From assembly GCA_022478985.1 (NCBI GenBank), contig JAKSZP010018526.1, forward strand, positions 1-64,000: a stretch of 64,000 nt of DNA. Direction: 5' to 3'. The notes under the pieces are model-generated. The model was given only the letters and a program-made list of their open reading frames with translations. It was not told the DNA's origin and did no database searches. The DNA is from Massospora cicadina. Its lineage: Eukaryota > Entomophthoromycota > Entomophthoromycetes > Entomophthorales > Entomophthoraceae. Positions 1-64,000 of the stretch are shown here, piece after piece (the stretch's first letter is position 1; each line of letters starts with the position of its first letter). Position numbers and translations under genes: made by a program.

Positions 1-489
1 CCAAAGAATAAACCCCCCCATTACCATCCAATTCACCGTTATTAGGCCAAGCAAATTTGTGGAACCTTTGTAAATGTCATTGTCACTACCCAACTGATAA
101 CTATTTAATCAGTTGCATGGCACTGAGAGGATTATTGGTTAATTTTCTTGCTTTCCTTTCCCAATAAAATTTTACCCAAAAAGAAATTTTTATCTGTTAT
201 TTTTCCCCTTTTACTGCATCCCTGATGGCATTTCTCTGGTGGCCCAGCGCCCCACATTTTGGGTGGACATTACCAATTTTTTTGGTCACCATGGCTCCCT
301 TTGTTGCCAATTGGATCCAGCGAGTAATCCTTACCTTGCTGCTATGCTATCACTGTGTTGTATCACACTTCTCAGCTCCATATCAAGTCGCACAGTCAGC
401 AATGCCCCTGGCATTCCAGCTTGCCTTTAGGGTGCTCAATCATCCCAACTGGCAGGCTGGTCTAAACTTCTTCTGCCATTTCCATGACA
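1..489 (+). repeat. 5' LTR (3' portion only) of chromovirus copy 1
   Basis: Aligns nearly base for base with 4842-5317. It contains a polyadenylation hexamer AATAAA (163-168) and ends CATGACA. The window begins inside this LTR, so about 0.65 kb is missing. The Gag N-terminal ORF starts inside it at 225. Confidence 0.9.
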
Positions 490-563
490 TAATTGACCAA
501 CCATTACTTCCAGCCATTTCCGCCTTGATTTTTGAATTGGGCGCCGCAGTGGCTATCCTTTAA
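225..563 (+). pseudogene. gag: Gag N-terminal fragment starting inside the 5' LTR
   Basis: A 112-codon open frame begins with ATG 57 bases after the LTR polyadenylation hexamer and runs through the LTR end (489) into internal DNA. It is hydrophobic near the start (MAFLWWPSAPHFGW, then LPIFLVTMAPFVANWI), followed by a conserved block PLAFQLAFRVLNHPNWQAG, and at the junction HDIIDQPLLPAISALIFELG. The same three blocks appear as diverged protein sequence in the other two chromoviruses (43095 onward; minus strand near 13500 and 7260), so I read it as the Gag N-terminus and not a chance ORF. It stops at 561-563; the rest of Gag has been deleted here. The role of the hydrophobic stretch is unknown; membrane association is only a guess. 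Confidence 0.6.
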
Positions 564-576
564 ACTATAAACGACT

Positions 577-1163
577 TTGTTCAAAGAAAACATGGAAGAA
601 ACAATTTCTCCCACACTTGGACTCCCAATTTTTGTTCCAGCTAAAAACCCTGACCCTGGGTTCAACATACCTGCTATCTCTTCAGTCGTTCTTGAGTCAT
701 TCAAATCTCTAACTAAACAAAATTCTGAATACTTCCTTGTCCCTAAGAGAATCAGTGTCAGTACTCATCATGTATCCTTTGAAGCTCTGGTAGATACTGG
801 AGCAGCGGGGAACTTCATGAGCGTCGAGTTGGCACAACAGTTAAGATTGGAAATTGATGTGGGCGCCTCAGTGATGGTGGCCTCTTCTGCTTACCAGTCT
901 TTGTCATTCGCCATCCGTTACACTTCTCAATTCACCAATTTAACTTCTGCGATCATTTTTCAGCCATGCTGAACCTGGTGTTCCCGGTAATCTTGGGTGT
1001 GGGATGGTGGTGCCAACAACATGTGAGAATTCATTTGGAATCTAATACGTTGTCATTTGCCAACGATGATTTGGAGGGAGAGTTCCCTTTATCAACACCC
1101 TCGAGAAAATCCAAGGAACCAGCTCTATCACCACCTAGTCACTTCCGCGGGCATTCCAGCTGA
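577..1163 (+). pseudogene. pol: Aspartic protease (PR) of chromovirus copy 1
   Basis: Retropepsin-like protease that would release the Gag-Pol proteins. The frame from 577 carries the catalytic motif SFEALVDTGAAGNFMS, with DTG at 793-801 intact. The frame shifts near 966 to continue as FPVILGVGWW, the C-terminal flap-side block also seen in copy 2 (FLYPVILGVGWW). A frameshift plus a stop at 970 separate the two halves. The linker after it (about 1057-1163) leads into RT in another frame. It lies just downstream of the truncated gag, as expected for pol. Confidence 0.8.
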
Positions 1164-2520
1164 GTTTCCCGAAAATTTAATGCCATATCGCAGAATTTTT
1201 GACATGGAAAAGGTGGATCATCTGCTGAAACATACTAGGTATGATTGCGGATTTTGGACAACCGTGGAATTGGTGAACATCAATTGTCCGTTGTATCCCC
1301 ATACAGCAGAAGAAGAATTTTCACTCAGTACCTGGTTGGATGATATGTTAAAAAAATGCTGGTTGTTTAAAGAAATGTCTCCCGTCGCTTCCCCTATCAT
1401 CTTTACAAGAAAATTGGATGGATCGCTCCGACCTTGCATGGATTATGGTCACCTGAACAAAATCTCAGTTACAGACCCCTACCCATTGCCCCTGGAGCAG
1501 ACAATCAGTCAGGCAATTGCCAAATCCCAGGTTTTCTCGAAAATCAAATTGGTGAATGCTTTCGATCAGATTTGAGTAATGGAAGGACAAGAATGGCTGA
1601 CGACAATCTGAACGAAACAAGGCATTTTTCAATTTCGTGTAATGCCCTTTGGGCTGAAAAATGCTCCCACTACATTTCAATGAATGATTGATAATGCGTT
1701 AGGGGGTCTCCAGTTCTCCTGCGCTATTGCTTATATCAATGATATCCTAGTCCATTCCCCAACTCCTGAGCAACATGCTATTGACTTAGAAGCAGTGGTG
1801 GTTGCTTTTGCATAAAGCAGGCCTGTTCCTCAAAGCTTCCAAATGTGAGTTTTACAAGGGTGAGGTTACATTTCTCAGAAACTTTTTACTTAAAGAAGGT
1901 ATCGACATCCCCCCAACAAATTAGATGCAATCCGAGAATGGCCAACCCCAACCACACATAAGCAGCTTTAAAGTTTCTTGGGAACTATCATTTTCCTAAA
2001 GAAATTTTCCCCCGCACTTTCCCAGTTGGCTGCCCTGCTCCACCCTCTCACAGGGAAAAATGTACCATTTTGTTAGACCCCCAAATGCCAGCAGGCATTC
2101 AAAGCGATTAAAGAACTGTTCATGTCTCCTCCCATTTTGAAACATGCCAATCCCACCAAACTGTATATTGTCACATCCAATGCTTTGTCAGTAGCTGTGG
2201 GTGCAGTGCTGCTTCAGGACCACGATGGTCTCAAACATCTAGTCGCTTATTTCTACCAAAAATTCACTGTTACAGAGCAGTCCTGGGCCATCTATGACAA
2301 GGAACTGGCCACTGCTGCATGGGCATTAACTCATTGGTGGTACCTGTTGCAAGGTGTTTGTCATGAGTCAATGGTTCACTTAGATCACCAAGCTCTCTTA
2401 TATTTTCGCAAACCCCAAAAATTGGCACACCAGCAAGCCTGAACCTATCAGGACCTGTGCAGTTTTGACTTCAAATATGAATTCGTCAAGGGGCGCTAAA
2501 TGACCTTCCCAATTTCCTAA
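1164..2520 (+). pseudogene. pol: Reverse transcriptase and RNase H of chromovirus copy 1
   Basis: RT begins near PAEFPENLMPYRRIFD and shows the palm landmarks LDGSLRPCMDYGHLNK, QVFSKIKLVNAFDQI, FRVMPFGLKNAPTTF and, in place of the catalytic YxDD, YIND (1732-1743), so one metal-binding aspartate is lost. Stops interrupt at 1573 (TGA), 1612 and 1678, and the frame shifts near 1812 before LHKAGLFLKASKCEF. The RNase H domain at about 2100-2460 reads IVTSNALSVAVGAVLL, where family members have a TDAS-type motif, and MVHLDHQALLYF where TDH is usual, so catalytic acids are lost here too. The copy cannot encode active enzyme. Confidence 0.88.
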
Positions 2521-2689
2521 GCTGTAGTCCCACTCATTGCCCCTTGGATCCTGAGGAAGAGGATCTCATTACCATGATCCCTACCAATCAAATCTATTGA
2601 TCGCTCCCTCCATTGTTTCCTCTGCTTCATTGTCACCTGATGATCCATTATTGGCCCAGGTGCTAGCCGGTCAAACAGCCTGCCCTGAG

Positions 2690-3735
2690 GGCGTAGAGTT
2701 GATTTAACACTTGACTCACTTGAGCCCCAAACACTCCCTATATTCTTTAGAAGAAGGTCTCATCTACTTTTATTCTCATGTTTGGGTGCCTCCCTCCTTC
2801 CGCCTGAATATATTCTGCGCACACCATGATCCCCCTGCGGTCAGACACCCCAGTAACAAGAAATACATTGACTTGATCGAGCGAACCTTTAATTGAGCAG
2901 GACTGACCAAAGAGGTTTCAACTTGGATCGCCAATTGTGTTACTTGTGCTAGGGCCAAGTCAGATCGTTATAGAAAAAACAGCCTCCTGCACCCTTTACA
3001 ACAGGCGGAAGGTCCATAGACCTCAGTGCCCATAGATTTCATTGTGAAACTTCCCTGCTCCAATGGCTTTACAGCGGTAATGGTGGTGGTAGATCACTTT
3101 ACCAAATTTTCCCTGTTAATTCCTTATACTTCAGCAATTACGTTGGAAGAAATAACACATCTATTTGTTCGCCATGTGTTTTCAATGTTCGGCCTTCCCC
3201 AGGAAATTGTTAGTGACAGGGGTACCCAGTTTACCGCCCAGTTTTGGAGTGAACTCTTGTCAATTCTTAATATAACCCCCTATTGATCCACAGCATATCA
3301 TCCCCAGTCTGACAGCCAGACTGAGCGGGTTAACCAAGTTCTCAAACAGTACCTGCGTTGCTATACGGTAGCAGTGCAAGATACCTGGGCAATGACCTGC
3401 CTCTTGCCCAATTTGCACATAATAACGGGACTCACGCTTCCAAAGGTTTCTCACCATATGAAGCAACGTTGGGTCATAACCCTTCATTCTCAGTTGGGGC
3501 ATGCTTGCAACCAGAAGTGCAAGCTGCTGCGGATCATGCTGGCCATATTCAATTGACCCAAGCTTTAGTGCGGGACCACCTTACTAGAGCCATTGACAAC
3601 TATAAGTGACTCATGGATTGTAAGCGCCTTCCAGGTCATGACCTTAAGGTGGGTTCTTACATCATGCTCGATACCCACCATTTGCAAATCCAAACCCCTT
3701 CCCGCAAATTCGCCAGCAAGCGTTAGGTCCCCACT
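2690..3735 (+). pseudogene. pol: Integrase of chromovirus copy 1
   Basis: Inserts the cDNA into chromosomes. The N-terminal HHCC zinc domain is recognisable (AHHDPPAVRHPS then WIANCVTCARAKSD). The catalytic core carries its three acids: PIDFIVKLP, then IVSDRGTQF and, after a TGA at 3284, [16 protein letters not shown]. The core ORF is 3026-3286. Downstream, [20 protein letters not shown] in the next frame is the usual block before the C-terminal domain. Stops at 2894, 3284 and 3607 and frameshifts break the gene. Confidence 0.85.
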
Positions 3736-4615
3736 TAGTGGAGAAGGTCTTGGGTAATGGGGCATTTCAGTTGAAGCTTCCCACGCATTGGAAGCAACAC
3801 CCAGTTTTCCATGTATCCCAGCTGTCACCCTTCAAGGGTGTGATTCCCATGGACCCAGAACCAATCGTCATCAACAATGAGGAGGAAGCTGAAGTGGAGG
3901 CCATCCTGTCATCTTGGAAGTTTTGACGATCAGTCCAATACCTTGTAGCCTGGAAAGGATATCCAGCTTATGAAAACAGTTGGGTCAAGGCGCACAATTG
4001 CGCGAATTGTACGGACCTGGTTGACACTTTCCACACATCCCACCCCAAGGCTCCCCACCTGCTGCAGAAGGCCGTGACAATTATGGCTATCAAGTACTTA
4101 AAGCGCATAAGAATGTGACTCTGGTGCAGTTTCCCGGTGGGGGGGCTGTCCCTTTGGGAAAAGGAAAGGGTAATGTAAGTCTTGGGGAGTGCCCTTTGGC
4201 TCTCAATCGAGCTATCTATTCATTCCCAAATAAGAAAACACCGAAGAGGATGGCGGTACCCCTCATCACCCAGGGCGATCTCACCCACGTAGTTGATGAG
4301 CGATGGGTGACAGCCTATCCACTTTGGATCCCACCTCCAATTCCCTCACTCACCTCAGCAGAACTGTTTCGGGGAATCAGTGAAATCTGTGCCAAGATTA
4401 TCAAACTGGAATTTGTCAGGTCCAATTTGGGTGGCAATCGGGCTGATGGCCAAAATTTAAATGGCTGTAAAAGCATGAATAATGAAACATTGGCTGGATC
4501 GCCCGACAGTTCTGATTTGACCCCAAAATCAGTAGAACAAATTCAGGTGCCATCAATGAGAGTTCAAAACCCCCCAATAGTAATTTGGGCGTTGCGCCCA
4601 ATGGGTTTCTATTGA
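3736..4615 (+). pseudogene. pol: Integrase C-terminal chromodomain and Pol tail running into the 3' LTR
   Basis: 3738-3926 encodes the linker LGNGAFQLKLPTHWKQHPVFHVSQLSPF, then after a stop at 3924 the chromodomain SVQYLVAWKGYPAYENSWVK (aromatic cage-type residues Y, W and the KGY/ENSW core). Chromodomains in these integrases steer integration to modified chromatin. From 4115 an open frame of 166 codons crosses the polypurine tract (read as GKGKGNVSLG) and the LTR start at 4174 and continues 440 bases into the LTR, including PLITQGDLTHVVDERWVTA. That block is conserved in both other chromoviruses with many third-position changes, so Pol probably ended inside the 3' LTR. Confidence 0.75.
4156..4173 (+). 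other. Polypurine tract of chromovirus copy 1
   Basis: Purine run GGGAAAAGGAAAGGG followed by TAA directly before the LTR start TGTAAG. It is the expected plus-strand primer. Copy 3 has the weaker equivalent AAAATGAAAGGG near 48008-48019. Confidence 0.75.
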
Positions 4616-5317
4616 CTGAACAAATGGTTAATCAACCAAGCGCAGGCAGGTTGCCCATCCTGAACCCATTCCCAACCAAATGGTCCCATCCCTATATTGG
4701 ATGGCCTTGGGGGATTCCTGTCGCTTGTTGGGCCAAACGCCATCATGCTAACCGTTGGAAACATAATCAACCCCTGGTTTAGACGGTTGAGGTTGAACTG
4801 ACAGAGACTCAGCCCACCGCTGAATTTTGCAATGTCGGTTTCCAAAGAATAAACCCCCCCATTACCATCCAATTCACCAGTTAGGCCAAATTTGTGGAAC
4901 TTTGTCATGTCATTGTCACTACCCAACTGATAACTAATTAATCAGTTGCATGGCACTGAGAAAATTATTGGTTAATTTTCTTACTTTCCTTTCCCAATAA
5001 AATTTTACCAAAATGAAATTTTTATCTGTTATTTTTCCCCTTTTACTGCATCCCTGATGGCATTTCTCTGGTGGTTCATCGCCCCACATTTTGGGTGGAC
5101 ATTACCAATTCTTTTGGTCACCATGACTCCCTTTGTTGCCAATTGGATCCAGCGATTAATCCTTACCTTTCTGCTATGCTACCACTGTGCTGTATCACAT
5201 TTCTCAGCTATCAAGTCGCACAGTCAACAATGCCCCTGGCATTCCAGCTTGCCTTAAGGATGCTCAAGCATCCCAACTGGCAGGCTGGTCTAAACTTTTT
5301 CTGCCGTTTCCATGACA
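4174..5317 (+). repeat. 3' LTR of chromovirus copy 1
   Basis: 1,144 bases from TGTAAG to CATGACA. Its last 475 bases match the window start. AATAAA lies at 4996-5001, followed by the same ATG-started Gag frame at 5057 as in the 5' LTR. The first 440 bases continue the Pol frame. A shorter relative of the LTRs at 42093 and 48027. Confidence 0.9.
4996..5001 (+). terminator. LTR polyadenylation hexamer
   Basis: AATAAA, conserved in the 5' LTR copy at 163-168. It lies 56 bases before the LTR-internal Gag ATG, so the R/U5 border would fall between the two and the Gag start would be in U5. Confidence 0.5.
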
Positions 5318-5560
5318 AGAAGTGAGAGGGTTACTTACCTTTAAAGCCTCCATTTTTGATAGTTTTTGAGGTGTACAGGTGTCCCCTGTAGTGAGCACCA
5401 TTTTGTAGAAATCCAGCTGGTTAGTGCTTACTGGTGCTTATGCCGCTGGATCCTATAAAAGAATTTAACAAAATTTAATAAGCACTAGTAAAAACTTGGT
5501 CTCATGGTTTTATTTAGAAGCGTGAGGAAAAGAAAGGAGAAACAATACTTTTTGATATCC
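5318..5560 (-). repeat. Fragment of a second-lineage LTR element (leader plus LTR end)
   Basis: Read on the minus strand, 5400 to about 5330 matches 58182-58252, including TGGTGCTCACTACAGG and the following CCTGTACACC and AATGGAGGC blocks. In that second-lineage element this is the sequence just inside the 5' LTR. Here it abuts the 3' LTR of chromovirus 1, so one element inserted into or next to the other. Nothing coding remains. From 5561 to 6046 I see no gene. Confidence 0.55.
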
Positions 5561-6050
5561 AACTGATAAGTATTTAAACTGCTTTAAAGGTCAGGGGAAT
5601 TTGAGGGTAGGTTTTGGAATAGCTTAGATGCTTTTCAAATTAGGAAATATAGTATCCTATCTTTTCAGATCTTGGGAAATTTTGAGTTACTTGTTGGTAA
5701 AACAACAAATGGGATGGGGTTTTGGGGCAGAATGTATCCATGTGGTAATATTTTGTTTATTTAAACTAATCACTTTTTGCTAGAATACTTTCACTTTTAG
5801 GGACCTCCGCCACACCTATAAAAGGGGGTAGTCCCCACGTAGGTGCTTGTAAGGACCTGGTTGTGGCAGGAAACATGCCTTCTGATGGTCACTCTGCATT
5901 CCATTGCATGTTTAGAGTAATCTGACTGCTTTAATTTACGTTTTTTGCCCGTGCAGGTTTCAAAATGATGTTACTCTATTTAATAGGGTTCCACCAAGCT
6001 TTGGCTGGTGTCTTTTGGCTGATATCCTCGATATTATCATTATCACATTA

Positions 6051-6172
6051 GGGTGGTTATCCTGGTAGGTAAACCTGCTTCCAACTCAGTGCAGGTTTTA
6101 AGTTCAAAACCTGTACTGGCTAGAAAAATTCTCAGCGTGGTATATTTGTCCCAAGTTTGACCCACCTCAAAT
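6051..6172 (+). repeat. Short tRNA-derived SINE, copy 1
   Basis: Same family as 17797-17925: GGGTGGTTA head, B-box-like AGTTCAAAACC, then ACCTGTACTGGCTA, the body GTGGTATATTTGTCCC and the end GACCCACCT. The A-box region is mutated. Imperfect 13-bp flanking repeats (TTATCATTATCAC, 6034-6046; TTATCATTTATAC, 6176-6188) are consistent with retroposition. Confidence 0.7.
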
Positions 6173-6399
6173 TATTTATCATTTATACTTTTATAAAATT
6201 TTACTCTTAAAAACATTGCAAAATCACAAATGGCTGGCACCTCCCCTTTTTGGCTGAATTTGAACCAAAACGTTCTTATTTTTCAGCTGTTAGGGCAAAT
6301 GTTCAACAGTTGTGTGGTTGATAATTATATTTAGCCTTTATAATTTCATTTCTTAATTTTATTGGCAGCCATCTACCAATATAAAAAAGAATTGATTTA

Positions 6400-7050
6400 G
6401 ATCATCTGGTCATCTTTAAGCCTTAAAAAATCTGTTAAACCTGATATCAAAAAAATTTTCTTAAACTTTTTTTACAAAAGTATCATTCTTTTTATTTGTT
6501 TATTGTGTATATAGGATGCATTATCTCATGAGCAAATAACCAAAAATCACTAAAATTGGCACAAGTACTATATAAAGTTATAGAACAGAATACTGATATT
6601 TTTTAAATTGTATAACTTTAAAATCAGCTCTATATAAGATCTAAAATATATTATAATGATAACTATATAGCAATTTTGGCTAAAATTATCATATTTATTT
6701 AATTTTATTTTTTCATAGGCTTTTATAAGTGGTTGTTAGTTTTTAACTGTTTTGTAAATTTAATAATTGGTTTTTGCTGAGTGGTGGTTTATTTCTTTGG
6801 TTGATTTAATAGGCTTTATAGTTTTAGTAAGTGATTGATGATTTAGATAACTTGATAGGTTTAATTGATTTGGGACAAGTGGTTGGTGTTTAGAAATTTT
6901 CTAATAAGTTTAATGGTTTTTAAACACTAATGATAGCTATCTAACAATATAAATACTAAGATAATTTAGAATCATCTGGTAATCTATAAACACCATATAG
7001 AAGTATGATATCCACTAGTCCACATAATAAAGTATATTTACTGACTAATT
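6400..7050 (+). repeat. AT-rich dispersed repeat with degenerate 50-bp units, copy at 6.4-7.0 kb
   Basis: No gene. It holds the shared block GGATGCATTATCTCATGAGC (6514-6533), a relative of the block at 40131-40180, then several degenerate units with the theme GGTTTAATTG...GGTTGGTGTTT between 6700 and 6930, and the shared trailer ATCATCTGGTAATCTATAAACACCA. The same order recurs near 40.3-40.7 kb. Confidence 0.6.
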
Positions 7051-7189
7051 GACTGACTGATTAACATCTAAAACCTTCTTGTCTGAAAGATTAATCTATT
7101 TAGGTGAGTGGTTGAGAATTAGCAATTATTATCAAATATGAAACCTTTGATTATGATAGGTCCAATCGATTTTGATGAGTGGGTGAGAA

Positions 7190-8824
7190 TGTCATGAATA
7201 CGGCTAGGGAGCTAGACTGGGTTCTCAGTCAGGGTGCACAAGCACCCAGTGGAGGCCCCAGAATGCCAGAGGTATAGCGGTCTGGGAGACCAAAATAAGT
7301 GGGTATCTATGGAACACATGAGGGAAGAAAACATTCAGTAACGTACCAAAGGCCCCCAAGGCAAACCAGATGGTTGCGTTGGGGGCAACTGCAAGTCTCA
7401 TGGGGGCAACCGCCAAGGGCGAGAGAGGCAGGGACAATGACAACTCCTCCAATGTTCACAGTTGCTGGCCTTCATAATCAGAAAAGGAAGGCTTGTGCGC
7501 CAGCGGGTGGCGGCACATAGACTGCCACGTTGTTGGAAATATGGGTAGAAGAGCGGGAAACCCCATGAGAGGGGCTAGGACTGAGTTTCCCCTGAAGGGG
7601 ACACTCTAGGTCCTTCTGGCAAGCTGGACCCACAGTGGCAGGGGAAGCTATGAAAGCCAAACCCACGTGTGGCAGGCAGGGTCAACTTGGGGCTGATCTA
7701 ACTGTGGAGAAGATTTGGTGGACTCAGCACCAAAATTGGAAGGGACTTCATTTAATGGATGTGGGGAAATGAACAGAACAGTGGACTCGCCCTTGGGGGC
7801 AAGATGGATTATTCATCTATGATCCGCTGCCATGTGGCAGGATTGAGCGACTGGATAATCCAGTATGCAAACATCAGGAAAAGGATCTGGGTGATGGCAC
7901 GCTTCATCAAATCAATTGACAGAATCATTTTAAGAAGTTGTGTTAGAGCAGATGGAGTCCACGGCAAACTAGGTGGATAATCAGATTTTATTTCAATGAA
8001 GCAAAAAAGAATGAACTGACAACTGCACTCATAGGGGCCATTTGCCTTTTAACAGTGCAATAGGCATGGGGGGAGTATCGGGGGATTGGTTATTAAGGGA
8101 ATGGAAAGGGGATTCAGTTGGCTAGCTCAGAGGGGTGTGAAAGGCAGCTCCCAATTTGGCAAAAGCTTGGAAAATTTTTGTAAATTTTTCCAACCTTTTG
8201 AGACCAATCCAAATTGATACTGCCAATCTGGTTCCTGATGACTCAAATTGGCCTGTTTGAATGGCTGGGGCATTCCAGATTTGTTGAAAGGCAGGGGTCT
8301 ATGAATTGGGTTCATTGCTACTTGGGCTGATCCCACAATTGGACAGCTCATATGATCTAAACTTCCAGGATCTGCCTTGGAATGTCAGACCTGATGATCC
8401 AAGATGTTCAAACTGAACTTGCAATCCAAGCTGTGTAATGATCCAGATTCTGAAACCAAAAAGCCTAGACCAGCTCCCCCAGTCCAGAAATTTCTCATCT
8501 GGGCTCTGACACTGGGAATTGCAATTTCCCCAATTTTTGGCCATGGCTTGCCTGGGGAGTGGATGGCCGAAGGGCCCTCTCCAAAGGCCCTGAAGTGAGC
8601 CATCTCCCTGCAGACCCCTTCTATTAATTATACCAGGATTGAAGAGAGGGGAAGGGGTGGGTGTGATATGGCTTTGGGGAGGAAAGCTGTCACCAAGTGC
8701 TCATCTATCACATGGGTGAGGTCACCCAGCTGTAACGGAGGCTCCATGAGAGTAAGGTCCCCTTTTCATCTGGAAAGGGTGCTGAACCCTTTCCAGTTTC
8801 AAGGGCTGGTTCCCAAGACTTACA
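7190..8824 (-). repeat. 3' LTR of chromovirus copy 2
   Basis: 1,635 bases, matching 13485-15122 throughout. On the minus strand it starts TGTAAGTCTTGGG and ends CATGACA. It encodes diverged forms of the LTR coding blocks: LQLGDLTHVIDEHLVTAF near its start and TAIPLAFWGLHWVLVHPD near its end. Confidence 0.92.
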
Positions 8825-9385
8825 TTACCCTTTCCTTTCTTGACAGGGGGACCCCACTCCTGGGGGCATGGACCAAGGCATAGTTCTTATGGAGCTCTGG
8901 TAACTTTATGGCCAGGACGGCCGCAAACTTCTGGGGTGGGTGGGGTGCAGTCAGGTGGGAGGTGTGGAATTCTTCTATTAGGTCCTTGCAGTTTGTACAA
9001 TCACGCGTTCTCACCCAGCTGTTCTTATATGAGGGGTAACCTTTCCAGGCGATCAATTACTGAATGGATTGGTGGGACCTTCGGGAAGCTACAATAGCCT
9101 CCATGTCCAATTCCTGGGACTCTCCAATGACGATTGGATTGGGGGATGTTGGACTATCCCCCTAAATGGGGTTATAAGGGGGTTTTGGTAGACATTATGC
9201 TGCTTCCAGTGTGCGGGCAGCCTTAGGTGGTAGGCTCCATTGCCTAAATCCTTCTCAACCTCAAATGGTCCTGAGCAATTGCCAATAGCTTGTGAGTGGG
9301 GGCCTTCATGGAAAGGTTGAGGTATCCAACATGACAAGGGAACCAACCATGATCTTATGGCCTGGAAGATGCTTCTGATCAGCAA
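8545..9385 (-). pseudogene. pol: Chromodomain and C-terminal linker of integrase, copy 2
   Basis: Minus-strand ORF 9089-9385 carries the linker (GPFEVEKDLGNGAYHLRLPA, then HWKQHNVYQNPLITPF). ORF 8820-9056 carries the chromodomain (LIAWKGYPSYKNSWVRTRDC, then LIEEFHTSH), followed by KLPELHKNYALVH, also seen in copy 3 (KFPKAHKNVSLMQ). A frameshift and a stop near 9057-9090 separate the two. Beyond 8824 the coding theme continues into the 3' LTR as MEPPLQLGDLTHVIDEHLVTA, out of frame after decay. Confidence 0.8.
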
Positions 9386-10393
9386 ACTTTTTGTAATCCT
9401 TAATGAACTTCATCAAGTGTTCACAGACCAGGTTGTGCATCTCGCAGAGAGAGCTCACGCGGCCCTTGGAAGCCAGAACTGCTATGGAGAGTCGGGGACC
9501 AATCTTGAATGAGGGTTATACCCCAGAGTGGCCTCAAATGGAGAGAAGTTGTCGAGGAATTGAGGGAGTTAGTATATGCTAACTGTGCTAGGGTAGGTCC
9601 TTGGCCCAGGTGTCTTGTGAGGCCGTTGCGTAGCAGCGCAAGTACTGCACCAATACCTGGTTCACCCACTCAGTCTGCCCATCGGACTGGGGGTGGTAGG
9701 CAGTGGATCAATAGGCTTGATGAAAAGGAGGGTCAACAGCTCTTCCCAGAACTGGGCCATGAACTGGGGTCCCCTATCACCCACTATCTCCTTGAGGAAA
9801 CTAAACATGGCAAAGACATGGTTGACAAATAAATTTGCAGTCTCTACCACAGTAATATAAGAGAGGCAGGGGATGAAGAGTGCCAACTTGGTAAACTGGT
9901 CCATGACTACCATTATGGCATCAGAACCACAGGAGGGTGGGAGCATCATGATGAAATCCACTGAGACTGAGGTATATGGCCCCTCATCCTGCTGCAAGCG
10001 GTGCAACAGTCCCTTCTTCCCAGAATGGTTGGATTTTGCCCGGGTGCAGGTGACACAATTAGAGATTCAATTGGGAATGTCCTTTGAGGACCCAGGCCAA
10101 ATATAGGTTCTCTTTATATGATTGGCACACTTTTTGATACCAGGGTGGCTGATGGTCTGGGGGACGTGGTGTTCCTCAATGACATGGCTGAGTAGGGAAG
10201 GAGGAACCCAAACCCAATCATGGAACCAGATTTTCCCATCCTGCATGGTATATGGGGTCTTCTTGTGGCGCATGGACTCCAAGTCAACCAGAAGCACGAT
10301 TCCTTCAGGGCAGCATGTTTGAGAAGCGAGGACACATGGGAGGAGTGGAGTGGAAGGGTCTACATCAGCAAAATATATGACTGGATGAGCCAA
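9386..10393 (-). pseudogene. pol: Integrase zinc domain and catalytic core, copy 2
   Basis: Minus-strand ORF 10067-10393 contains the zinc-binding half (EEHHVPQTISHPGIKKCANH). ORF 9662-10006 contains the core with SVSVDFIMMLPPS, MVVMDQFTKLALFIP and EIVGDRGPQFMAQFWEELL. The third acid follows in another frame as [17 protein letters not shown]. All three catalytic acids are present, unlike copy 3. ORF 9421-9669 covers the post-core block. Frameshifts near 9700 and 10030 inactivate it. Confidence 0.85.
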
Positions 10394-10396
10394 TAA

Positions 10397-11696
10397 GAGG
10401 ATTTGGGAGGGGGCACCACCATCATAAGGTTCAATGGGTCCTCCTCCCCGTTGGGGGACAGGGAGGGGATACAGCTGAGCATGTCTGGCAAGACGTTCAG
10501 TGGGCCTTTGATGAATTCGTACTTAAAATTGGAACTCAGAGTTCTTGATACATGCGGGCCTGCCAGTGACCTAAATATTGAGGTTTAAAGTAGCAGAGCA
10601 AGGCCTTATGGTTTGTCCAAATGGTAAGTTCGTGCAGGGAGCCCTTCAGGAGATATTGTCAGTGGGTGAGCGACCACGCCACTGCTACTAGCTCCTTATT
10701 ATATATTGGCCAAGCTTTCTCAGTTGCGGTAAACTTCTAGGAGTAATAGGCCCAGGTTCTCAACTCCTTCATACTCCTGCAACAGCACCGCACCCATGGC
10801 CACTGACGAGGCATCGCAGGCTACTATGAAAGGTCAGGATGTTTCATCATGCTGCAGGACAGGGGCTGTGATGAACACCTCCTTGATACCCTCAAAGGCC
10901 TTCTGGCACTCAGGGGACCATTTGAAGAGGGTGTTCTTGTCTGTGAGGGGGTACAATGGGGCCACCAACTGAGCAAGAGTGGGGGAAAATTTCCTCAAAA
11001 AGGTGAAGGTACCAAGGAAGCTGCAAAGCTGCTTTTGAGTGGTTGGGGTAGGCCAAGAATGAATGGCCTCCATCTTACTGGGGGGACGGAATATCCATCT
11101 TTCAGGACAAGATTCCCTAGGAAGCTAACCTCATCCCTGAAGAACTCGCACTTGGAGGGCTTTGCAAATAGCCCTGCCTTATGGATGGCTGGCACAAACC
11201 GTCTCGAGGTCCCTGACATGTTGCTCAGGGGTGGGGGAATGGACCAGGATGTCGTCAATATAAGCCAATGCACAAGAGAACTGCAAATCCCCAAGCACAT
11301 TGTCAACAAGGCGTTGGAAGGTGGCTGGCGCATTTTCAAGCCAAACGGCATCACCTTGAACTGGAAAAGCCCCTGGCTAGTGTGGATAGCTGTGAGCCAC
11401 TTCTGTCCCCTCGCCACCCTCACCTGATTTAAGGTATTCACCAGGCCCAACTTCAAAAAGACATGAGACTTGGCAATGGCCTGTTCTATGCTCTTCTCTA
11501 AGGGCAAGAAGTATGGGTATGGAACGGTGATGTTGTTGAGATGTCCATAGTCGACGCAGGGGCGCAGAGACACATCTGCTTTTCTGGAAAGGACTACGTT
11601 GAGGGTGATCAGAGAAGGCGCCTTCATGAGCCACCCCTTCTCTAGCATGTCATCCAACTAACTGCTGAGAGCCCTATCTTCTTCCTCCATATAGGG
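10397..11696 (-). pseudogene. pol: Reverse transcriptase and RNase H, copy 2
   Basis: ORF 10995-11657 reads MDDMLEKGWLMKAP, VDYGHLNNITVPYPYFLPLE, SHVFLKLGLVNTLNQVRV and FQFKVMPFGLK. A frameshift follows, after which the other frame gives LQFSCALAYIDDILVHSPTP with an intact catalytic YIDD (11251-11262). ORF 10834-11073 is the thumb/connection (PTPTTQKQLCSFLGTFTFLR). RNase H follows near 10820-10400: FIVACDASSVAMGAVLLQ keeps its first aspartate, but TNHKALLYF has N where TDH is usual. Confidence 0.87.
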
Positions 11697-12338
11697 TTAG
11701 AGAGGGCAGTTGATCTTGATTATTTTGACCATCAAGTGGAACATCAAGTCATACTCAGAGTATGACGGGAGCTTGGTTGCCAGAGACATGTCAAAGATGG
11801 CCTTGTATGGGGCTAGGCAGGAGAGAAAATCCGGAGGGAGGTCAGCTAGAATGGGATCCAGTGGGGCGATGGAACCAAGGGATGTATACTGGGGAAGGGT
11901 TTTCAGCAAGGGAATCTCACCACTCAACTTGAGGTTTTTAAACAACAAGGAGTTGGTGGCAATATTGATATGAACTTGTTGGCAGCACCACCAGCCCACC
12001 CCCAATATTACAGGGTAGAGAAAGTCCTGTGCCGCTGAGAAATGGTCGGTGAATTTAAAGTCATGAATTAAGAAGTGCAATGGACGTTGGATGTGGCAGG
12101 ACATCAAGGTTCCGGATTAGGCGCCCAGTATGAAGGAAGCTTCATTCATTGCTAGGTCCAAGGACTGTGCCATGCCAAGGTTGATGAAGTTACCCACCAC
12201 TTTGGTGTCCAGCAGGGCTTGCACCGTGACCACCCCTGACTCAGAGGGAAAGAAAATTGGAAACAAGAAGTATGCTTGGTCCTCTTTATTGGGGTGAGCT
12301 AGTGAAAGGGCACCTGAGGAGGGGCTGTAACACAACAT
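11697..12338 (-). pseudogene. pol: Aspartic protease, copy 2
   Basis: ORF 12117-12338 holds the protease start with VQALLDTKVVGNFINLGMAQ: the catalytic DTGA motif has become DTKV, though the surrounding GNF is kept. ORF 11697-12107 continues with FLYPVILGVGWWCCQQ and the linker to RT (LPPDFLSCLAPYKAIFD, then INCPL). A frameshift near 12110 separates them. The spacing matches the equivalent region of copy 1. Confidence 0.8.
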
Positions 12339-12344
12339 CAGAAG

Positions 12345-13484
12345 AGACTGGTCTGGATCTGCAGGAGTGGGATGCGGCTGATCTGGGGTCTATAACACTT
12401 CCTTGTTCCACATGGTTAGATGAGGGTTATTACGCACAACCCCTCCACTCTCTTCAGGAGGATGTGGGTTCACACTGGGGGATGATCTCATCACACTGAG
12501 CAGCCTCCAAACACTGGGGGATGATCTCATCACACTGAACAGACTCTGAACACTGGGAGCCTAATGATACAGCCTCCTGATCTGGGCTGGGAGCCGTCAG
12601 TTTCATAAAGTAAGAGTTCACTTTGGGGGAAGTTATCTGAGGAAGCCTCTGAGGGGGAGCAAAGGGCAGATAGACCTGGGGGACGCTTCCCCTGGCTGCT
12701 TCCACTGGCAGGGAGGAGGTGCAGCACGGAGTGCCTCATGGGCGATGATGGGACATGTGGGGTTGTGCCAGGTCCTGGCCTCAATTGTCCAAGCCACAGA
12801 AAATGCGACCTTTAAAGATCCAGGGAGATGATCCCATGCGGTATGGTCTGCCACAGTGGGGTCCAGGGCCACGCGGAATTTGGAGACTGTATTTTTGACT
12901 GGGATGGGAACTGTTGGAGCCAGGAACACGGAGGCCTCAATCAAGGAGGAAGGTCAATGGCTACCTGTCCCAAAGTAAACAAGCGGAGGAGGCGCGCTGG
13001 TCTTGACTCAGGAGCCTGGACTGATGAGGTAATCAACACCAACAAGTGGGTGGGGTTGCCCAGTTTGGCAGCAGGGAGGAGCACTCCCCTGACCCATCGG
13101 TGGGCATTCCCATACATGGCATCAAGAAGGGCCATGTTCTACTATGCATCAGAGGGAAGTGGGGACTTCCCCCATCAGCAGTGAGGCGCACCTGGATCTC
13201 TGCCAGTACGCCCAGGAATTGATCTGCCACCTCATCAGAGAGGACAGGGGGAACCACCAACCCTGTTTCATTCACTACAGGGGTAACGCTCTGCGTTGGT
13301 GCTTTATGGGCCAGGGACCAGTTCAGCTGAGCCTGACAGCAGGCCTGGTTGAATGAGGCTGCCGCCCAGCAGGAGAAGGCCAAGTCACAAAGGGAAAGCA
13401 CGCTCAGAGTGAGGGCGTAGGCCAGCGCATTGCCCATCCCAGTGAGGAGGGCGGAGAAGGCCAAAACTAGTGGTCAGTTCATTA
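12345..13484 (-). pseudogene. gag: Gag, internal part, copy 2
   Basis: On the minus strand just inside the 5' LTR: HDIMN, a stop, then PLVLAFSALLTGMGNALAYAL, equivalent to HDIIDQPLLPAISALIF in copy 1. ORF 13033-13464 continues with an Ala/Leu-rich segment and VSDEVADQFLG-like acidic helices. ORFs 12633-12944 and 12454-12705 follow in other frames. No CCHC knuckle is visible. A 13-residue repeat (QCDEIIPQC) sits at 12473-12556. Assignment rests on position between LTR and protease and on the shared N-terminal block. Confidence 0.6.
12473..12556 (-). repeat. 39-bp tandem repeat within gag, copy 2
   Basis: CACTGGGGGATGATCTCATC begins at 12473 and again at 12512, with a third partial start at 12551. 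Period 39, in frame, giving a duplicated 13-residue stretch containing AAQCDEIIPQC on the minus strand. Confidence 0.85.
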
Positions 13485-15122
13485 TGTCATGGATATGGCT
13501 AAGGAGCAACTAGACTGGTGATCCCAGTTGGGGGGCGCGAGCACCCAGTGGAGGCCCTAGAATGCCAGAGGCATAGCGGTATGGGCGACCAATATAAGTG
13601 GGGATCTACGGGACATGTGAGGGAAGCAAACGTTCAGTAGCATACCAAAGGCCCCAAGGAAAACCAGATGGTTGTATTGGGGGCAACTGTGAGTCTTATA
13701 GGGGCACAATCCAAGGGCGGAAGAGGCCGGGAGGATGACAACTCCTCCAGGGTTTGCAGTTGCTAGCCTTCAGAATCTGAAAGGGAGGCTTATGCACCAG
13801 CGGGAGGTGGCACAGAGACCACCACGTTGTTGGAAATATGGTTAGAAGGGTAGAAACCTCATGAGAGGGGCTAGGACTGAGTTTCCCCTGAAGGGGACAC
13901 TCTAGGTCTTGCTTGTGAGCTGGACCCACAGTGGCAGGGGCAGCTATGGAAGCCAAACCCACATGCAGCGGGCCAGAGACACCTTGGGGCTGCTCCAACT
14001 GTGGAGCAGATTTGGCGGACTCAGCGCCCAAACAAATGGTAGGGACTCCATTTAACGGACGTGAGGAAATGAATGGAAAAGTGGGCTCACCCTTGGGGTG
14101 TGACGGATTATTGCATCTACAATCTGCTGCCACATGGCAGGATTAAGTGACCAGATAATCCAGTCACCGAACAACAGGAAAAGGATCTGGGTGACAGCAC
14201 GCTTCATAAATGATCTACAGAAATTTATTTAAGAAGTTGTGTTAAAGCAGATGGAGTCCGCGGCAAACTAGGTGGAATAATCGGATTTTATTTTGACAAA
14301 GGAAAAAAGAATGACCTGACAACTGCCCTTGGTGGAGTTAGTTGCCTTTTAAATGGTGCGATAGGCATGGGGTAGTATTGGGGGATCGGTTATTCAGGGA
14401 ATGGGAAGGGGATTCAGTTGTCTAGCTCAGAGGGGTGTGATAGGAAGCTTCCAATTTGGAAAAAGCTTGGAAAATTTTTGTAAATTTTTCCAACCTTTTG
14501 AGACCAAGCCAAATTGATACTGCTTATTCAGGTCCCAATGACTCAAATCGGCCTGTTTGCATGGCTGGGGTGTTCCATCTTTGTCTCAGAAGGCAGGGTC
14601 CATGGATCAGGTTCATTTTTCTTGGGCCAATCTTACAATTGGAAAGCTCATCCAATCTGAACTTCCTGGATCTGCCTTGGAATGTTGGACCTTTTGATCT
14701 GAGCCATTTGGAACAAGGTTTGCAATCTGAGCTGCGTTATTATCTAGCTTCTGAAGCTGGCCAGCCCAGACCAGCTCCCTCAGTCTTGAAAATTACCAGC
14801 CAGGCTCCAACACTGGGAATTGCAATTTTCCCACTTTTTGGCCATGGGTTGCCTAAGGAGTGGGTGGCCTCAGGGCCCTCTCTAAACCCTCTAATGTGAA
14901 CCATCTCCCTGCAGACCCCTTCTATTAATCCTACCAGGATTGAAGGGGGAAGGGGTGGAAGTGAGATGGCTTTGGGGAGAAATCCGTCACTGAGCGCTCA
15001 TCTATCACATGGGTGAGTCACCCAGCTGTGACAGAGGGTCCACGGGAGCCTTAGGACCCATTTTCGTCTGGAAAGGGTGCTGAACCCTATCCAGTTTCAA
15101 GGGCTGGTCCTCAAAACTTACA
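13485..15122 (-). repeat. 5' LTR of chromovirus copy 2
   Basis: 1,638 bases, the pair of 7190-8824. It starts TGTAAGTTTTGAGG on the minus strand and ends CATGACA. Numerous substitutions distinguish the two LTRs, so the insertion is not recent. Gag block TAMPLAF, stop, GLHWVLAPPNWD lies near its end. Confidence 0.92.
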
Positions 15123-15363
15123 GAGACTTGGCAAATATTATTGAATAATTCACCAAATTGCTCACACAAAACTAAATAAAAATATGTATTAGAGTTTTAG
15201 TAATTTAAGTAAAGTTAGGATAATCAGCTCACCAGCTACAAGGGTAATGGCAAAGCTGAAATTCCAAGTGGCTCAAGAGTAGTTTGGGCTCAGACTATAA
15301 GCTATGTCTGTGTGAGCTTATAAATAAACCTGAGCAATGCAAGGTATCTCTACTTATATAAAA

Positions 15364-15500
15364 TAAAATTAAAATCAGGCTTAGAGGTTCATATGGACCC
15401 CCTCCAATCCACCTATATCCAAATTTTCAAGACTATATGTATATTTTTGGTTGGACATTAGAAATACACAAATACATGCTTGCTTTTGTTATCCATTATA
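15364..15500 (-). repeat. Dispersed AT-rich repeat R1, terminal unit
   Basis: AAAATTAAAATCAGGCTTAG, ATGGACCCCCTCCAATCCACC and ACATGCTTGCTTTTGTTAT match units at 18530-18660, 41360-41507 (same orientation) and 31955-32090 (opposite). No coding potential. Confidence 0.65.
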
Positions 15501-15519
15501 TACAAATGTATGTTATTTT

Positions 15520-15541
15520 TGTTTGTTTGTTTGTTTGTTTC
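15520..15541 (+). repeat. GTTT microsatellite
   Basis: About five uninterrupted GTTT units. Confidence 0.9.
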
Positions 15542-15639
15542 TCCCATATGCCTTCCTATACCATTTATTTAATTGTGGTGAAAAGTTGGTGAGTTTTTGT
15601 GTACATGCCTGAGAAGATTTATAAATTTTATAAAAAAAT

Positions 15640-15935
15640 ATTTTCACAGTAAAATAAAAAGTTTTATATAAGAATTGAAAACCATATATGTTCTTAATGG
15701 TAATTGGCTATATTGTTACACCTGAGCAATTTGGTATTCAATTGATTTGATTTTTAAATGGTTTTATTAAGTGGTTAGTGGACACTTGGCTAATTAGCAA
15801 TTAATCTAAATCAAAAGGAATCAAAAACCCAATTGATTTTACAAATACCTCCTCTAGCTTAGTAGGCTCAGCCTTTGGCCCCAATTTTTTATAAGGGTTA
15901 GTTGTTTAAATCCTGGAGCATTTATTTTTATTTAT
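15640..15935 (+). repeat. R1 repeat with tRNA-like head
   Basis: Matches 31660-31960 (same strand) and 18660-18990 (opposite strand). It contains an A-box TAGCTTAGTAGG (15855-15866) that fits the pol III consensus TRGCNNAGYNGG exactly and a B-box-like TGTTTAAATCC (15903-15913) 36 bases later, spaced as in a tRNA. The B-box differs from GGTTCGANTCC mainly where CG has become TA, as expected from CpG decay. Confidence 0.5.
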
Positions 15936-16599
15936 TTTCTTTTTTATCACTTTTACTATTTATATAGTTAAAATTGATATTGTAAGTGTAAGTAAAACTA
16001 AAAATGATGAGCCAACGTAGTTATCAAATTTAGTAGCATTACTATATATTTGCATTTACTATAGTTTTGCTTTGCTTTGGACAATAAAAAGTACATTCTA
16101 TATTTTTGAGTAGTTTTCAATAGAATTTAATTAATTACTTATACCTTAAATATATTAGCTAAGCTTATATATATTATATATTTTAAATTTATTTGATGTG
16201 GGCCAACCTGGGGATGATATTACACCAATTAATGGGGTGATCAAATCAATGGGAAAGGAGAATAACCTAAAAGCATCCTTGCAAAGCACTCTGATAGGCC
16301 AGGAGCTCCATGGATTGCCTTGCTTTTCACTATATCAGTTTGAGGTATTGGTAAGCAACACCAACATAATTATAATTATCCCCTACCCAAAAAAAGATGT
16401 TAGCTATACTATTTATTAACCATTTATTTTTTAGAATAACTACTTTATTTTGATTTTTCTTATTATAACTTTTAATACTTGTTTAAGTTGTTTCCTCTAA
16501 TTTATGAGTTATCTGTCTCAAGTTAGGTTAAATTTGGTTAAGTAGTTTAAAAAATGATATGTCACATATATACTCATAATGTTTTTTAAATATAGAGTT

Positions 16600-17060
16600 G
16601 TTTTGATTAGCAGTTTGTGTTATTTGATTGATCTGATAGGTCTAATTTTAATTGGCTGAGTGGTAGATGCTTTTTAGTCAATTTGATAGATCCAATAGTT
16701 TTAGTTAAGTAGTTGGGGAAATAATGTTGATTTAATATTTAAATTAGATTTAGTCAAATGCTGTTAAATTCTGGTTAAACTGATAAAGCTTAATTTTATT
16801 TGGTCAAGGTTTTGGTGAAATTTGGTTGTTTCTTACATTCAATTGGCTTTAGCCAAGTGGTTGATAGGTTTTAGTTAATTTTAATAGATTCTTTGGCTTT
16901 GTCAAGTAGTTTGATGGTATTAGAGTAATTTATTAAATCTATTTAGTTTCGACTAAGTGATTAGTGCTTTTTGATTGATTTGACAGGTTCAGTTGTATCA
17001 GGTAAGTGGTTGGTAATTGATCAGTTTGATATGTTTAATGATAATGAGTAAGCAATTTTG
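16600..17060 (+). repeat. Degenerate minisatellite, unit about 50 bp
   Basis: GATAGGTCTAAT (16635 region) and GATAGATCCAAT recur 50 bases apart, and similar units follow at 49-51-bp spacing to 17060. Theme: TTTGATAGGTTYAATNG, TTTTGGCTGAGTGGTTGG. The second half matches the tRNA A-box consensus. 16198-16419 is open for 73 codons but has no recognisable feature. Confidence 0.65.
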
Positions 17061-17389
17061 TGTAATCTAAAATTTAGAACCTAAATTGATCAAAACAAAT
17101 TGACTAATAATAAATAAACCTGAAAAATTTTGGGTAACTCCACTAGTATATATATATAATTATTATACTAATATGTCATATCATAAATATTTTGCACACA
17201 TATTCAATACATTTGGTAATAATAATTTTGAGTTTTTAATTGTCTTGCATCAGAAAATTGTATCAAATTCATTATGGCTTATGGTTTTAATAACCAATAT
17301 TTGAGTTAACATGATTTGGTTTTAGTAAAAGGCAGGCCCATATTATGATTCAAACTGAGTTTCTTTGGTTTGTGTCACTCTTTAGACAA

Positions 17390-19165
17390 GCTGGTAACAT
17401 AATTAAAGTAAATTATATATATTATATATTTACATACTTTGTATGATTGTATGTTTTGTTATAAGTATGCATGCCTTACTTTTCTTGCAGTTGTACATGA
17501 GAATTTTTTAAAGTAATTATTTAGCAAAGAAATTTTTACTTTTTAATACAACTTTTTTATTTGATTTGTGTTTTTACTTTATATTTTTTACCCTATAATT
17601 TTTATCTTTTATATTATTTTTTCTCTTTAAGAAAAGCAAGTTTTTCTGAAAATTATTTTTTTATTTTTATTTCTACTTTTTAGTCATACTTTAATTAAAT
17701 TAGTATACATTGCATAAGTTAGATTAGTAGTTTTAATTTGGTTTTCAAAATTGATATTATCTATTGCAATTTCAAATGTTTTTATAAAATATTAAAAGGG
17801 TGGTTAGCTGAGCGGGAAAACTGCTTCCACCCCTAATGCATGTTTTGAGTTCTAAACCTGTACTGGCTATAAAATTTCTTGGTGTGGTATATTTGTCCCA
17901 TGGTTGACCCACCTTGAATAAAAAATTTATAAAATATTAAACAACTTTATATTCAAAGTTTACTGTACAGAATAATTAAATAGTGAAGTTTTTAATTATT
18001 GGAATACAATTGTAAATTTTAAAGCTTTTTTTCAAATACATACATTCTTAAGGTTTCAGTTGTTGATAAAGTTAAATTTGATTTTAGCCAATTGGGTAGT
18101 GTGTTTGGTATTTGATAAGCCTATTTGGGCTCTAGCAGACTTTTTGGTGGTATATTAATTAGTTTGATAAGTTTATTTTTTGATTTATGATTGATTTGAT
18201 AAACTTTATTACTTCTATAAATTTATAGTGCCCATCTACCATTATAAAAGCTAACAAGATGACCTAAACACTGCTTTGGAAAAACATTTTTGAACTTTTA
18301 AATTAACTAACAACCAAAAACCACCAACAACTTACCAAAACTAATTAACTTATTAAATCAACCAACTAAAAGCTGCTTATTAAAACTATCAAGCTTACTA
18401 ATTAACCCAAACCTACCAACCACTTGGCAAAACTATTGAATCACTTTCAAACTGCTCAACCATAACGATATACCAAATACATGAAATTAATAGCATTTTC
18501 AATTAATATATTAAAAGTTTTATATTTTATTATAAAATTAAAATTCTAGCTTTTGTGATTTATATGTACCCCCTTCCATCTACCTATATTTAAATTTCCA
18601 AGACTCTACATGCTGTAATTTTGGCTGAGCATCATGAATACATATAAATAAACACTTGCTTTTATTATTATAGATAAAAGTGAATGCACCAGGATTTGAA
18701 CAATCAATTTTTTCTAAATTTAAGTTTAGAGTCAAAAGCTGAGCTGGTTACACTAGATTTTTTTTAAAAACTCCATACTTTATTACAAGTTGATTAAACT
18801 AGAGGAGGTGTTTGTATAATCAATTGGTTTTTAATTCAGTTTTAGATTTAAGATTAATTGCTAATTAGCTAAATGGCCACTAACCACTTAACAAAGCTAA
18901 TTTAAAATACTAAATCAACTGAATATCTAACTGCTCAGCCATAACTATATTAACTACCATCAAAAAGAGTTATGATTTTTACTTAAATCATATAGAAGTT
19001 TTTTTAACATATAAATTTATTTTTTAATGGATTTTATAAAGCTATGGGAGATACATAAGCGTGTCAAATTTAAAACCTCTAGCTAGTTTAGAAGGTAGTT
19101 AAAAATCTTTTGCAAGATCTGAACCTCCTCCATTGTGAGTTAAAAGCAATTAATAAAATTCTACT
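17390..19165 (+). repeat. Left arm of a long inverted repeat
   Basis: Mirror image of 31495-33045: TTGCAGTTGTACATGAGAA, the poly-T-rich stretch, ACTGTACAGAATAATTAAAT, the CCATCTACCATTATAAAAGC block, minus-oriented 50-bp units, the R1 terminal unit and the R1 tRNA-like head all occur in the opposite strand and reversed order on the right. The left arm is longer by the SINE at 17797. Between the arms lie the LINE and the methyltransferase pseudogene. Confidence 0.7.
17797..17925 (+). repeat. Short tRNA-derived SINE, copy 2, with target duplication
   Basis: 129 bp flanked by perfect 16-bp repeats TTTATAAAATATTAAA (17781-17796 and 17926-17941). The head has an exact pol III A-box TAGCTGAGCGGG (17805-17816) and a B-box-like AGTTCTAAACC (17848-17858); the tail is GTGGTATATTTGTCCC, then GACCCACCTTGAATAAAAA. 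The inverted-repeat partner at 32683-32700 carries the uninterrupted target, confirming insertion. Confidence 0.9.
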
Positions 19166-19437
19166 ATAGTTAACCACCATATTTTTTTATAAAACTCCAT
19201 TTTTTGCTTAAAATAAATTTAAGGTCAAGTAAGAGGGGAGGGCGGAATACAGGCGATTTGGCCAGGGTAAAAAGGGACAGGGGTTTGGGCTGCTAGAGCT
19301 CAAGCACCTCTGACCATTGCTGATCAGCAATCACCATCACTAGCCACGGTTCTAGCATCAGTAGGCATTCAGGCAATTTGATTCTCAGTCAAATTAGTTG
19401 CCTCATTGCGTGTGATGAGCAATCAGGTGGGGAAAGC

Positions 19438-19860
19438 CTAATGTGTGGCTTTACAACACTCAGGGATTAGGCGCAAAAATTTTGAGATCCAATGGAGCTG
19501 ATTGGAAATAAACCAAATGGTCTTCAATACCAAACCTCTGTGGTGGGGGCGTTCATTGCTTAAAACCTTGGTGACGAGCGCACAGTAATTTACTATACAC
19601 AATAATGGTAAATGAAGGCTCATAGTTGGATTGGAGCCATTCTCAGGGGTTTCATAAAGAAAAGGTCCTGCAATGGATGTATTCCCAGCTGCAATTGTTT
19701 GCCTGATAGGATGTAACGCATTGTAGACCAGTATTTTTTGAACATGGCACATTCATAATAATGGTGTGCTATGTCTGCTTCCAGTTCAGCGCATATGGGG
19801 CATTCTTTGTGCTTGTAGTCTGGCCCACTGTGCTTGCCCAATTTGAATGCCTAATTTTAG
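19438..19860 (-). pseudogene. LINE ORF2 C-terminal domain with zinc motif
   Basis: Minus-strand ORF 19620-19841 reads KHKECPICAELEADIAHHYYECAMF: C-x2-C, then HH and C, the cysteine/histidine motif found at the end of many LINE ORF2 proteins. A frameshift leads to 19438-19752 (HVQKILVYNALHPIRQT). The remaining DNA to 19215 shows no coding signal and is probably the 3' untranslated region. Confidence 0.65.
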
Positions 19861-20499
19861 GATACGCCAGGTTACTGAAAGCTGTTTGGCCATTACCAAG
19901 AGGGAGTTTAGGCCCAAAATCAACTCCTTTGTCAGTTAGTTGGTGTCATGGCCTTCAGTAGTCTAGTCATTTAGGACTCATGGACAAGTGGGTGGATTGC
20001 ACCCCAGTTTTGGGAGTGGGTCCTATATTCCATTAGCATTGATTTGTACCTCATTTGATTAATTTGGTTGCATATTTGTCAGCAATTTGGTTATGCTCCT
20101 CCCAACTTGTTGCAGAAATCATTGCGGAATTACATGTTTTGACATCCCTTTAATTTTTAGTCAGAATCTCAGTCTGATTGCTCAAATGACCATCCACCCT
20201 GGCACACGGCCCAATTGCACAGTTGCCAGTAGTGTGGGGTACCTTTTCAGGAGGTTATCCGTGGGTGGTGCACCATCCATTCACATATTGAGCGGGGAGA
20301 GACCAGCTCTTGGAGGCCTTGGGCTTTTGCCCAGTTCACGCCCAATGCTAGGGTCAGGCAGCACATGTGCATCTGTGTTAGCTTCAGAAATAACTTCCCC
20401 ATATGTGTCAGGTGTGAGATTTAAAGTCCAGGAGGCCCTTGCCTCCTTCATTCTTTGGTTTTGACAGGGCTTCCAGTGGTATCAGCGCCGCCTTCGCCT

Positions 20500-22190
20500 T
20501 GAACCATAGGAAAGTTTAGAGCATTGACCTAATTTTCTTCTCTAAGTTCAGGCTCATTGGCAGCACGTGAGCAACATACCACAACTTTGAGAAAATGAAG
20601 ACGTTTATTGCTTGCACTTTCTCCTTGAATCATAGTCTGGCGCTTTTCCAGAATGCCATTTAGATTGATAAGCTTGACAATACTTCTTGTTTGGTCTCCA
20701 GTACCGCTGGTCCCTTATTGTTTAAGAGTATCCCGAGGTATCAGATAGTCTGGGAGTGCATGATTGGCATTGTGTCAGTTGGCGGGCTGAAGCTTGGGTT
20801 GCTGACCCTCATCACTGAGGTTTTTGTCAAGTTGATTTTTGCATTTGATGCTAGCTGATAGAGGTCTAATATTTCCCACTCCTGGATGTCAGTCAGTGAG
20901 CTTATGCCTAATATAGTACCATCAGCAAATGCTAGCATCTTCAGTGGCATTTGGTTTGGGGTGGACTAAGCCCTGGAGCTTCGCGTTCGCTGCTGCCAGT
21001 AGAATGCTGGCTGCAAAGTTGACTAGTATCAGTGACATAGGGTCACCTTGTTGGAGACCTTGCCCAACCAGGATTTCATTGGTTATGCCATTTGTGACAA
21101 TAACCTTTGTTACAAGGCCTGAGCTAAGTGTCATTATCCATGCTCAAAAAGTGTTAGGGATACTGACTGCCTTTAGTGCCTCATGAAGGAATGACCACAC
21201 TACTCGGTCATATGCCTTTTCCATGTCAAGGAACATAAGGTACCCCTGTTTGATGCCCCTTGCATCCTGGATTACGCTCTGGACTAAATCAATGCTGTCC
21301 CATATTCTCCATCCTTTGACAAAGCTGTTCTGTGCCTTATGGAGCATGCGTGGTGCTGTTGCCATCAGTCAATTAGATAGTATGCACGTGAGCAGTTTAT
21401 AATCGGCATTCAACAGTGTAATTGGGCGCCAGTTCCAAAGTTGGCATCTAAGCCCTTTTTACAAAAGTACGATTCAGGTCTCTTGGCCTCCCAGAATTTT
21501 CTGGCCATTTTGTAGACAGTGGTTGAAGAGGGCTTTGAGCTTTAGAACAATGCAGTCTCAGAATATGCTGTGTATTTCTGCACACATATTGTTGGGGCCT
21601 GGTGCTTTCATTCTTGGCGACTCCTTTTGCGCCCTCTTGACTTCCTCAATAGAGATTTCAGCGGATATCTTGGCGGCATCTTCTGGCATACAGCTCCCTA
21701 GTACCAGCTTGGCCAGGTTTATAAGGGTATTTCACCAATTTGCTCATTTCTCATTGTCAGAAAAGATCACCGTAAAAAAGCTTGACCTCTTACTTGATCA
21801 TTTCAGGGTCTTTTGATTATACCTCTTCCCATGTCTCCACTTCCCAAACCCTATCCTTGGTTCAAATTACCTTAAGGTGTTTCAGGCCCTCTTTGGTCAT
21901 CATCCCCGCTATACTCTGATATTGGTAAGTTGCATTGGGCCATCTCTCTGAGTCTTGCTTCATCATTATGGCCTGATACTTTTTGTGTGTTGTTTGGTAC
22001 TAGCTCCACCAGTCCTCACTGTCCCACCAGGTGAGCCTCAGCCTTTCTAATTTAGATTTCAGCTGTTTTGCGGCAGTTCACTTGTAGGAGTTCACTTTTT
22101 TGACCTTCATACTATCATGCTTCCTTTTTGCTTTGATCTGGGTCCATCGTTCTATCAGGTCTAACTCTGGGCAGTTGTCCAGGTATGCTA
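20500..22190 (-). pseudogene. LINE reverse transcriptase
   Basis: Copies the LINE RNA at the nicked target. Fragments in order: NSFVKGWRIWDSIDLVQS (21144-21365) with motif A as FLDMEKAYDRVVWSFLHEAL; motif B as GQGLQQGDPMSLILVNFAAS (20922-21134); and motif C as LAFADGTILGIS (20741-20950), where FADD is normal, so the second catalytic aspartate is a glycine. NAKINLTKTSVM is the downstream thumb-side block. Stops and frameshifts separate the pieces. Confidence 0.85.
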
Positions 22191-22194
22191 CCAG

Positions 22195-22810
22195 TCAATC
22201 CTGTCCAGCGTCAATCTTTTGGCGCCATTCCCTGTCCCTCAGCGTGGCTGGTACCAGTTGCCATTTGCATTTCCTTGGAGGTTCATCAAGGTCGATATCC
22301 ACACAGATGACCATGTGATCACTTTTGGCATTTATGCTAACCTCGCTGTTGGACGTCATCAGCTTGAGATCTGATGACACTAGGATGTAGTCTAAACGTG
22401 ATCCTGACAATGGGGATCCAATGACACCATATGGCCACCGCATTAAGTTGGCTGGGTCATCATCCTCTTTGTCAATCATTAGGCACATCCCCAATTTGAC
22501 TAGGTATTCAAGCATCTTGTAAGCCTTACTGTTGGGATGTTCTCTCATCAGGAACATATCCCAGCTCACATTCATACAACAGTTCAGGTCACCTGCTATT
22601 ATGGTCATCGCTTTGGATGGTACTTCCACTAAGGATTCCCAAAAAATAAAGTTTTCATGGTGCTTTGGTGGGGTGTAGACTGCTACCGCTCATATACTTC
22701 TGCAAGTATCTCTATTTGTAGCCATCGCTATCAAGATCCTACCAGCATGAGTCTCTTCCACAAATTCCAGGTCTATTTTCTTGTCCATTGCAACTATTGC
22801 TACATGGTCT
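22195..22810 (-). pseudogene. LINE AP-like endonuclease
   Basis: Nicks target DNA to prime reverse transcription. On the minus strand: HVAIVAMDKKIDLEFVEETH, then AVAVYTPPKHHENFIFWESL after one stop, AMTIIAGDLNCCMN, GSRLDYILVSSDLKL and KSDHMVICVDIDL. The GDLN, RLDYIL and SDH motifs are the diagnostic active-site elements. ORF 22195-22629 covers the C-terminal two thirds, followed by the linker to RT. Confidence 0.85.
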
Positions 22811-23399
22811 GTTCATAGGGCTTGGTAGCCTATCTGGCGGGACCATGGGTGGTTTTTCGCATCACAGTTTGAGCTTAGCATCATTTTCTTTTGGTTACCA
22901 GCTTTTGTTTCAAAAAATAAAAATTTGGTCAATATTAATATATGTTTTTAAATGGTGCACCTTCCTCCTCCTCATTTGTATGCTTGCCATCCCCCGAGCA
23001 TTTGTAGTTGCTATCCTCATTTCCAGCTGCCCTTCCCATGGGTATGAGGTTTAGCGTTTTCTGAGTTGTGGATTGAGTCATGTACTGAGGTCTGGTTGGT
23101 AGATGATGATGGCGTCAATGGTTGACGGGGTGCAGTATTTAGTTTTTGGGGTCAGTTGGATGGGACTGGGATCATATTTCAGGTCATCCTGTGTACTGGA
23201 AATTTGGTCGCCATCCCATCTCCCTGTTGATGGATAATGGGGATGGTTTTATGATTGGGTCTGGGTGCCCCTTGTCCCCTGCTGGCGGAGTGGAAGATTC
23301 CCCCTCATCAATCAATCAGACTTCACCCCTTCTTTTAATTTAATGGCAGAACTTGATTTTTAGTTGGTGATTGTCTGGCCAATTTTGTCAATTTTGTTG

Positions 23400-26300
23400 C
23401 TCCTGCTAATTTTTCACCAGTTGCCTCAGGTATTTACCAATGACTCCAATTTGATTTAGTATTCACTTTTGTCTTATCAGGCTTTGATTTTGATTTTCTG
23501 GCTTCCTGCGTCCACCCTTGCTTAAAGAGACTTTTTTGTGCTCGCCTTTTTCCATCTTTCCTCCTTATGAACCATCCATTCCGCTTGGGTTGGACGTTTC
23601 TCTGTTGATCTGGGGTCAGTTCCCTCATCCATTGCATAAGATTTGGGGTTCAGAACTATAAATTGTTCATCATCCACTTAGGGTTGCTTTGCCATTTCTC
23701 GTTCCCACGCTTCTCTATGTGCCAGGTTCAGTTCTTGTTGCTGGCGTTTCATATCCACTACCTCCGTTAGGTTGTGCGGGATCCATTCTCTGGCTTTCTG
23801 GTTGAGGAAAGCCTTGGTACCAACCTTGGTGATTCCCCTGACGGGGTCATATTCATATTCTCATGTAGTTTTACCTTTACAATGGTGGCATTGAGCCATT
23901 GTGTGGCCGGTCTGGTAACAGAACTGGCACACTTGTTTGGCATCCTCCTGTTCAACATATACTACCCTATTGAGGCTGGGCAGGCGGATGAATTGGGGTA
24001 GAGCAATTTTTCTGTTTCATCTAGGGTGCCAGTTCATACAGGGCTTCCATTGTCCAAGGGCAGAGGCACTTCGCAATGTAATCGCCACCAGCTTGCCAAA
24101 ATTCTTATACTCCCCCATAGTATGACAATCTGGTCTAGATCGCTTTGTGCACCCACTCCCAATTACAGACAGTGGGGAGATTCTGGAAGGTTACCCACCT
24201 TGCAGTTTGGTTGGCGTATCTGGTCAGTTCCATTCGCAGATAAATCCCTTTGTTTTTATGCCAATTTTGAGGAGTTTCCTGTGGTCCAACTTTCCTGGGA
24301 TTGATATTTATATAGCCCCGTTTGGGTACCCATTGGTGATTAAAGTCCCCTCCAGCTAGGACTTCGTCAAGTTCCTGATAAATTGACAATATCAGGTCGG
24401 ACCATTCCTCCTCCTCCACTAGCTGCAGGTGGATTCAAATAGCATCTTTTAGGTATGATTTTGGTGCCTAGCGATCTGTAAAGCCCACAATGATCAACTG
24501 ATGGATGTATTCAATGTGGCTCCCTGCTCCGTTCCAGGTGTTGTCTTTATTATGCACCACCACAGCACTGTAGGATTTGTTTTTTACGCTTGGTTTGGGT
24601 ACTTTGGTGGGAGTCTTTCCCTTCAAAATCCAGCTTACCAATTCATTGAGGCTGAACCCCCAGTTGAGGAATGCTTTGATCTGGTGGATGCTGTTTCTTG
24701 GCGGTTGATACTTCTAGCCATTTGCGTTCCAATTCCATAGGCTCTGCCACTCTAGGGCATCCAATGGTGAGAACCCCAGTTGGTACCACTTGAGGGCGGA
24801 TTCTGGGCCGCACATTGGGTGGAGGTATTTTTAAGAGGACCTTCAGCATAAATGAGCTACGCTGGCACCAATCCCTTACTGTGACACTATTTAAGCCCCC
24901 ATCTGTATTTAATCGTGCCATTGCTGCCAGAACACCCTCTTCACTCTATTGGAATGCTTCGGAGGGGGTAAAACTTTCAGCGGCATATGGGGCCACTAGC
25001 ATCAGTTCAAGGAAGGATTGCTTCTAATCCCAGATAGTTTCAATGCAGATCCCCGCTTTGATCTATTCTTGGCCCAAGTCTGGGGTTGTGACCCCTTTCA
25101 TCGCTGTTGCCACCTGTAGTGAAATCTCATGTTCCATCCATGTTGGGCTGAATCAGGGGTGAACCCTGCTGCGTCCAAGTCTGCAGCTTTGGCGATTGTT
25201 GCAGAATTGCACCATATTTTCCACTTTTTGATTGGGAATGGTTGGCCTCTAAGGGTTTTGTAATATAGGTTTAGTCACCCCCAGCACACCCATTCGCGCA
25301 CTAGGTCCATACTGGCCCTCGCTCAGAACCAGTATTTCAATTCCACTGGTGTAAATCTGTTGGTGGACCAGTTGATGGAAATTTCTGGCGACCAATCCTG
25401 GAAGGGTCCCCATTCCACCAATTTTCATTTGTACAGCCCGCTTTCATCAGGTCTGATGCAGTGGCTGGTGGAATTTGGGTGTACAATCAGTGTAAGGCCT
25501 CAGTGGCCTTGAACCTGGCCATGATCCATGATAGTTCTAATCTGGGGAGGATGTAGTATTATACCATTCCAGTGCCATGTCCACTGGAATGGAGTGTCAG
25601 GCCCATTTGAGGGCAGTAGAGGCGTTTGGGAATTGTTTCGCATACTTGGCTAGATCTGTTGGGTTGAGGCCCGAGCTCCCAACAGCTTGGGTGTATAGTG
25701 CTGTAATGCCTGCCTTGTTGTATTCCATTGCATTTAAAAGGTCGAAGCCAGCCTCCATTCAAGCCTTTACATCCACCAATTTAAATCTTCACAGATTGTG
25801 GCCTCAATCACCTTTTTCTCCACGAGGATTTTCATCCATTCCAGGGCGTCTTCTGTCCTAATTCATGACGCCTTGAATAGTACTGCCATATTGATCAAGA
25901 TTTGGGTATCAAGCCAGCATTTGGCCACTCCAGCGGAAAATTTGTGGTCTCACCACATAGCCACAATGCCTGGTTTGATACCTTTGAAGACCCACTGGGT
26001 CGCCATAGAGTATGAGAACTGGAGAGCCTCCCATTGTTTGACCTCAAGGGTTGATACGCCTCATCATACCAACATGTCTGACTGGATTGGGGTGTATTTT
26101 ACCGGGGCCCTGGCTGCTGACTTGACTGTTGTCAGTGTTTCAGCCCCTTCCAGTAGTACTTTTAGTTTTTTTGCCAAATTTTCTTGGGTATCTGATCCCT
26201 CATATTTGGCCCCCAATATAGTTTCACCCTCATTGGGATTAACCCCAGGTGGTTCATATTGGTTTGGCAATTGGCTCTGTGCCAATCTAGTCCCTTCTGA

Positions 26301-27181
26301 TGGCTTATGATTGTCAGGGTTTGCTCCCAATTGTCCATTCAAGATTGGTCATTGATTCATGGTTGAGTTAGAGCCCCCTGTCAACATAAATTTGTCAGGG
26401 ATTGTACCAAATGGTGTATCAGGGATCACACCCAATAGTTTTCTCATTTTAGTGAATCAATTTTGGTTTTGGACCGTTCGCCCCCTGACTGGGCCTTTTT
26501 GGAATTAGTGCCTGACTTCTTCTTCACTCAAATACCCTGAGCAGATTTGGTAAGTTTCTCCATGTCAGTTGAAAACTTTTTATAGCTTTGCTCTGTTGGT
26601 TTAAGCTGCTGGTTTTTGTCAATCAAATCCTAGTTGGTTTTGGATCCTATCAATACTTCATCTGGGTTTTTTGTTTTTTTGGCAATAATTTTCTCACCCT
26701 GCGAGGTCCCAATCCCCTCCACTAGTTGAGATTCAGTGGGGAATATTCCTGACACCACTGTTCTCGGTGTCAGGCCTCACTCCCAGAAGGGTTCTCTTGT
26801 CATCTGGTTGTTGGCGGTCACCAATCCTAGGGAGTCAACCCAGTTATTCATGCTAGTCGCAAGGGCCCCATAACCTATTGATGCGTTTGTGTGTTTTATT
26901 GTCATTCATGTTGCCAGATCACTACTTGACGTACATGTGTTGTATTGCCCTTCCCCATTTCTAGTCATGTGGGGGCTTGGGCCAGCAGGAAGTTCATTAG
27001 ATGGTACGTCCATCATACTGTCCCTCTTAATATTATTGTTAATTATTATTGGCGCAGGCAAGTCATCCATTTCTATGTGCTGCACACAGATGGGAGGATT
27101 GACTTCCCTACACTTGGGTGGTTGGCCATTGTTCACTACACTATAATTGCAGTGTGCACTGGCAGTTGGTTGCTCTCTCAA
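23400..27181 (-). pseudogene. LINE ORF1 (nucleic-acid-binding protein)
   Basis: The first minus-strand ATG at 27181 lies 14 bases inside the element. Open pieces in several frames: 26906-27181, 26064-26342, 25559-25762, 24643-24921, 24135-24419, 23767-23958. Near 23945-23885 the minus strand reads VCQFCYQTGHTMAQCHHCK, a clean CCHC knuckle (C-x2-C-x4-H-x4-C). Basic Lys/Arg-rich sequence follows (23434-23637). ORF1 proteins coat LINE RNA. The rest of the protein is not recognisable. Confidence 0.7.
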
Positions 27182-27211
27182 TTCTTGTTCAGTTCACTTT
27201 TTGCTTTAAAA

Positions 27212-27929
27212 AGTGTTGTATACAAGAGAGAAAATATTAGTTAGCCACCACAGCATGTGAAGAAAAATGTTTTAAAAACATTTCTAGGCTACTTATCATT
27301 AATTACAGAATGCGAATCAAAAACTGCTTACAAACAAGCCAAAATCATCGGCTTAAGTAAGTTTAGCAATCCATAAAGCCATTCACCCTGTTTACAAAAA
27401 CTTTGTAGCTGAGGAAATCAAAGGTAAGCAAAAGCCCAGGTCCGTCTATGCTCTTTCTTTTTTAGTACTTGGTGGTCCCAACCTGAATATTTTTCCATGT
27501 TCTTAATTCTTTAGCTTAAGTAGTTAGTGTATAGGGGGTTTAGGTTATTTTTACAGATATTACATTTTTTTACTTTTTTCACATTTTTTACTTTAAATAT
27601 TATCATTTCCAATTTTTAGTTTTTTAAAACCACTTTTCACAGCATAATTTACATGTTTGCTTTTAAAAAATCATTTTGTGAAAAATAGGAAACTATGGAA
27701 ACTGGAAAAGATATTTGTAAAATAAGGAAATAAAAATTTGGAAACAAAAAAACTCTGTGAAACACTTTATTTTTAGTTATAAAAGTATGAGGTTTAAGCC
27801 AAATTATTTGATCACTTTTACTTAAAGATCATGAGCCTTCTTTCTTTATTTGTTTTAAGACATCTTCTGGATAATTAGCAAGCTTTTAACCATTAAATTT
27901 TTTAGCGTAAGCTACACTTTCTCACAAAA
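27212..27929. other. Spacer between LINE and methyltransferase pseudogene
   Basis: AT-rich, no gene. It contains AGTACTTGGTGGTCCC at 27463-27478 preceded by TTTTTT, which on the minus strand resembles the retroposon end GGACCATCTAGTACTAAAAA, but no convincing flanking duplication is visible. Confidence 0.4.
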
Positions 27930-30749
27930 TGGATGGGTATTCATTGACCTGACCTCAGATTCTGAAGATTTTCATCCTATAAAATATGGGTTCCAACCTG
28001 TTTTTTTCAACTAATCAAGGTAATTGACTGATAAACATATTTTTAAAGTCCTTTTTACGTTTTTGAGAATTTGTCTTTGGGGCATCCAGTGTAGGCAGCT
28101 TTATGATATGTTGCTTAAGTTACTGCCTCTTGCCGCATGGAGACTGTGAGGATTAAGGCCTATTGTTGGGCTTTGACCGCGACTTTTTCACTTCTTTTAT
28201 TGCTTTTAATTATTTAAAAATTTGATTGCAATGATGCAGTTAAAACTCATAAGAGACTGCTTTAAATTTTAAAGAAACTCTAGAGGAGATAAATCAGAGT
28301 TTCAGGTGTCCCGCTTTGGCCTCTGAGAAAAACAAAGTGCAGAATCTCTTGGAAAGTGCTAGGGGCTCTCCTATAAGAACTTTTGATCTTATATCAAACA
28401 AATCAACAAGACCAGATGTTAATAAAATTAAGTTCCCTAGCATGGATGACACCCAATTACCGAATTCACTAAGCCAGAGTGGGTTTTTGAGAGAAATGAA
28501 ATCCAAGGGCCAAAAGCTTCACTTTGAAAGCTCAAGTTGTGATTCACTCCATCCATCTGGGAAATTAAAATCCAAAAACTGGCTAGAAAATCGCTTCAAA
28601 AATCTCAAGCAAATGGTTATAAAGTTCGAATTTCTGAGTAGGATCCACTGGCTGCAATGGCTGAGTGGGTTGAGAAGTTGGATGCACCTATATGAGGGTT
28701 TATCCATAAAGAACGTGGACCTTACTGCAATGAAAGGAGTACAAGAAACTACTTACCAAACGATCATATTGAAAAGATGGGACAAACCACTAGTTTTAAT
28801 CCCAAAGCTCTTCCCACGTCTAAAGAAACTAAAGGAAGAGATCCCATTCCCTCTGTTTTTTCTCATCAGGCTGCTCCAAAAAAAGAACTGGTAACTTCCT
28901 AATGATATTTTCTGATGATTTTGAAAAGCTTATCTCAAGCTCAAAGCCCGAAAAGTCTTCAAAAGGTGGCAGCAAATTGGTTACACATGCTGTCATCCTA
29001 GAGCTTAGTGATGGCGTGATGCCTTTTACTATTACAACGCAAGCCTAGCCTCAACTAAGCAAGGGTAGTTCTGGTTTTAATGAGGCTCAGCTTAGTTTAA
29101 AGCTTAAGCAAAGTGATTTACCAGATCTGACAATAGTATCTGAGGGTGACAATTTACAAAATTTAGATGAGTCCAACCAGAGCAAAGAAAGGTGCAATGA
29201 CAAATCAAGCGAATCCCTCTTCTTAGAGAAACAGTTTGTTGGTGATGAAAATATTTTGTTAGATCTATGCAATGTCATCCTTGATGCCCAAGCATTAGCT
29301 AAATTGAAGATCAAAGTCGGTTTTTTAGAGGTTGAATGTGAAGATTTTTCCTTTTGAGCCAGATATGGGTGATGTCTCACCTTTATCAGATAATTTGCCT
29401 ATCACGTCTGAGGTTTATCTGAAAAAGAATTTTTTTAGTTTGTCCACGCCTTTTACTGGAAGTTCCCATTTGGCTGGAGAGGAACTTGAGGTACATTCAA
29501 CTGTTTATGCTTGATTAATAGTGTAGATAGAAATGATCCTGGATAGAAAACATTTAATGTAAGAACCTTAAAGCCCTTAGACGTAAATTATAGAACTCAA
29601 TATCTTATCTTGTCAAATGGAAGGGATATTCCAATAGGTCCAGCTGGATGCCCATAGAAAAGCTCAGCTGTGATGAATTTATTGATGCTTTTGAGTTGGC
29701 TAAACTTGTGAATAGACTGGTATTCATTTTATCCTTTCTTTATCTTTACTCTAGGTGGGTTCTTGTACAATGGATGATTCTACAGGTACAATCATTACTC
29801 TTCCGCTAAATATTCGCCGCTTCATGGAGATGTTTAGCAAGAACAATGTCAACATTATCTCAGAGTTCAATGATATTGATGATTCAGGCCACCCGATAAT
29901 TTCACATCCATTAATTACAACATTTTCCAGGAAGGTGTGATTCAACCTGAGAACAATGCAGTTGGCTGCAAATGTATAGGCTCATGCCGCCTCAGAGCTT
30001 ACATGAACTGCAACTGCTTTTGTATCAGAAAGCGGAGACTTTCTTACCAATGTACAATTCAATAGCAGCTTACGTTTGCAAAGAATTATGGGATTTATGA
30101 GTGCAATAGCAGATGCAGCTGTTCTGTAAGTTTCAGTATCCTCGTTGTACAGCGAGGGAGGAAAGTAAAGTTACAAATCTATAAAACTTTCATATGGGTT
30201 GGGGTGTACGTGCAATGCAAAAGATTTTGGAGGGTAGTTTTGTTATTGAATATGTCAGGGAATTTATTACTTTTGCCAAGGCTGAGCGACAAGGAAAACA
30301 TATGATGCACGCCCGTCCACCTATCTTTTTGCCTTGGACTTTGAGCATGGCCCCATGAGGATTGTGACTACACCATTGATGCATGCCACCCTGGGAATGC
30401 AAGTCACTTCTTCAACCATTCATGCGACCCCAACATGGCGGTTTACTATGTATTCATAGATAACTACAGTCCCTAGCTGCACTAACTTGCCTTCTTTGCC
30501 ATCCAGGACATTAAACCTTATGAAGAGCTAACCTTTGATTTCACACCTCATGCTCAAATAAACCTATCTCATACAAATCTATCCAGCTATTTCGGCCAGA
30601 GCAAATACATATGTTACTGTAGGAGCTCAAAATGCATAGGTATGTTCCTTCAAATATAGGACAGTTGCAGTTCAAGTAGAGAGTAGTAGTGCCATATTGG
30701 TCATGCACCTTTTTACTGTTTTGCTTTTTCAGCGCTCATGCACTTCTAG
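27930..30749 (+). pseudogene. SUV39/Clr4-type histone H3K9 methyltransferase pseudogene
   Basis: Would methylate histone H3 lysine 9 to form heterochromatin. The C-terminal third is clear. Pre-SET: GCKCIGSCRLRAYMNCNCFC (from 29964) and [68 protein letters not shown] then DPNM (near 30413) and LAFFAIQDIKPYEELTFDF. Post-SET: YICYCRSSKCI (CxCx4C, 30605-30638). A GTATGT donor at 30640 and CTTTTTCAG acceptor ending 30732 suggest a last intron, ending LMHF at 30749. The upstream 1.9 kb has Ser/Lys/Glu-rich open pieces (28316-28894, 28920-29340, 29332-29514) and IDLTSDSEDF near 27945, with no recognised domain. Stops at 30058, 30474 and 30483, among others, and frameshifts near 28620, 29350, 29930, 30190 and 30300 make it a pseudogene. 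The resemblance is strongest to animal-type SUV39H. Confidence 0.88.
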
Positions 30750-31494
30750 GTGCCAACTTTAGTAGATTTTACAAAATCATGGTTGCGCTCTTTTTGGTTG
30801 CTTTCCCTCTCCTGAAGCAACTGGCGTGTTAAAAGCAGATGTGGTGGTGACAATCTATACTTTCTAAAATTAAGAGTTGAATGAAAGGTGTTCTTATGTC
30901 TTTCACACATTTATGCTTTGTGACATTGTACTAATAGACCTATTTTCTGCTATTAGAATATAATAACTTTATATTTTACTTTTTATACATTTTTTATTTT
31001 TTTATTATCTTTCAACTTTGTGTGAAGCCAAACTTAGGTCAAAAATATTTCATTATTTTGGTATAGGGGCCAAAAAAGATTAAAATTGTTTTTGAAATCA
31101 ATTTACCTCACATCACCAGGTCATAGCAAGTAGTAAATCTTCTACCCTGACAACAAAAGATGAAGGAAGGTCAGGGGTTTAATTTCTGCTGCCACAGATT
31201 GATTATAAAGTCAAATCATAGCAGAGAGGATTAGCATAGGTGCGTTGGCAGGGTGCAGTTTAATGCTTAAGAGAGATGGTTTTAACTTAGTAATTTGTGC
31301 TAAACAATAGTATATATTATATTAGTAGGTAGCTACAGTTTTGCCTATGTTTTTAACAAACCTGCTGGTTAATATATCAATAGATCTAAAAGATTAGTTA
31401 ATTTGTTTGGTGTGGCTTATAGTAGTAATTAGATTTCATAATATATCCCTTTACATCATGAGGTTAAGAGGTCAAAATCCATTGAGTCATTGAA
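30750..31494. other. Non-coding spacer
   Basis: No gene. 31128-31195 holds TAGCAAGTAGTAAAT and GGGTTTAATTTC with tRNA-like spacing, possibly another decayed pol III element, but the match is too weak to call. Confidence 0.3.
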
Positions 31495-33045
31495 AGGCAG
31501 TTATTAAAATGCTTTTCTTTAACTTACAATGGGTGACTTTCAAATCTTGCAATTGATTTTTAACACCTTCTAAACTAGCTTAATGTTTTTAAATTTGACA
31601 CACTTATGTATCTCCCATGATAAAATAAAAATCCATTAAAAATTAATTTTCAAATTAGAAATAAAAAGTTCTATATGTATTAAGTAAAAATCATATATCT
31701 TTTTAATGATAGTTGGTATATATTTATGTCTGAGCAGTTAGATAAAGAGTTGATTTGAAATTTTTAAAAGTGTTTAAGTGGTTAGTGGTTATTTGAGTAA
31801 AAAAGTAAATGTAAGCAAAGTTTAAATCAAAAGTCCAATTTGATTTTAAAATACCTTCTCTTGCATAATCAGCTCAGCTTTTGGCTCTAAAATTAAATCT
31901 TATAAAGATCAGTTGTTCAAATCCTAGCGCAAATACTTTTATCTATAATAATAAAGCAAGTGTGTATGTGTGTATATATATGTTATGCTCAGTCAAAACT
32001 ACAGCATTTAGAGACTTGAGAATTTGGCTATATGTGAATGGGAGGGGGTCCATATGAACCTCAAAGCCAGATTTTTAATTTTATAATAAAATATTTAGTT
32101 TTAAGTGTTTTTAGTGAAATTGCTTTATATTTTTATAAGTTTTGGTATATTGTTATGACTGAGCAGTTTAAAACAGTTGACTTGTTAGTTCTAATGGTTT
32201 TGCTAAGCAGTTGGTGGGTTTAGATTGTTTAATAAGCTTGATGGTTATAACAATCAGTTATTGATTGGTTGATCTAGAAAGTTAACTAGATTTGGTAAGT
32301 TGTTGGAAGTAAATCATTGTTGAAGGATTCAAAAATTTCAAAAGTTTTTCCCAAGATTTGTTTAGGTTATCTTGTTAGCTTTTATAATGGTAGATGGCCA
32401 CCCCTAAGTTTAACAAGTAATTAAAATTATTGAATTAATCTTAAAAAGTAAACTTATAAAATCAAATAATATACCATTAAACTTTTGGCCAGACTCCAAA
32501 TGAGCTTATCAAATCACCAAAGACACCATTTAATTGGGTAAAATCAACCTAACTCTATCACAACTGAAACCTTAAGAATGTATATATGTGACAAGAAAAA
32601 GTTTTAAAAGTTACAATTGTATTTAAATAATTAAAAACTTCACTATTTAATTATTCTGTACAGTAGACCTTTGAACAAAAAGTTGTTTAATATTTTCCAA
32701 AAACATGGAAAATTTCAATATATAATTTAGTTTTATGAACCCAAAATTAAAATACTAATTTAACTTATGTAATGTTTATTAGTTTAAAATATGATAAAAA
32801 AGTAGAAAATAAAAAAAGAATAAATATTAAAAAACTTGCTTTTCTTAAAGAAGAAAATAATAGAAAAAATAAAAAATATAAAGTAAAAAACACAAATCAA
32901 CCAAAAAATTTGTACTAAAAAGTAAAATTAATTTCTTTGCTAAATAATTACTTAAGGAAATTCTCATGTACAGCTGCAAGAAAAGCAAAGCGTGCACACT
33001 TAAATACAGTCATACATACAATCATATAAAGTATGTATTATATAT
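31495..33045 (-). repeat. Right arm of a long inverted repeat
   Basis: Reverse complement of 17390-19165, module by module: R1 tRNA-like head (31850-31930, TGTTCAAATCC), R1 terminal unit (31955-32090), 50-bp units (32150-32330), CTTTTATAATGGTAGATGG (32378-32396), TTTAATTATTCTGTACAGTA and TTCTCATGTACAGCTGCAAG (32963-32982). It lacks the SINE found in the left arm. Short open frames here look like chance. Confidence 0.7.
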
Positions 33046-33345
33046 GATATATATAATATATAGTATATAATTTTATATTACTATATTTGTATAATATAGA
33101 TTATATAATATATATTATATATGTATAATATATATTATAAATAATACTATAATATTATATATGTATTTTATATAAAAATATATGTAATTTATTATATATT
33201 AGATATAGTTTCATATATAACAATTATATATATTATAATTTATAAATTACATATAACATTGTATAATATATTATATACTATATGTAATACTATGTATAAG
33301 TTAATATATACAGTATATATACATCATATATATATATATGTCAAG
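33046..33345. repeat. TA-rich low-complexity tract
   Basis: About 300 bases almost entirely of TATATAT/ATTATAT steps. A similar tract precedes the related repeat at 35900-35990, and a shorter one lies at 17405-17430, so it seems to belong to the outer end of this repeat family. Confidence 0.8.
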
Positions 33346-33384
33346 AGATTATCTATAACTCTTTAGTTCCCAAAGAAGTGGTGC

Positions 33385-33744
33385 ATGGTGCACAGCCACA
33401 ATGCCAGGAAACTTGTTGTCAGTATTATTGAAAGAATAGACCCTCAGAGAGTGTTAGAGCTAAAGAAACTTAGGGCAAGTTGTTCAACATGGTATATAAT
33501 AAAAAGCAATTCCAACAACAAGACTTGGGTGAACCCTAAAAAGGAGTCTATATCCAAGTGGGGATCTGGGCCGGAGGGATTGGGTGCCTCATTCTGGAGG
33601 AGACCAGGGCAGACCAGCAGTGCACCAGCTACAATTGTTAGTTTTGTGCAAATAAAATGGATGATGTTGTTAGGGACCTCCCTGAAGAGGTCCGCACACA
33701 GGTTAGCCCAAGTTGACATATATAAAAAATGTAAACCAATGTGA
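33385..33744 (+). CDS. Unidentified open reading frame, 119 codons
   Basis: Starts MVHSHNARKLVVSIIERIDP and is charged, with SKWGSGPEGLGASFWRRPGQ in the middle and GTSLKRSAHRLAQVDIYKK near the end. Composition is less AT-biased than the flanks, as in other decayed coding segments here. I do not recognise a family. An overlapping frame reads MDDVVRDLPEEVRTQV near 33659. It could be a retroelement fragment. Confidence 0.25.
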   Translation: MVHSHNARKLVVSIIERIDPQRVLELKKLRASCSTWYIIKSNSNNKTWVNPKKESISKWGSGPEGLGASFWRRPGQTSSAPATIVSFVQIKWMMLLGTSLKRSAHRLAQVDIYKKCKPM

Positions 33745-34034
33745 CTTTATTAAAAGGAAGATGATCAACAAGGAAAGTTAGTCTTGAGAACTATACTTCA
33801 AGCAAGGAAAGGTAAGTAATCAATTGAAAAAATGATTTTAAGCCTAAACAAGCTAATTGGTGCACCCCACTATATGCCAGGGTACTGAAGCTCAAACTAG
33901 ACAAATCTTGAGTGATTGATTGCAAGCTGAGGCATCCTAATTTAGAAATGTTAAATATAGAATGGGTTTGAACCCCCATTCTCCAAGCAACTAAACCAAA
34001 CTGTCATCATTTAGAATGTAGCTTATCCATTTTA

Positions 34035-34421
34035 ATGCCACTGTGGGATCCACCAATGGACACCACTGTGACGGTTGAGGTCTATCCTCAGCATCACATT
34101 GCCCTGATCTTTGATAAGACAGGGCAGGCTGTGTCTGTATGTATGGAGCAGGAGGGGGCGTTGGTTCTGGCAAGGATGCCTAAGGGGCTGGAGCTTGGAG
34201 TAGGCCAAGGAGCAAGATGGGCGTCCAAGTTGGAACAAAACGGAAAACGAGTAAAATGGGTAGTTTTGAGATTCGATTTGGATTTGAATCGAGAATGGAA
34301 TGAAATGGGTGCTTGGGAGTTTCGCGGTTCAATTGGGATTCAAAATGGAACTGGTGCGGAACTGTTGAGGATTGGAACTGGCACAAAACCATTGAGTAAA
34401 GATTCCGTGATCCTGCTGTAA
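34035..34421 (+). CDS. Unidentified open reading frame, 128 codons
   Basis: Starts MPLWDPPMDTTVTVEVYPQH; 34035-34421 is a relatively GC-rich island. No known motif. It is followed after about 60 bases by GTGTATATAGGGAAGGG (34492-34508) and ATTAAATAAAAG (34557-34568), spaced like TATA and polyadenylation signals of an LTR, then by another ORF at 34630. A decayed LTR element is possible but no paired LTR is visible. Confidence 0.25.
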   Translation: MPLWDPPMDTTVTVEVYPQHHIALIFDKTGQAVSVCMEQEGALVLARMPKGLELGVGQGARWASKLEQNGKRVKWVVLRFDLDLNREWNEMGAWEFRGSIGIQNGTGAELLRIGTGTKPLSKDSVILL

Positions 34422-34629
34422 AGTTTACACCAAACATCATTCAAGTTGGCACCATAAGCTTATATTATACTTTATTTTAGCTTTTAGCATGTGTATATAG
34501 GGAAGGGACTGGGAGCTGGAGGCTCCTCAGTTTTTTTTCTATCAGCTTGGCTAAATATTAAATAAAAGAACTTAAAATTCATATATTTATAATTTGGGTT
34601 TATTTTAAAGATATTGCCTAACTGCAGCC

Positions 34630-34908
34630 ATGTTTGGCTTAAATCAACAAGAATTGGACTTTGAGAGTGAGCTTGGGAGGGCTATTGCCTCCCTCTATAC
34701 CTTGTCTTGGAGTCAAGGCATGTTGCTGGGGTTAAGTATACTTGCAACTGTTTTCCAGGGAGTTCTTGTCCAATCTTGTAGCGCGCACCAGGAGAGTAGT
34801 ATCAGGAGTCCTGTCAGCCCTATGGTCTTTAACATGGATCCTGTTGCCCAACTCATTCGTGGCTCATTGGAAGGAGCCAGTGCGTTACAACCACAAATAA
34901 TATATTGA
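34630..34908 (+). CDS. Unidentified open reading frame, 92 codons
   Basis: Starts MFGLNQQELDFESELGRAIA, with a hydrophobic middle (MLLGLSILATVFQGVLVQSC) and ends ALQPQIIY. It lies downstream of TATA-like and AATAAA-like signals. No family recognised; may be the start of a gag-like ORF. Confidence 0.25.
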   Translation: MFGLNQQELDFESELGRAIASLYTLSWSQGMLLGLSILATVFQGVLVQSCSAHQESSIRSPVSPMVFNMDPVAQLIRGSLEGASALQPQIIY

Positions 34909-35149
34909 AATGAGATTATTTACTTTTTATTAAAAGTATAAGATAACACTTATTTTGGGTTTTTATGTTTTTTATTAAAATGGCAGGGCAAAACCAGAAA
35001 AGGTCCCCTTGTCTTTACTAGCTTTTCCTATTTAAACTAGTTTGAATTTTGAGACCATTGATATTTGAGGCAAAAGAATGCAAAGCTCAGTCTTCCATAT
35101 TAGGGAATATAAGCTTTTGGCCTATCAGAATGAAGATAAAAAAAATTTT

Positions 35150-35430
35150 TAGAGATAAAACTGACCCATGCGGTAATGATTTGATGAATTGTATCCAATC
35201 ATCAGTGAGTAAAATCTTTTCACCTCAGTGGTGGTCTGACTCAGATGGTAATGATTGGGTATTTCAGCAGTAGTTGGACTTGGATGGTAATGATTGGCTA
35301 ATGTTTGCCCTATCATCCTTGAGTAAAATCTTTGCACCTCAATGGTGATTAGATTCAGATGATGATTGGTTTACTTGCACCCAATCATCGATGGGTAAAG
35401 CCTTCTTGCCTTGTGGAGGTTCTGATCCGT
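35150..35430. repeat. Short degenerate tandem repeat
   Basis: CCAATCATCAGTGAGTAAAA, CCTATCATCCTTGAGTAAAA and CCAATCATCGATGGGTAAAG recur at 35196, 35310 and 35381, with GATGGTAATGATTGG between them. Unit about 70 bases with an internal duplication in the first unit. Confidence 0.6.
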
Positions 35431-35685
35431 GCATTTTATACTCCTCATATTTGACCAAGGAGTCAGAGTATTTCTATTATTAGTATTTACCATTTTAAGT
35501 CAATTTTTATGATAAATTGTATTCCTCCAGTTGTTAGGATTCCACTGAGAATCAACTAGGGTTTTTTTGTTGTGGAAACTCATATTGTTGATATCCCCAT
35601 TATTATTTAAAAATTGAGCAGGTGATGGGCCAATCATATGAGCAGAATTGGGAACACTAATACCTCTAACATTCTTTTCTTTAGA

Positions 35686-35880
35686 TCAGAAAGGAGAATG
35701 TCTGACAGCCACTGCCATAAAGCATGGATGGGCTTCATGCACTTCCCCTGAACCAACCTGGGCATATTTAGCCTGCACCCAGTGTTGGTCCAAGGTATGT
35801 TTTAAGTTAGGGAGGTCCATAAACTTGACCTTTTTTGACTCTTGATGCCCAGCCTTGTCATGGCAGTTGGTCACATTATT
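35686..35880 (-). pseudogene. Conserved unidentified protein fragment, copy A
   Basis: Minus-strand frame TNCHDKAGHQESKKVKF, then LPNLKHTL and QAKYAQVGSGEVHEAHP. It aligns with the plus-strand frame at 63590-63762 (TNVKDRA, stop, CQEANKVKLAGFPDL, then KAKYAQVGPKDAKEVWP). Protein-level similarity in two unrelated contexts implies a real protein, probably from a transposon. I cannot name the family. Confidence 0.4.
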
Positions 35881-36600
35881 AAAGTCATGTAAACATTACA
35901 ATATATATTATATAAATATATACTATATACTATAAAAATACATATATATATACTTACACTATAATATATAATATAAACACATGGTGATTATTTATAAGAT
36001 TGTATATAAATGTGCATTCATTGGTTTTTTGCAGCTGTACATGAGAATTTTTTTAGTAATTATTTGGCAAAGAATCTATTTTTTAATTTCTAGTACAACT
36101 TTTTAGTTAAATTCGATCTTTACCTTATATTTTCTACTTTATATTTTTATATAAAAATCTCTCTTTAAAAAGCAAGTTTTTAAAAATTATTTTTTTCTTT
36201 TATATCAATTATTTTTAGTTTCTATCATAATGTTAGCCCTTTTTACCATTAGATTTTTTCAAGTATAATTCAATAGATAAATATTGTTTAATCGAGGTAA
36301 GCTGACTATTAACAGATAAATTAATATGTATCTTAGTTTATATAAATTGTTAGAAGGCCATTGATATGTCTAAGAGTAAACAACCTATCAAATCAGTCAA
36401 ATCCTATTAACCATTCACCTAAAACTAATTAAATCTATTGAATCAACCTAAAACCACCAACTGCTTTACAAACTATCTAAACTATCCAATCAACTAATCA
36501 TTTACTACCTACTAAAATGATTAATTTGATAATCAGCCAAATGACCATCAACCTCCGGCAAACCCATTTAAATGATCAGATTAACCAAATATAAAACTTC
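35881..36600 (+). repeat. Third copy of the inverted-repeat outer module
   Basis: TA-rich start, TTTTTTGCAGCTGTACATGA (36030-36049), poly-T-rich segment, then minus-oriented 50-bp units (36340-36600). Same order as the left arm from 17390. Confidence 0.6.
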
Positions 36601-36645
36601 TCAGATGTAACAATATATTAGTCTTTAATATATTTGACTAAGCCC

Positions 36646-36897
36646 GACCCTCTACCACTGCCTCCCGAGTTCGATCCCGGTAATGGACTTTGGGTAGGGG
36701 ACGATTTTGACTGTGTTGGTTTTGCGCGCCAATGCCCCGAACCGAGATAGCAAATAGCAAAGCCGTCCATGGAGTTCCTGGCCTATCATACGCCGCGCGT
36801 GGAGGTTTTCCGGGTTTTATCCTCCTTTCCCATTTTCTTCACTTCCCTAATCGGTGCGGTATCGTCCCCAGGTCGGCCCACCTCGAATAAAATTTAA
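36646..36897 (+). repeat. Long SINE subfamily, copy 1, with target duplication
   Basis: 252 bp flanked by 19-bp repeats AATATATTTGACTAAGCCC (36627-36645) and the same with one change (36898-36916). It begins inside a tRNA-like head with B-box AGTTCGATCCC (36668-36678), has a 160-bp body rich in CG dinucleotides, and ends GGTGCGGTATCGTCCCCAGG, then CGGCCCACCTCGAATAAAA. That tail is shared with the short SINEs. CpG retention suggests this copy is young. Confidence 0.88.
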
Positions 36898-37079
36898 AAT
36901 ATATTTGACAAAGCCCACTCACCTACTCCCTCATCACTGTATCTCAACAATGACAAGACCTAGAAAGATGAAACTTTACATAGAAATTCACTAGTTATTG
37001 TAGATGTGCAATACGAAAGTTTTTTTTAATTTTCTTAGCAAATAAAAAGTTTTATATGTAACAAGTGAAAATCTTATAT

Positions 37080-37470
37080 GTTTTTGATGGTAATTGGTAT
37101 AATGCTATGGCTGAGCACTTTGATATTGGGTTGATTAAATAGTTTAAATGGTTATGGCAAGTGATTGATGGATTTGGGTTGATTTGGGTTTAGTGATTTT
37201 ATTAAGTAGTTAGTAATTAATTGGTTTTATAAGGTGATTAATTTTGATAAGTTGTAAGTGGTTTTTGGTTTTTAGTTAATTTAAAAGGTTAACAATTAAT
37301 TTTGGCTGAGTGTTGAGTTTGGTGGATTTAGGTTGATTTAACGGGCTTATTGTTTCAGGTAAATGGTTGATGTTTTAGTTCTTAAAATAGGTTTGATTAG
37401 TTTTGGCTGAGTGATTGGTATCTTCATATTGTTTCAATATAGTTTGATTTCTAAATTTTGTTGATAACCA
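37080..37470 (+). repeat. 50-bp-unit minisatellite block
   Basis: Degenerate units with TTTTGGCTGAGTG (37301 and 37402 regions) and GGTTGATTTAACGGGCTTAT. Introduced by the shared CTATGGCTGAGCA element near 37100. Confidence 0.6.
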
Positions 37471-37689
37471 TCTACAATAAAAAAAGATAGAATAGGATCA
37501 TCTGGTAAACTTTAAACCTACAAACAAATGTGTTTAACTGGGTATCAACAAGACTTAGCCAAAACTTTACTTTATAAAATTTATCAATCTTTTTATTTGT
37601 TTATGTGTTTACTAGCCAAGTAACCTCAAAGTTGCGTGGGTTTATACTTTACTGGGTGATTATAACCAATTGTTAATTTTTATATTGGT

Positions 37690-37960
37690 AGATGGACATT
37701 AATAAATTCAGAAACCGTTAAACCTATTGGATTACCTCTAACCACTTAGTTAAAGTTAGTTAATCCAGCAAAATTAACAAAACCATTAATCACTTACCTG
37801 AAACTATTGAGCCCATCAAATTAGCCAAAAACCACCAACCACTACTCATCAAAAATCAATTGTTAAACTTAAAACATAACCAAAAACTACTAACCGCTTA
37901 TCAAAACCTATAAAGCTATTGAAATAAATGGAACCCAAAACACTCAGCAAAATTGATATA
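37690..37960 (-). repeat. 50-bp-unit minisatellite block, opposite strand
   Basis: Reverse-complement units, for example CCAACCACTACTCATCAAAA and TTGAGCCCATCAAATTAGCC. It faces the plus-oriented block at 37080-37470, making an inverted pair. Confidence 0.55.
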
Positions 37961-38014
37961 TAATTACTATTAGAAATCTATACTTTTTAATCTTTCTATA
38001 TAAAAATTGATATA

Positions 38015-38226
38015 TAGATGAACCTTTGGTTAGGGACAGTTATGACTGTGTTGGCGTTGAGTACTAATGCCCCAAACTGAGACAGTGAATAGCAAGGCAG
38101 TCCATGGAGTTCCTGACCTATCATACACTGTGCATGGAGGTTATCAGGTTTTATCATCCTTTTCTATTGATTCAAATCATTTAATTAGTGCGGTATCATT
38201 CCAGGTCAGTCACCCTTGAATAAAAT
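38015..38226 (+). repeat. Long SINE subfamily, copy 2, 5'-truncated
   Basis: Matches 36690-36895 but has lost most CpGs (CATACACTGTGCATGGAGG versus CATACGCCGCGCGTGGAGG). Flanked by ATAAAAATTGATATA (38000-38014) and ATAAAACTGATATA (38227-38240). Confidence 0.85.
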
Positions 38227-38599
38227 ATAAAACTGATATAATTATTATACTGTTAATATTATTATGAAACCTATAAACATTCCCAAACTTTGTAAAGTAC
38301 TTGTGTCAAATTTGGTGATTTTTGAATTATTTATTTAAGAGATATTCTATAGTACATAAATAAATAAACAAAATGAGTTTCTAAGGAGAACTTTAGGCTA
38401 ATTCTCATTAATACCCAGTTTTACCCAAATTTTATTTGTGGTTATAAAGTTTACCAGGTGTCCAATCACTTCTTTTATATACTGGTAGATGGTGTTAGAT
38501 TTTGATAGTTGACTCAAAAATAAACCCTTTGAGAAAACCATCAATGCTGATATATTACTTCCATTGATGGATCCTTTGATCCTCCCAATTCATCTGCAT

Positions 38600-39180
38600 A
38601 ATCTGATAAATCAGATTCACCTCATAAATGCTCTAATTGCATCTGAGGTTCCCAATTATTATAGCTAATCAATAGCTATGATATTATTAAATTATAGCCA
38701 ATTATAAGTACACTTGGTGCAAAGTGGTCCCACGGCATAAACTAAATTCACCTCCTAAATTAGTGCATTAATCTTAATGCACTAAGGTGGAAGTTGGGTT
38801 CAATTGATGAAATTTGATAACTAAGCACTTAAACATAGTTGTCCTAATTATGGGTGTACTTAGTGCTATTGAGAGGCCTGCTGATGTCCCAAATTGGGGT
38901 GCGTCATCTTTTATGATCATATATGTTTTATTCCCAATTTATTGTTAGATGTCAAGTTATGACATAGCTCTAATTGGGAAGATTTTGATGTTGAGTTTAA
39001 GACCCAAAGTCATCCCAATTATGAGAGTAAAATTGCCTTCAATCATGCTGAAACAATTGTTATTTTTAGTCAATTCATGGGCCAAATTGACTTGGGGATT
39101 TTTCATAATTATTGCCATGACCAGCAGAGGATTGGCATAATATGAAAGAACTCATCTAATAGATGAGTTTGGCCAGGAGA
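38600..39180. repeat. Hairpin-rich non-coding segment
   Basis: Contains TTAGTGCATTAA-TC-TTAATGCACTAA (38760-38785), AACTCATCT-AAT-AGATGAGTT (39149-39169) and ATCTGATAAATCAGAT (38616 region). The 63-codon ORF at 38949 has no support. Possibly a solo LTR or MITE, but ends are not identifiable. 39181-39690 shows nothing further. Confidence 0.4.
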
Positions 39181-39689
39181 TACCCAAGATGTATATAATA
39201 CTGGCGCCTGGCCAATTAGTAAAACATCAATTAATCAATATTTACCATTTTATTGATCATTAATAAATACTGTTGCTTAGTTTAAAAGTTATTATTAATC
39301 TGTCATCTGTCAGATATTCATATCTGTTGCCAATATGTATATATTAGATAGTTGTGTGTGTTTATTCTTCCCAAAGAGAAGTACATAGTTGCCTGCCAGA
39401 GAAGTAGTCCCAATTTATAGAGGAACAATTTCCTGATTTTGTACAAAGACAGAAGGTCTTTTATTTGTTGGTGCCAGTAGACTTAAGAACGGTGAGCATA
39501 CCGGAGTTACTTGGCTATTATCAAGGATTATTGGAGAAACTACCTCCCAATTACAAGCAGGAATTTTATTTGAAAAGTGAGTTTATATCCTCAATTTCAT
39601 TGTTAAGTTATTCTAGCTTACACCATCAGCTGAAAACTTAACAGATGTTCATTGATAAAATTAAAATTAAAATTATATTAAATCATTCT

Positions 39690-39950
39690 AGAATCATTAT
39701 AAAATCACCAACCACTCAGCCAAAAAGAACTGAAACTATCAAATTAACTAGAACATCAACCATTTATCTGAAACCATTGAGCACATCAAATCAACTTTGA
39801 TCCACCAACCACCACTCAGCCAAGCCAATTTTTGAACTTATAAATCAGCAAAAAACTACAAACCGCTTATTAAAACCTATAAACTTATTAAATTAAACAA
39901 ATAAAACCAAAACTCTCACCCAAAATGGTATGATTGCCATTGAAACCAAC
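39690..39950 (-). repeat. 50-bp-unit minisatellite block, opposite strand
   Basis: Units such as CACCAACCACTCAGCCAAAA and CCACCAACCACCACTCAGCC. The reverse complement gives GGCTGAGTGGTTGGTG. Confidence 0.65.
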
Positions 39951-40140
39951 TAATTTTTTTCATTCTTATATATAACCTTTATAAAAAAGTATATTTTTTG
40001 GAAAGTAGCCTATAATTGTTCCCTAAATTTATAGTTTTTTGTGTCAAGTAAGGTGATTTTTGGTTCATTCTTTCAAGAAATAATGTGTCTTCCACATACA
40101 CACAAAGTGATTTTTATATATATTAAGATAGGATGCATTA

Positions 40141-40155
40141 TTTAGTACTAAAAAA
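40141..40155 (+). mobile_element. Micro-insertion TTAGTACTAAAAAA with target duplication
   Basis: The 15-16-bp block AGATAGGATGCATTAT occurs at 40126-40141 and is repeated from 40156, separated by about 14 bases ending TAGTACTAAAAAA. A related uninterrupted copy (ATAGGATGCATTATCTCATG, from 6511) shows the pre-insertion state. Confidence 0.75.
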
Positions 40156-40329
40156 AGATAGGATGCATTATCTTATTAGCAAGTAACCAAGGATTATTAA
40201 AATTGGCACAACTACTTTATAAAGTTTAAAAATTGTAATATACCTTTTTTAAGAAAACTATATAAATTTTAATAATAGTTCTATATAAGATCTAAAAAGA
40301 TATATGTTTCTGATAGTAATTAGATAGCA

Positions 40330-41280
40330 ATTTTGGCTAAGAATTTCATATTCATTTTATTTGATAGTTTCATAGGTTTTGATAAGTAGTTGGCAGTTTT
40401 TGACTGTTTTTAAAATTTAACAATTGTATTTTCTGAGTGGTGGTCCATTTCTTGGTTGAATTAATGGAATTAATAGTTTCAGGTAAGTGCTTGATGGGTT
40501 AGTTAATTTGGCAGGCTTAATTGATTTTGGTTAAGTGGTTGGAGGTTAGGATATTTAATAGGGTTAATGTTTCTAAACTTATTGTTAGCTATATAATAAT
40601 ATAAAAACTAAAATATTTTAGAGTCATCTGGTAATTTATAAACACTGTAGCAAAGCATGGGTAATATATTAGTAATCATATAAATTTCAATAGCAGTTCT
40701 ATATAAGTTCTAAAGCATATATATATTTAATGGTGGTTATATAGCATTTTGGTTAAGCATTTTCATAATATTTTAATTTGATAGGTTCATAAATTTTGAT
40801 TTATAATTAATAAGTTTTGGCTGTTTTATAGGTTCATTGATTGTTTTAGCTGAGTGGTAGTTCATTTTTTGGTTATTTTTAAAAGCTCAATAGTTTCATA
40901 TAAATGGTTGATGTTTTATGAACTAATATAAATTAATATTATCTGGTGAATTATACCAACAAAATAAATTTTGGTAAAATGTGCTACCAATATGATATAA
41001 AAATATAATTTAATCATTTCTAATTATTTGTTTATTAAACCTGAGCAGCGCAAAGTGATCACTAAAGTTTGGTTTATTTAATAGTTACATTTGGTTTCAA
41101 CAATGACTAAGTGGTTAGTGGTTTTTAGTTGATATGATAAGTCAATTGGTTTTGGCTGAGTGGTTGGCAGAATTTTACTAAATTAATAGATCAATAGGTT
41201 TGGGCAAGTAGTTGGTAGTTGTGTTTAATATTAAATAAATAATGATTTAAATCATCTGGTAAGCTATAAACACCATAATG
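40330..41280 (+). repeat. 50-bp-unit minisatellite blocks with shared leader and trailer
   Basis: Three successive blocks (40330-40600, 40700-40920, 41080-41240) of plus-oriented units, such as TTTTGGCTGAGTGGTTGGCA (41150 region), each followed by an ATCTGGTAAnnTATAAACACC trailer (40627, 41253). Same family as 6400-7050. Confidence 0.6.
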
Positions 41281-41359
41281 AAACACGAGTACCTGGATGC
41301 TAGTTACCACTAAAAACATATAGAATTTTCACTTCTTAGATATAAAATTTTTATTTTTA

Positions 41360-41507
41360 ATAAAATTAAAAATATGGCTTTAAAGTGCTTATGTACCCCC
41401 TCACATACACCTTTATAAGAAGTCATAAAGCTCTATATGCTATAGCTTTGGCTGAGCATCCCCCAAATATATAAATACAGCCACACTTGCTTTTACTATT
41501 ATAGATT
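41360..41507 (-). repeat. R1 repeat, terminal unit
   Basis: Matches 18530-18680, ending CTTGCTTTTACTATTATAGA. 41508-42092 holds no gene; a short Cys-containing stretch (ACGVQPECKHQGAVKF, 41507-41560) is too small to judge. Confidence 0.6.
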
Positions 41508-42092
41508 CTGCTTGTGGTGTTCAGCCTGAATGCAAGCATCAGGGAGCTGTGAAGTTTGCAATGCTTGTGAAGGAGATTCTTGTGTTTGATTAAATTTTGT
41601 TAAAGTTCTAGCATTTTTGATGATCTCATCTATTTTTATCTGAGAGCTACAAAATCATTTTTTTGCAGAAGGTATTAAAACTGCTGGTAAGGTTTCTGGT
41701 TTAACACCCAATTTAGAGCAGTGTATACATTAATGACAGCTTTACATAGTGTGCAGGATTCTTATGAAGCAACCTACTTGCAACTAGATGATTCTTGCTT
41801 TTTATAAGTTGCTGCATTGTTTTTAGGTGCATAATGAGTTAAGGGAATTAAGTAAAAGGATGTGAATTCACCATACAAAATTAATCGGCTTCTTTGCAGA
41901 ATTGCCTTTTTTCCTGTTTACCTCATCTGATAAGGACCAGAGATTTTGTTCAATTTATTTTCCACTATAAATTTAAGTTTATAATTTTATGATCAGTGGT
42001 GTATGAAAATGCATAATGAACATTGCTCCATGCTATTTCCCAATTGCCTGGCTCTTATGCATGTAATTGAGTGGGCTGGGTGTGCAGTTAAC

Positions 42093-43583
42093 TGTAAGTC
42101 AACGGGAACTTCACTCTGAGTGCACCAGCCAATTTTCTTATTTTCTAATAAAAAGGGTCTAAAGAGGGCGGCTGTACCCCTCATCACCCAGGGCGACCTC
42201 GCCCATATGGTAGACAAGCGCTGGGTAACAGCGCTCCCTTAGAAGATTCCTCCCTCAGTTCCTGCACTTGCCTCCATCAAATTAGTTTGCCAAATTGAGG
42301 AAATCTGTTCAGAAATCATTAATAACCATATAATCATGAGCTGGAAGGACTTTAAAAACTGATGGCGTCAAATCCTCAGATTTGAAGCAAAATGTCTGAA
42401 ATCTATGGGAATAAAGCTCGATGGGTGAGAAACTAATAGCTGGAAGTGGACAATTGACAAATTCTTAGTCAAAATTGAGATGGCATTTAGCCATTGAGCA
42501 GTACAGTTGCTGACGCCAAATTCCCTCAAAATCATTAAGGACAATCCCCAATGGGCAGGTATCACCATCAGGTACTGTTACCAATAGTTCAAAACCCCAA
42601 TTTCAAAATTTAGGATTTGTGCTTGATGGCACCCATTTGGCCAAATCAAATGCTCCAGCGAATGGGCATGTGCAGGTTGGCCATCATGAACCCATTTATG
42701 ACCCAATGGGACTGTCTCTATGTGGGGTAGCTTTGGGGGATTTTCATTGCCTGTCAGGCCAGATGCCATCGCACTACCTGACATAAACACAGTAAAGCCT
42801 TGAGTCAGCCGTTTGTGGAAAAACCAATAGTGACTTGGCCTAATGCTGAATCCTTGGCATGTCAGTTCAGATCTAAATCATTTCGCCCCTCCCTCAAAAA
42901 TTCTTTGGTTAGATTAAAATTTGAGGGCCCCAATACAATAGCTTTGACAAGATGACCCAGATCAAACAATAATTAATCAGTTACATTGCACTGAGGAAAT
43001 TGTTAATCAATTTCTTATTTTTACTTTCAATTAAATTTCCTGCTAGTACCCAAATTCTAATTTATTCCACTTCAATTCTTCTTGCCTAGTCCCAATGGCA
43101 CTAACTTGGTGGCCTTTCAGCCCCTATACTGGATGGGATAACCCAGTTTTGATGATCACAATTACTCCCACCATAGACAATTGGATCCATTGTGCAAGAA
43201 ATTTATTAAAAATTAATCCAATTGTTGAAGATATCCGCTTTTAAGATTTCAGAATCCTGTAGCCTCAAATATCTCATCTTCAAGCAATGATCCACACCCT
43301 TGTCTCTGCTTTGGTGATGACCCCTTCCCTTGGAAATCCCAAAGCAGTTAATTCAGTAGTTTAACCTCCTGAAGTAAGGCCCGCAGGGTCTGGGGTTGCA
43401 TCTGTTTGGTTCATTAACAGTTTCCTTTTCACATTTACCGCACATCAAGGAGCCATTGTTGCCCAGATTCCCACACTATATAACGTTGTTTAAGAAACGC
43501 CACTGGTATTCTGGCTTGCTTTTTGGGTGTTTTTGCATCCCAACTGGCAGGCCTATATAAACTTCTTATGAAATTTCCTGACA
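42093..43583 (+). repeat. 5' LTR of chromovirus copy 3
   Basis: 1,491 bases, starts TGTAAGTCAACGGG and ends CCTGACA. Contains the Pol-tail block VPLITQGDLAHMVDKRWVTA (near 42175-42235) and the Gag start ATG at 43095. Confidence 0.92.
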
Positions 43584-44312
43584 TATTTGACCAACCTTTG
43601 TTTTCTACCATTTCCACCCTTTTATTCAAGTTGGGCGCTGCAGTGGTTACCCTTTTCCAAATGAACGTGCAGTCAGTAGTTTTTCTCCTGCTGTGTTTGG
43701 TCAGTTGCTAATTTTTTGAGCAGTGTTCAAAATGTTTTGAAGAAACTTATCCATGGTACCAGAGCCCATTAGTCCGCTACTCTTCCCTCAACTTATGCTT
43801 AAGAAGAGAATTTGAGTGTCCCCTCCCAATATTTTTTAATCAAGTCCTGAACGCCTTGCCAGGGTACAAATGCACTTTGCCATTGCCCTGAATAATGCCG
43901 CTTCACTATCCAACGCCCAACAAGGTGTTTCTTTTTTAAATGCAGTAGAAGGGGAAGCCCATTGGTGGGTGTGAGAACTTCTGCGTTCCAATGCACTTGC
44001 AGGGGATTCTGCCTCGCTTGTAACAGCAGAATTAGCAGCTTTGAAACCCCCTGTGTCACGTTCAGACCGTTTATTTCAATTACTTTCCTTTATGACCAGA
44101 GCCCCTAGCTTGGCCTCTTTAATCACAAACTTCCCTGAACAGGCTCCTGCACTTGAGTTCTCTAGTGATATGTTCAAGCAATTTTTATATCAGTAATGGA
44201 TTCTGCCTCTTCTCATCATGAAGTTTGTTCCACCTCTATGGGATCAGTGGAGCAGATGTTTAAGGCTGTGACCTCCATCAATGCCTCTCTCCGCCATGCT
44301 CACCACCTTTAA
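43095..44312 (+). pseudogene. gag: Gag, beginning inside the 5' LTR, copy 3
   Basis: The ATG at 43095 gives MALTWWPFSPYTGWDNPVLM, then TITPTIDNWIHCARN, matching copy 1 (MAFLWWPSAPHFGW...NWIQR). After stops, FWLAFWVFLHPNWQA and, across the LTR end, PDIFDQPLFSTISTLLFKLG follow (ORF 43523-43711). Beyond, broken frames give FLNAVEGEAHWWV, VTAELAALKPPVSRSDRLFQ and SVEQMFKAVTSINASLRHA, likely capsid helices and a short coiled coil. No zinc knuckle is visible. Confidence 0.65.
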
Positions 44313-45020
44313 GTGGAAAATTATATGATCAGGCTACCCAACGTTGACTTGGATTCTGTTCTCAACGTTGAACCAGTATTGGTACTGGCCCCAGAGTCAG
44401 CCAATACCCCTGAGCCTGAGTTGAATTGTCCAAATTTATATGTTAATGAGTCATTAAAAGCCCATATTGAAGAAGCTGGGTACCAAACCTTACTCTTCCC
44501 AACTTTAATACCAAAAGGACCCCCTCCCCCTTATTTACTAGCTATCTCTTCAGTTACAGCAGAGATGACCAAATCTACCAATAAACAGAAAAAAACCTAT
44601 TTTTTATTGCCCATAAAGAATAGTATTGGAGCTCACCATTTATCCTTTGAGGCTTTGGTAGATACCAGAGCAGCAGGTAATTTCATGAGTATAAAGTTAG
44701 TCCACCAATTTGGATCTTGACCTAGACTTGGGCCCTATGGTGATGGTTGCTTCATTAGCCTCCCAAATCTCATACCTAGTCTGATAGCTAGTACCTTTCT
44801 CAGTTCTCCAGTTTAGCTTCTGCGATTGGATCTCCGCAATGTTAAGCTTGGTGTTTCTAGTAATTTTGAGCGTAGGTTGTGGCGCTAGAAGTATGTCAAA
44901 ATTCACCTGGAGTCTATTATGTTGTCATTTGCTAATAATCAAACATAGGGGAGTTTCCTCTAGATGATACCTTACTAAAACTCAAGGCCACAGTTCCATA
45001 ACTTCCCTCATTTCCCCTGC
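44313..45020 (+). pseudogene. pol: Gag-Pol linker and aspartic protease, copy 3
   Basis: ORF 44313-44720 (135 codons) has an acidic Pro-rich linker and then AHHLSFEALVDTRAAGNFMS. The catalytic DTGA is DTRA here, a single GGA-to-AGA change from copy 1. The frame ends at 44718; downstream fragments continue the protease in other frames. The linker aligns with the start of the protease ORF of copy 1 at 577. Confidence 0.78.
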
Positions 45021-46420
45021 AGGCCTTCCATCAGATTTCCCTGAGGCATTAATGGACTATCAAAGTATCTTCAATTCTGAGAAGAAGGAATGTCTCCCCG
45101 TCATGCTAAATTTGATTTAGGGTTTAGAACAACGCCGAAGGTGGTATATTAATTGCTCTTTGTACCCACATACAGCGGAGGAGGAGGCTGCTTTTAATTC
45201 TTGGTTGGATGACATACTTAAGAAAGAGTGGTTGTTTAAAGAGACATCATCAGCTGCTTCTCACATCGTTTTTGCCTAGAAGGTCGATGGTTCCCTTCAC
45301 CCCTGCGTGGATTATGGTCACCTGAATAAAGTCACAGTATATGATACCTACTTTTTGCCCCTGGAGCAAAATATTTGTCAAGAGATTACTAAGCTACATG
45401 TGTTCTCTAACCTTGATCTTGTTAATGCCTTTTCCAAAATTCAAGTAATGAAAGCTCAGAAAAAGCTTACTGCTATCCAAAAGAAGAGGGTTATTTTTAA
45501 ATTTTTGAGTAATACCTTTTGGGTTGAATAATGCACCAACCACATTTTAAGGATAATTGATAGTGTGCTGGGTGATCTCCAATTCACTTGTGAAGTTGCA
45601 TACATTGACAATATTGGGTCACTACCTGAATCCCAAACAACTTGCAAAGGACTTGGAAGCAGTAGTGGCTGCCCTTCACAAGGCGAGCCTGTTTTTTAAG
45701 CCTTCATATTGTGAGTTTTATAGGGAGGAGGTTACCTTTTTGGGCGACCTTGCCAAAAAGATGGGTATGCTATTCCCCCCAAAAAAGTTGGATGCCATCC
45801 GCGAATGGCCAACTCCAACAAACAAAAAACAGTTGATAAGCTTTATGGACACTAACATTTTCTAAGAAATTTTCCCAGCCCTTTCCTATCTAGCCGCTCC
45901 GCTTCACCCACTCACAGGTAAGAATGTTCACTTCCATTGGACATCCGAGTGCCAGCTAGCATTTGAGTCAATTGCTGAGGTGTTCTTATCACCCCTATCA
46001 TAAAACATGTAAACCCATCCAAACCATATATTGTTGCATTTAATGCCTCATCTGTTGCAATTGGGGCCATCCTGCTTCAGGAGCATGGTGGTTTAGAGCA
46101 CCTGTTCACTTATTTTTTCCATAAATTATCCTCTACTGAACAATATTGGGCTATCTATATTAAGGAGTTTCAGCCATAGAATGGGCTTTGATCATTGGCG
46201 GTATCTGTTACAAGGCGCTCAGTATAAGTTAATGATTAATAAAGATCACCAAGCCCTTCTGTATGTCATAATCCACAGAAGTTGGCACATGGGCAAGCTC
46301 ACACCTACCGTGGTTTGTGTAGTTTCAACTTCAAATATGAGTTTGTGAAAGGTATGTTAAACGTGATTCCTGATTTCCGTAGTTGCAACCCTGCTCAAAG
46401 CCCCACAAACTCAGATGAAG
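45021..46420 (+). pseudogene. pol: Reverse transcriptase and RNase H, copy 3
   Basis: LPSDFPEALMDYQSIFN, the ORF at 45307 with MDYGHLNKVTVYDTYFLPLE and VFSNLDLVNAFSKIQV, then VAYIDNI in place of YIDD (45601-45612), losing the second catalytic aspartate. The 45557-45865 ORF gives LHKASLFFKPSYCEFYREEV. RNase H (46020-46420) reads VAFNASSVAIGAILLQEHGG, with N for the first catalytic D, and LAHGQAHTYRGLCSFNFKYE. Many stops. Confidence 0.85.
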
Positions 46421-46539
46421 CAGACCTGGTCATCAGGACTCCCACTACCCAAATCTTATCCATTATACCACATGTGGTCTCATCAGTGGACTTAACTCCT
46501 GATTCGCCTCTTAATTCACGGTTTTAGCAGCTCAATGGC

Positions 46540-47440
46540 CTGTCCCAAAGGAGTGGTTCTATTGGAACAATTGCCCCTTCCAACTCATAAATATTCTCTA
46601 TATTCCTTGGTGAAGGGTTTTATTAATTTTCGGTCATGAGTGTGGATTCCTCCTTTTTTAGAGCCAATATTTTTCAGTCTCATCACGACTCCCACAATCA
46701 GTCATCTGGGTAATAAGAAATGTTTGATTTGATTAAGTTGACTTATAATTGGCAGGCTTGTCAAAAGAAGTACCAGCCTGGATCGCCAATTGCATCACCT
46801 GCACATGGTCCAAGTCAGATCAATTGGGACGAAATGGTATCCTTCACCCTTTACAACAGGTGGAGAGTCCATGGACATTAAGCACATGGAATTTATTGTC
46901 AAACTTTCCTGTCCTACCAGGTTTACTGCAGTGATGGTGGTGGTCAATCGTTTTACAAAATTGCCCTATATATACTATGCTCTTCCACGAATTTTCAGAT
47001 AAAACTGCCAATCTCTTTGTGAGCCATGTGTTTTCTATGTTTGGTCTCCCACAGGTGATTATCCGCGACCGTGGTCCCCAGTTTACAAAGTAGTTCTGGA
47101 ATGAGCTTTTATCCATTTTAAAAATTACACCATGTCGTTCCACAGCATATCATCCCCAGTCCAATGGACAAACTGAGCGGGTTAATCAAATATTGGAACA
47201 GTTCTTGCGCTGCTATGCTGCAGCCATGAAGAGGACCTGGGCTAGTGAACTTCACCTTGCTCAATTTGATGATAACAATGGAAACAATGCTTCTATGGGG
47301 GTTACCCCCTATGAAGCAACTTTAGGGTATAACCCCTTCATTTTCAGTTGGCCCTTGTCTGTGGCCAGTGGTGCCAGCTGCCGTGGATCATGCAGAGCAC
47401 ATTTGGTCTACTTAGTCCTTGGTGTGGGAGCATCTTACAA
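46540..47440 (+). pseudogene. pol: Integrase, copy 3
   Basis: Zinc half: WIANCITCTWSKSDQLGRNG (46770-46830). Core: MDIKHMEFIVKLS (E where D is expected), VIIRDRGPQFTK followed by a TAG, and NGQTERVNQILEQFLRCYAA with the third acid kept. ORF 47193-47453 includes NASMGVTPYEATLGYNP. Damaged at the first catalytic acid and by stops at 46999 and 47091. Confidence 0.82.
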
Positions 47441-48026
47441 AGGCTATCAGTGACTACACGAATTTTGCAGATCAAAGTGGCTTCCTATCCATATATTGTG
47501 GTAGGTTACATGTCATTCTTGATACACGCCATTTGAGGATGCAGGTACCCTCCCAGGAATTTTCAAGCAAGCGTTCAGGTCTCCACTTGTTGGAAGAGGA
47601 TTCAGGTAATGGTGCTTTCCAGTTAAAGTTGCAAAAACTGGAAACAACATTTAGTATTCCACATAACTCAGCTGTCCCATTCAAGGGGACTATCCCCTCA
47701 GATCCTGAGACAATCGTAATTGAGGATGTGGAGGAGGCTAAAGTGGAAAGCATTATAGCGTCCCACAAATACTGGAGGCCAGTTCAATATCTTGTCGCTT
47801 GGAAGGGTTATCCAGCCTATGAGAACAGCTGGGTCAATGCCCGCAATTTCACGAAATGCATGGAACTGGTTGAAGCATTTCGCATGTCCCATCCCAATGC
47901 TCACCAGCTCCCCAAAAAGTTGCAACTTTAATGGCGATAAAGTTTCCCAAGGCTCACAAAAATGTATCTCTCATGCAGTTTTCTGGCGGTGGTGCCCCTC
48001 CTCTGGCAAAATGAAAGGGTAATATA
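47441..48026 (+). pseudogene. pol: Integrase C-terminus with chromodomain, copy 3
   Basis: ORF 47419-47931 (170 codons): LEEDSGNGAFQLKLQKLETT, then RPVQYLVAWKGYPAYENSWV and MELVEAFRMSHPNAHQLPKK. It is the most intact chromodomain in the window. FPKAHKNVSLMQFSGGGAPP follows in the next frame, and the purine run before 48020 leads into the 3' LTR. Confidence 0.85.
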
Positions 48027-49509
48027 TGTCCAGGGTAACATCACCTCAGCATGGATCGGACAATTTTCACTTTTTCTAATAAAAAGGGTCTGAATCTGGG
48101 CGGCTATACCCCTCATCACCCAGGGTGACCTTGACCATTGGTAGATGAGCGCTGGGTATTAGCGCTCCCTCTGAAAATTCCTCCCCCAGTTCCCATGCTT
48201 TTCTCTGCTGACTTAGTTTGCCAAATCAAGAAAATCTGCGCAGAATCATTAGTAACCATCTTCCCCATGAGCTGGAGGGACTTTATAAAACTGATGGCGC
48301 CAAATCCTCAGAATTGAAGCCAAAATGTCTAAAATATATGGGAATAAAGCCTGATGAGCGAGAAACTAATAGTTGGAAGGTGACAATTGAAAATTTTTGG
48401 TCAAAATCATGATGGCATTGAGACATTAAGCAATACATTTGCTGACGCCAAATTCCCCTCAAAATAATCGGGGACAATCCCTGATGGGCTGGTATCACCA
48501 TCAGGTACTGTTGACAATAGTTCAAAACCACCATTTAAAAAATTAAGATTGGAGTTTAATGGTACCCATTTGGCAAATTAATGCTCCAGTAACTACATGG
48601 GCAGGTTGGCCTTCCTAAACACATTTCTGATCCATTGGGACTGCCCTTATTTAGGGTGGCCCTGGGATATTCCCATTGTCTGTCAAAACAGATGCCATCG
48701 TGCTAACCAATGTAAATGAAGTAAAACCTTGAGTCAGACATCTGTGGAAAAACCATTAGAGACTTGGCCTAACACCAAATTTTTTGATGTCAGTTCAGAT
48801 TAGAATCACATCCCCTCCCTCAAAATTTGTCAAATTAGGTCAAAATTTGAGGGCCCTAATACCGTAGCTTTGACAAGCTGACCCAGATTAAACACTATTT
48901 AAATAAATTGCACTGAGGAAATTGTTGGTCAATTTCTTAATTTTTACTTTCAGTTATATTCCCTACTAGCACCCAAATTTCAATTATTCTACTTCAATTC
49001 TTCTTGCCAAAGTCCCAATGGCAAAAAACTTTGTGGCCTTTCAACCCCTATACTGGATGGGCTATACCAGTTTTGAGGGTCACAATTGCTCTCACCATAA
49101 TCAACTGGATCCATTGTGCAAGAAATTATTGAAATTTAATCCCATTGTTGAATCTATCCGCTACCAGGATATCAGAATCTTGTAGCCTCAAATATCTCCA
49201 ATTCAAGCAATGATCCACACCCTTGTCTCTGCTTTGGTAATGACCCCTTCCCTTGGAAATCCCAAAGCAGTTATTTCAATAGTGCAACCCCCTGAAGTAA
49301 GGCCCGCAAGGTCTGGGGTTGCATCTGTTTGGTTCATTGCCAGTTTACTTTTCACAATCACTGCCCATCAATGAGCCATTGTTGCCCAGATTCCCACACC
49401 ATATAACGTCATTTAAGCAATGCCACTGGCATTCTGGCTTTCTTTTTTGGGTGCTTTTGCATCCTGACTAGCAGGCCAGTCTAAACTTCTTATGCCATTT
49501 TACTTGACA
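48027..49509 (+). repeat. 3' LTR of chromovirus copy 3
   Basis: 1,483 bases, matching 42093-43583. Ends TTGACA, then the target duplication TTAAC. It repeats the Gag-start region at 49018 (MAKNFVAFQPLYWMG after small indels). Confidence 0.92.
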
Positions 49510-49526
49510 TTAACATACTAATTTTC

Positions 49527-50647
49527 TGTTGAGAACGGCCGCACAATTTTCCCCTTGTGCTTCAAATTGGATCATTCAAAGCGTAAATGCCCCACAGTTT
49601 TTGCCTCTTCCAATTCCGCTGCCCCTTCTTCTGGCGTTAGCCCAGTTGCGGCCATGCCAAATTCTTTAAATGGGGCGTGATCCACCCACCATCAACCTTA
49701 GGGAATTCTGGCACTGCTTCAAAAGCAGCAGCCAATAGAAAGTTTAAAAAGATGTAAAAATTTAAATATATTACTGGGTTACAGAATCCTGAGTTGGTGG
49801 CTGAAATAGTTTTGGTTTAGCTATGGTTGACTGTTTGCAGCCAATCAGGTTCCGCCACTACACCAACTCTTATGGCTGGGCCAGCGCTAGCTGAGCTTAA
49901 TCCATTTTAGCGTCTCAAGTAAATCAATGAAAGTGACTGGCCCTTCAATGTCAAGCCAGAATTTGCATTGAAGGAGTTTTTTTAATAATTTTCTTAATAT
50001 ACACCCACACCGTTTTCACTCCAAATATGGCTTCCCAAATTCATAAAAATATAAATAAAATGGCGGTGGAAGCTGCAGCTGCCCCTGCCAACACCCTCCT
50101 CCGCCAACATCTCCATGGGGCGATGGGACCCCTAGTTTAGGGTATTCCTATAACAAATTCCCCACTGATTTTGTTGAAGATGCAAATTATGAAATTGAGA
50201 AGTTCACTTTAGGTGCGAGCTACACTTTAATTGATGCAGCAAAAATTTTATTTTTGACCCTAATTATCCCAAAACCCACTGGCGCATTAAGTCATTCACT
50301 TGTGTGCCTGCTCTCATCACTTTTACTGAGTGTCAAATTGCTCAATATGTTGAGGTTATGGACACTTCTGGCCTCATAAACGATGAAACCCCACAACTAT
50401 ACTTCCTTATGCCCCATGTCGCTGATGCTCCCACCCCGATGCTGTCTGACATGGTCTGCCTGCTAAAGCAGGCGCCAGACAAAAGCTTCCCCAAAGCCTT
50501 TTCACATTCTGATATGGCTTCCTAGGCTGATAACCTAGGGGGCTACACTAGGAATCTTTTAATTTATGATAATCCCTTTGTTTGGGCCATTTGGAAATAA
50601 AGTTGCGTGGCGGCTCCCCCTTTGGGTTATGCACCACTAGTACTAAA
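49527..50647 (+). mobile_element. Unidentified poly(A)-ended retroposon, 1.1 kb, with target duplication
   Basis: Flanked by perfect 15-bp repeats AACATACTAATTTTC (49512-49526 and 50648-50662). The 3' end is GCACCACTAGTACTAAAAA, 30 bases after AATAAA (50596-50601). Variable-length target duplication plus an A-ended 3' terminus indicate target-primed reverse transcription. It landed on the right target duplication of chromovirus copy 3. No RT is encoded, so it is either 5'-truncated or mobilised by another element such as a LINE. Confidence 0.85.
49540..50586 (+). pseudogene. Protein remnant of the unidentified retroposon
   Basis: Decayed frames in order: CFKLDHSKRKCP-like Cys/His stretch near 49560, AGPALAELNPF (49880 region), MAVEAAAAPANTLLRQHLHG (50060 region), then the 73-codon ORF 50304-50525 (MPALITFTECQIAQYVEVMD, LYFLMPHVADAPTPMLSDMV) and finally NPFVWAIWK before a TAA. 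The inverted copy at 55768-57675 has the same blocks with conservative changes, so a real protein was encoded. A gag-like nucleic-acid-binding protein is conceivable because of the Cys/His stretch, but I do not recognise the family. Confidence 0.5.
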
Positions 50648-50662
50648 AACATACTAATTTTC

Positions 50663-51479
50663 CCAACATTTTTTTTGGCATTATTTGCTGAGTGGATGGG
50701 TCAGCAGTGAGCTCAAATTGAATGATGTGGTGGCATTAAACTCTATATTAAAAGCTTTTTTGTTGGTGCTGCAGTGGTAGGACTTTTTGAGTTGTCTAAT
50801 TAAAACCATGTAAGGCAAATGTCTTGGCCATTGAAAGTAGGGATAGAAAAGTAGTTGGGTGCTGAGGCAATGTGTAAAAAGGAGAGATATTTTTGTCTAT
50901 GGTAGGGGTGATGGGGAATGATAGTGACTGTGGCCCAAGGCAATGTAAGGCATTCAGCACCTTGAGTAAACATAAAAAAGATTGGCATTAATATCATAGG
51001 ATAAAAGCTTTAACATTAGTTCATAGATCATGATGTGAAATTGGAATATTCTGTAAATTTGATTATCCTCTGATGTTGGGGTTCCAACCCAATTTAAAAA
51101 GCCTACCATCGCTGCTGTTGGAGTCCAAACCCAATCTAAGAAATCAAATTTCTCTACTTTGAACCCATAGTAGGATGTTGCTAAAGTCCAGAAGATCAAA
51201 TCAGATGCTGATCTTATTTTGGATGTACTTGGCAATTTTCCTTACCAAAATCGGTACTTCATTTCCATATATATTTCTCACTAAAAATAAACTGTTATTA
51301 AGTTCTTTCTGCACTATCTTTAATTGTTACTATTATACAGCATGGTTGCAAGGATATAAACCCATTAAGGAGTTTTTCCCTTGAATATATATATTTAACC
51401 GTTAATATAAAAATCCTCATACCTTTGTCTTTGGAAAAACTGATATTTTATTGGACGGTTGGAGTACAATCCCTTGCCC
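50663..51479. other. Non-coding spacer
   Basis: No supported gene. GTTGGGGTTCCAACCCAATTT/GTTGGAGTCCAAACCCAATC recur at 51074 and 51117 as a short tandem. The 69-codon ORF at 51175 has no visible family features. Confidence 0.35.
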
Positions 51480-53500
51480 CAAAAATTTTTGGTGCTCCCT
51501 GCCAGGTCTTCCTGAGTTACTAATGAACCTCGACAACCAAAGAGGTGGACTATGACACCCAATCCAATAACTTAGGAAGCACTATGCAAGTGTCAGAACA
51601 CTAAATCCTTGCTATTGAATGGCATCAACTTGAAATTCAAGAGATAATTTCTTATATAAAAATCAGGAAATTGGCCCCATCTGTGCTGCTAATACTGTCT
51701 TATATTATGTTCATAAGTGGATTGACCTTGTTATTGACAATTTGAATGAATTGCGCCAACAAATAGATGCCAATCAACCAGATAAATCCCTCCTCAATAG
51801 CAAAACCAACTAAGATAAGGGTTTACACTTTTAGATATTTATGTAGAAAATTCTCTGACTCCTATGGGCTTTACTTTAAGCCTTCCTTTAAGGACAGAAA
51901 TGTCCCAGGAGAAGGAAGTGACTTTGTCTAGATATATTGATACAAGATTGCTCTAGAGAAGGCTACTAATAAACAGAAACTCAAGCATCTCTCTAACTGC
52001 CACAACTTAGTGGCCCAAAAATATCATGGTCCCACAATTAATGACTAATTGCACCTAGGCCAACGCTATAACTTCCTTTTTCCAGAGAATTTGAGAGCGA
52101 ATTATTTGCAGAACAAAAACAGACATTTATGAGTATTAGCTTCAATCCAGGAGAATCTATCAATGAGGTCACTATAAAGGTTCTAGATTGACGCCTAAAC
52201 TTTAGTTTCAGGAATTTATCTCACCTTGGATGATGCCGTTATAGCTGCTTTGTATGCATTTGAAGCTTTTCCAATATCAATTTATATTTTGGAGCTAATA
52301 AAGCACAATTTTTCCTTGTTACTGCACCTTAAGGAGGCCTTAAAGAGGGTTTATCCGGTCTCCTTAAGACAACAGAATTTTCTTGACCTGCACCTAAGGC
52401 TCCATACCCAGTCATTAAAATGACTCCTCATGGAATATTTTATCAATAGAAAGTACTACAGCTATAGAAAATGTACCAACCACACTATCAATAGCAGCTA
52501 TCATTGCCTTAGAATAAGGAAGCAAAAAATTTGTCAGCTTAGGGCATGAGGCTCCCTCTGCTGAAGAATCCCAAGTGCCTCAACCAATCAGTTTCATATC
52601 TAGTGCTTCTGGATGCTTTATATTAGCTGCTTCTATATGAGTCAAAGTGCCAACTGCTATTCAAGGTAATAAAAGCCTAAATCTTTCTGATTCCTGTATT
52701 GGACAACTACCAAAATTTATTACAGTCAACTTTGATAGTGAGATTCAGGTCTTGACTGACTAAACTCTTAAGCAATTGAAAACCCCCTAAGTTTAGCCTA
52801 ACTAAAAACCTCAGAGAACCTCACTTCAATTTCCTTCTGGCTTCCTTTTAACGATTATTTCACAATTTGGATCTTTTGTCAATAATTTGAGGTGGTAGTC
52901 TATATACTCAAAGTTCTAGTTATAGTAGACACCAGATACTTGTTAACGTTATATCCTCCCAACTCAATAAAAAACAAAAATGACTTCTGATTAAATTCAA
53001 AAGTCTGAATAAGGAACTACAGGAGATGAGCCCCTTAAAATAAACTAGCATAATCATCTTAGCTCTCAGACTTGGGAAGCTCCTGATCACTGATTGTGAT
53101 ATAGCCTTATGAAATAATAATTTATGAATTACTCATTAAAGCCAGCTAATCTGATAATTTAATTGTAAAATTACCTATTAGGAAAATATCTTTCTTTTTT
53201 AGATTATTGCATACCACTACTATTTAACCTCCTGTCTAAAAGCAAGGGGCCATTAAAAAGCATTCCACCCTTATTAAATATCCTACTTACATCTTTTGGA
53301 TAAAACACCAATTTAGGGCTTAAAATTAAATTACCCCAACAAATTGGATGCTGAGGATGGAATACCTCTTTATGCCCCCATTTCTTTGTTATATCTCCCA
53401 ATTCTCAAGTCATTTTAAGCTACTGAGTTAAAAGTTAAATACCTTTAATCATATTCTAGTGATATATAATTAACCTTCTATTAAGGAAGCCTTGAACTGC
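51480..53500 (+). mobile_element. Decayed Gypsy element of a second lineage (gag and protease remnants)
   Basis: Candidate primer-binding site TGGTGCTCCCTGCCAGG at 51490, shared with 58182. Gag remnants near 52090-52420: FMSISFNPGESINEVTIKVL and DDAVIAALYAFEAFPISIYI, aligning with LMCLSMQERESIATFVDWL and DDAVTAILAVFAY of the element at 55428. A protease-like VVYILKVLVIVDTRYLLTLY follows near 52890. No RT remains. Stops occur every few dozen codons. Confidence 0.55.
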
Positions 53501-53508
53501 TTGGGATC

Positions 53509-53814
53509 TTGGACCCTGCCTATGAAAAATCCATCTTTACTTTGTTGGGAAATGTTACTGGTCAGATTTTTCAATTCCTGTGGCATGTGGCTATCACTCA
53601 CATCAAACCATATCCTATTGAATATATGATGGATATAAACTGTTTTGGTTCTTGTTGCAAATTTTGCAATTTGCAGTTTGGTAATCTGCTAGTGTGCCAC
53701 GTCACAAGTATGAAGATTGCTGACCCTTGCACTTTTGCCTTCACAGACTACCTTTACAACTATTCTATCACTCAAGTCTTCATTAAAACTCTTAAAGCTA
53801 AAAAAAGTAGGTAA
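53509..53814 (+). CDS. Unidentified Cys-rich open reading frame, 101 codons
   Basis: Reads MDPAYEKSIFTLLGNVTGQI, FLWHVAITHIKPYPIEYMMD, CFGSCCKFCNLQFGNLLVCH and ends TLKAKKSR. The cysteine cluster C-x3-C-C-x2-C is suggestive of metal binding, but no family is recognised. It lies at the end of a decayed Gypsy and may belong to it or to a separate insertion. Confidence 0.3.
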   Translation: MDPAYEKSIFTLLGNVTGQIFQFLWHVAITHIKPYPIEYMMDINCFGSCCKFCNLQFGNLLVCHVTSMKIADPCTFAFTDYLYNYSITQVFIKTLKAKKSR

Positions 53815-53909
53815 TTAAAGTTTTTTATTAGATATGAGATATGAGGTTATTATAGTGATAAGCAGTCATCAATTGCCTGCCTATATAAATGTAATAGTGA
53901 TTGAGAATA

Positions 53910-53928
53910 GGACCGTCTAGTACTAAAA
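53910..53928 (+). mobile_element. Micro-insertion, 19 bp, with 17-bp target duplication
   Basis: GGACCGTCTAGTACTAAAA lies between perfect copies of AATAGTGATTGAGAATA (53893-53909 and 53929-53945). Its last 12 bases equal the 3' end of the retroposon at 49527-50647. Confidence 0.85.
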
Positions 53929-53945
53929 AATAGTGATTGAGAATA

Positions 53946-55427
53946 ACGTGTTTTTTTCACCTTACACTGGGGATTAATTGTTTTTAGGATAATGTAACGT
54001 GTTTAAAGAAAAAAACTCAACAAATGAAGTATAAACGGCATTTGTATCAAATTTTTGGCAATCTTAGTAGACTTTAAATATCAATTATCATTTATCCTCA
54101 ACATAAGTTGCCAATAACTTGAAATACATATATATTATTGGGTTTATCACTGAGATTATGAAACAACCTTAAATTAGTATAACTGATTTTTGACTGTATT
54201 GAAGAGCTTATGTAATCCAATCTGCCAGAATACACTGAATTATTGAATTAGAACCAGGTGATTTAGTAAGTAAGGGTGCCCATCTTAAAGTTTACTATAA
54301 AAGTCATTAAATTACTAAAAAATAATACTAGTTTAATTAAATGGCAAACATCCTCAATTAATTTAAACAATCATTTGTAGTTATAACACTTAATTATAAA
54401 TGTTAACCGTTTGATATTTTAAATTAATCAGCGTCATAACTGACTATTAAATCTAAATGGTTGGAAACTAAAGAACCATAGTCTAATTTATGATTCTAAC
54501 ATATCCCCCCACTTAATCAGATTATGTTCTTTAAAAATGCTCCTGCATCTAAGATTCACAGGGCTTCTTGACTTTGCTTATTCCTTGACAATAGGGTATA
54601 GAGCTTTCCAGTACATCCTACTCCTACAAAAGGTGCTGGAAATATTAAGTGCCACATAATTTGTTGCTGTCAAGCGAAAAAAACTATCAGAATTTGTTGC
54701 TGAATAATTATAGAAAGATCATAAAGTTAGCAGTGACGCCTATCACCAGAGAAATCAATTGCTGAGAATAAGAGAACTATCAATATCTAGCACTGGAAAA
54801 ATAACGGCATTTAAGCCAAAAAAAGTAAATTTTGAGATTAGTTTAAATAAAGAATAGTATGACTATTATTTTTCATTTTTTATTTTTATATTCATCAATT
54901 TTATATTTTCTTTATATTCTTTTTATTTTTATATTTTTCCATTTTCATTAACTTTGTGAAGCAAGTTCATTTTAGCAGCTTTGAGATGGCACTTCAGGCA
55001 TATACTAATGTGAGCACAGGAATTGTAGGCAAATTTACTGAACTGAGATGCCGCAGGACACAATAGCGCAGGCTGTGAACTTGTAGCTCATTTGCTGATA
55101 CCCCTTTTTAAAAAACATCTTTGTAGAAGGATGCTTATCCAAATCGTCTGCATCATTGTATTAACTGCTTCTATCAAGTGTCTGAGGCTTCTGAAACAAT
55201 TTTTAATCTTTAAATTTTGTGATGATAGCTGGATTTTATCTTTGCAAAGTGACTTAACTGATATGTAGACTCAGAGGTCCATTTATCATCTACACTGATT
55301 CAAGTTTTACCTTTATGAACTTAGCCATTTACTATGGTTCAGAGGTCTCTTCTCTAAGAATTACCCATATATTCTGGTTCAGTGGTCCCCTATTGGGAAT
55401 TGATCAATACATCATGTTAAAAATAGA
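53946..55427. other. AT-rich spacer
   Basis: No gene. T-rich low-complexity stretch at 54855-54950. GGTTCAGAGGTC/GGTTCAGTGGTC recur at 55335 and 55375. Confidence 0.4.
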
Positions 55428-55767
55428 TGTTTGACTATGCGATAAGAATGTTCTGGTGATGAATTTTTTAACTATTATGAAGAATCCTCAGTTTGATCCT
55501 TAGCAGAATTCTTTTAACTCATAGTAATACTTATACTCTTAATTTATAACTAGATAACTTTATATTTACGTTTCCAACTCCTCCAACTCCATGGCAAAAT
55601 AGGCTAGCTTTCTGGGAAGTCCATGCAGACACTGTTTTCAAATCAGCGCTCGTATTTAAGAGAAATTAACCTCTATTTATAGCCTGAAAAGGTTCCAGGA
55701 GGTGCAAATAACTACTAGCCAATTATTTATTAAGAACTCTGGTAATCTGCCAAAATCAAAATACTTC

Positions 55768-57675
55768 TTTTTTTAGAACTAGTGGTGCCCAACCCAAAAG
55801 GGTGGAGCCACCACACATCTTTATTTCCAAATGGCCCAAACAAAGGGATTATCATAAATTAAAAAATCCCTAATATAGCCCCTAGGTTATCAGCCTAAGA
55901 AGCCATATCAGAAGGCAAGGAAGATTTGGGGAAACTTTTATCCGGTTCCCACTTTAGCTGGAGGACCATGGCGGACAACATAGCGGTAGGGGCATCAGCA
56001 ACATGGGGCATGAGGAGGTATATCTGCGGATTTTCTTCATTTATGAGGCCAGCGGTATCCATCGCCTCAACATATTGAATAAGTTGATGCTCAGCGAAAG
56101 TGATGAGATTCAGCACACAAGTAAAAGAATTGATACACTTTTATGTTTTGGGGATAGTTGGAGTCAAAAAAAGAGGTTCTTGCTGCATTAATGCAAGTGC
56201 GGCTCAAACCAAAAGCAAGCTCCTCAATTTCATATTAAGCATCTTCATCAAAATTGGAAGGATTAGGGATGGGAATACCCTCAACTAAGGGTTCCATCAC
56301 CCAATGGAGATGCTGGCAGAGGAGGGTGTTGGCAGGAGCAGCTGCGGCTTCAACTGCCATTTGATTGACATTTTAATAATATGGAAAGCTGCTTTTAGAG
56401 TGACAATGGCGGGGGCACGAATTGGGAAGGTCAATAAAAAACTCCTCCAACGCGAAATTCAGCTTCACATTGTATGGAGCGGTCACTATCATCAATCCAA
56501 ATAAGACACTCTAATGGATTAAGCTCAGCTAGCGCTGGCCCAGACACAGGAGTTGGTACAGTGAGTGAATCTGATTGGCTATGAACTGCCAACCATGGCA
56601 GCTCAGCTAAAACTGTTTCAGCCATTGACTCAGGATTCCATAACCCAGCCAAATTATTCAAATTTTTAAAAAAAGTTAAATTTTGATTTGCTGCTGCTTT
56701 TAAAGATGCACCAAAATTACCCAAGGGTGGTGGCGGGAGGATCATGCCCCATTCAAAAATTGGGGTGAGGCAGCTGCTGAGGCGGTGCTAGAAGGAGGGG
56801 CAACAGAAGTGGCAGAAGCAGAAACCATGAGGCACTTGCACTTCAAGTGGTCAAGCTCAAAGCACAAGGGGAGATGGCGCAGCCATTTTGACATGCGGCT
56901 AAAAAGTATGATCAGGGGCAGACCTGATCATGGTGCAGGGGGTAATTGCATGATGGGTGTCTCAATAAAATAGGCTGATCATCACAAAAGTGTGATGGCC
57001 TGCCAGATAATCCACCCCATGGGGCACCACAAACTGCAACATGGGGTCTGTGCCGCAAATGGCCAAAACCTCCATGAGCTCATAGCAGAGGCGTTCAGGG
57101 GAAAGGAAGGAGGGCAGCCTAGCGAACTGGACCATCAAAGTGGCCTCATATGGGAGCCTGTTGTGAACGGTGAGAAGAGGAATTTTTTTATAAATTAATT
57201 GCAGCTTGGCTGCTGCTGATGCATCAGCTTCAGAATGGAAGCTGAGGTCAAAATACCCCTTAAAGGGGTGGAAGTTGATATAGCTGGCAGGTTAGAAAAC
57301 TGCCGTGGCCACCTTGATGATGGCCACAATTCCATATGGGAAGAAAATCCCATATTCAACCTGTTGGGTGAAACACAATTGCTCCGTGGGAGCACTAAAG
57401 GGCTCCAGAGCTCTACCTAAGCTTGTGAGGTGGTGGGTCAAGTCTCGAGGGGGGACATAACGCCTGTAATGTTGGGAGGGCTAGCAGAGCCAGCCCAGGC
57501 GCGCTTTGGCAGCTGCTGTAAGATGCCAGATGGCGGCGCACCACCAAACCAGGAGGGGCAGAAGGCGTCAATTGCATTGATATTGGTAAGCTTTGGCTTG
57601 ATTGAAAGGTCATGTTTTGTATTTTTTAAAAAAACTGAATTTTGCTCTAATTTAGGTATTGAAGCGAAAGAAAGA
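55768..57675 (-). mobile_element. Inverted, longer copy of the unidentified retroposon
   Basis: Minus-strand copy of 49527-50647 with about 0.8 kb more at its 5' side. Its 3' end reads GGGCACCACTAGTTCTAAAAAAA. The protein remnant includes ORF 55895-56116 (FAEHQLIQYVEAMDTAGLIN, YLLMPHVADAPTAMLSAMV), SGPALAELNPLECLIWI (56431-56745) and MAVEAAAAPANTLLCQHLH. It lies inside the 5' LTR of a Gypsy. Candidate target copies: AATCAAAATACTTC (55754-55767) and ATCAAACTCAAAAACTT (57675-57691). Confidence 0.75.
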
Positions 57676-57690
57676 TCAAACTCAAAAACT

Positions 57691-57708
57691 TTTTTTAGTA
57701 CTAGATGG
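57691..57708 (-). mobile_element. Micro-insertion, 18 bp, with target duplication
   Basis: TTTTTTAGTACTAGATGG between TCAAACTCAAAAACT (57676-57690) and TCAAACTCAAAAGCT (57709-57723), one mismatch. On the minus strand it ends CCATCTAGTACTAAAAAA. Confidence 0.8.
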
Positions 57709-57830
57709 TCAAACTCAAAAGCTTCCAGATTGCTGATTAGGAGATTATATTAGTGTTATTCCATGGTTACATCATCCCAGAGATGATCCCATACCAAAAA
57801 TGTAAGTTATGTCAAGGAAAAAAGATTATT

Positions 57831-57848
57831 TTTAGTACTAGATGGTCC
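57831..57848 (-). mobile_element. Micro-insertion, 18 bp, with 18-bp target duplication
   Basis: TTTAGTACTAGATGGTCC between CAAGGAAAAAAGATTATT (57813-57830) and CAAGGCAAAAAGATTATT (57849-57866), one mismatch. Minus-strand end GGACCATCTAGTACTAAA. Confidence 0.82.
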
Positions 57849-58181
57849 CAAGGCAAAAAGATTATTAAGATTCTTGATTGGCTAAATTATCATTAATCTT
57901 AATTGAGCGAACATTTACCTATTCTGAATTCTGCTAACTTTCAGCACTTTTATCCTCAACTTATACAAAATAGTAGGGGTTGACGTTATAATAGGTTATC
58001 ACTTTTACTCCCCAGTCTGTTATTAATAAAACTTATATAAAAACTAAGCTTCATTTGTGATTAATTTCCCCTTAAAATTTTTAATAGCGGCTAAAAAGTT
58101 TAATACACTAGTATCCACAATAATGTTAGAGTCATGTGACAGAAACACCTGCAAGGACCAAAGTTCCAGGATTCCACTAAG

Positions 58182-58198
58182 TGGTGCTCACTACAGGA
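58182..58198 (+). other. Candidate primer-binding site
   Basis: TGGTGCTCACTACAGGA, starting with TGG as tRNA-primed sites do, a few bases after ATTCCA. Shared with 51490 (plus) and 5400 (minus). The tRNA is not identified. Confidence 0.45.
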
Positions 58199-58259
58199 GC
58201 CTGTACACCACAATACTTTCTAAGAACAATGGAGGCCATTTGGGAGAGTAACCTCCTAA

Positions 58260-59410
58260 ACTCATCACAACATCTCATCTGAACCAAGGCTAGCTGCTTT
58301 AGAACAGCAACTAGAAAGCGCTTTATCTCAACTTAAAACGCATAAACGGAGCCCTTTTTAAGACCCTCATGTGGTCACTTTTACTATCTAAAAAACCCCA
58401 TTTAGAGAAAAGTTTACCCCAAGTAGGATAGCATTGCCTCAATTCTTTTTTACAGATCTTCTATGGAAGGGATAACCAATACCAAAAAAATAAATCACAT
58501 ACCATCTTTCATAAGCTGCTTAGCTCAAGAGGTAATGGTTTCTTATATGGACACCCTTAGTACCTGGGCGGAGGTTAAGGAAGTGCTCATTGAGGAATCT
58601 AGCTCAACTCAGAGTTCAAAAAGAAAAAAACAGGCGCTTATGTGCCTAAGCATGCAAGAGAGAGAATCAATTGCCACCTTTGTTGACTGGCTCTAGATTG
58701 AAGCCCAGATTCACATGCTTGAAAAATTTATTCTTGATGACGCTGTTACTGCCATTTTGGCTGTATTTGCCTATTAACCTTCTTTTGCCAAATCTATCAT
58801 TCCAGTGAAAAATCCATACAGACTGACCATGATATGAAGGAGGTTTTATTAGAGGTTGCAAATCTCTATGAAGCTGAGATTAACCAAAGAGTTGTGCTGA
58901 CTCCTCAAGACTCAACTATAGAGGAATTCTCACCTGTCGCTTGGACAAAGGAGTTCACAACAACTCTCCTGGACCTTTTGTGCTTGTTACTTTTCTTAAA
59001 GCCTGCTCCTGCAGGCAATCCAAAATAGACTTCACTCTTCCATGAGAGGTTGACAAGAGTGCACCATGGGTGATAAGGTCGTGCTCTATACCATCACCTG
59101 CACCTCAAGCTGGCCCAGTGAAATTAGTTAGAACTTTTCCTCCCCAAACTCTCCTCTAAGGGGTTTACAACCGTGGTCTCACCATTATGTCCCTCCAAGT
59201 TACCAGATATCACATATCTGGCATTGTATAAGGCCGCGCTAATAATGAAATTTTCTCTCCAGGTGCAGGCCAAAGTTGTCAAAACTAAAACGCTATCTCC
59301 TAAAGTCCAAAGGGTTTTTAACGCTAAAAGGACATCCCCTGCAACAAGGGAAGGCCTGTTTCTCACCCCCTCCTATGAAACCTCTAACGTGCATAGATTA
59401 ACTCTCTGAT
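58260..59410 (+). pseudogene. gag: Gag of the second-lineage Gypsy
   Basis: Begins with a predicted helix LAALEQQLESALSQLKTHKR (58290-58350), then FREKFTPSRIALPQFFFTDL, ORF 58463-58696 (MEGITNTKKINHIPSFISCL, TWAEVKEVLIEESSSTQSSK, KKQALMCLSMQERESIATFV) and LDDAVTAILAVFAY. ORF 58834-59028 continues (LEVANLYEAEINQRVVLTPQ). The pattern of helices around a Trp/Gly-poor core fits a Ty3-type capsid. No zinc knuckle is visible. Stops at 58694 and 58776 and frameshifts break it. Confidence 0.65.
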
Positions 59411-59739
59411 AATGAATCTGAAGGGGGTTGTGAAGACGTTAGATATTATGTCCTAGGAGCCCCAGTTGAAGTGGGGATACTGGATTAGTTAAACCCTGGA
59501 GAAGTAGATAAGGCTATGATACCTGGCGGAACTTATTATTGTCAAGTGCTGAGGTGTTCTGAGGTTATTGATACCGCTAGTAATGGTAACCAGATCCTTG
59601 CCTCACTTATCTACTCTACTCAGCGTGTTCATACGCTAGATCTATTAGATAAACTTACCCTGTGACTGCTCAATGACTTGCTTCTACTTTCAGTATTAAG
59701 GAGGTTCTAGCTCTCTCCCCTAACTTTGATGGACTGTAA

Positions 59740-60120
59740 CAAAGGTGGAGGTTTTCATCAACAAAGTACGGGTCATGGCTATCATTGACGCTGGATCACC
59801 AATTAACTTCATTTTCTCCAGATATTTTAAGAAGTTTAAGCTGGCGCCTAACCGGGAATACGCCCAAGGGTGTGGAATTGCAGGTCAAAATAGCACCTGC
59901 GATATTGGGGCACACTCCTCTTTACCCATTAAGTTTGGGAAGCTTATCATATTGTCTTCATCGGTGGCCTTGTCTAATATATATTGATATTCTTATTGGT
60001 ACCCAATTTATGCTCAAGTACAACGAAAATTATCAAACTAAAATAGGGCTATCTCTCCCTGCTTAATTTTGAGGTTTCCCTGTTTTAACCAATGATGACT
60101 TTACTAAAAAGAATACTCTT
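59740..60120 (+). pseudogene. pol: Aspartic protease of the second-lineage Gypsy
   Basis: ORF 59745-59987: VEVFINKVRVMAIIDAGSPI then NFIFSRYF, with DAGS replacing the usual DTGAS, later GAHSSLPIKFGKLIIL. A frameshift then gives IDILIGTQFMLKYN, the ILG-type block that closes retropepsin folds. The spacing is right for one about 110-residue domain. Confidence 0.8.
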
Positions 60121-60639
60121 AATTGTATGTTTACCCATCCTCAGATTATCTTTACACTATACAATGGGTGGGAAAAATACAAAGAAATCACTCCAAAACT
60201 ATGATCGCTCTAGAGGATGTTTCTTTTTATGCGCCAGAGGAGGTATCAGTTTATGCTGGTGAACAAAGGAAATTGACACTAAGATTACCTTGCAAATCCC
60301 TCCCAACTACTTATTGCACTTGAATAGCATTGATAGAGTAAGTCCATTAGAGCCTTGCATATAGGCAGGCGTACTAGACCCCACCTACCAACAACCCATA
60401 AACATCCTACTAGGGAATATATCAAGGACATGATTATTAAGAAATATTATGAGATTGTAAAAGGCCTGCTGATACCAATTAAGAACATTAAACTAATTAT
60501 ATGTATCAGTCTATGTTGGATATGGGCTTACTGATGACCAGTTTTTATGTAATTTTCCTAATGTTCATATTTCCGACGAACTAACCCCAGCAAGCTCACA
60601 AAAGTCCACACTTTGTCGAGGCCTATAGAGACATCCTCT

Positions 60640-61490
60640 CCAAATCTGATACCAATTATGGGCACATGAAGGACTAGATACACACCATTGATGTTGGTGA
60701 TGCTCATTCCAACTGATCCAAACCCTATGATAAGTCAAAAGTAGAGGAGCTACAGATGAGGATGGAGCTTAAACAGCTATAAGACGCTGGGTTGCTATAG
60801 CTTTTTTAAAGCCCTTTATCATCCCCCTTTTGCTTAAAAATATAAAAATGGAAATCATTGGGTAGCTATGGAATACCACAAATTGAACAACTCACAAAAA
60901 AGGATAGTTACATTAACCCCTGTATCAATGATGCTCTGGCCCAACTCTCTGGATCAAAGTACTTTTCCGCTATGGACTTAGCTAGTGATTACTCACAAAT
61001 GTATCATTCTCAACAAGGCCAGAAAAAGTGTGCTCTTATCTTCATTAAAGGCATGTTTCACCCACTTAGCTACCTCAGGGGTTGTTCAATGCACCCACAC
61101 TCTTTCATCAGGAAATGAATCAAACTTTATAATATCTTAAGCTAAATTGTATGATTTTCTATCTTGATTATATTGAATTCTTCTCCAAAACTTTCAGTAA
61201 GAATCTTACTCATCTAAAGAAAGTTTTTAACACCTGAGTGCATCTAATCCTAAGCTAATGACCTCAAAATGTATTTTTTTCCATAAAAAGTTAGGTTTTC
61301 TTGGCCACACTATCTCACAAGAAGGGAACAAATTATTACAAGATAATGTTGAAACTATATCAAAATTTCTGCATGCAAAACCCTGTTTTTATCCAGGTGT
61401 TTCTGGTCATGATGGGTATTATCATAAATTCTTCCCTCAGGTTCGCCCAGCTCAGTGAGCCCCTCATACGCCTCTTGGTCTAAAACACTT
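60640..61490 (+). pseudogene. pol: Reverse transcriptase of the second-lineage Gypsy
   Basis: ORF 60858-61118: YGIPQIEQLTKKDSYINPCI, LAQLSGSKYFSAMDLASDYS (motif A), then CALIFIKGMFHPLSYL. After frameshifts: FYLDYIEFFSKTFSKNLTHL, where YLDD has become YLDY, and ORF 61258-61458 SKCIFFHKKLGFLGHTISQE. The primary domain order is intact but the active site is lost. Confidence 0.85.
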
Positions 61491-61559
61491 TTTTTATCAG
61501 GGTGCTGTACAAAAAAGCTGCGTTTGAGATTAAAAGAAGTTGCTTTAGAAAAAGCCTAT

Positions 61560-62100
61560 ACTAAGCCACCCAAAATATAAAAACCTTAATTCTGTTTACT
61601 AGTGCCTCTGACTATGCCGTTAAGCCATCCTGGCTCAATTGGATAGTCATAAGATTGATCATTCGGTTTTTTAATTCAGTAAGATGCTCTCAAAAGCTGC
61701 ATGCAACTATAGCGGAACAAAAAAGGAGTGTCTTGCTGTCTTGCATGCTCTCAAATATTATTACCCTTTTGTATATGAGACTTCTTCCAAAGTGATTGCT
61801 GACCATGCTTCTTTAAAGTGGTAAATGAATACTAAGAATCACACTGGACAATTGGCTCGTTAATCCTTGAAGCACTAACGCTATGTTATGACCATTGGCA
61901 CTAAACTGGAACTTGCCACATGAATGTCGATGGGTTAACTTGTTTGCCTGTCCTACACCTAGATAAAAGCGAGGCTGAGGAATTATGTGACCTCCTGATG
62001 ACCCACAATGCTTAGGAGGATGTGGATGAACACATCCAGAAGATGTTAGCTTAACACTACTGCAACGCCAAGTTGGAGAATGGAAAGTTAAACAAAAAAA
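61560..62100 (+). pseudogene. pol: RNase H of the second-lineage Gypsy
   Basis: Near 61600: LTSASDYAVKPSWLNWIV-like start (in broken frames), then KMLSKAACNYSGTKKECLAV and LHALKYYYPFVYETSSKVIA, DHASLKW. The KECLAV..AL and ADHASLKW blocks are typical of Ty3 RNase H. Stops at 61822 and later. Confidence 0.7.
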
Positions 62101-62139
62101 TAGGGGCCCATTAACCACCCTATCTTAGACTAACAAAAC

Positions 62140-62700
62140 GAGTACCTGTGATCCTGGAGGCTCATACTATCTTGGGGCATGGTAGAGTACAAAAAACCTA
62201 TAGGTGGTTTAAAGAACAGTACTACTGGAAGAGAGTCATGGAAGTCATTATTGAAGTCCTAGATGCCTGTAACAACTTTAAAGGCAATCTGGCTTTAAGA
62301 CCAAGTATCAATACCAAATACTGCGCCTCAACAGCCTTTCCACAAGATAAGCTTAGATGTGGTTGGCTCTCTACCCAGACTACTGGTGGAAATCAATATG
62401 TCTTAGTAGGTATCAATCATTTTAAAAAATGGGTCAAAGCTGTGGCTCTCCCTGAGCAGACTGTAAAAGCTACCGCCACTTTCCTTCTTAATAATATTTT
62501 CACTCGCTATGGATTTCCCCAAGTCCTCCTCTACAATGGGACGAACTTCACCTCTAAAGTAGTCAAGATTCTAACTACTTCCATGAGGGGAAAAAGCTCT
62601 TTTAAAGCCCCATATAACCCTTATTCAAACGGTAGCATTGAAAGAGCAAATAGAATAATAGTAATATACTGAGAAAATGTCAACTTCTGACCCTCTACAG
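62140..62700 (+). pseudogene. pol: Integrase of the second-lineage Gypsy
   Basis: A 174-codon ORF (62148-62672) is the longest intact stretch of this element. Zinc half: AHTILGHGRVQKTYRWFKEQ, YYWKRVMEVIIEVLDACNNF (first H-H and one C; second C degraded). Core: the first acid lies in another frame (LDVVGSLP); GGNQYVLVGINHFKKWVKAV; FTRYGFPQVLLYNGTNFTSK, where the second D is missing; and NPYSNGSIERANRI with the E. Not functional. Confidence 0.82.
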
Positions 62701-63207
62701 TGGGATCAGTTTCTTCCTAGCGCTCTTAGGGCTATGCATTGGCTATCAACAGATACTCAAAATGTCTCCCTTACACGTTTTATATTATTGAGAACCTGGG
62801 ATACCCGCTTTCCTAGACAAGGATGTCTTCTCTGGTAAGATGGATGATAATGAAAATGCCATGAGGAGGTTGGCCCAACACATAATTTAGTTAAAATATG
62901 AAGCTATGGCTAACCTAGCTAAAACGGCCACTAAAGAGGGCCAGGAAGCTAAAGAGCTCAGACCACCTTTGCTTACGTTATATACATATGCTTTGGTACT
63001 ATACTACCATAACCACATTAAAGCTAGAAGTGAGTAGCTTAGCTCCATTTAAGTTTAAGGCCCTTTTGCTATCATCTATAAGAGTGGTGATGAATATTCT
63101 ATCAAGTCTCTCACTTCTGGAGTTACCACTAACTGAGTTCAAGGACATTTCTTGCGCCCCTATTCTTCCCCCAACATTTTTGAAGAGGGTAATTACAGAA
63201 AATTAGA
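62701..63207 (+). pseudogene. pol: Integrase C-terminal region of the second-lineage Gypsy
   Basis: Fragments QWDQFLPSALRAMHWLSTDT (62699-62760), GMPFQLKYEAMANLAKTATKEGQE-like helix (62890-62960) and EVSSLAPFKFKALLLSSIRV (63030-63080) sit where the post-core region is expected. No chromodomain. The frame ends near the purine-rich GAAGAGGG at 63182-63189, a possible polypurine tract. Confidence 0.5.
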
Positions 63208-64000
63208 TGTTCAACTAAGTGATAATAATGTTCTGGTTGGTAATAGTAAACTGTTATAAAAAATCCTAATTTTGATTCTTGGAGGAATCCTTCAGGTTGT
63301 AGTAATACTTCTATCCCAATTTCAGGCCAAAAGACTTGAATTTTAAGCATTTAATCAATCCAACCCTCAATCAAAATAGGCCACCTCCCTGGGAAGTCTG
63401 TCCAAGCACTGCTGTCAATTAAGTGCTAACGCTAAAGAGAAAGCCACCATATTTATAGAACTAGAAGGGATTATGTGTGATGCAAAATTTTACCAGCTAA
63501 TCAGTCATTAGAACTCTAATAATCTGTTAAACACGAAATAAAACCCTTATATCTTATTGGCGAGATTGTCATGGTTGGAAAATGATATCATTATTGGGAC
63601 CAACGTTAAGGATAGAGCATAATGTCAGGAGGCCAATAAGGTGAAGTTGGCAGGCTTCCCTGACCTCGCATACCATAGATTAACTCTGGGTAAGGCGAAG
63701 TATGCCCAGGTTGGTCCTAAGGATGCAAAAGAAGTTTGGCCTTTATACCAGCAGAAGCGTTAAAATGAACTAGCTTTGCAGGTAACAATATTTGATCACT
63801 TCAGTTTCTCAGTGAACAGGGTCTCAAAACCCGTTTAGTTATCAAAATTTTAAGCTCAGGCTAGCTGTTCCTACAATCAATTAATCAAATTAAGTTAATT
63901 ACCAAGTATAGTTTATTGCCTGATGGAAGCGTGCGCCTATTGGTGCGCCTTGGCTTAGACCTGCTTCCTTCAATTGATTGTTTTCCCAAATTCCCTTAAA
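63208..64000 (+). repeat. 3' LTR of the second-lineage Gypsy, incomplete
   Basis: 63208-63545 repeats 55428-55767. Further on the match is weak because the 5' partner is interrupted. The window ends before the LTR does. Confidence 0.6.
63590..63762 (+). pseudogene. Conserved unidentified protein fragment, copy B
   Basis: Plus-strand frame TNVKDRA, TAA, CQEANKVKLAGFPDLAYHRL and KAKYAQVGPKDAKEVWPLYQ, aligning with minus 35686-35880. It lies within or just after the 3' LTR of the second-lineage Gypsy, so it may be an insertion. Confidence 0.4.

Follow-up and report, generated by a model that had tools for sequence, protein, structure and literature searches.

Micro-insertions of a LINE tail flanked by target-site duplications in the genome of Massospora cicadina

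The genome of Massospora cicadina carries inserts of 11–52 bp that represent the 3′ tail of a 6.4 kb LINE and are flanked by target-site duplications. In the sample taken, insertions of this family are almost all-or-nothing, as they are either of this size or near full length with few in between, and the 5′ ends of the short ones are clustered. The micro-inserts very probably arise by target-primed reverse transcription (TPRT) of the LINE tail. Inserts left by this family are for the most part similar in length to the duplications around them, and repeat annotation would probably miss such short sequences; LINE insertions are usually noticed only if they are long enough to annotate.

Micro-inserts in the window

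The window, which is the whole stretch of 64 000 nucleotides analysed, displays at positions 53893–53945 of the + strand a 19 bp insert, GGACCGTCTAGTACTAAAA (53910–53928), between two copies of a perfect 17 bp direct repeat, AATAGTGATTGAGAATA (53893–53909 and 53929–53945). An earlier note, made from the sequence alone, had described this arrangement. The arrangement is confirmed, and the 18-base core of the tail, GGWCCRTCTAGTACTAAA, is rarely matched by chance: with up to three mismatches it is found four times in the window, compared with a mean of 0.17 and a maximum of 2 in 100 dinucleotide shuffles. In the LINE tail, the insert corresponds to the 3′ end, and one base differs from the usual sequence (CGTC for CATC). 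The same note had taken it for the 3′ terminus of a 1.1 kb element of the window that ends in GGGTTATGCACCACTAGTACTAAAAA. The last 13 bases, CTAGTACTAAAAA, are indeed common to both, but the tail of the 6.4 kb LINE is the better match.

Three siblings are present. A 17 bp perfect duplication surrounds the 13 bp insert TTAGTACTAAAAA (40142–40154) at 40125–40171 (+ strand). On the − strand, an 18 bp duplication with one mismatch surrounds the 18 bp insert GGACCATCTAGTACTAAA (57848–57831) at 57813–57866, and a 16 bp duplication with one mismatch surrounds the 17 bp insert CCATCTAGTACTAAAAA (57708–57692) at 57676–57724. A degenerate tail copy with two mismatches to the pattern lies at 27461–27478 (− strand), where no flanking repeat was found. 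The window was scanned for exact direct repeats (at least 11 bases, at most 80 bases apart, complexity filter); this gave nine pairs, whereas 20 Markov copies of it gave 0–4 each. An insert with TAGTACTA is present in three of these nine pairs, and a motif-led search of the window added one more site with this layout.

Flanking repeats are found at 22 of 92 distinct TACTAAA words in the window and 20 loci (264 kb, some overlapping), a figure that is not a genome rate because the loci were picked for carrying the motif. Of the 22, two are without the tail, and another is a reading of the 40125 site on the opposite strand. Four control words gave 0/22, 0/79, 0/98 and 3/67. No empty form of the inserts at 40125, 53893 and 57866 was found in the DNA compared; the first of these sits at a repeat boundary and is therefore uninformative in this respect.

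The window has several other features. A fragment of a LINE endonuclease open reading frame (PF14529, with PF03372 below cut-off) lies at 22195–22689 on the − strand, and the protein search used returned no homologues of it. Decayed Ty3/gypsy-like pol pieces, 66–68% alike, are found at 737–4181, 44607–48030 and about 9500–11660 (− strand), and a further Ty3/gypsy-like piece, with an integrase zinc-binding match, is at 62115–62672. A tandem repeat with a 39-base unit, present in 2.2 copies, is at 12472–12557.

Abundance in the genome and target-site duplications

The genome assembly comprises 1.47 Gb in 16 968 contigs. The tail 13-mer CTAGTACTAAAAA is found 39 550 times, and 143 times when read backwards; the corresponding numbers for GGWCCRTCTAGTACTAAA are 21 791 and 0, and those for CATCGATGAATCCCC, which take in long LINE copies, are 6799 and 1. 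Viral contigs gave no match to the tail pattern.

A sample of 139 sites was assembled from 100 places of GGWCCRTCTAGTACTAAA (contigs C1–C12) and 40 additional places of CTAGTACTAAAAA (those listed up to C5:148223), minus one duplicate among the 40. Repeats of 11–22 bases were accepted within 200 bases at a score of at least 10, with a mismatch cost of 4 and a complexity filter. By this rule, 107 of the 139 sites are flanked by repeats (76/100 and 31/39), and 84 of the 107 repeats are perfect. When downstream flanks were swapped among sites, repeats appeared at 0–1 of 139 in 20 shuffles. An earlier rule, applied to 102 sites including two in the window, had given 79 with repeats, and 0–2 with swapped flanks in 10 shuffles. 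The comparison of motif and control proposed in the earlier note thus comes out clearly for the motif, with swapped flanks, not shuffled sequence, as the control.

The 32 sites without repeats consist of 15 long LINE copies, five long copies of a related family and 12 scraps of tail. Under a looser rule, seven of the 12 scraps score at least 10, as do three of 200 swapped pairs, but only those at L043, L066 and L148 are above the top swapped score of 11; the repeats of L043 and L066 lie in AT-rich sequence. The consecutive stretch from C1 to C5:148223 has 89 sites, namely 70 micro-inserts with repeats, seven scraps without, seven long LINE copies and five long copies of other type. If 70/89 is scaled to the 39 550 copies, with the contigs assumed to be typical and exact 13-mers only being counted, the genome extrapolates to ∼31 000 micro-inserts. 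Two sampled sites 6.4 kb apart on contig C1 (L111 and L112) have the same duplication and the same 11 bp insert, perhaps as a copied segment or repeat.

Duplications at the 107 sites are 11–22 bp in length, with a median of 16, and 87 of them start with AAA, AAG, AAT or AAC. Long copies have them as well: exact flanking repeats of 12–17 nt are present at seven of nine long copies examined, including the truncated copy L012. The repeat at L069, read by eye, has one mismatch, and none was found at L019.

Insertion is also evident from paralogous repeats in which the insert is absent and the target is present once. The earlier note had suggested a search for allelic empty sites; those found are paralogues, not alleles, and are clear at four of six aligned sites. 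One micro-insert (L054) sits inside a LINE copy, and its relatives L010, L011, L018 and L019 (93–95% identity) are empty with one target copy. The other three empty paralogues have identities of 94% (L022), 88% (L023) and 80% (L067). Alignments at L033 and L020 gave no clear picture of an empty site.

Donor LINE

The donor is a 6.4 kb LINE with an L1-like reverse transcriptase (RT), whose tail ends in GGGTTGGGACCATCTAGTACTAAAAA and has the layout AATAAACATC-GATGAATCCCCCC-TTGGGTTGGGACCATC-TAGTACTAAAAA. The copy at locus L010 extends from about 2367 to 8823. Its open reading frames match endonuclease PF03372 (E 2.7e-10) and RT PF00078 (E 7.8e-34), and a zf-RVT match is slightly under the Pfam cut-off. 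The RT matches human LINE-1 ORF2p at 1e-36 and R2 at 1e-27; judged by these sequence matches, it is of the L1 type. An APE-type endonuclease together with an L1-type RT, and duplications of variable length from an A-rich target start, are features of the L1 clade that this LINE shows. Those of the best 120 RT matches that carry a name are mostly from fungi and plants, at no more than 40% identity. Two tandem repeats of 376 bases are present near the 5′ end of the LINE (L010, 2882–3634), and also in L018 and L019; L011 apparently has one.

The family of the 1.1 kb element and its similar tail

The 1.1 kb element (49527–50647) belongs to another family, referred to here as CACCAC. It has the tail CACCACTAGTACTAAAAA and, with its perfect 15 bp duplication AACATACTAATTTTC, occupies 49512–50662 on the + strand. 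A second copy, 76% identical, is at 55770–56872 on the − strand. In the related tails of this family, namely those of both window copies, L012 and L028, AATAAA (or ATAAA) occupies the same position. The five CACCAC-family copies among the 139 sites have family sequence upstream, i.e. they are long, and no repeat was found within 200 bases of them. No micro copy of this family was recognized among the 139 sites, although the origin of very short inserts starting at CTAG is ambiguous between the two families. The 1.1 kb element was rejected as donor of the micro-inserts: its match is weaker than that of the LINE tail, and the five sampled sites with its type of tail are all long.

Insert lengths, 5′ ends and junctions

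Insert lengths at the 107 repeat-flanked sites fall into two classes, 11–34 bp (79 sites) and 41–52 bp (26 sites), plus one insert of 100 bp and one of 141 bp. These last two are apparent chimeras with foreign sequence upstream of the tail. The foreign part is purine-rich and about 74 bases long in one (L101); in the other (L107) it is about 100 bases long and joined at AACATC. Both may possibly reflect template jumps (LINE chimeras are treated in PMC13174262).

At the other extreme, 13 of 15 long LINE copies extend to within ∼240 nt of the 5′ end of the element. Alignment with L010 covers 6461 bases of L018, 6036 of L019, which falls ∼240 nt short of the L010 5′ start, and 5568 + 891 of L011. 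The truncated copy L012 is about 516 bp (aligned over 518). The ten other long copies were assessed from two chunks each: all ten have a LINE match 400–700 bases upstream, and nine reach to within ∼110 nt of the 5′ start. The tenth (L102) ends between ∼0.7 and 6 kb.

Starts in the short class are scattered; most lie between TAGTAC and TTGGGTT, which puts them at the 3′ strand of the hairpin predicted for the tail, or inside that strand. The 41–52 bp class is different, in that all 26 starts can be placed in a 5 nt stretch at AAACATCG, just 3′ of AATAAA, although the C-run of the tail varies; a fixed-length ruler is therefore unlikely. An exact ACATC start is compatible with 21 of the 26 if one or two extra bases are allowed, and such bases precede ACATC at the 5′ junctions of L063, L086, L121 and L147. 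These positions were counted by hand, with bases common to the duplication assigned to the insert.

Among the 79 short inserts, 60 are an exact LINE suffix up to the junction; in the other 19, between 1 and 14 bases at the 5′ end do not match, some as variants instead of extra bases. At least one base is shared with the duplication end in 27 of the 60 exact inserts. Shuffled ends gave 16.6 of 60 on average, and reached 27 in three of 2000 trials. In human L1, microhomology is reported at nearly 80% of 5′-truncated insertions and at chance level in full-length ones (PMC2912911), a comparison that is indicative only, as methods differ.

Tail hairpin

The hairpin predicted for the LINE tail RNA is GAUG..UCCC/GGGA..CAUC. 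Over 16 tails from the two families, 55 of 64 cells are paired at the four closing positions, compared with 15–35 of 64 for slid partners. Pairs were counted by script in eight LINE tails (picked from the 15 long copies as distinct variants) and eight CACCAC tails, because MAFFT alignments misregistered the 5′ stem strands. Two-sided changes between the families are found at pair 2 (A-U to U-A) and pair 3 (U-A to G-C), and hairpin strands taken across families pair at 41%. Of the 16 tails, 11 can form the outermost pair. LINEs with stringent template recognition have a conserved 3′ stem-loop. For a putative stem-loop of that kind here, the pairing counts are favourable, but the energy of the LINE-tail hairpin is no better than that of its shuffles (z 0.03). 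Predicted folds of CACCAC tails are often as stable or more so.

Mechanism of formation and alternative explanations

TPRT with extreme 5′ truncation, the reading put forward in the earlier note, is supported by the oriented tail, the duplications at 107 of 139 sites and the paralogous empty sites. On its other side are the modest 5′ microhomology (27 of 60, with 16.6 expected) and the 12 scraps among 139 sites that have no repeat under the main rule. We infer every enzymatic step that follows, and also that the stops are those of RT on full-length RNA. The LINE endonuclease would nick the target, and RT would prime on the nick and copy the short A-run and TAGTACTA of LINE RNA before it meets the 3′ hairpin. 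Most reactions would get no further than the 3′ strand of the hairpin, giving inserts of 11–34 bp. Some would open the hairpin only to halt at a single position immediately 3′ of AAUAAA, giving 41–52 bp; beyond this second barrier, the small remainder would usually continue to near the 5′ end of the element (about 6.4 kb). Normal second-strand nicking and synthesis would leave duplications of ∼16 bp, at micro and long insertions alike. The element may then be a switch-like LINE, whose abortive mode leaves 11–52 bp tails at sites numbering in the tens of thousands and whose processive mode yields copies near full length, a picture that is offered tentatively.

As the cause of the stops we lean towards arrest of RT, first at the hairpin and then at another position close to AAUAAA, with about an even chance of being right. 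Simple stalling on a stable stem is disfavoured, as it predicts the opposite of what is seen in the CACCAC family, which with folds often as stable or more so gave five long copies and no recognized micro copy, albeit in a small sample. The LINE hairpin itself is no stabler than its shuffles, and the outermost pair is present in only 11 of 16 tails. In addition, the exact start of the 41–52 bp class, the extra junction bases and the join in L107 fit the 5′ end of an RNA at least as well as they fit arrest.

Alternatively, the templates themselves may have been short. Cut or trimmed LINE RNA could leave 3′ fragments of ∼45 nt and less that are copied whole in trans, for instance through 5′-to-3′ decay halted at an RT-bound hairpin or through cleavage beside AAUAAA; RNA 5′ ends would then lie at ACAUCGAUG or inside GGGUUGGGACC. 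The nearly fixed start of the 41–52 bp class, whatever the length of the C-run, would be expected of one discrete RNA template of short length, which leaves the minimal mobile unit, the alternative put forward in the earlier note, conceivable. The extra bases at four junctions, the L107 chimera joined at the same point, the few intermediates from 52 bp to several kb, and microhomology below that given for truncated human L1 (PMC2912911, by different methods) point the same way. However, 11–34 bp inserts start at scattered positions over the hairpin 3′ strand, as stalling of RT would give, and microhomology is still above chance. Short templates are thus a serious candidate, though on balance somewhat doubtful. 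If they exist, a ∼45 nt RNA with a defined 5′ end beside AAUAAA would rank as exceptionally small among natural templates for TPRT.

A self-standing minimal element, with a dedicated gene for a ∼45 nt hairpin RNA and mobilized by the LINE in the manner of a SINE that lacks the Pol III head, would also account for the discrete 41–52 bp class and for the 6799 copies of CATCGATGAATCCCC, long LINE copies being included in that number. It is improbable, as the 41–52 bp inserts display tail variants (CTTGGG, CTCAGG, variable C-runs and CATTGATG) that are found in long copies as well. Their templates therefore appear to be many LINE copies, which disfavours a single master micro-element.

Chance, tandem duplication or slippage, DNA-repair filler and a DNA transposon have a negligible likelihood: a local duplication could explain one isolated case, but not the recurrence of an oriented tail with repeats at 107 of 139 sites (0–1 when swapped), the paralogous empty sites, the directional inserts ending in an A-run or duplications that vary from 11 to 22 bp.

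With TPRT of the LINE tail as the preferred reading, the genome would be a large natural record of stops made by RT in the first 50 nt, so that counts could be brought to bear on how truncated LINE insertions come to differ from full-length ones. More generally, insertions of ∼30–70 bp that contain direct repeats can be scars of retrotransposition and not products of replication slippage.

Comparison with known systems

Truncations of human L1 are spread broadly over the element. The insertions described here resemble 5′-truncated human L1-type insertions in the endonuclease and RT domains, the A-rich start and the near-16 bp length of the duplications, retention of the 3′ end with loss of the 5′ end, and some 5′ junctions with extra bases or chimeras. 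They differ in that sampled lengths are 11–52 bp or near full length, without a broad range of truncations (two of 107 exceed 52 bp, and both are chimeric), and in the nearly fixed 5′ ends of the 41–52 bp class.

Stringent-type LINEs with a 3′ stem-loop include the L1 lineage of maize and sorghum, UnaL2, ZfL2 and the fungal Tad1 (PMC3747384, PMC5135761). The tail described here is similarly conserved, with a short A-run and a predicted hairpin that has compensatory changes between two families; RT may recognize this putative hairpin. Mass tail-only inserts are seen here, and the passages of PMC3747384 and PMC5135761 on which this comparison draws make no mention of them. No report of such inserts was found among the titles and abstract openings listed in searches of open-licence literature, which is weak evidence of novelty.

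SINEs with a LINE tail are likewise non-autonomous copies that end in that tail and have duplications. However, inserts of 11–52 bp have no room for a Pol III head, and they have variable 5′ ends and no single master sequence. They consist of LINE tail plus at most a few extra bases, with neither a Pol III promoter nor a small-RNA gene as head, and the 64 kb window gave no tRNA or Rfam match. The inserts also do not resemble MITEs or other DNA transposons, as the tail is directional with an A-run and duplication length is not fixed.

CNL1 of Cryptococcus is an R2-type fungal LINE whose truncations have been ascribed to premature ending of TPRT (PMC12810828). Like the element described here, it is a fungal LINE that gives truncated insertions, but it is of a different type, and its inserts are from 180 bp to about 3.5 kb in length with duplications of 0–13 bp (PMC12810828).
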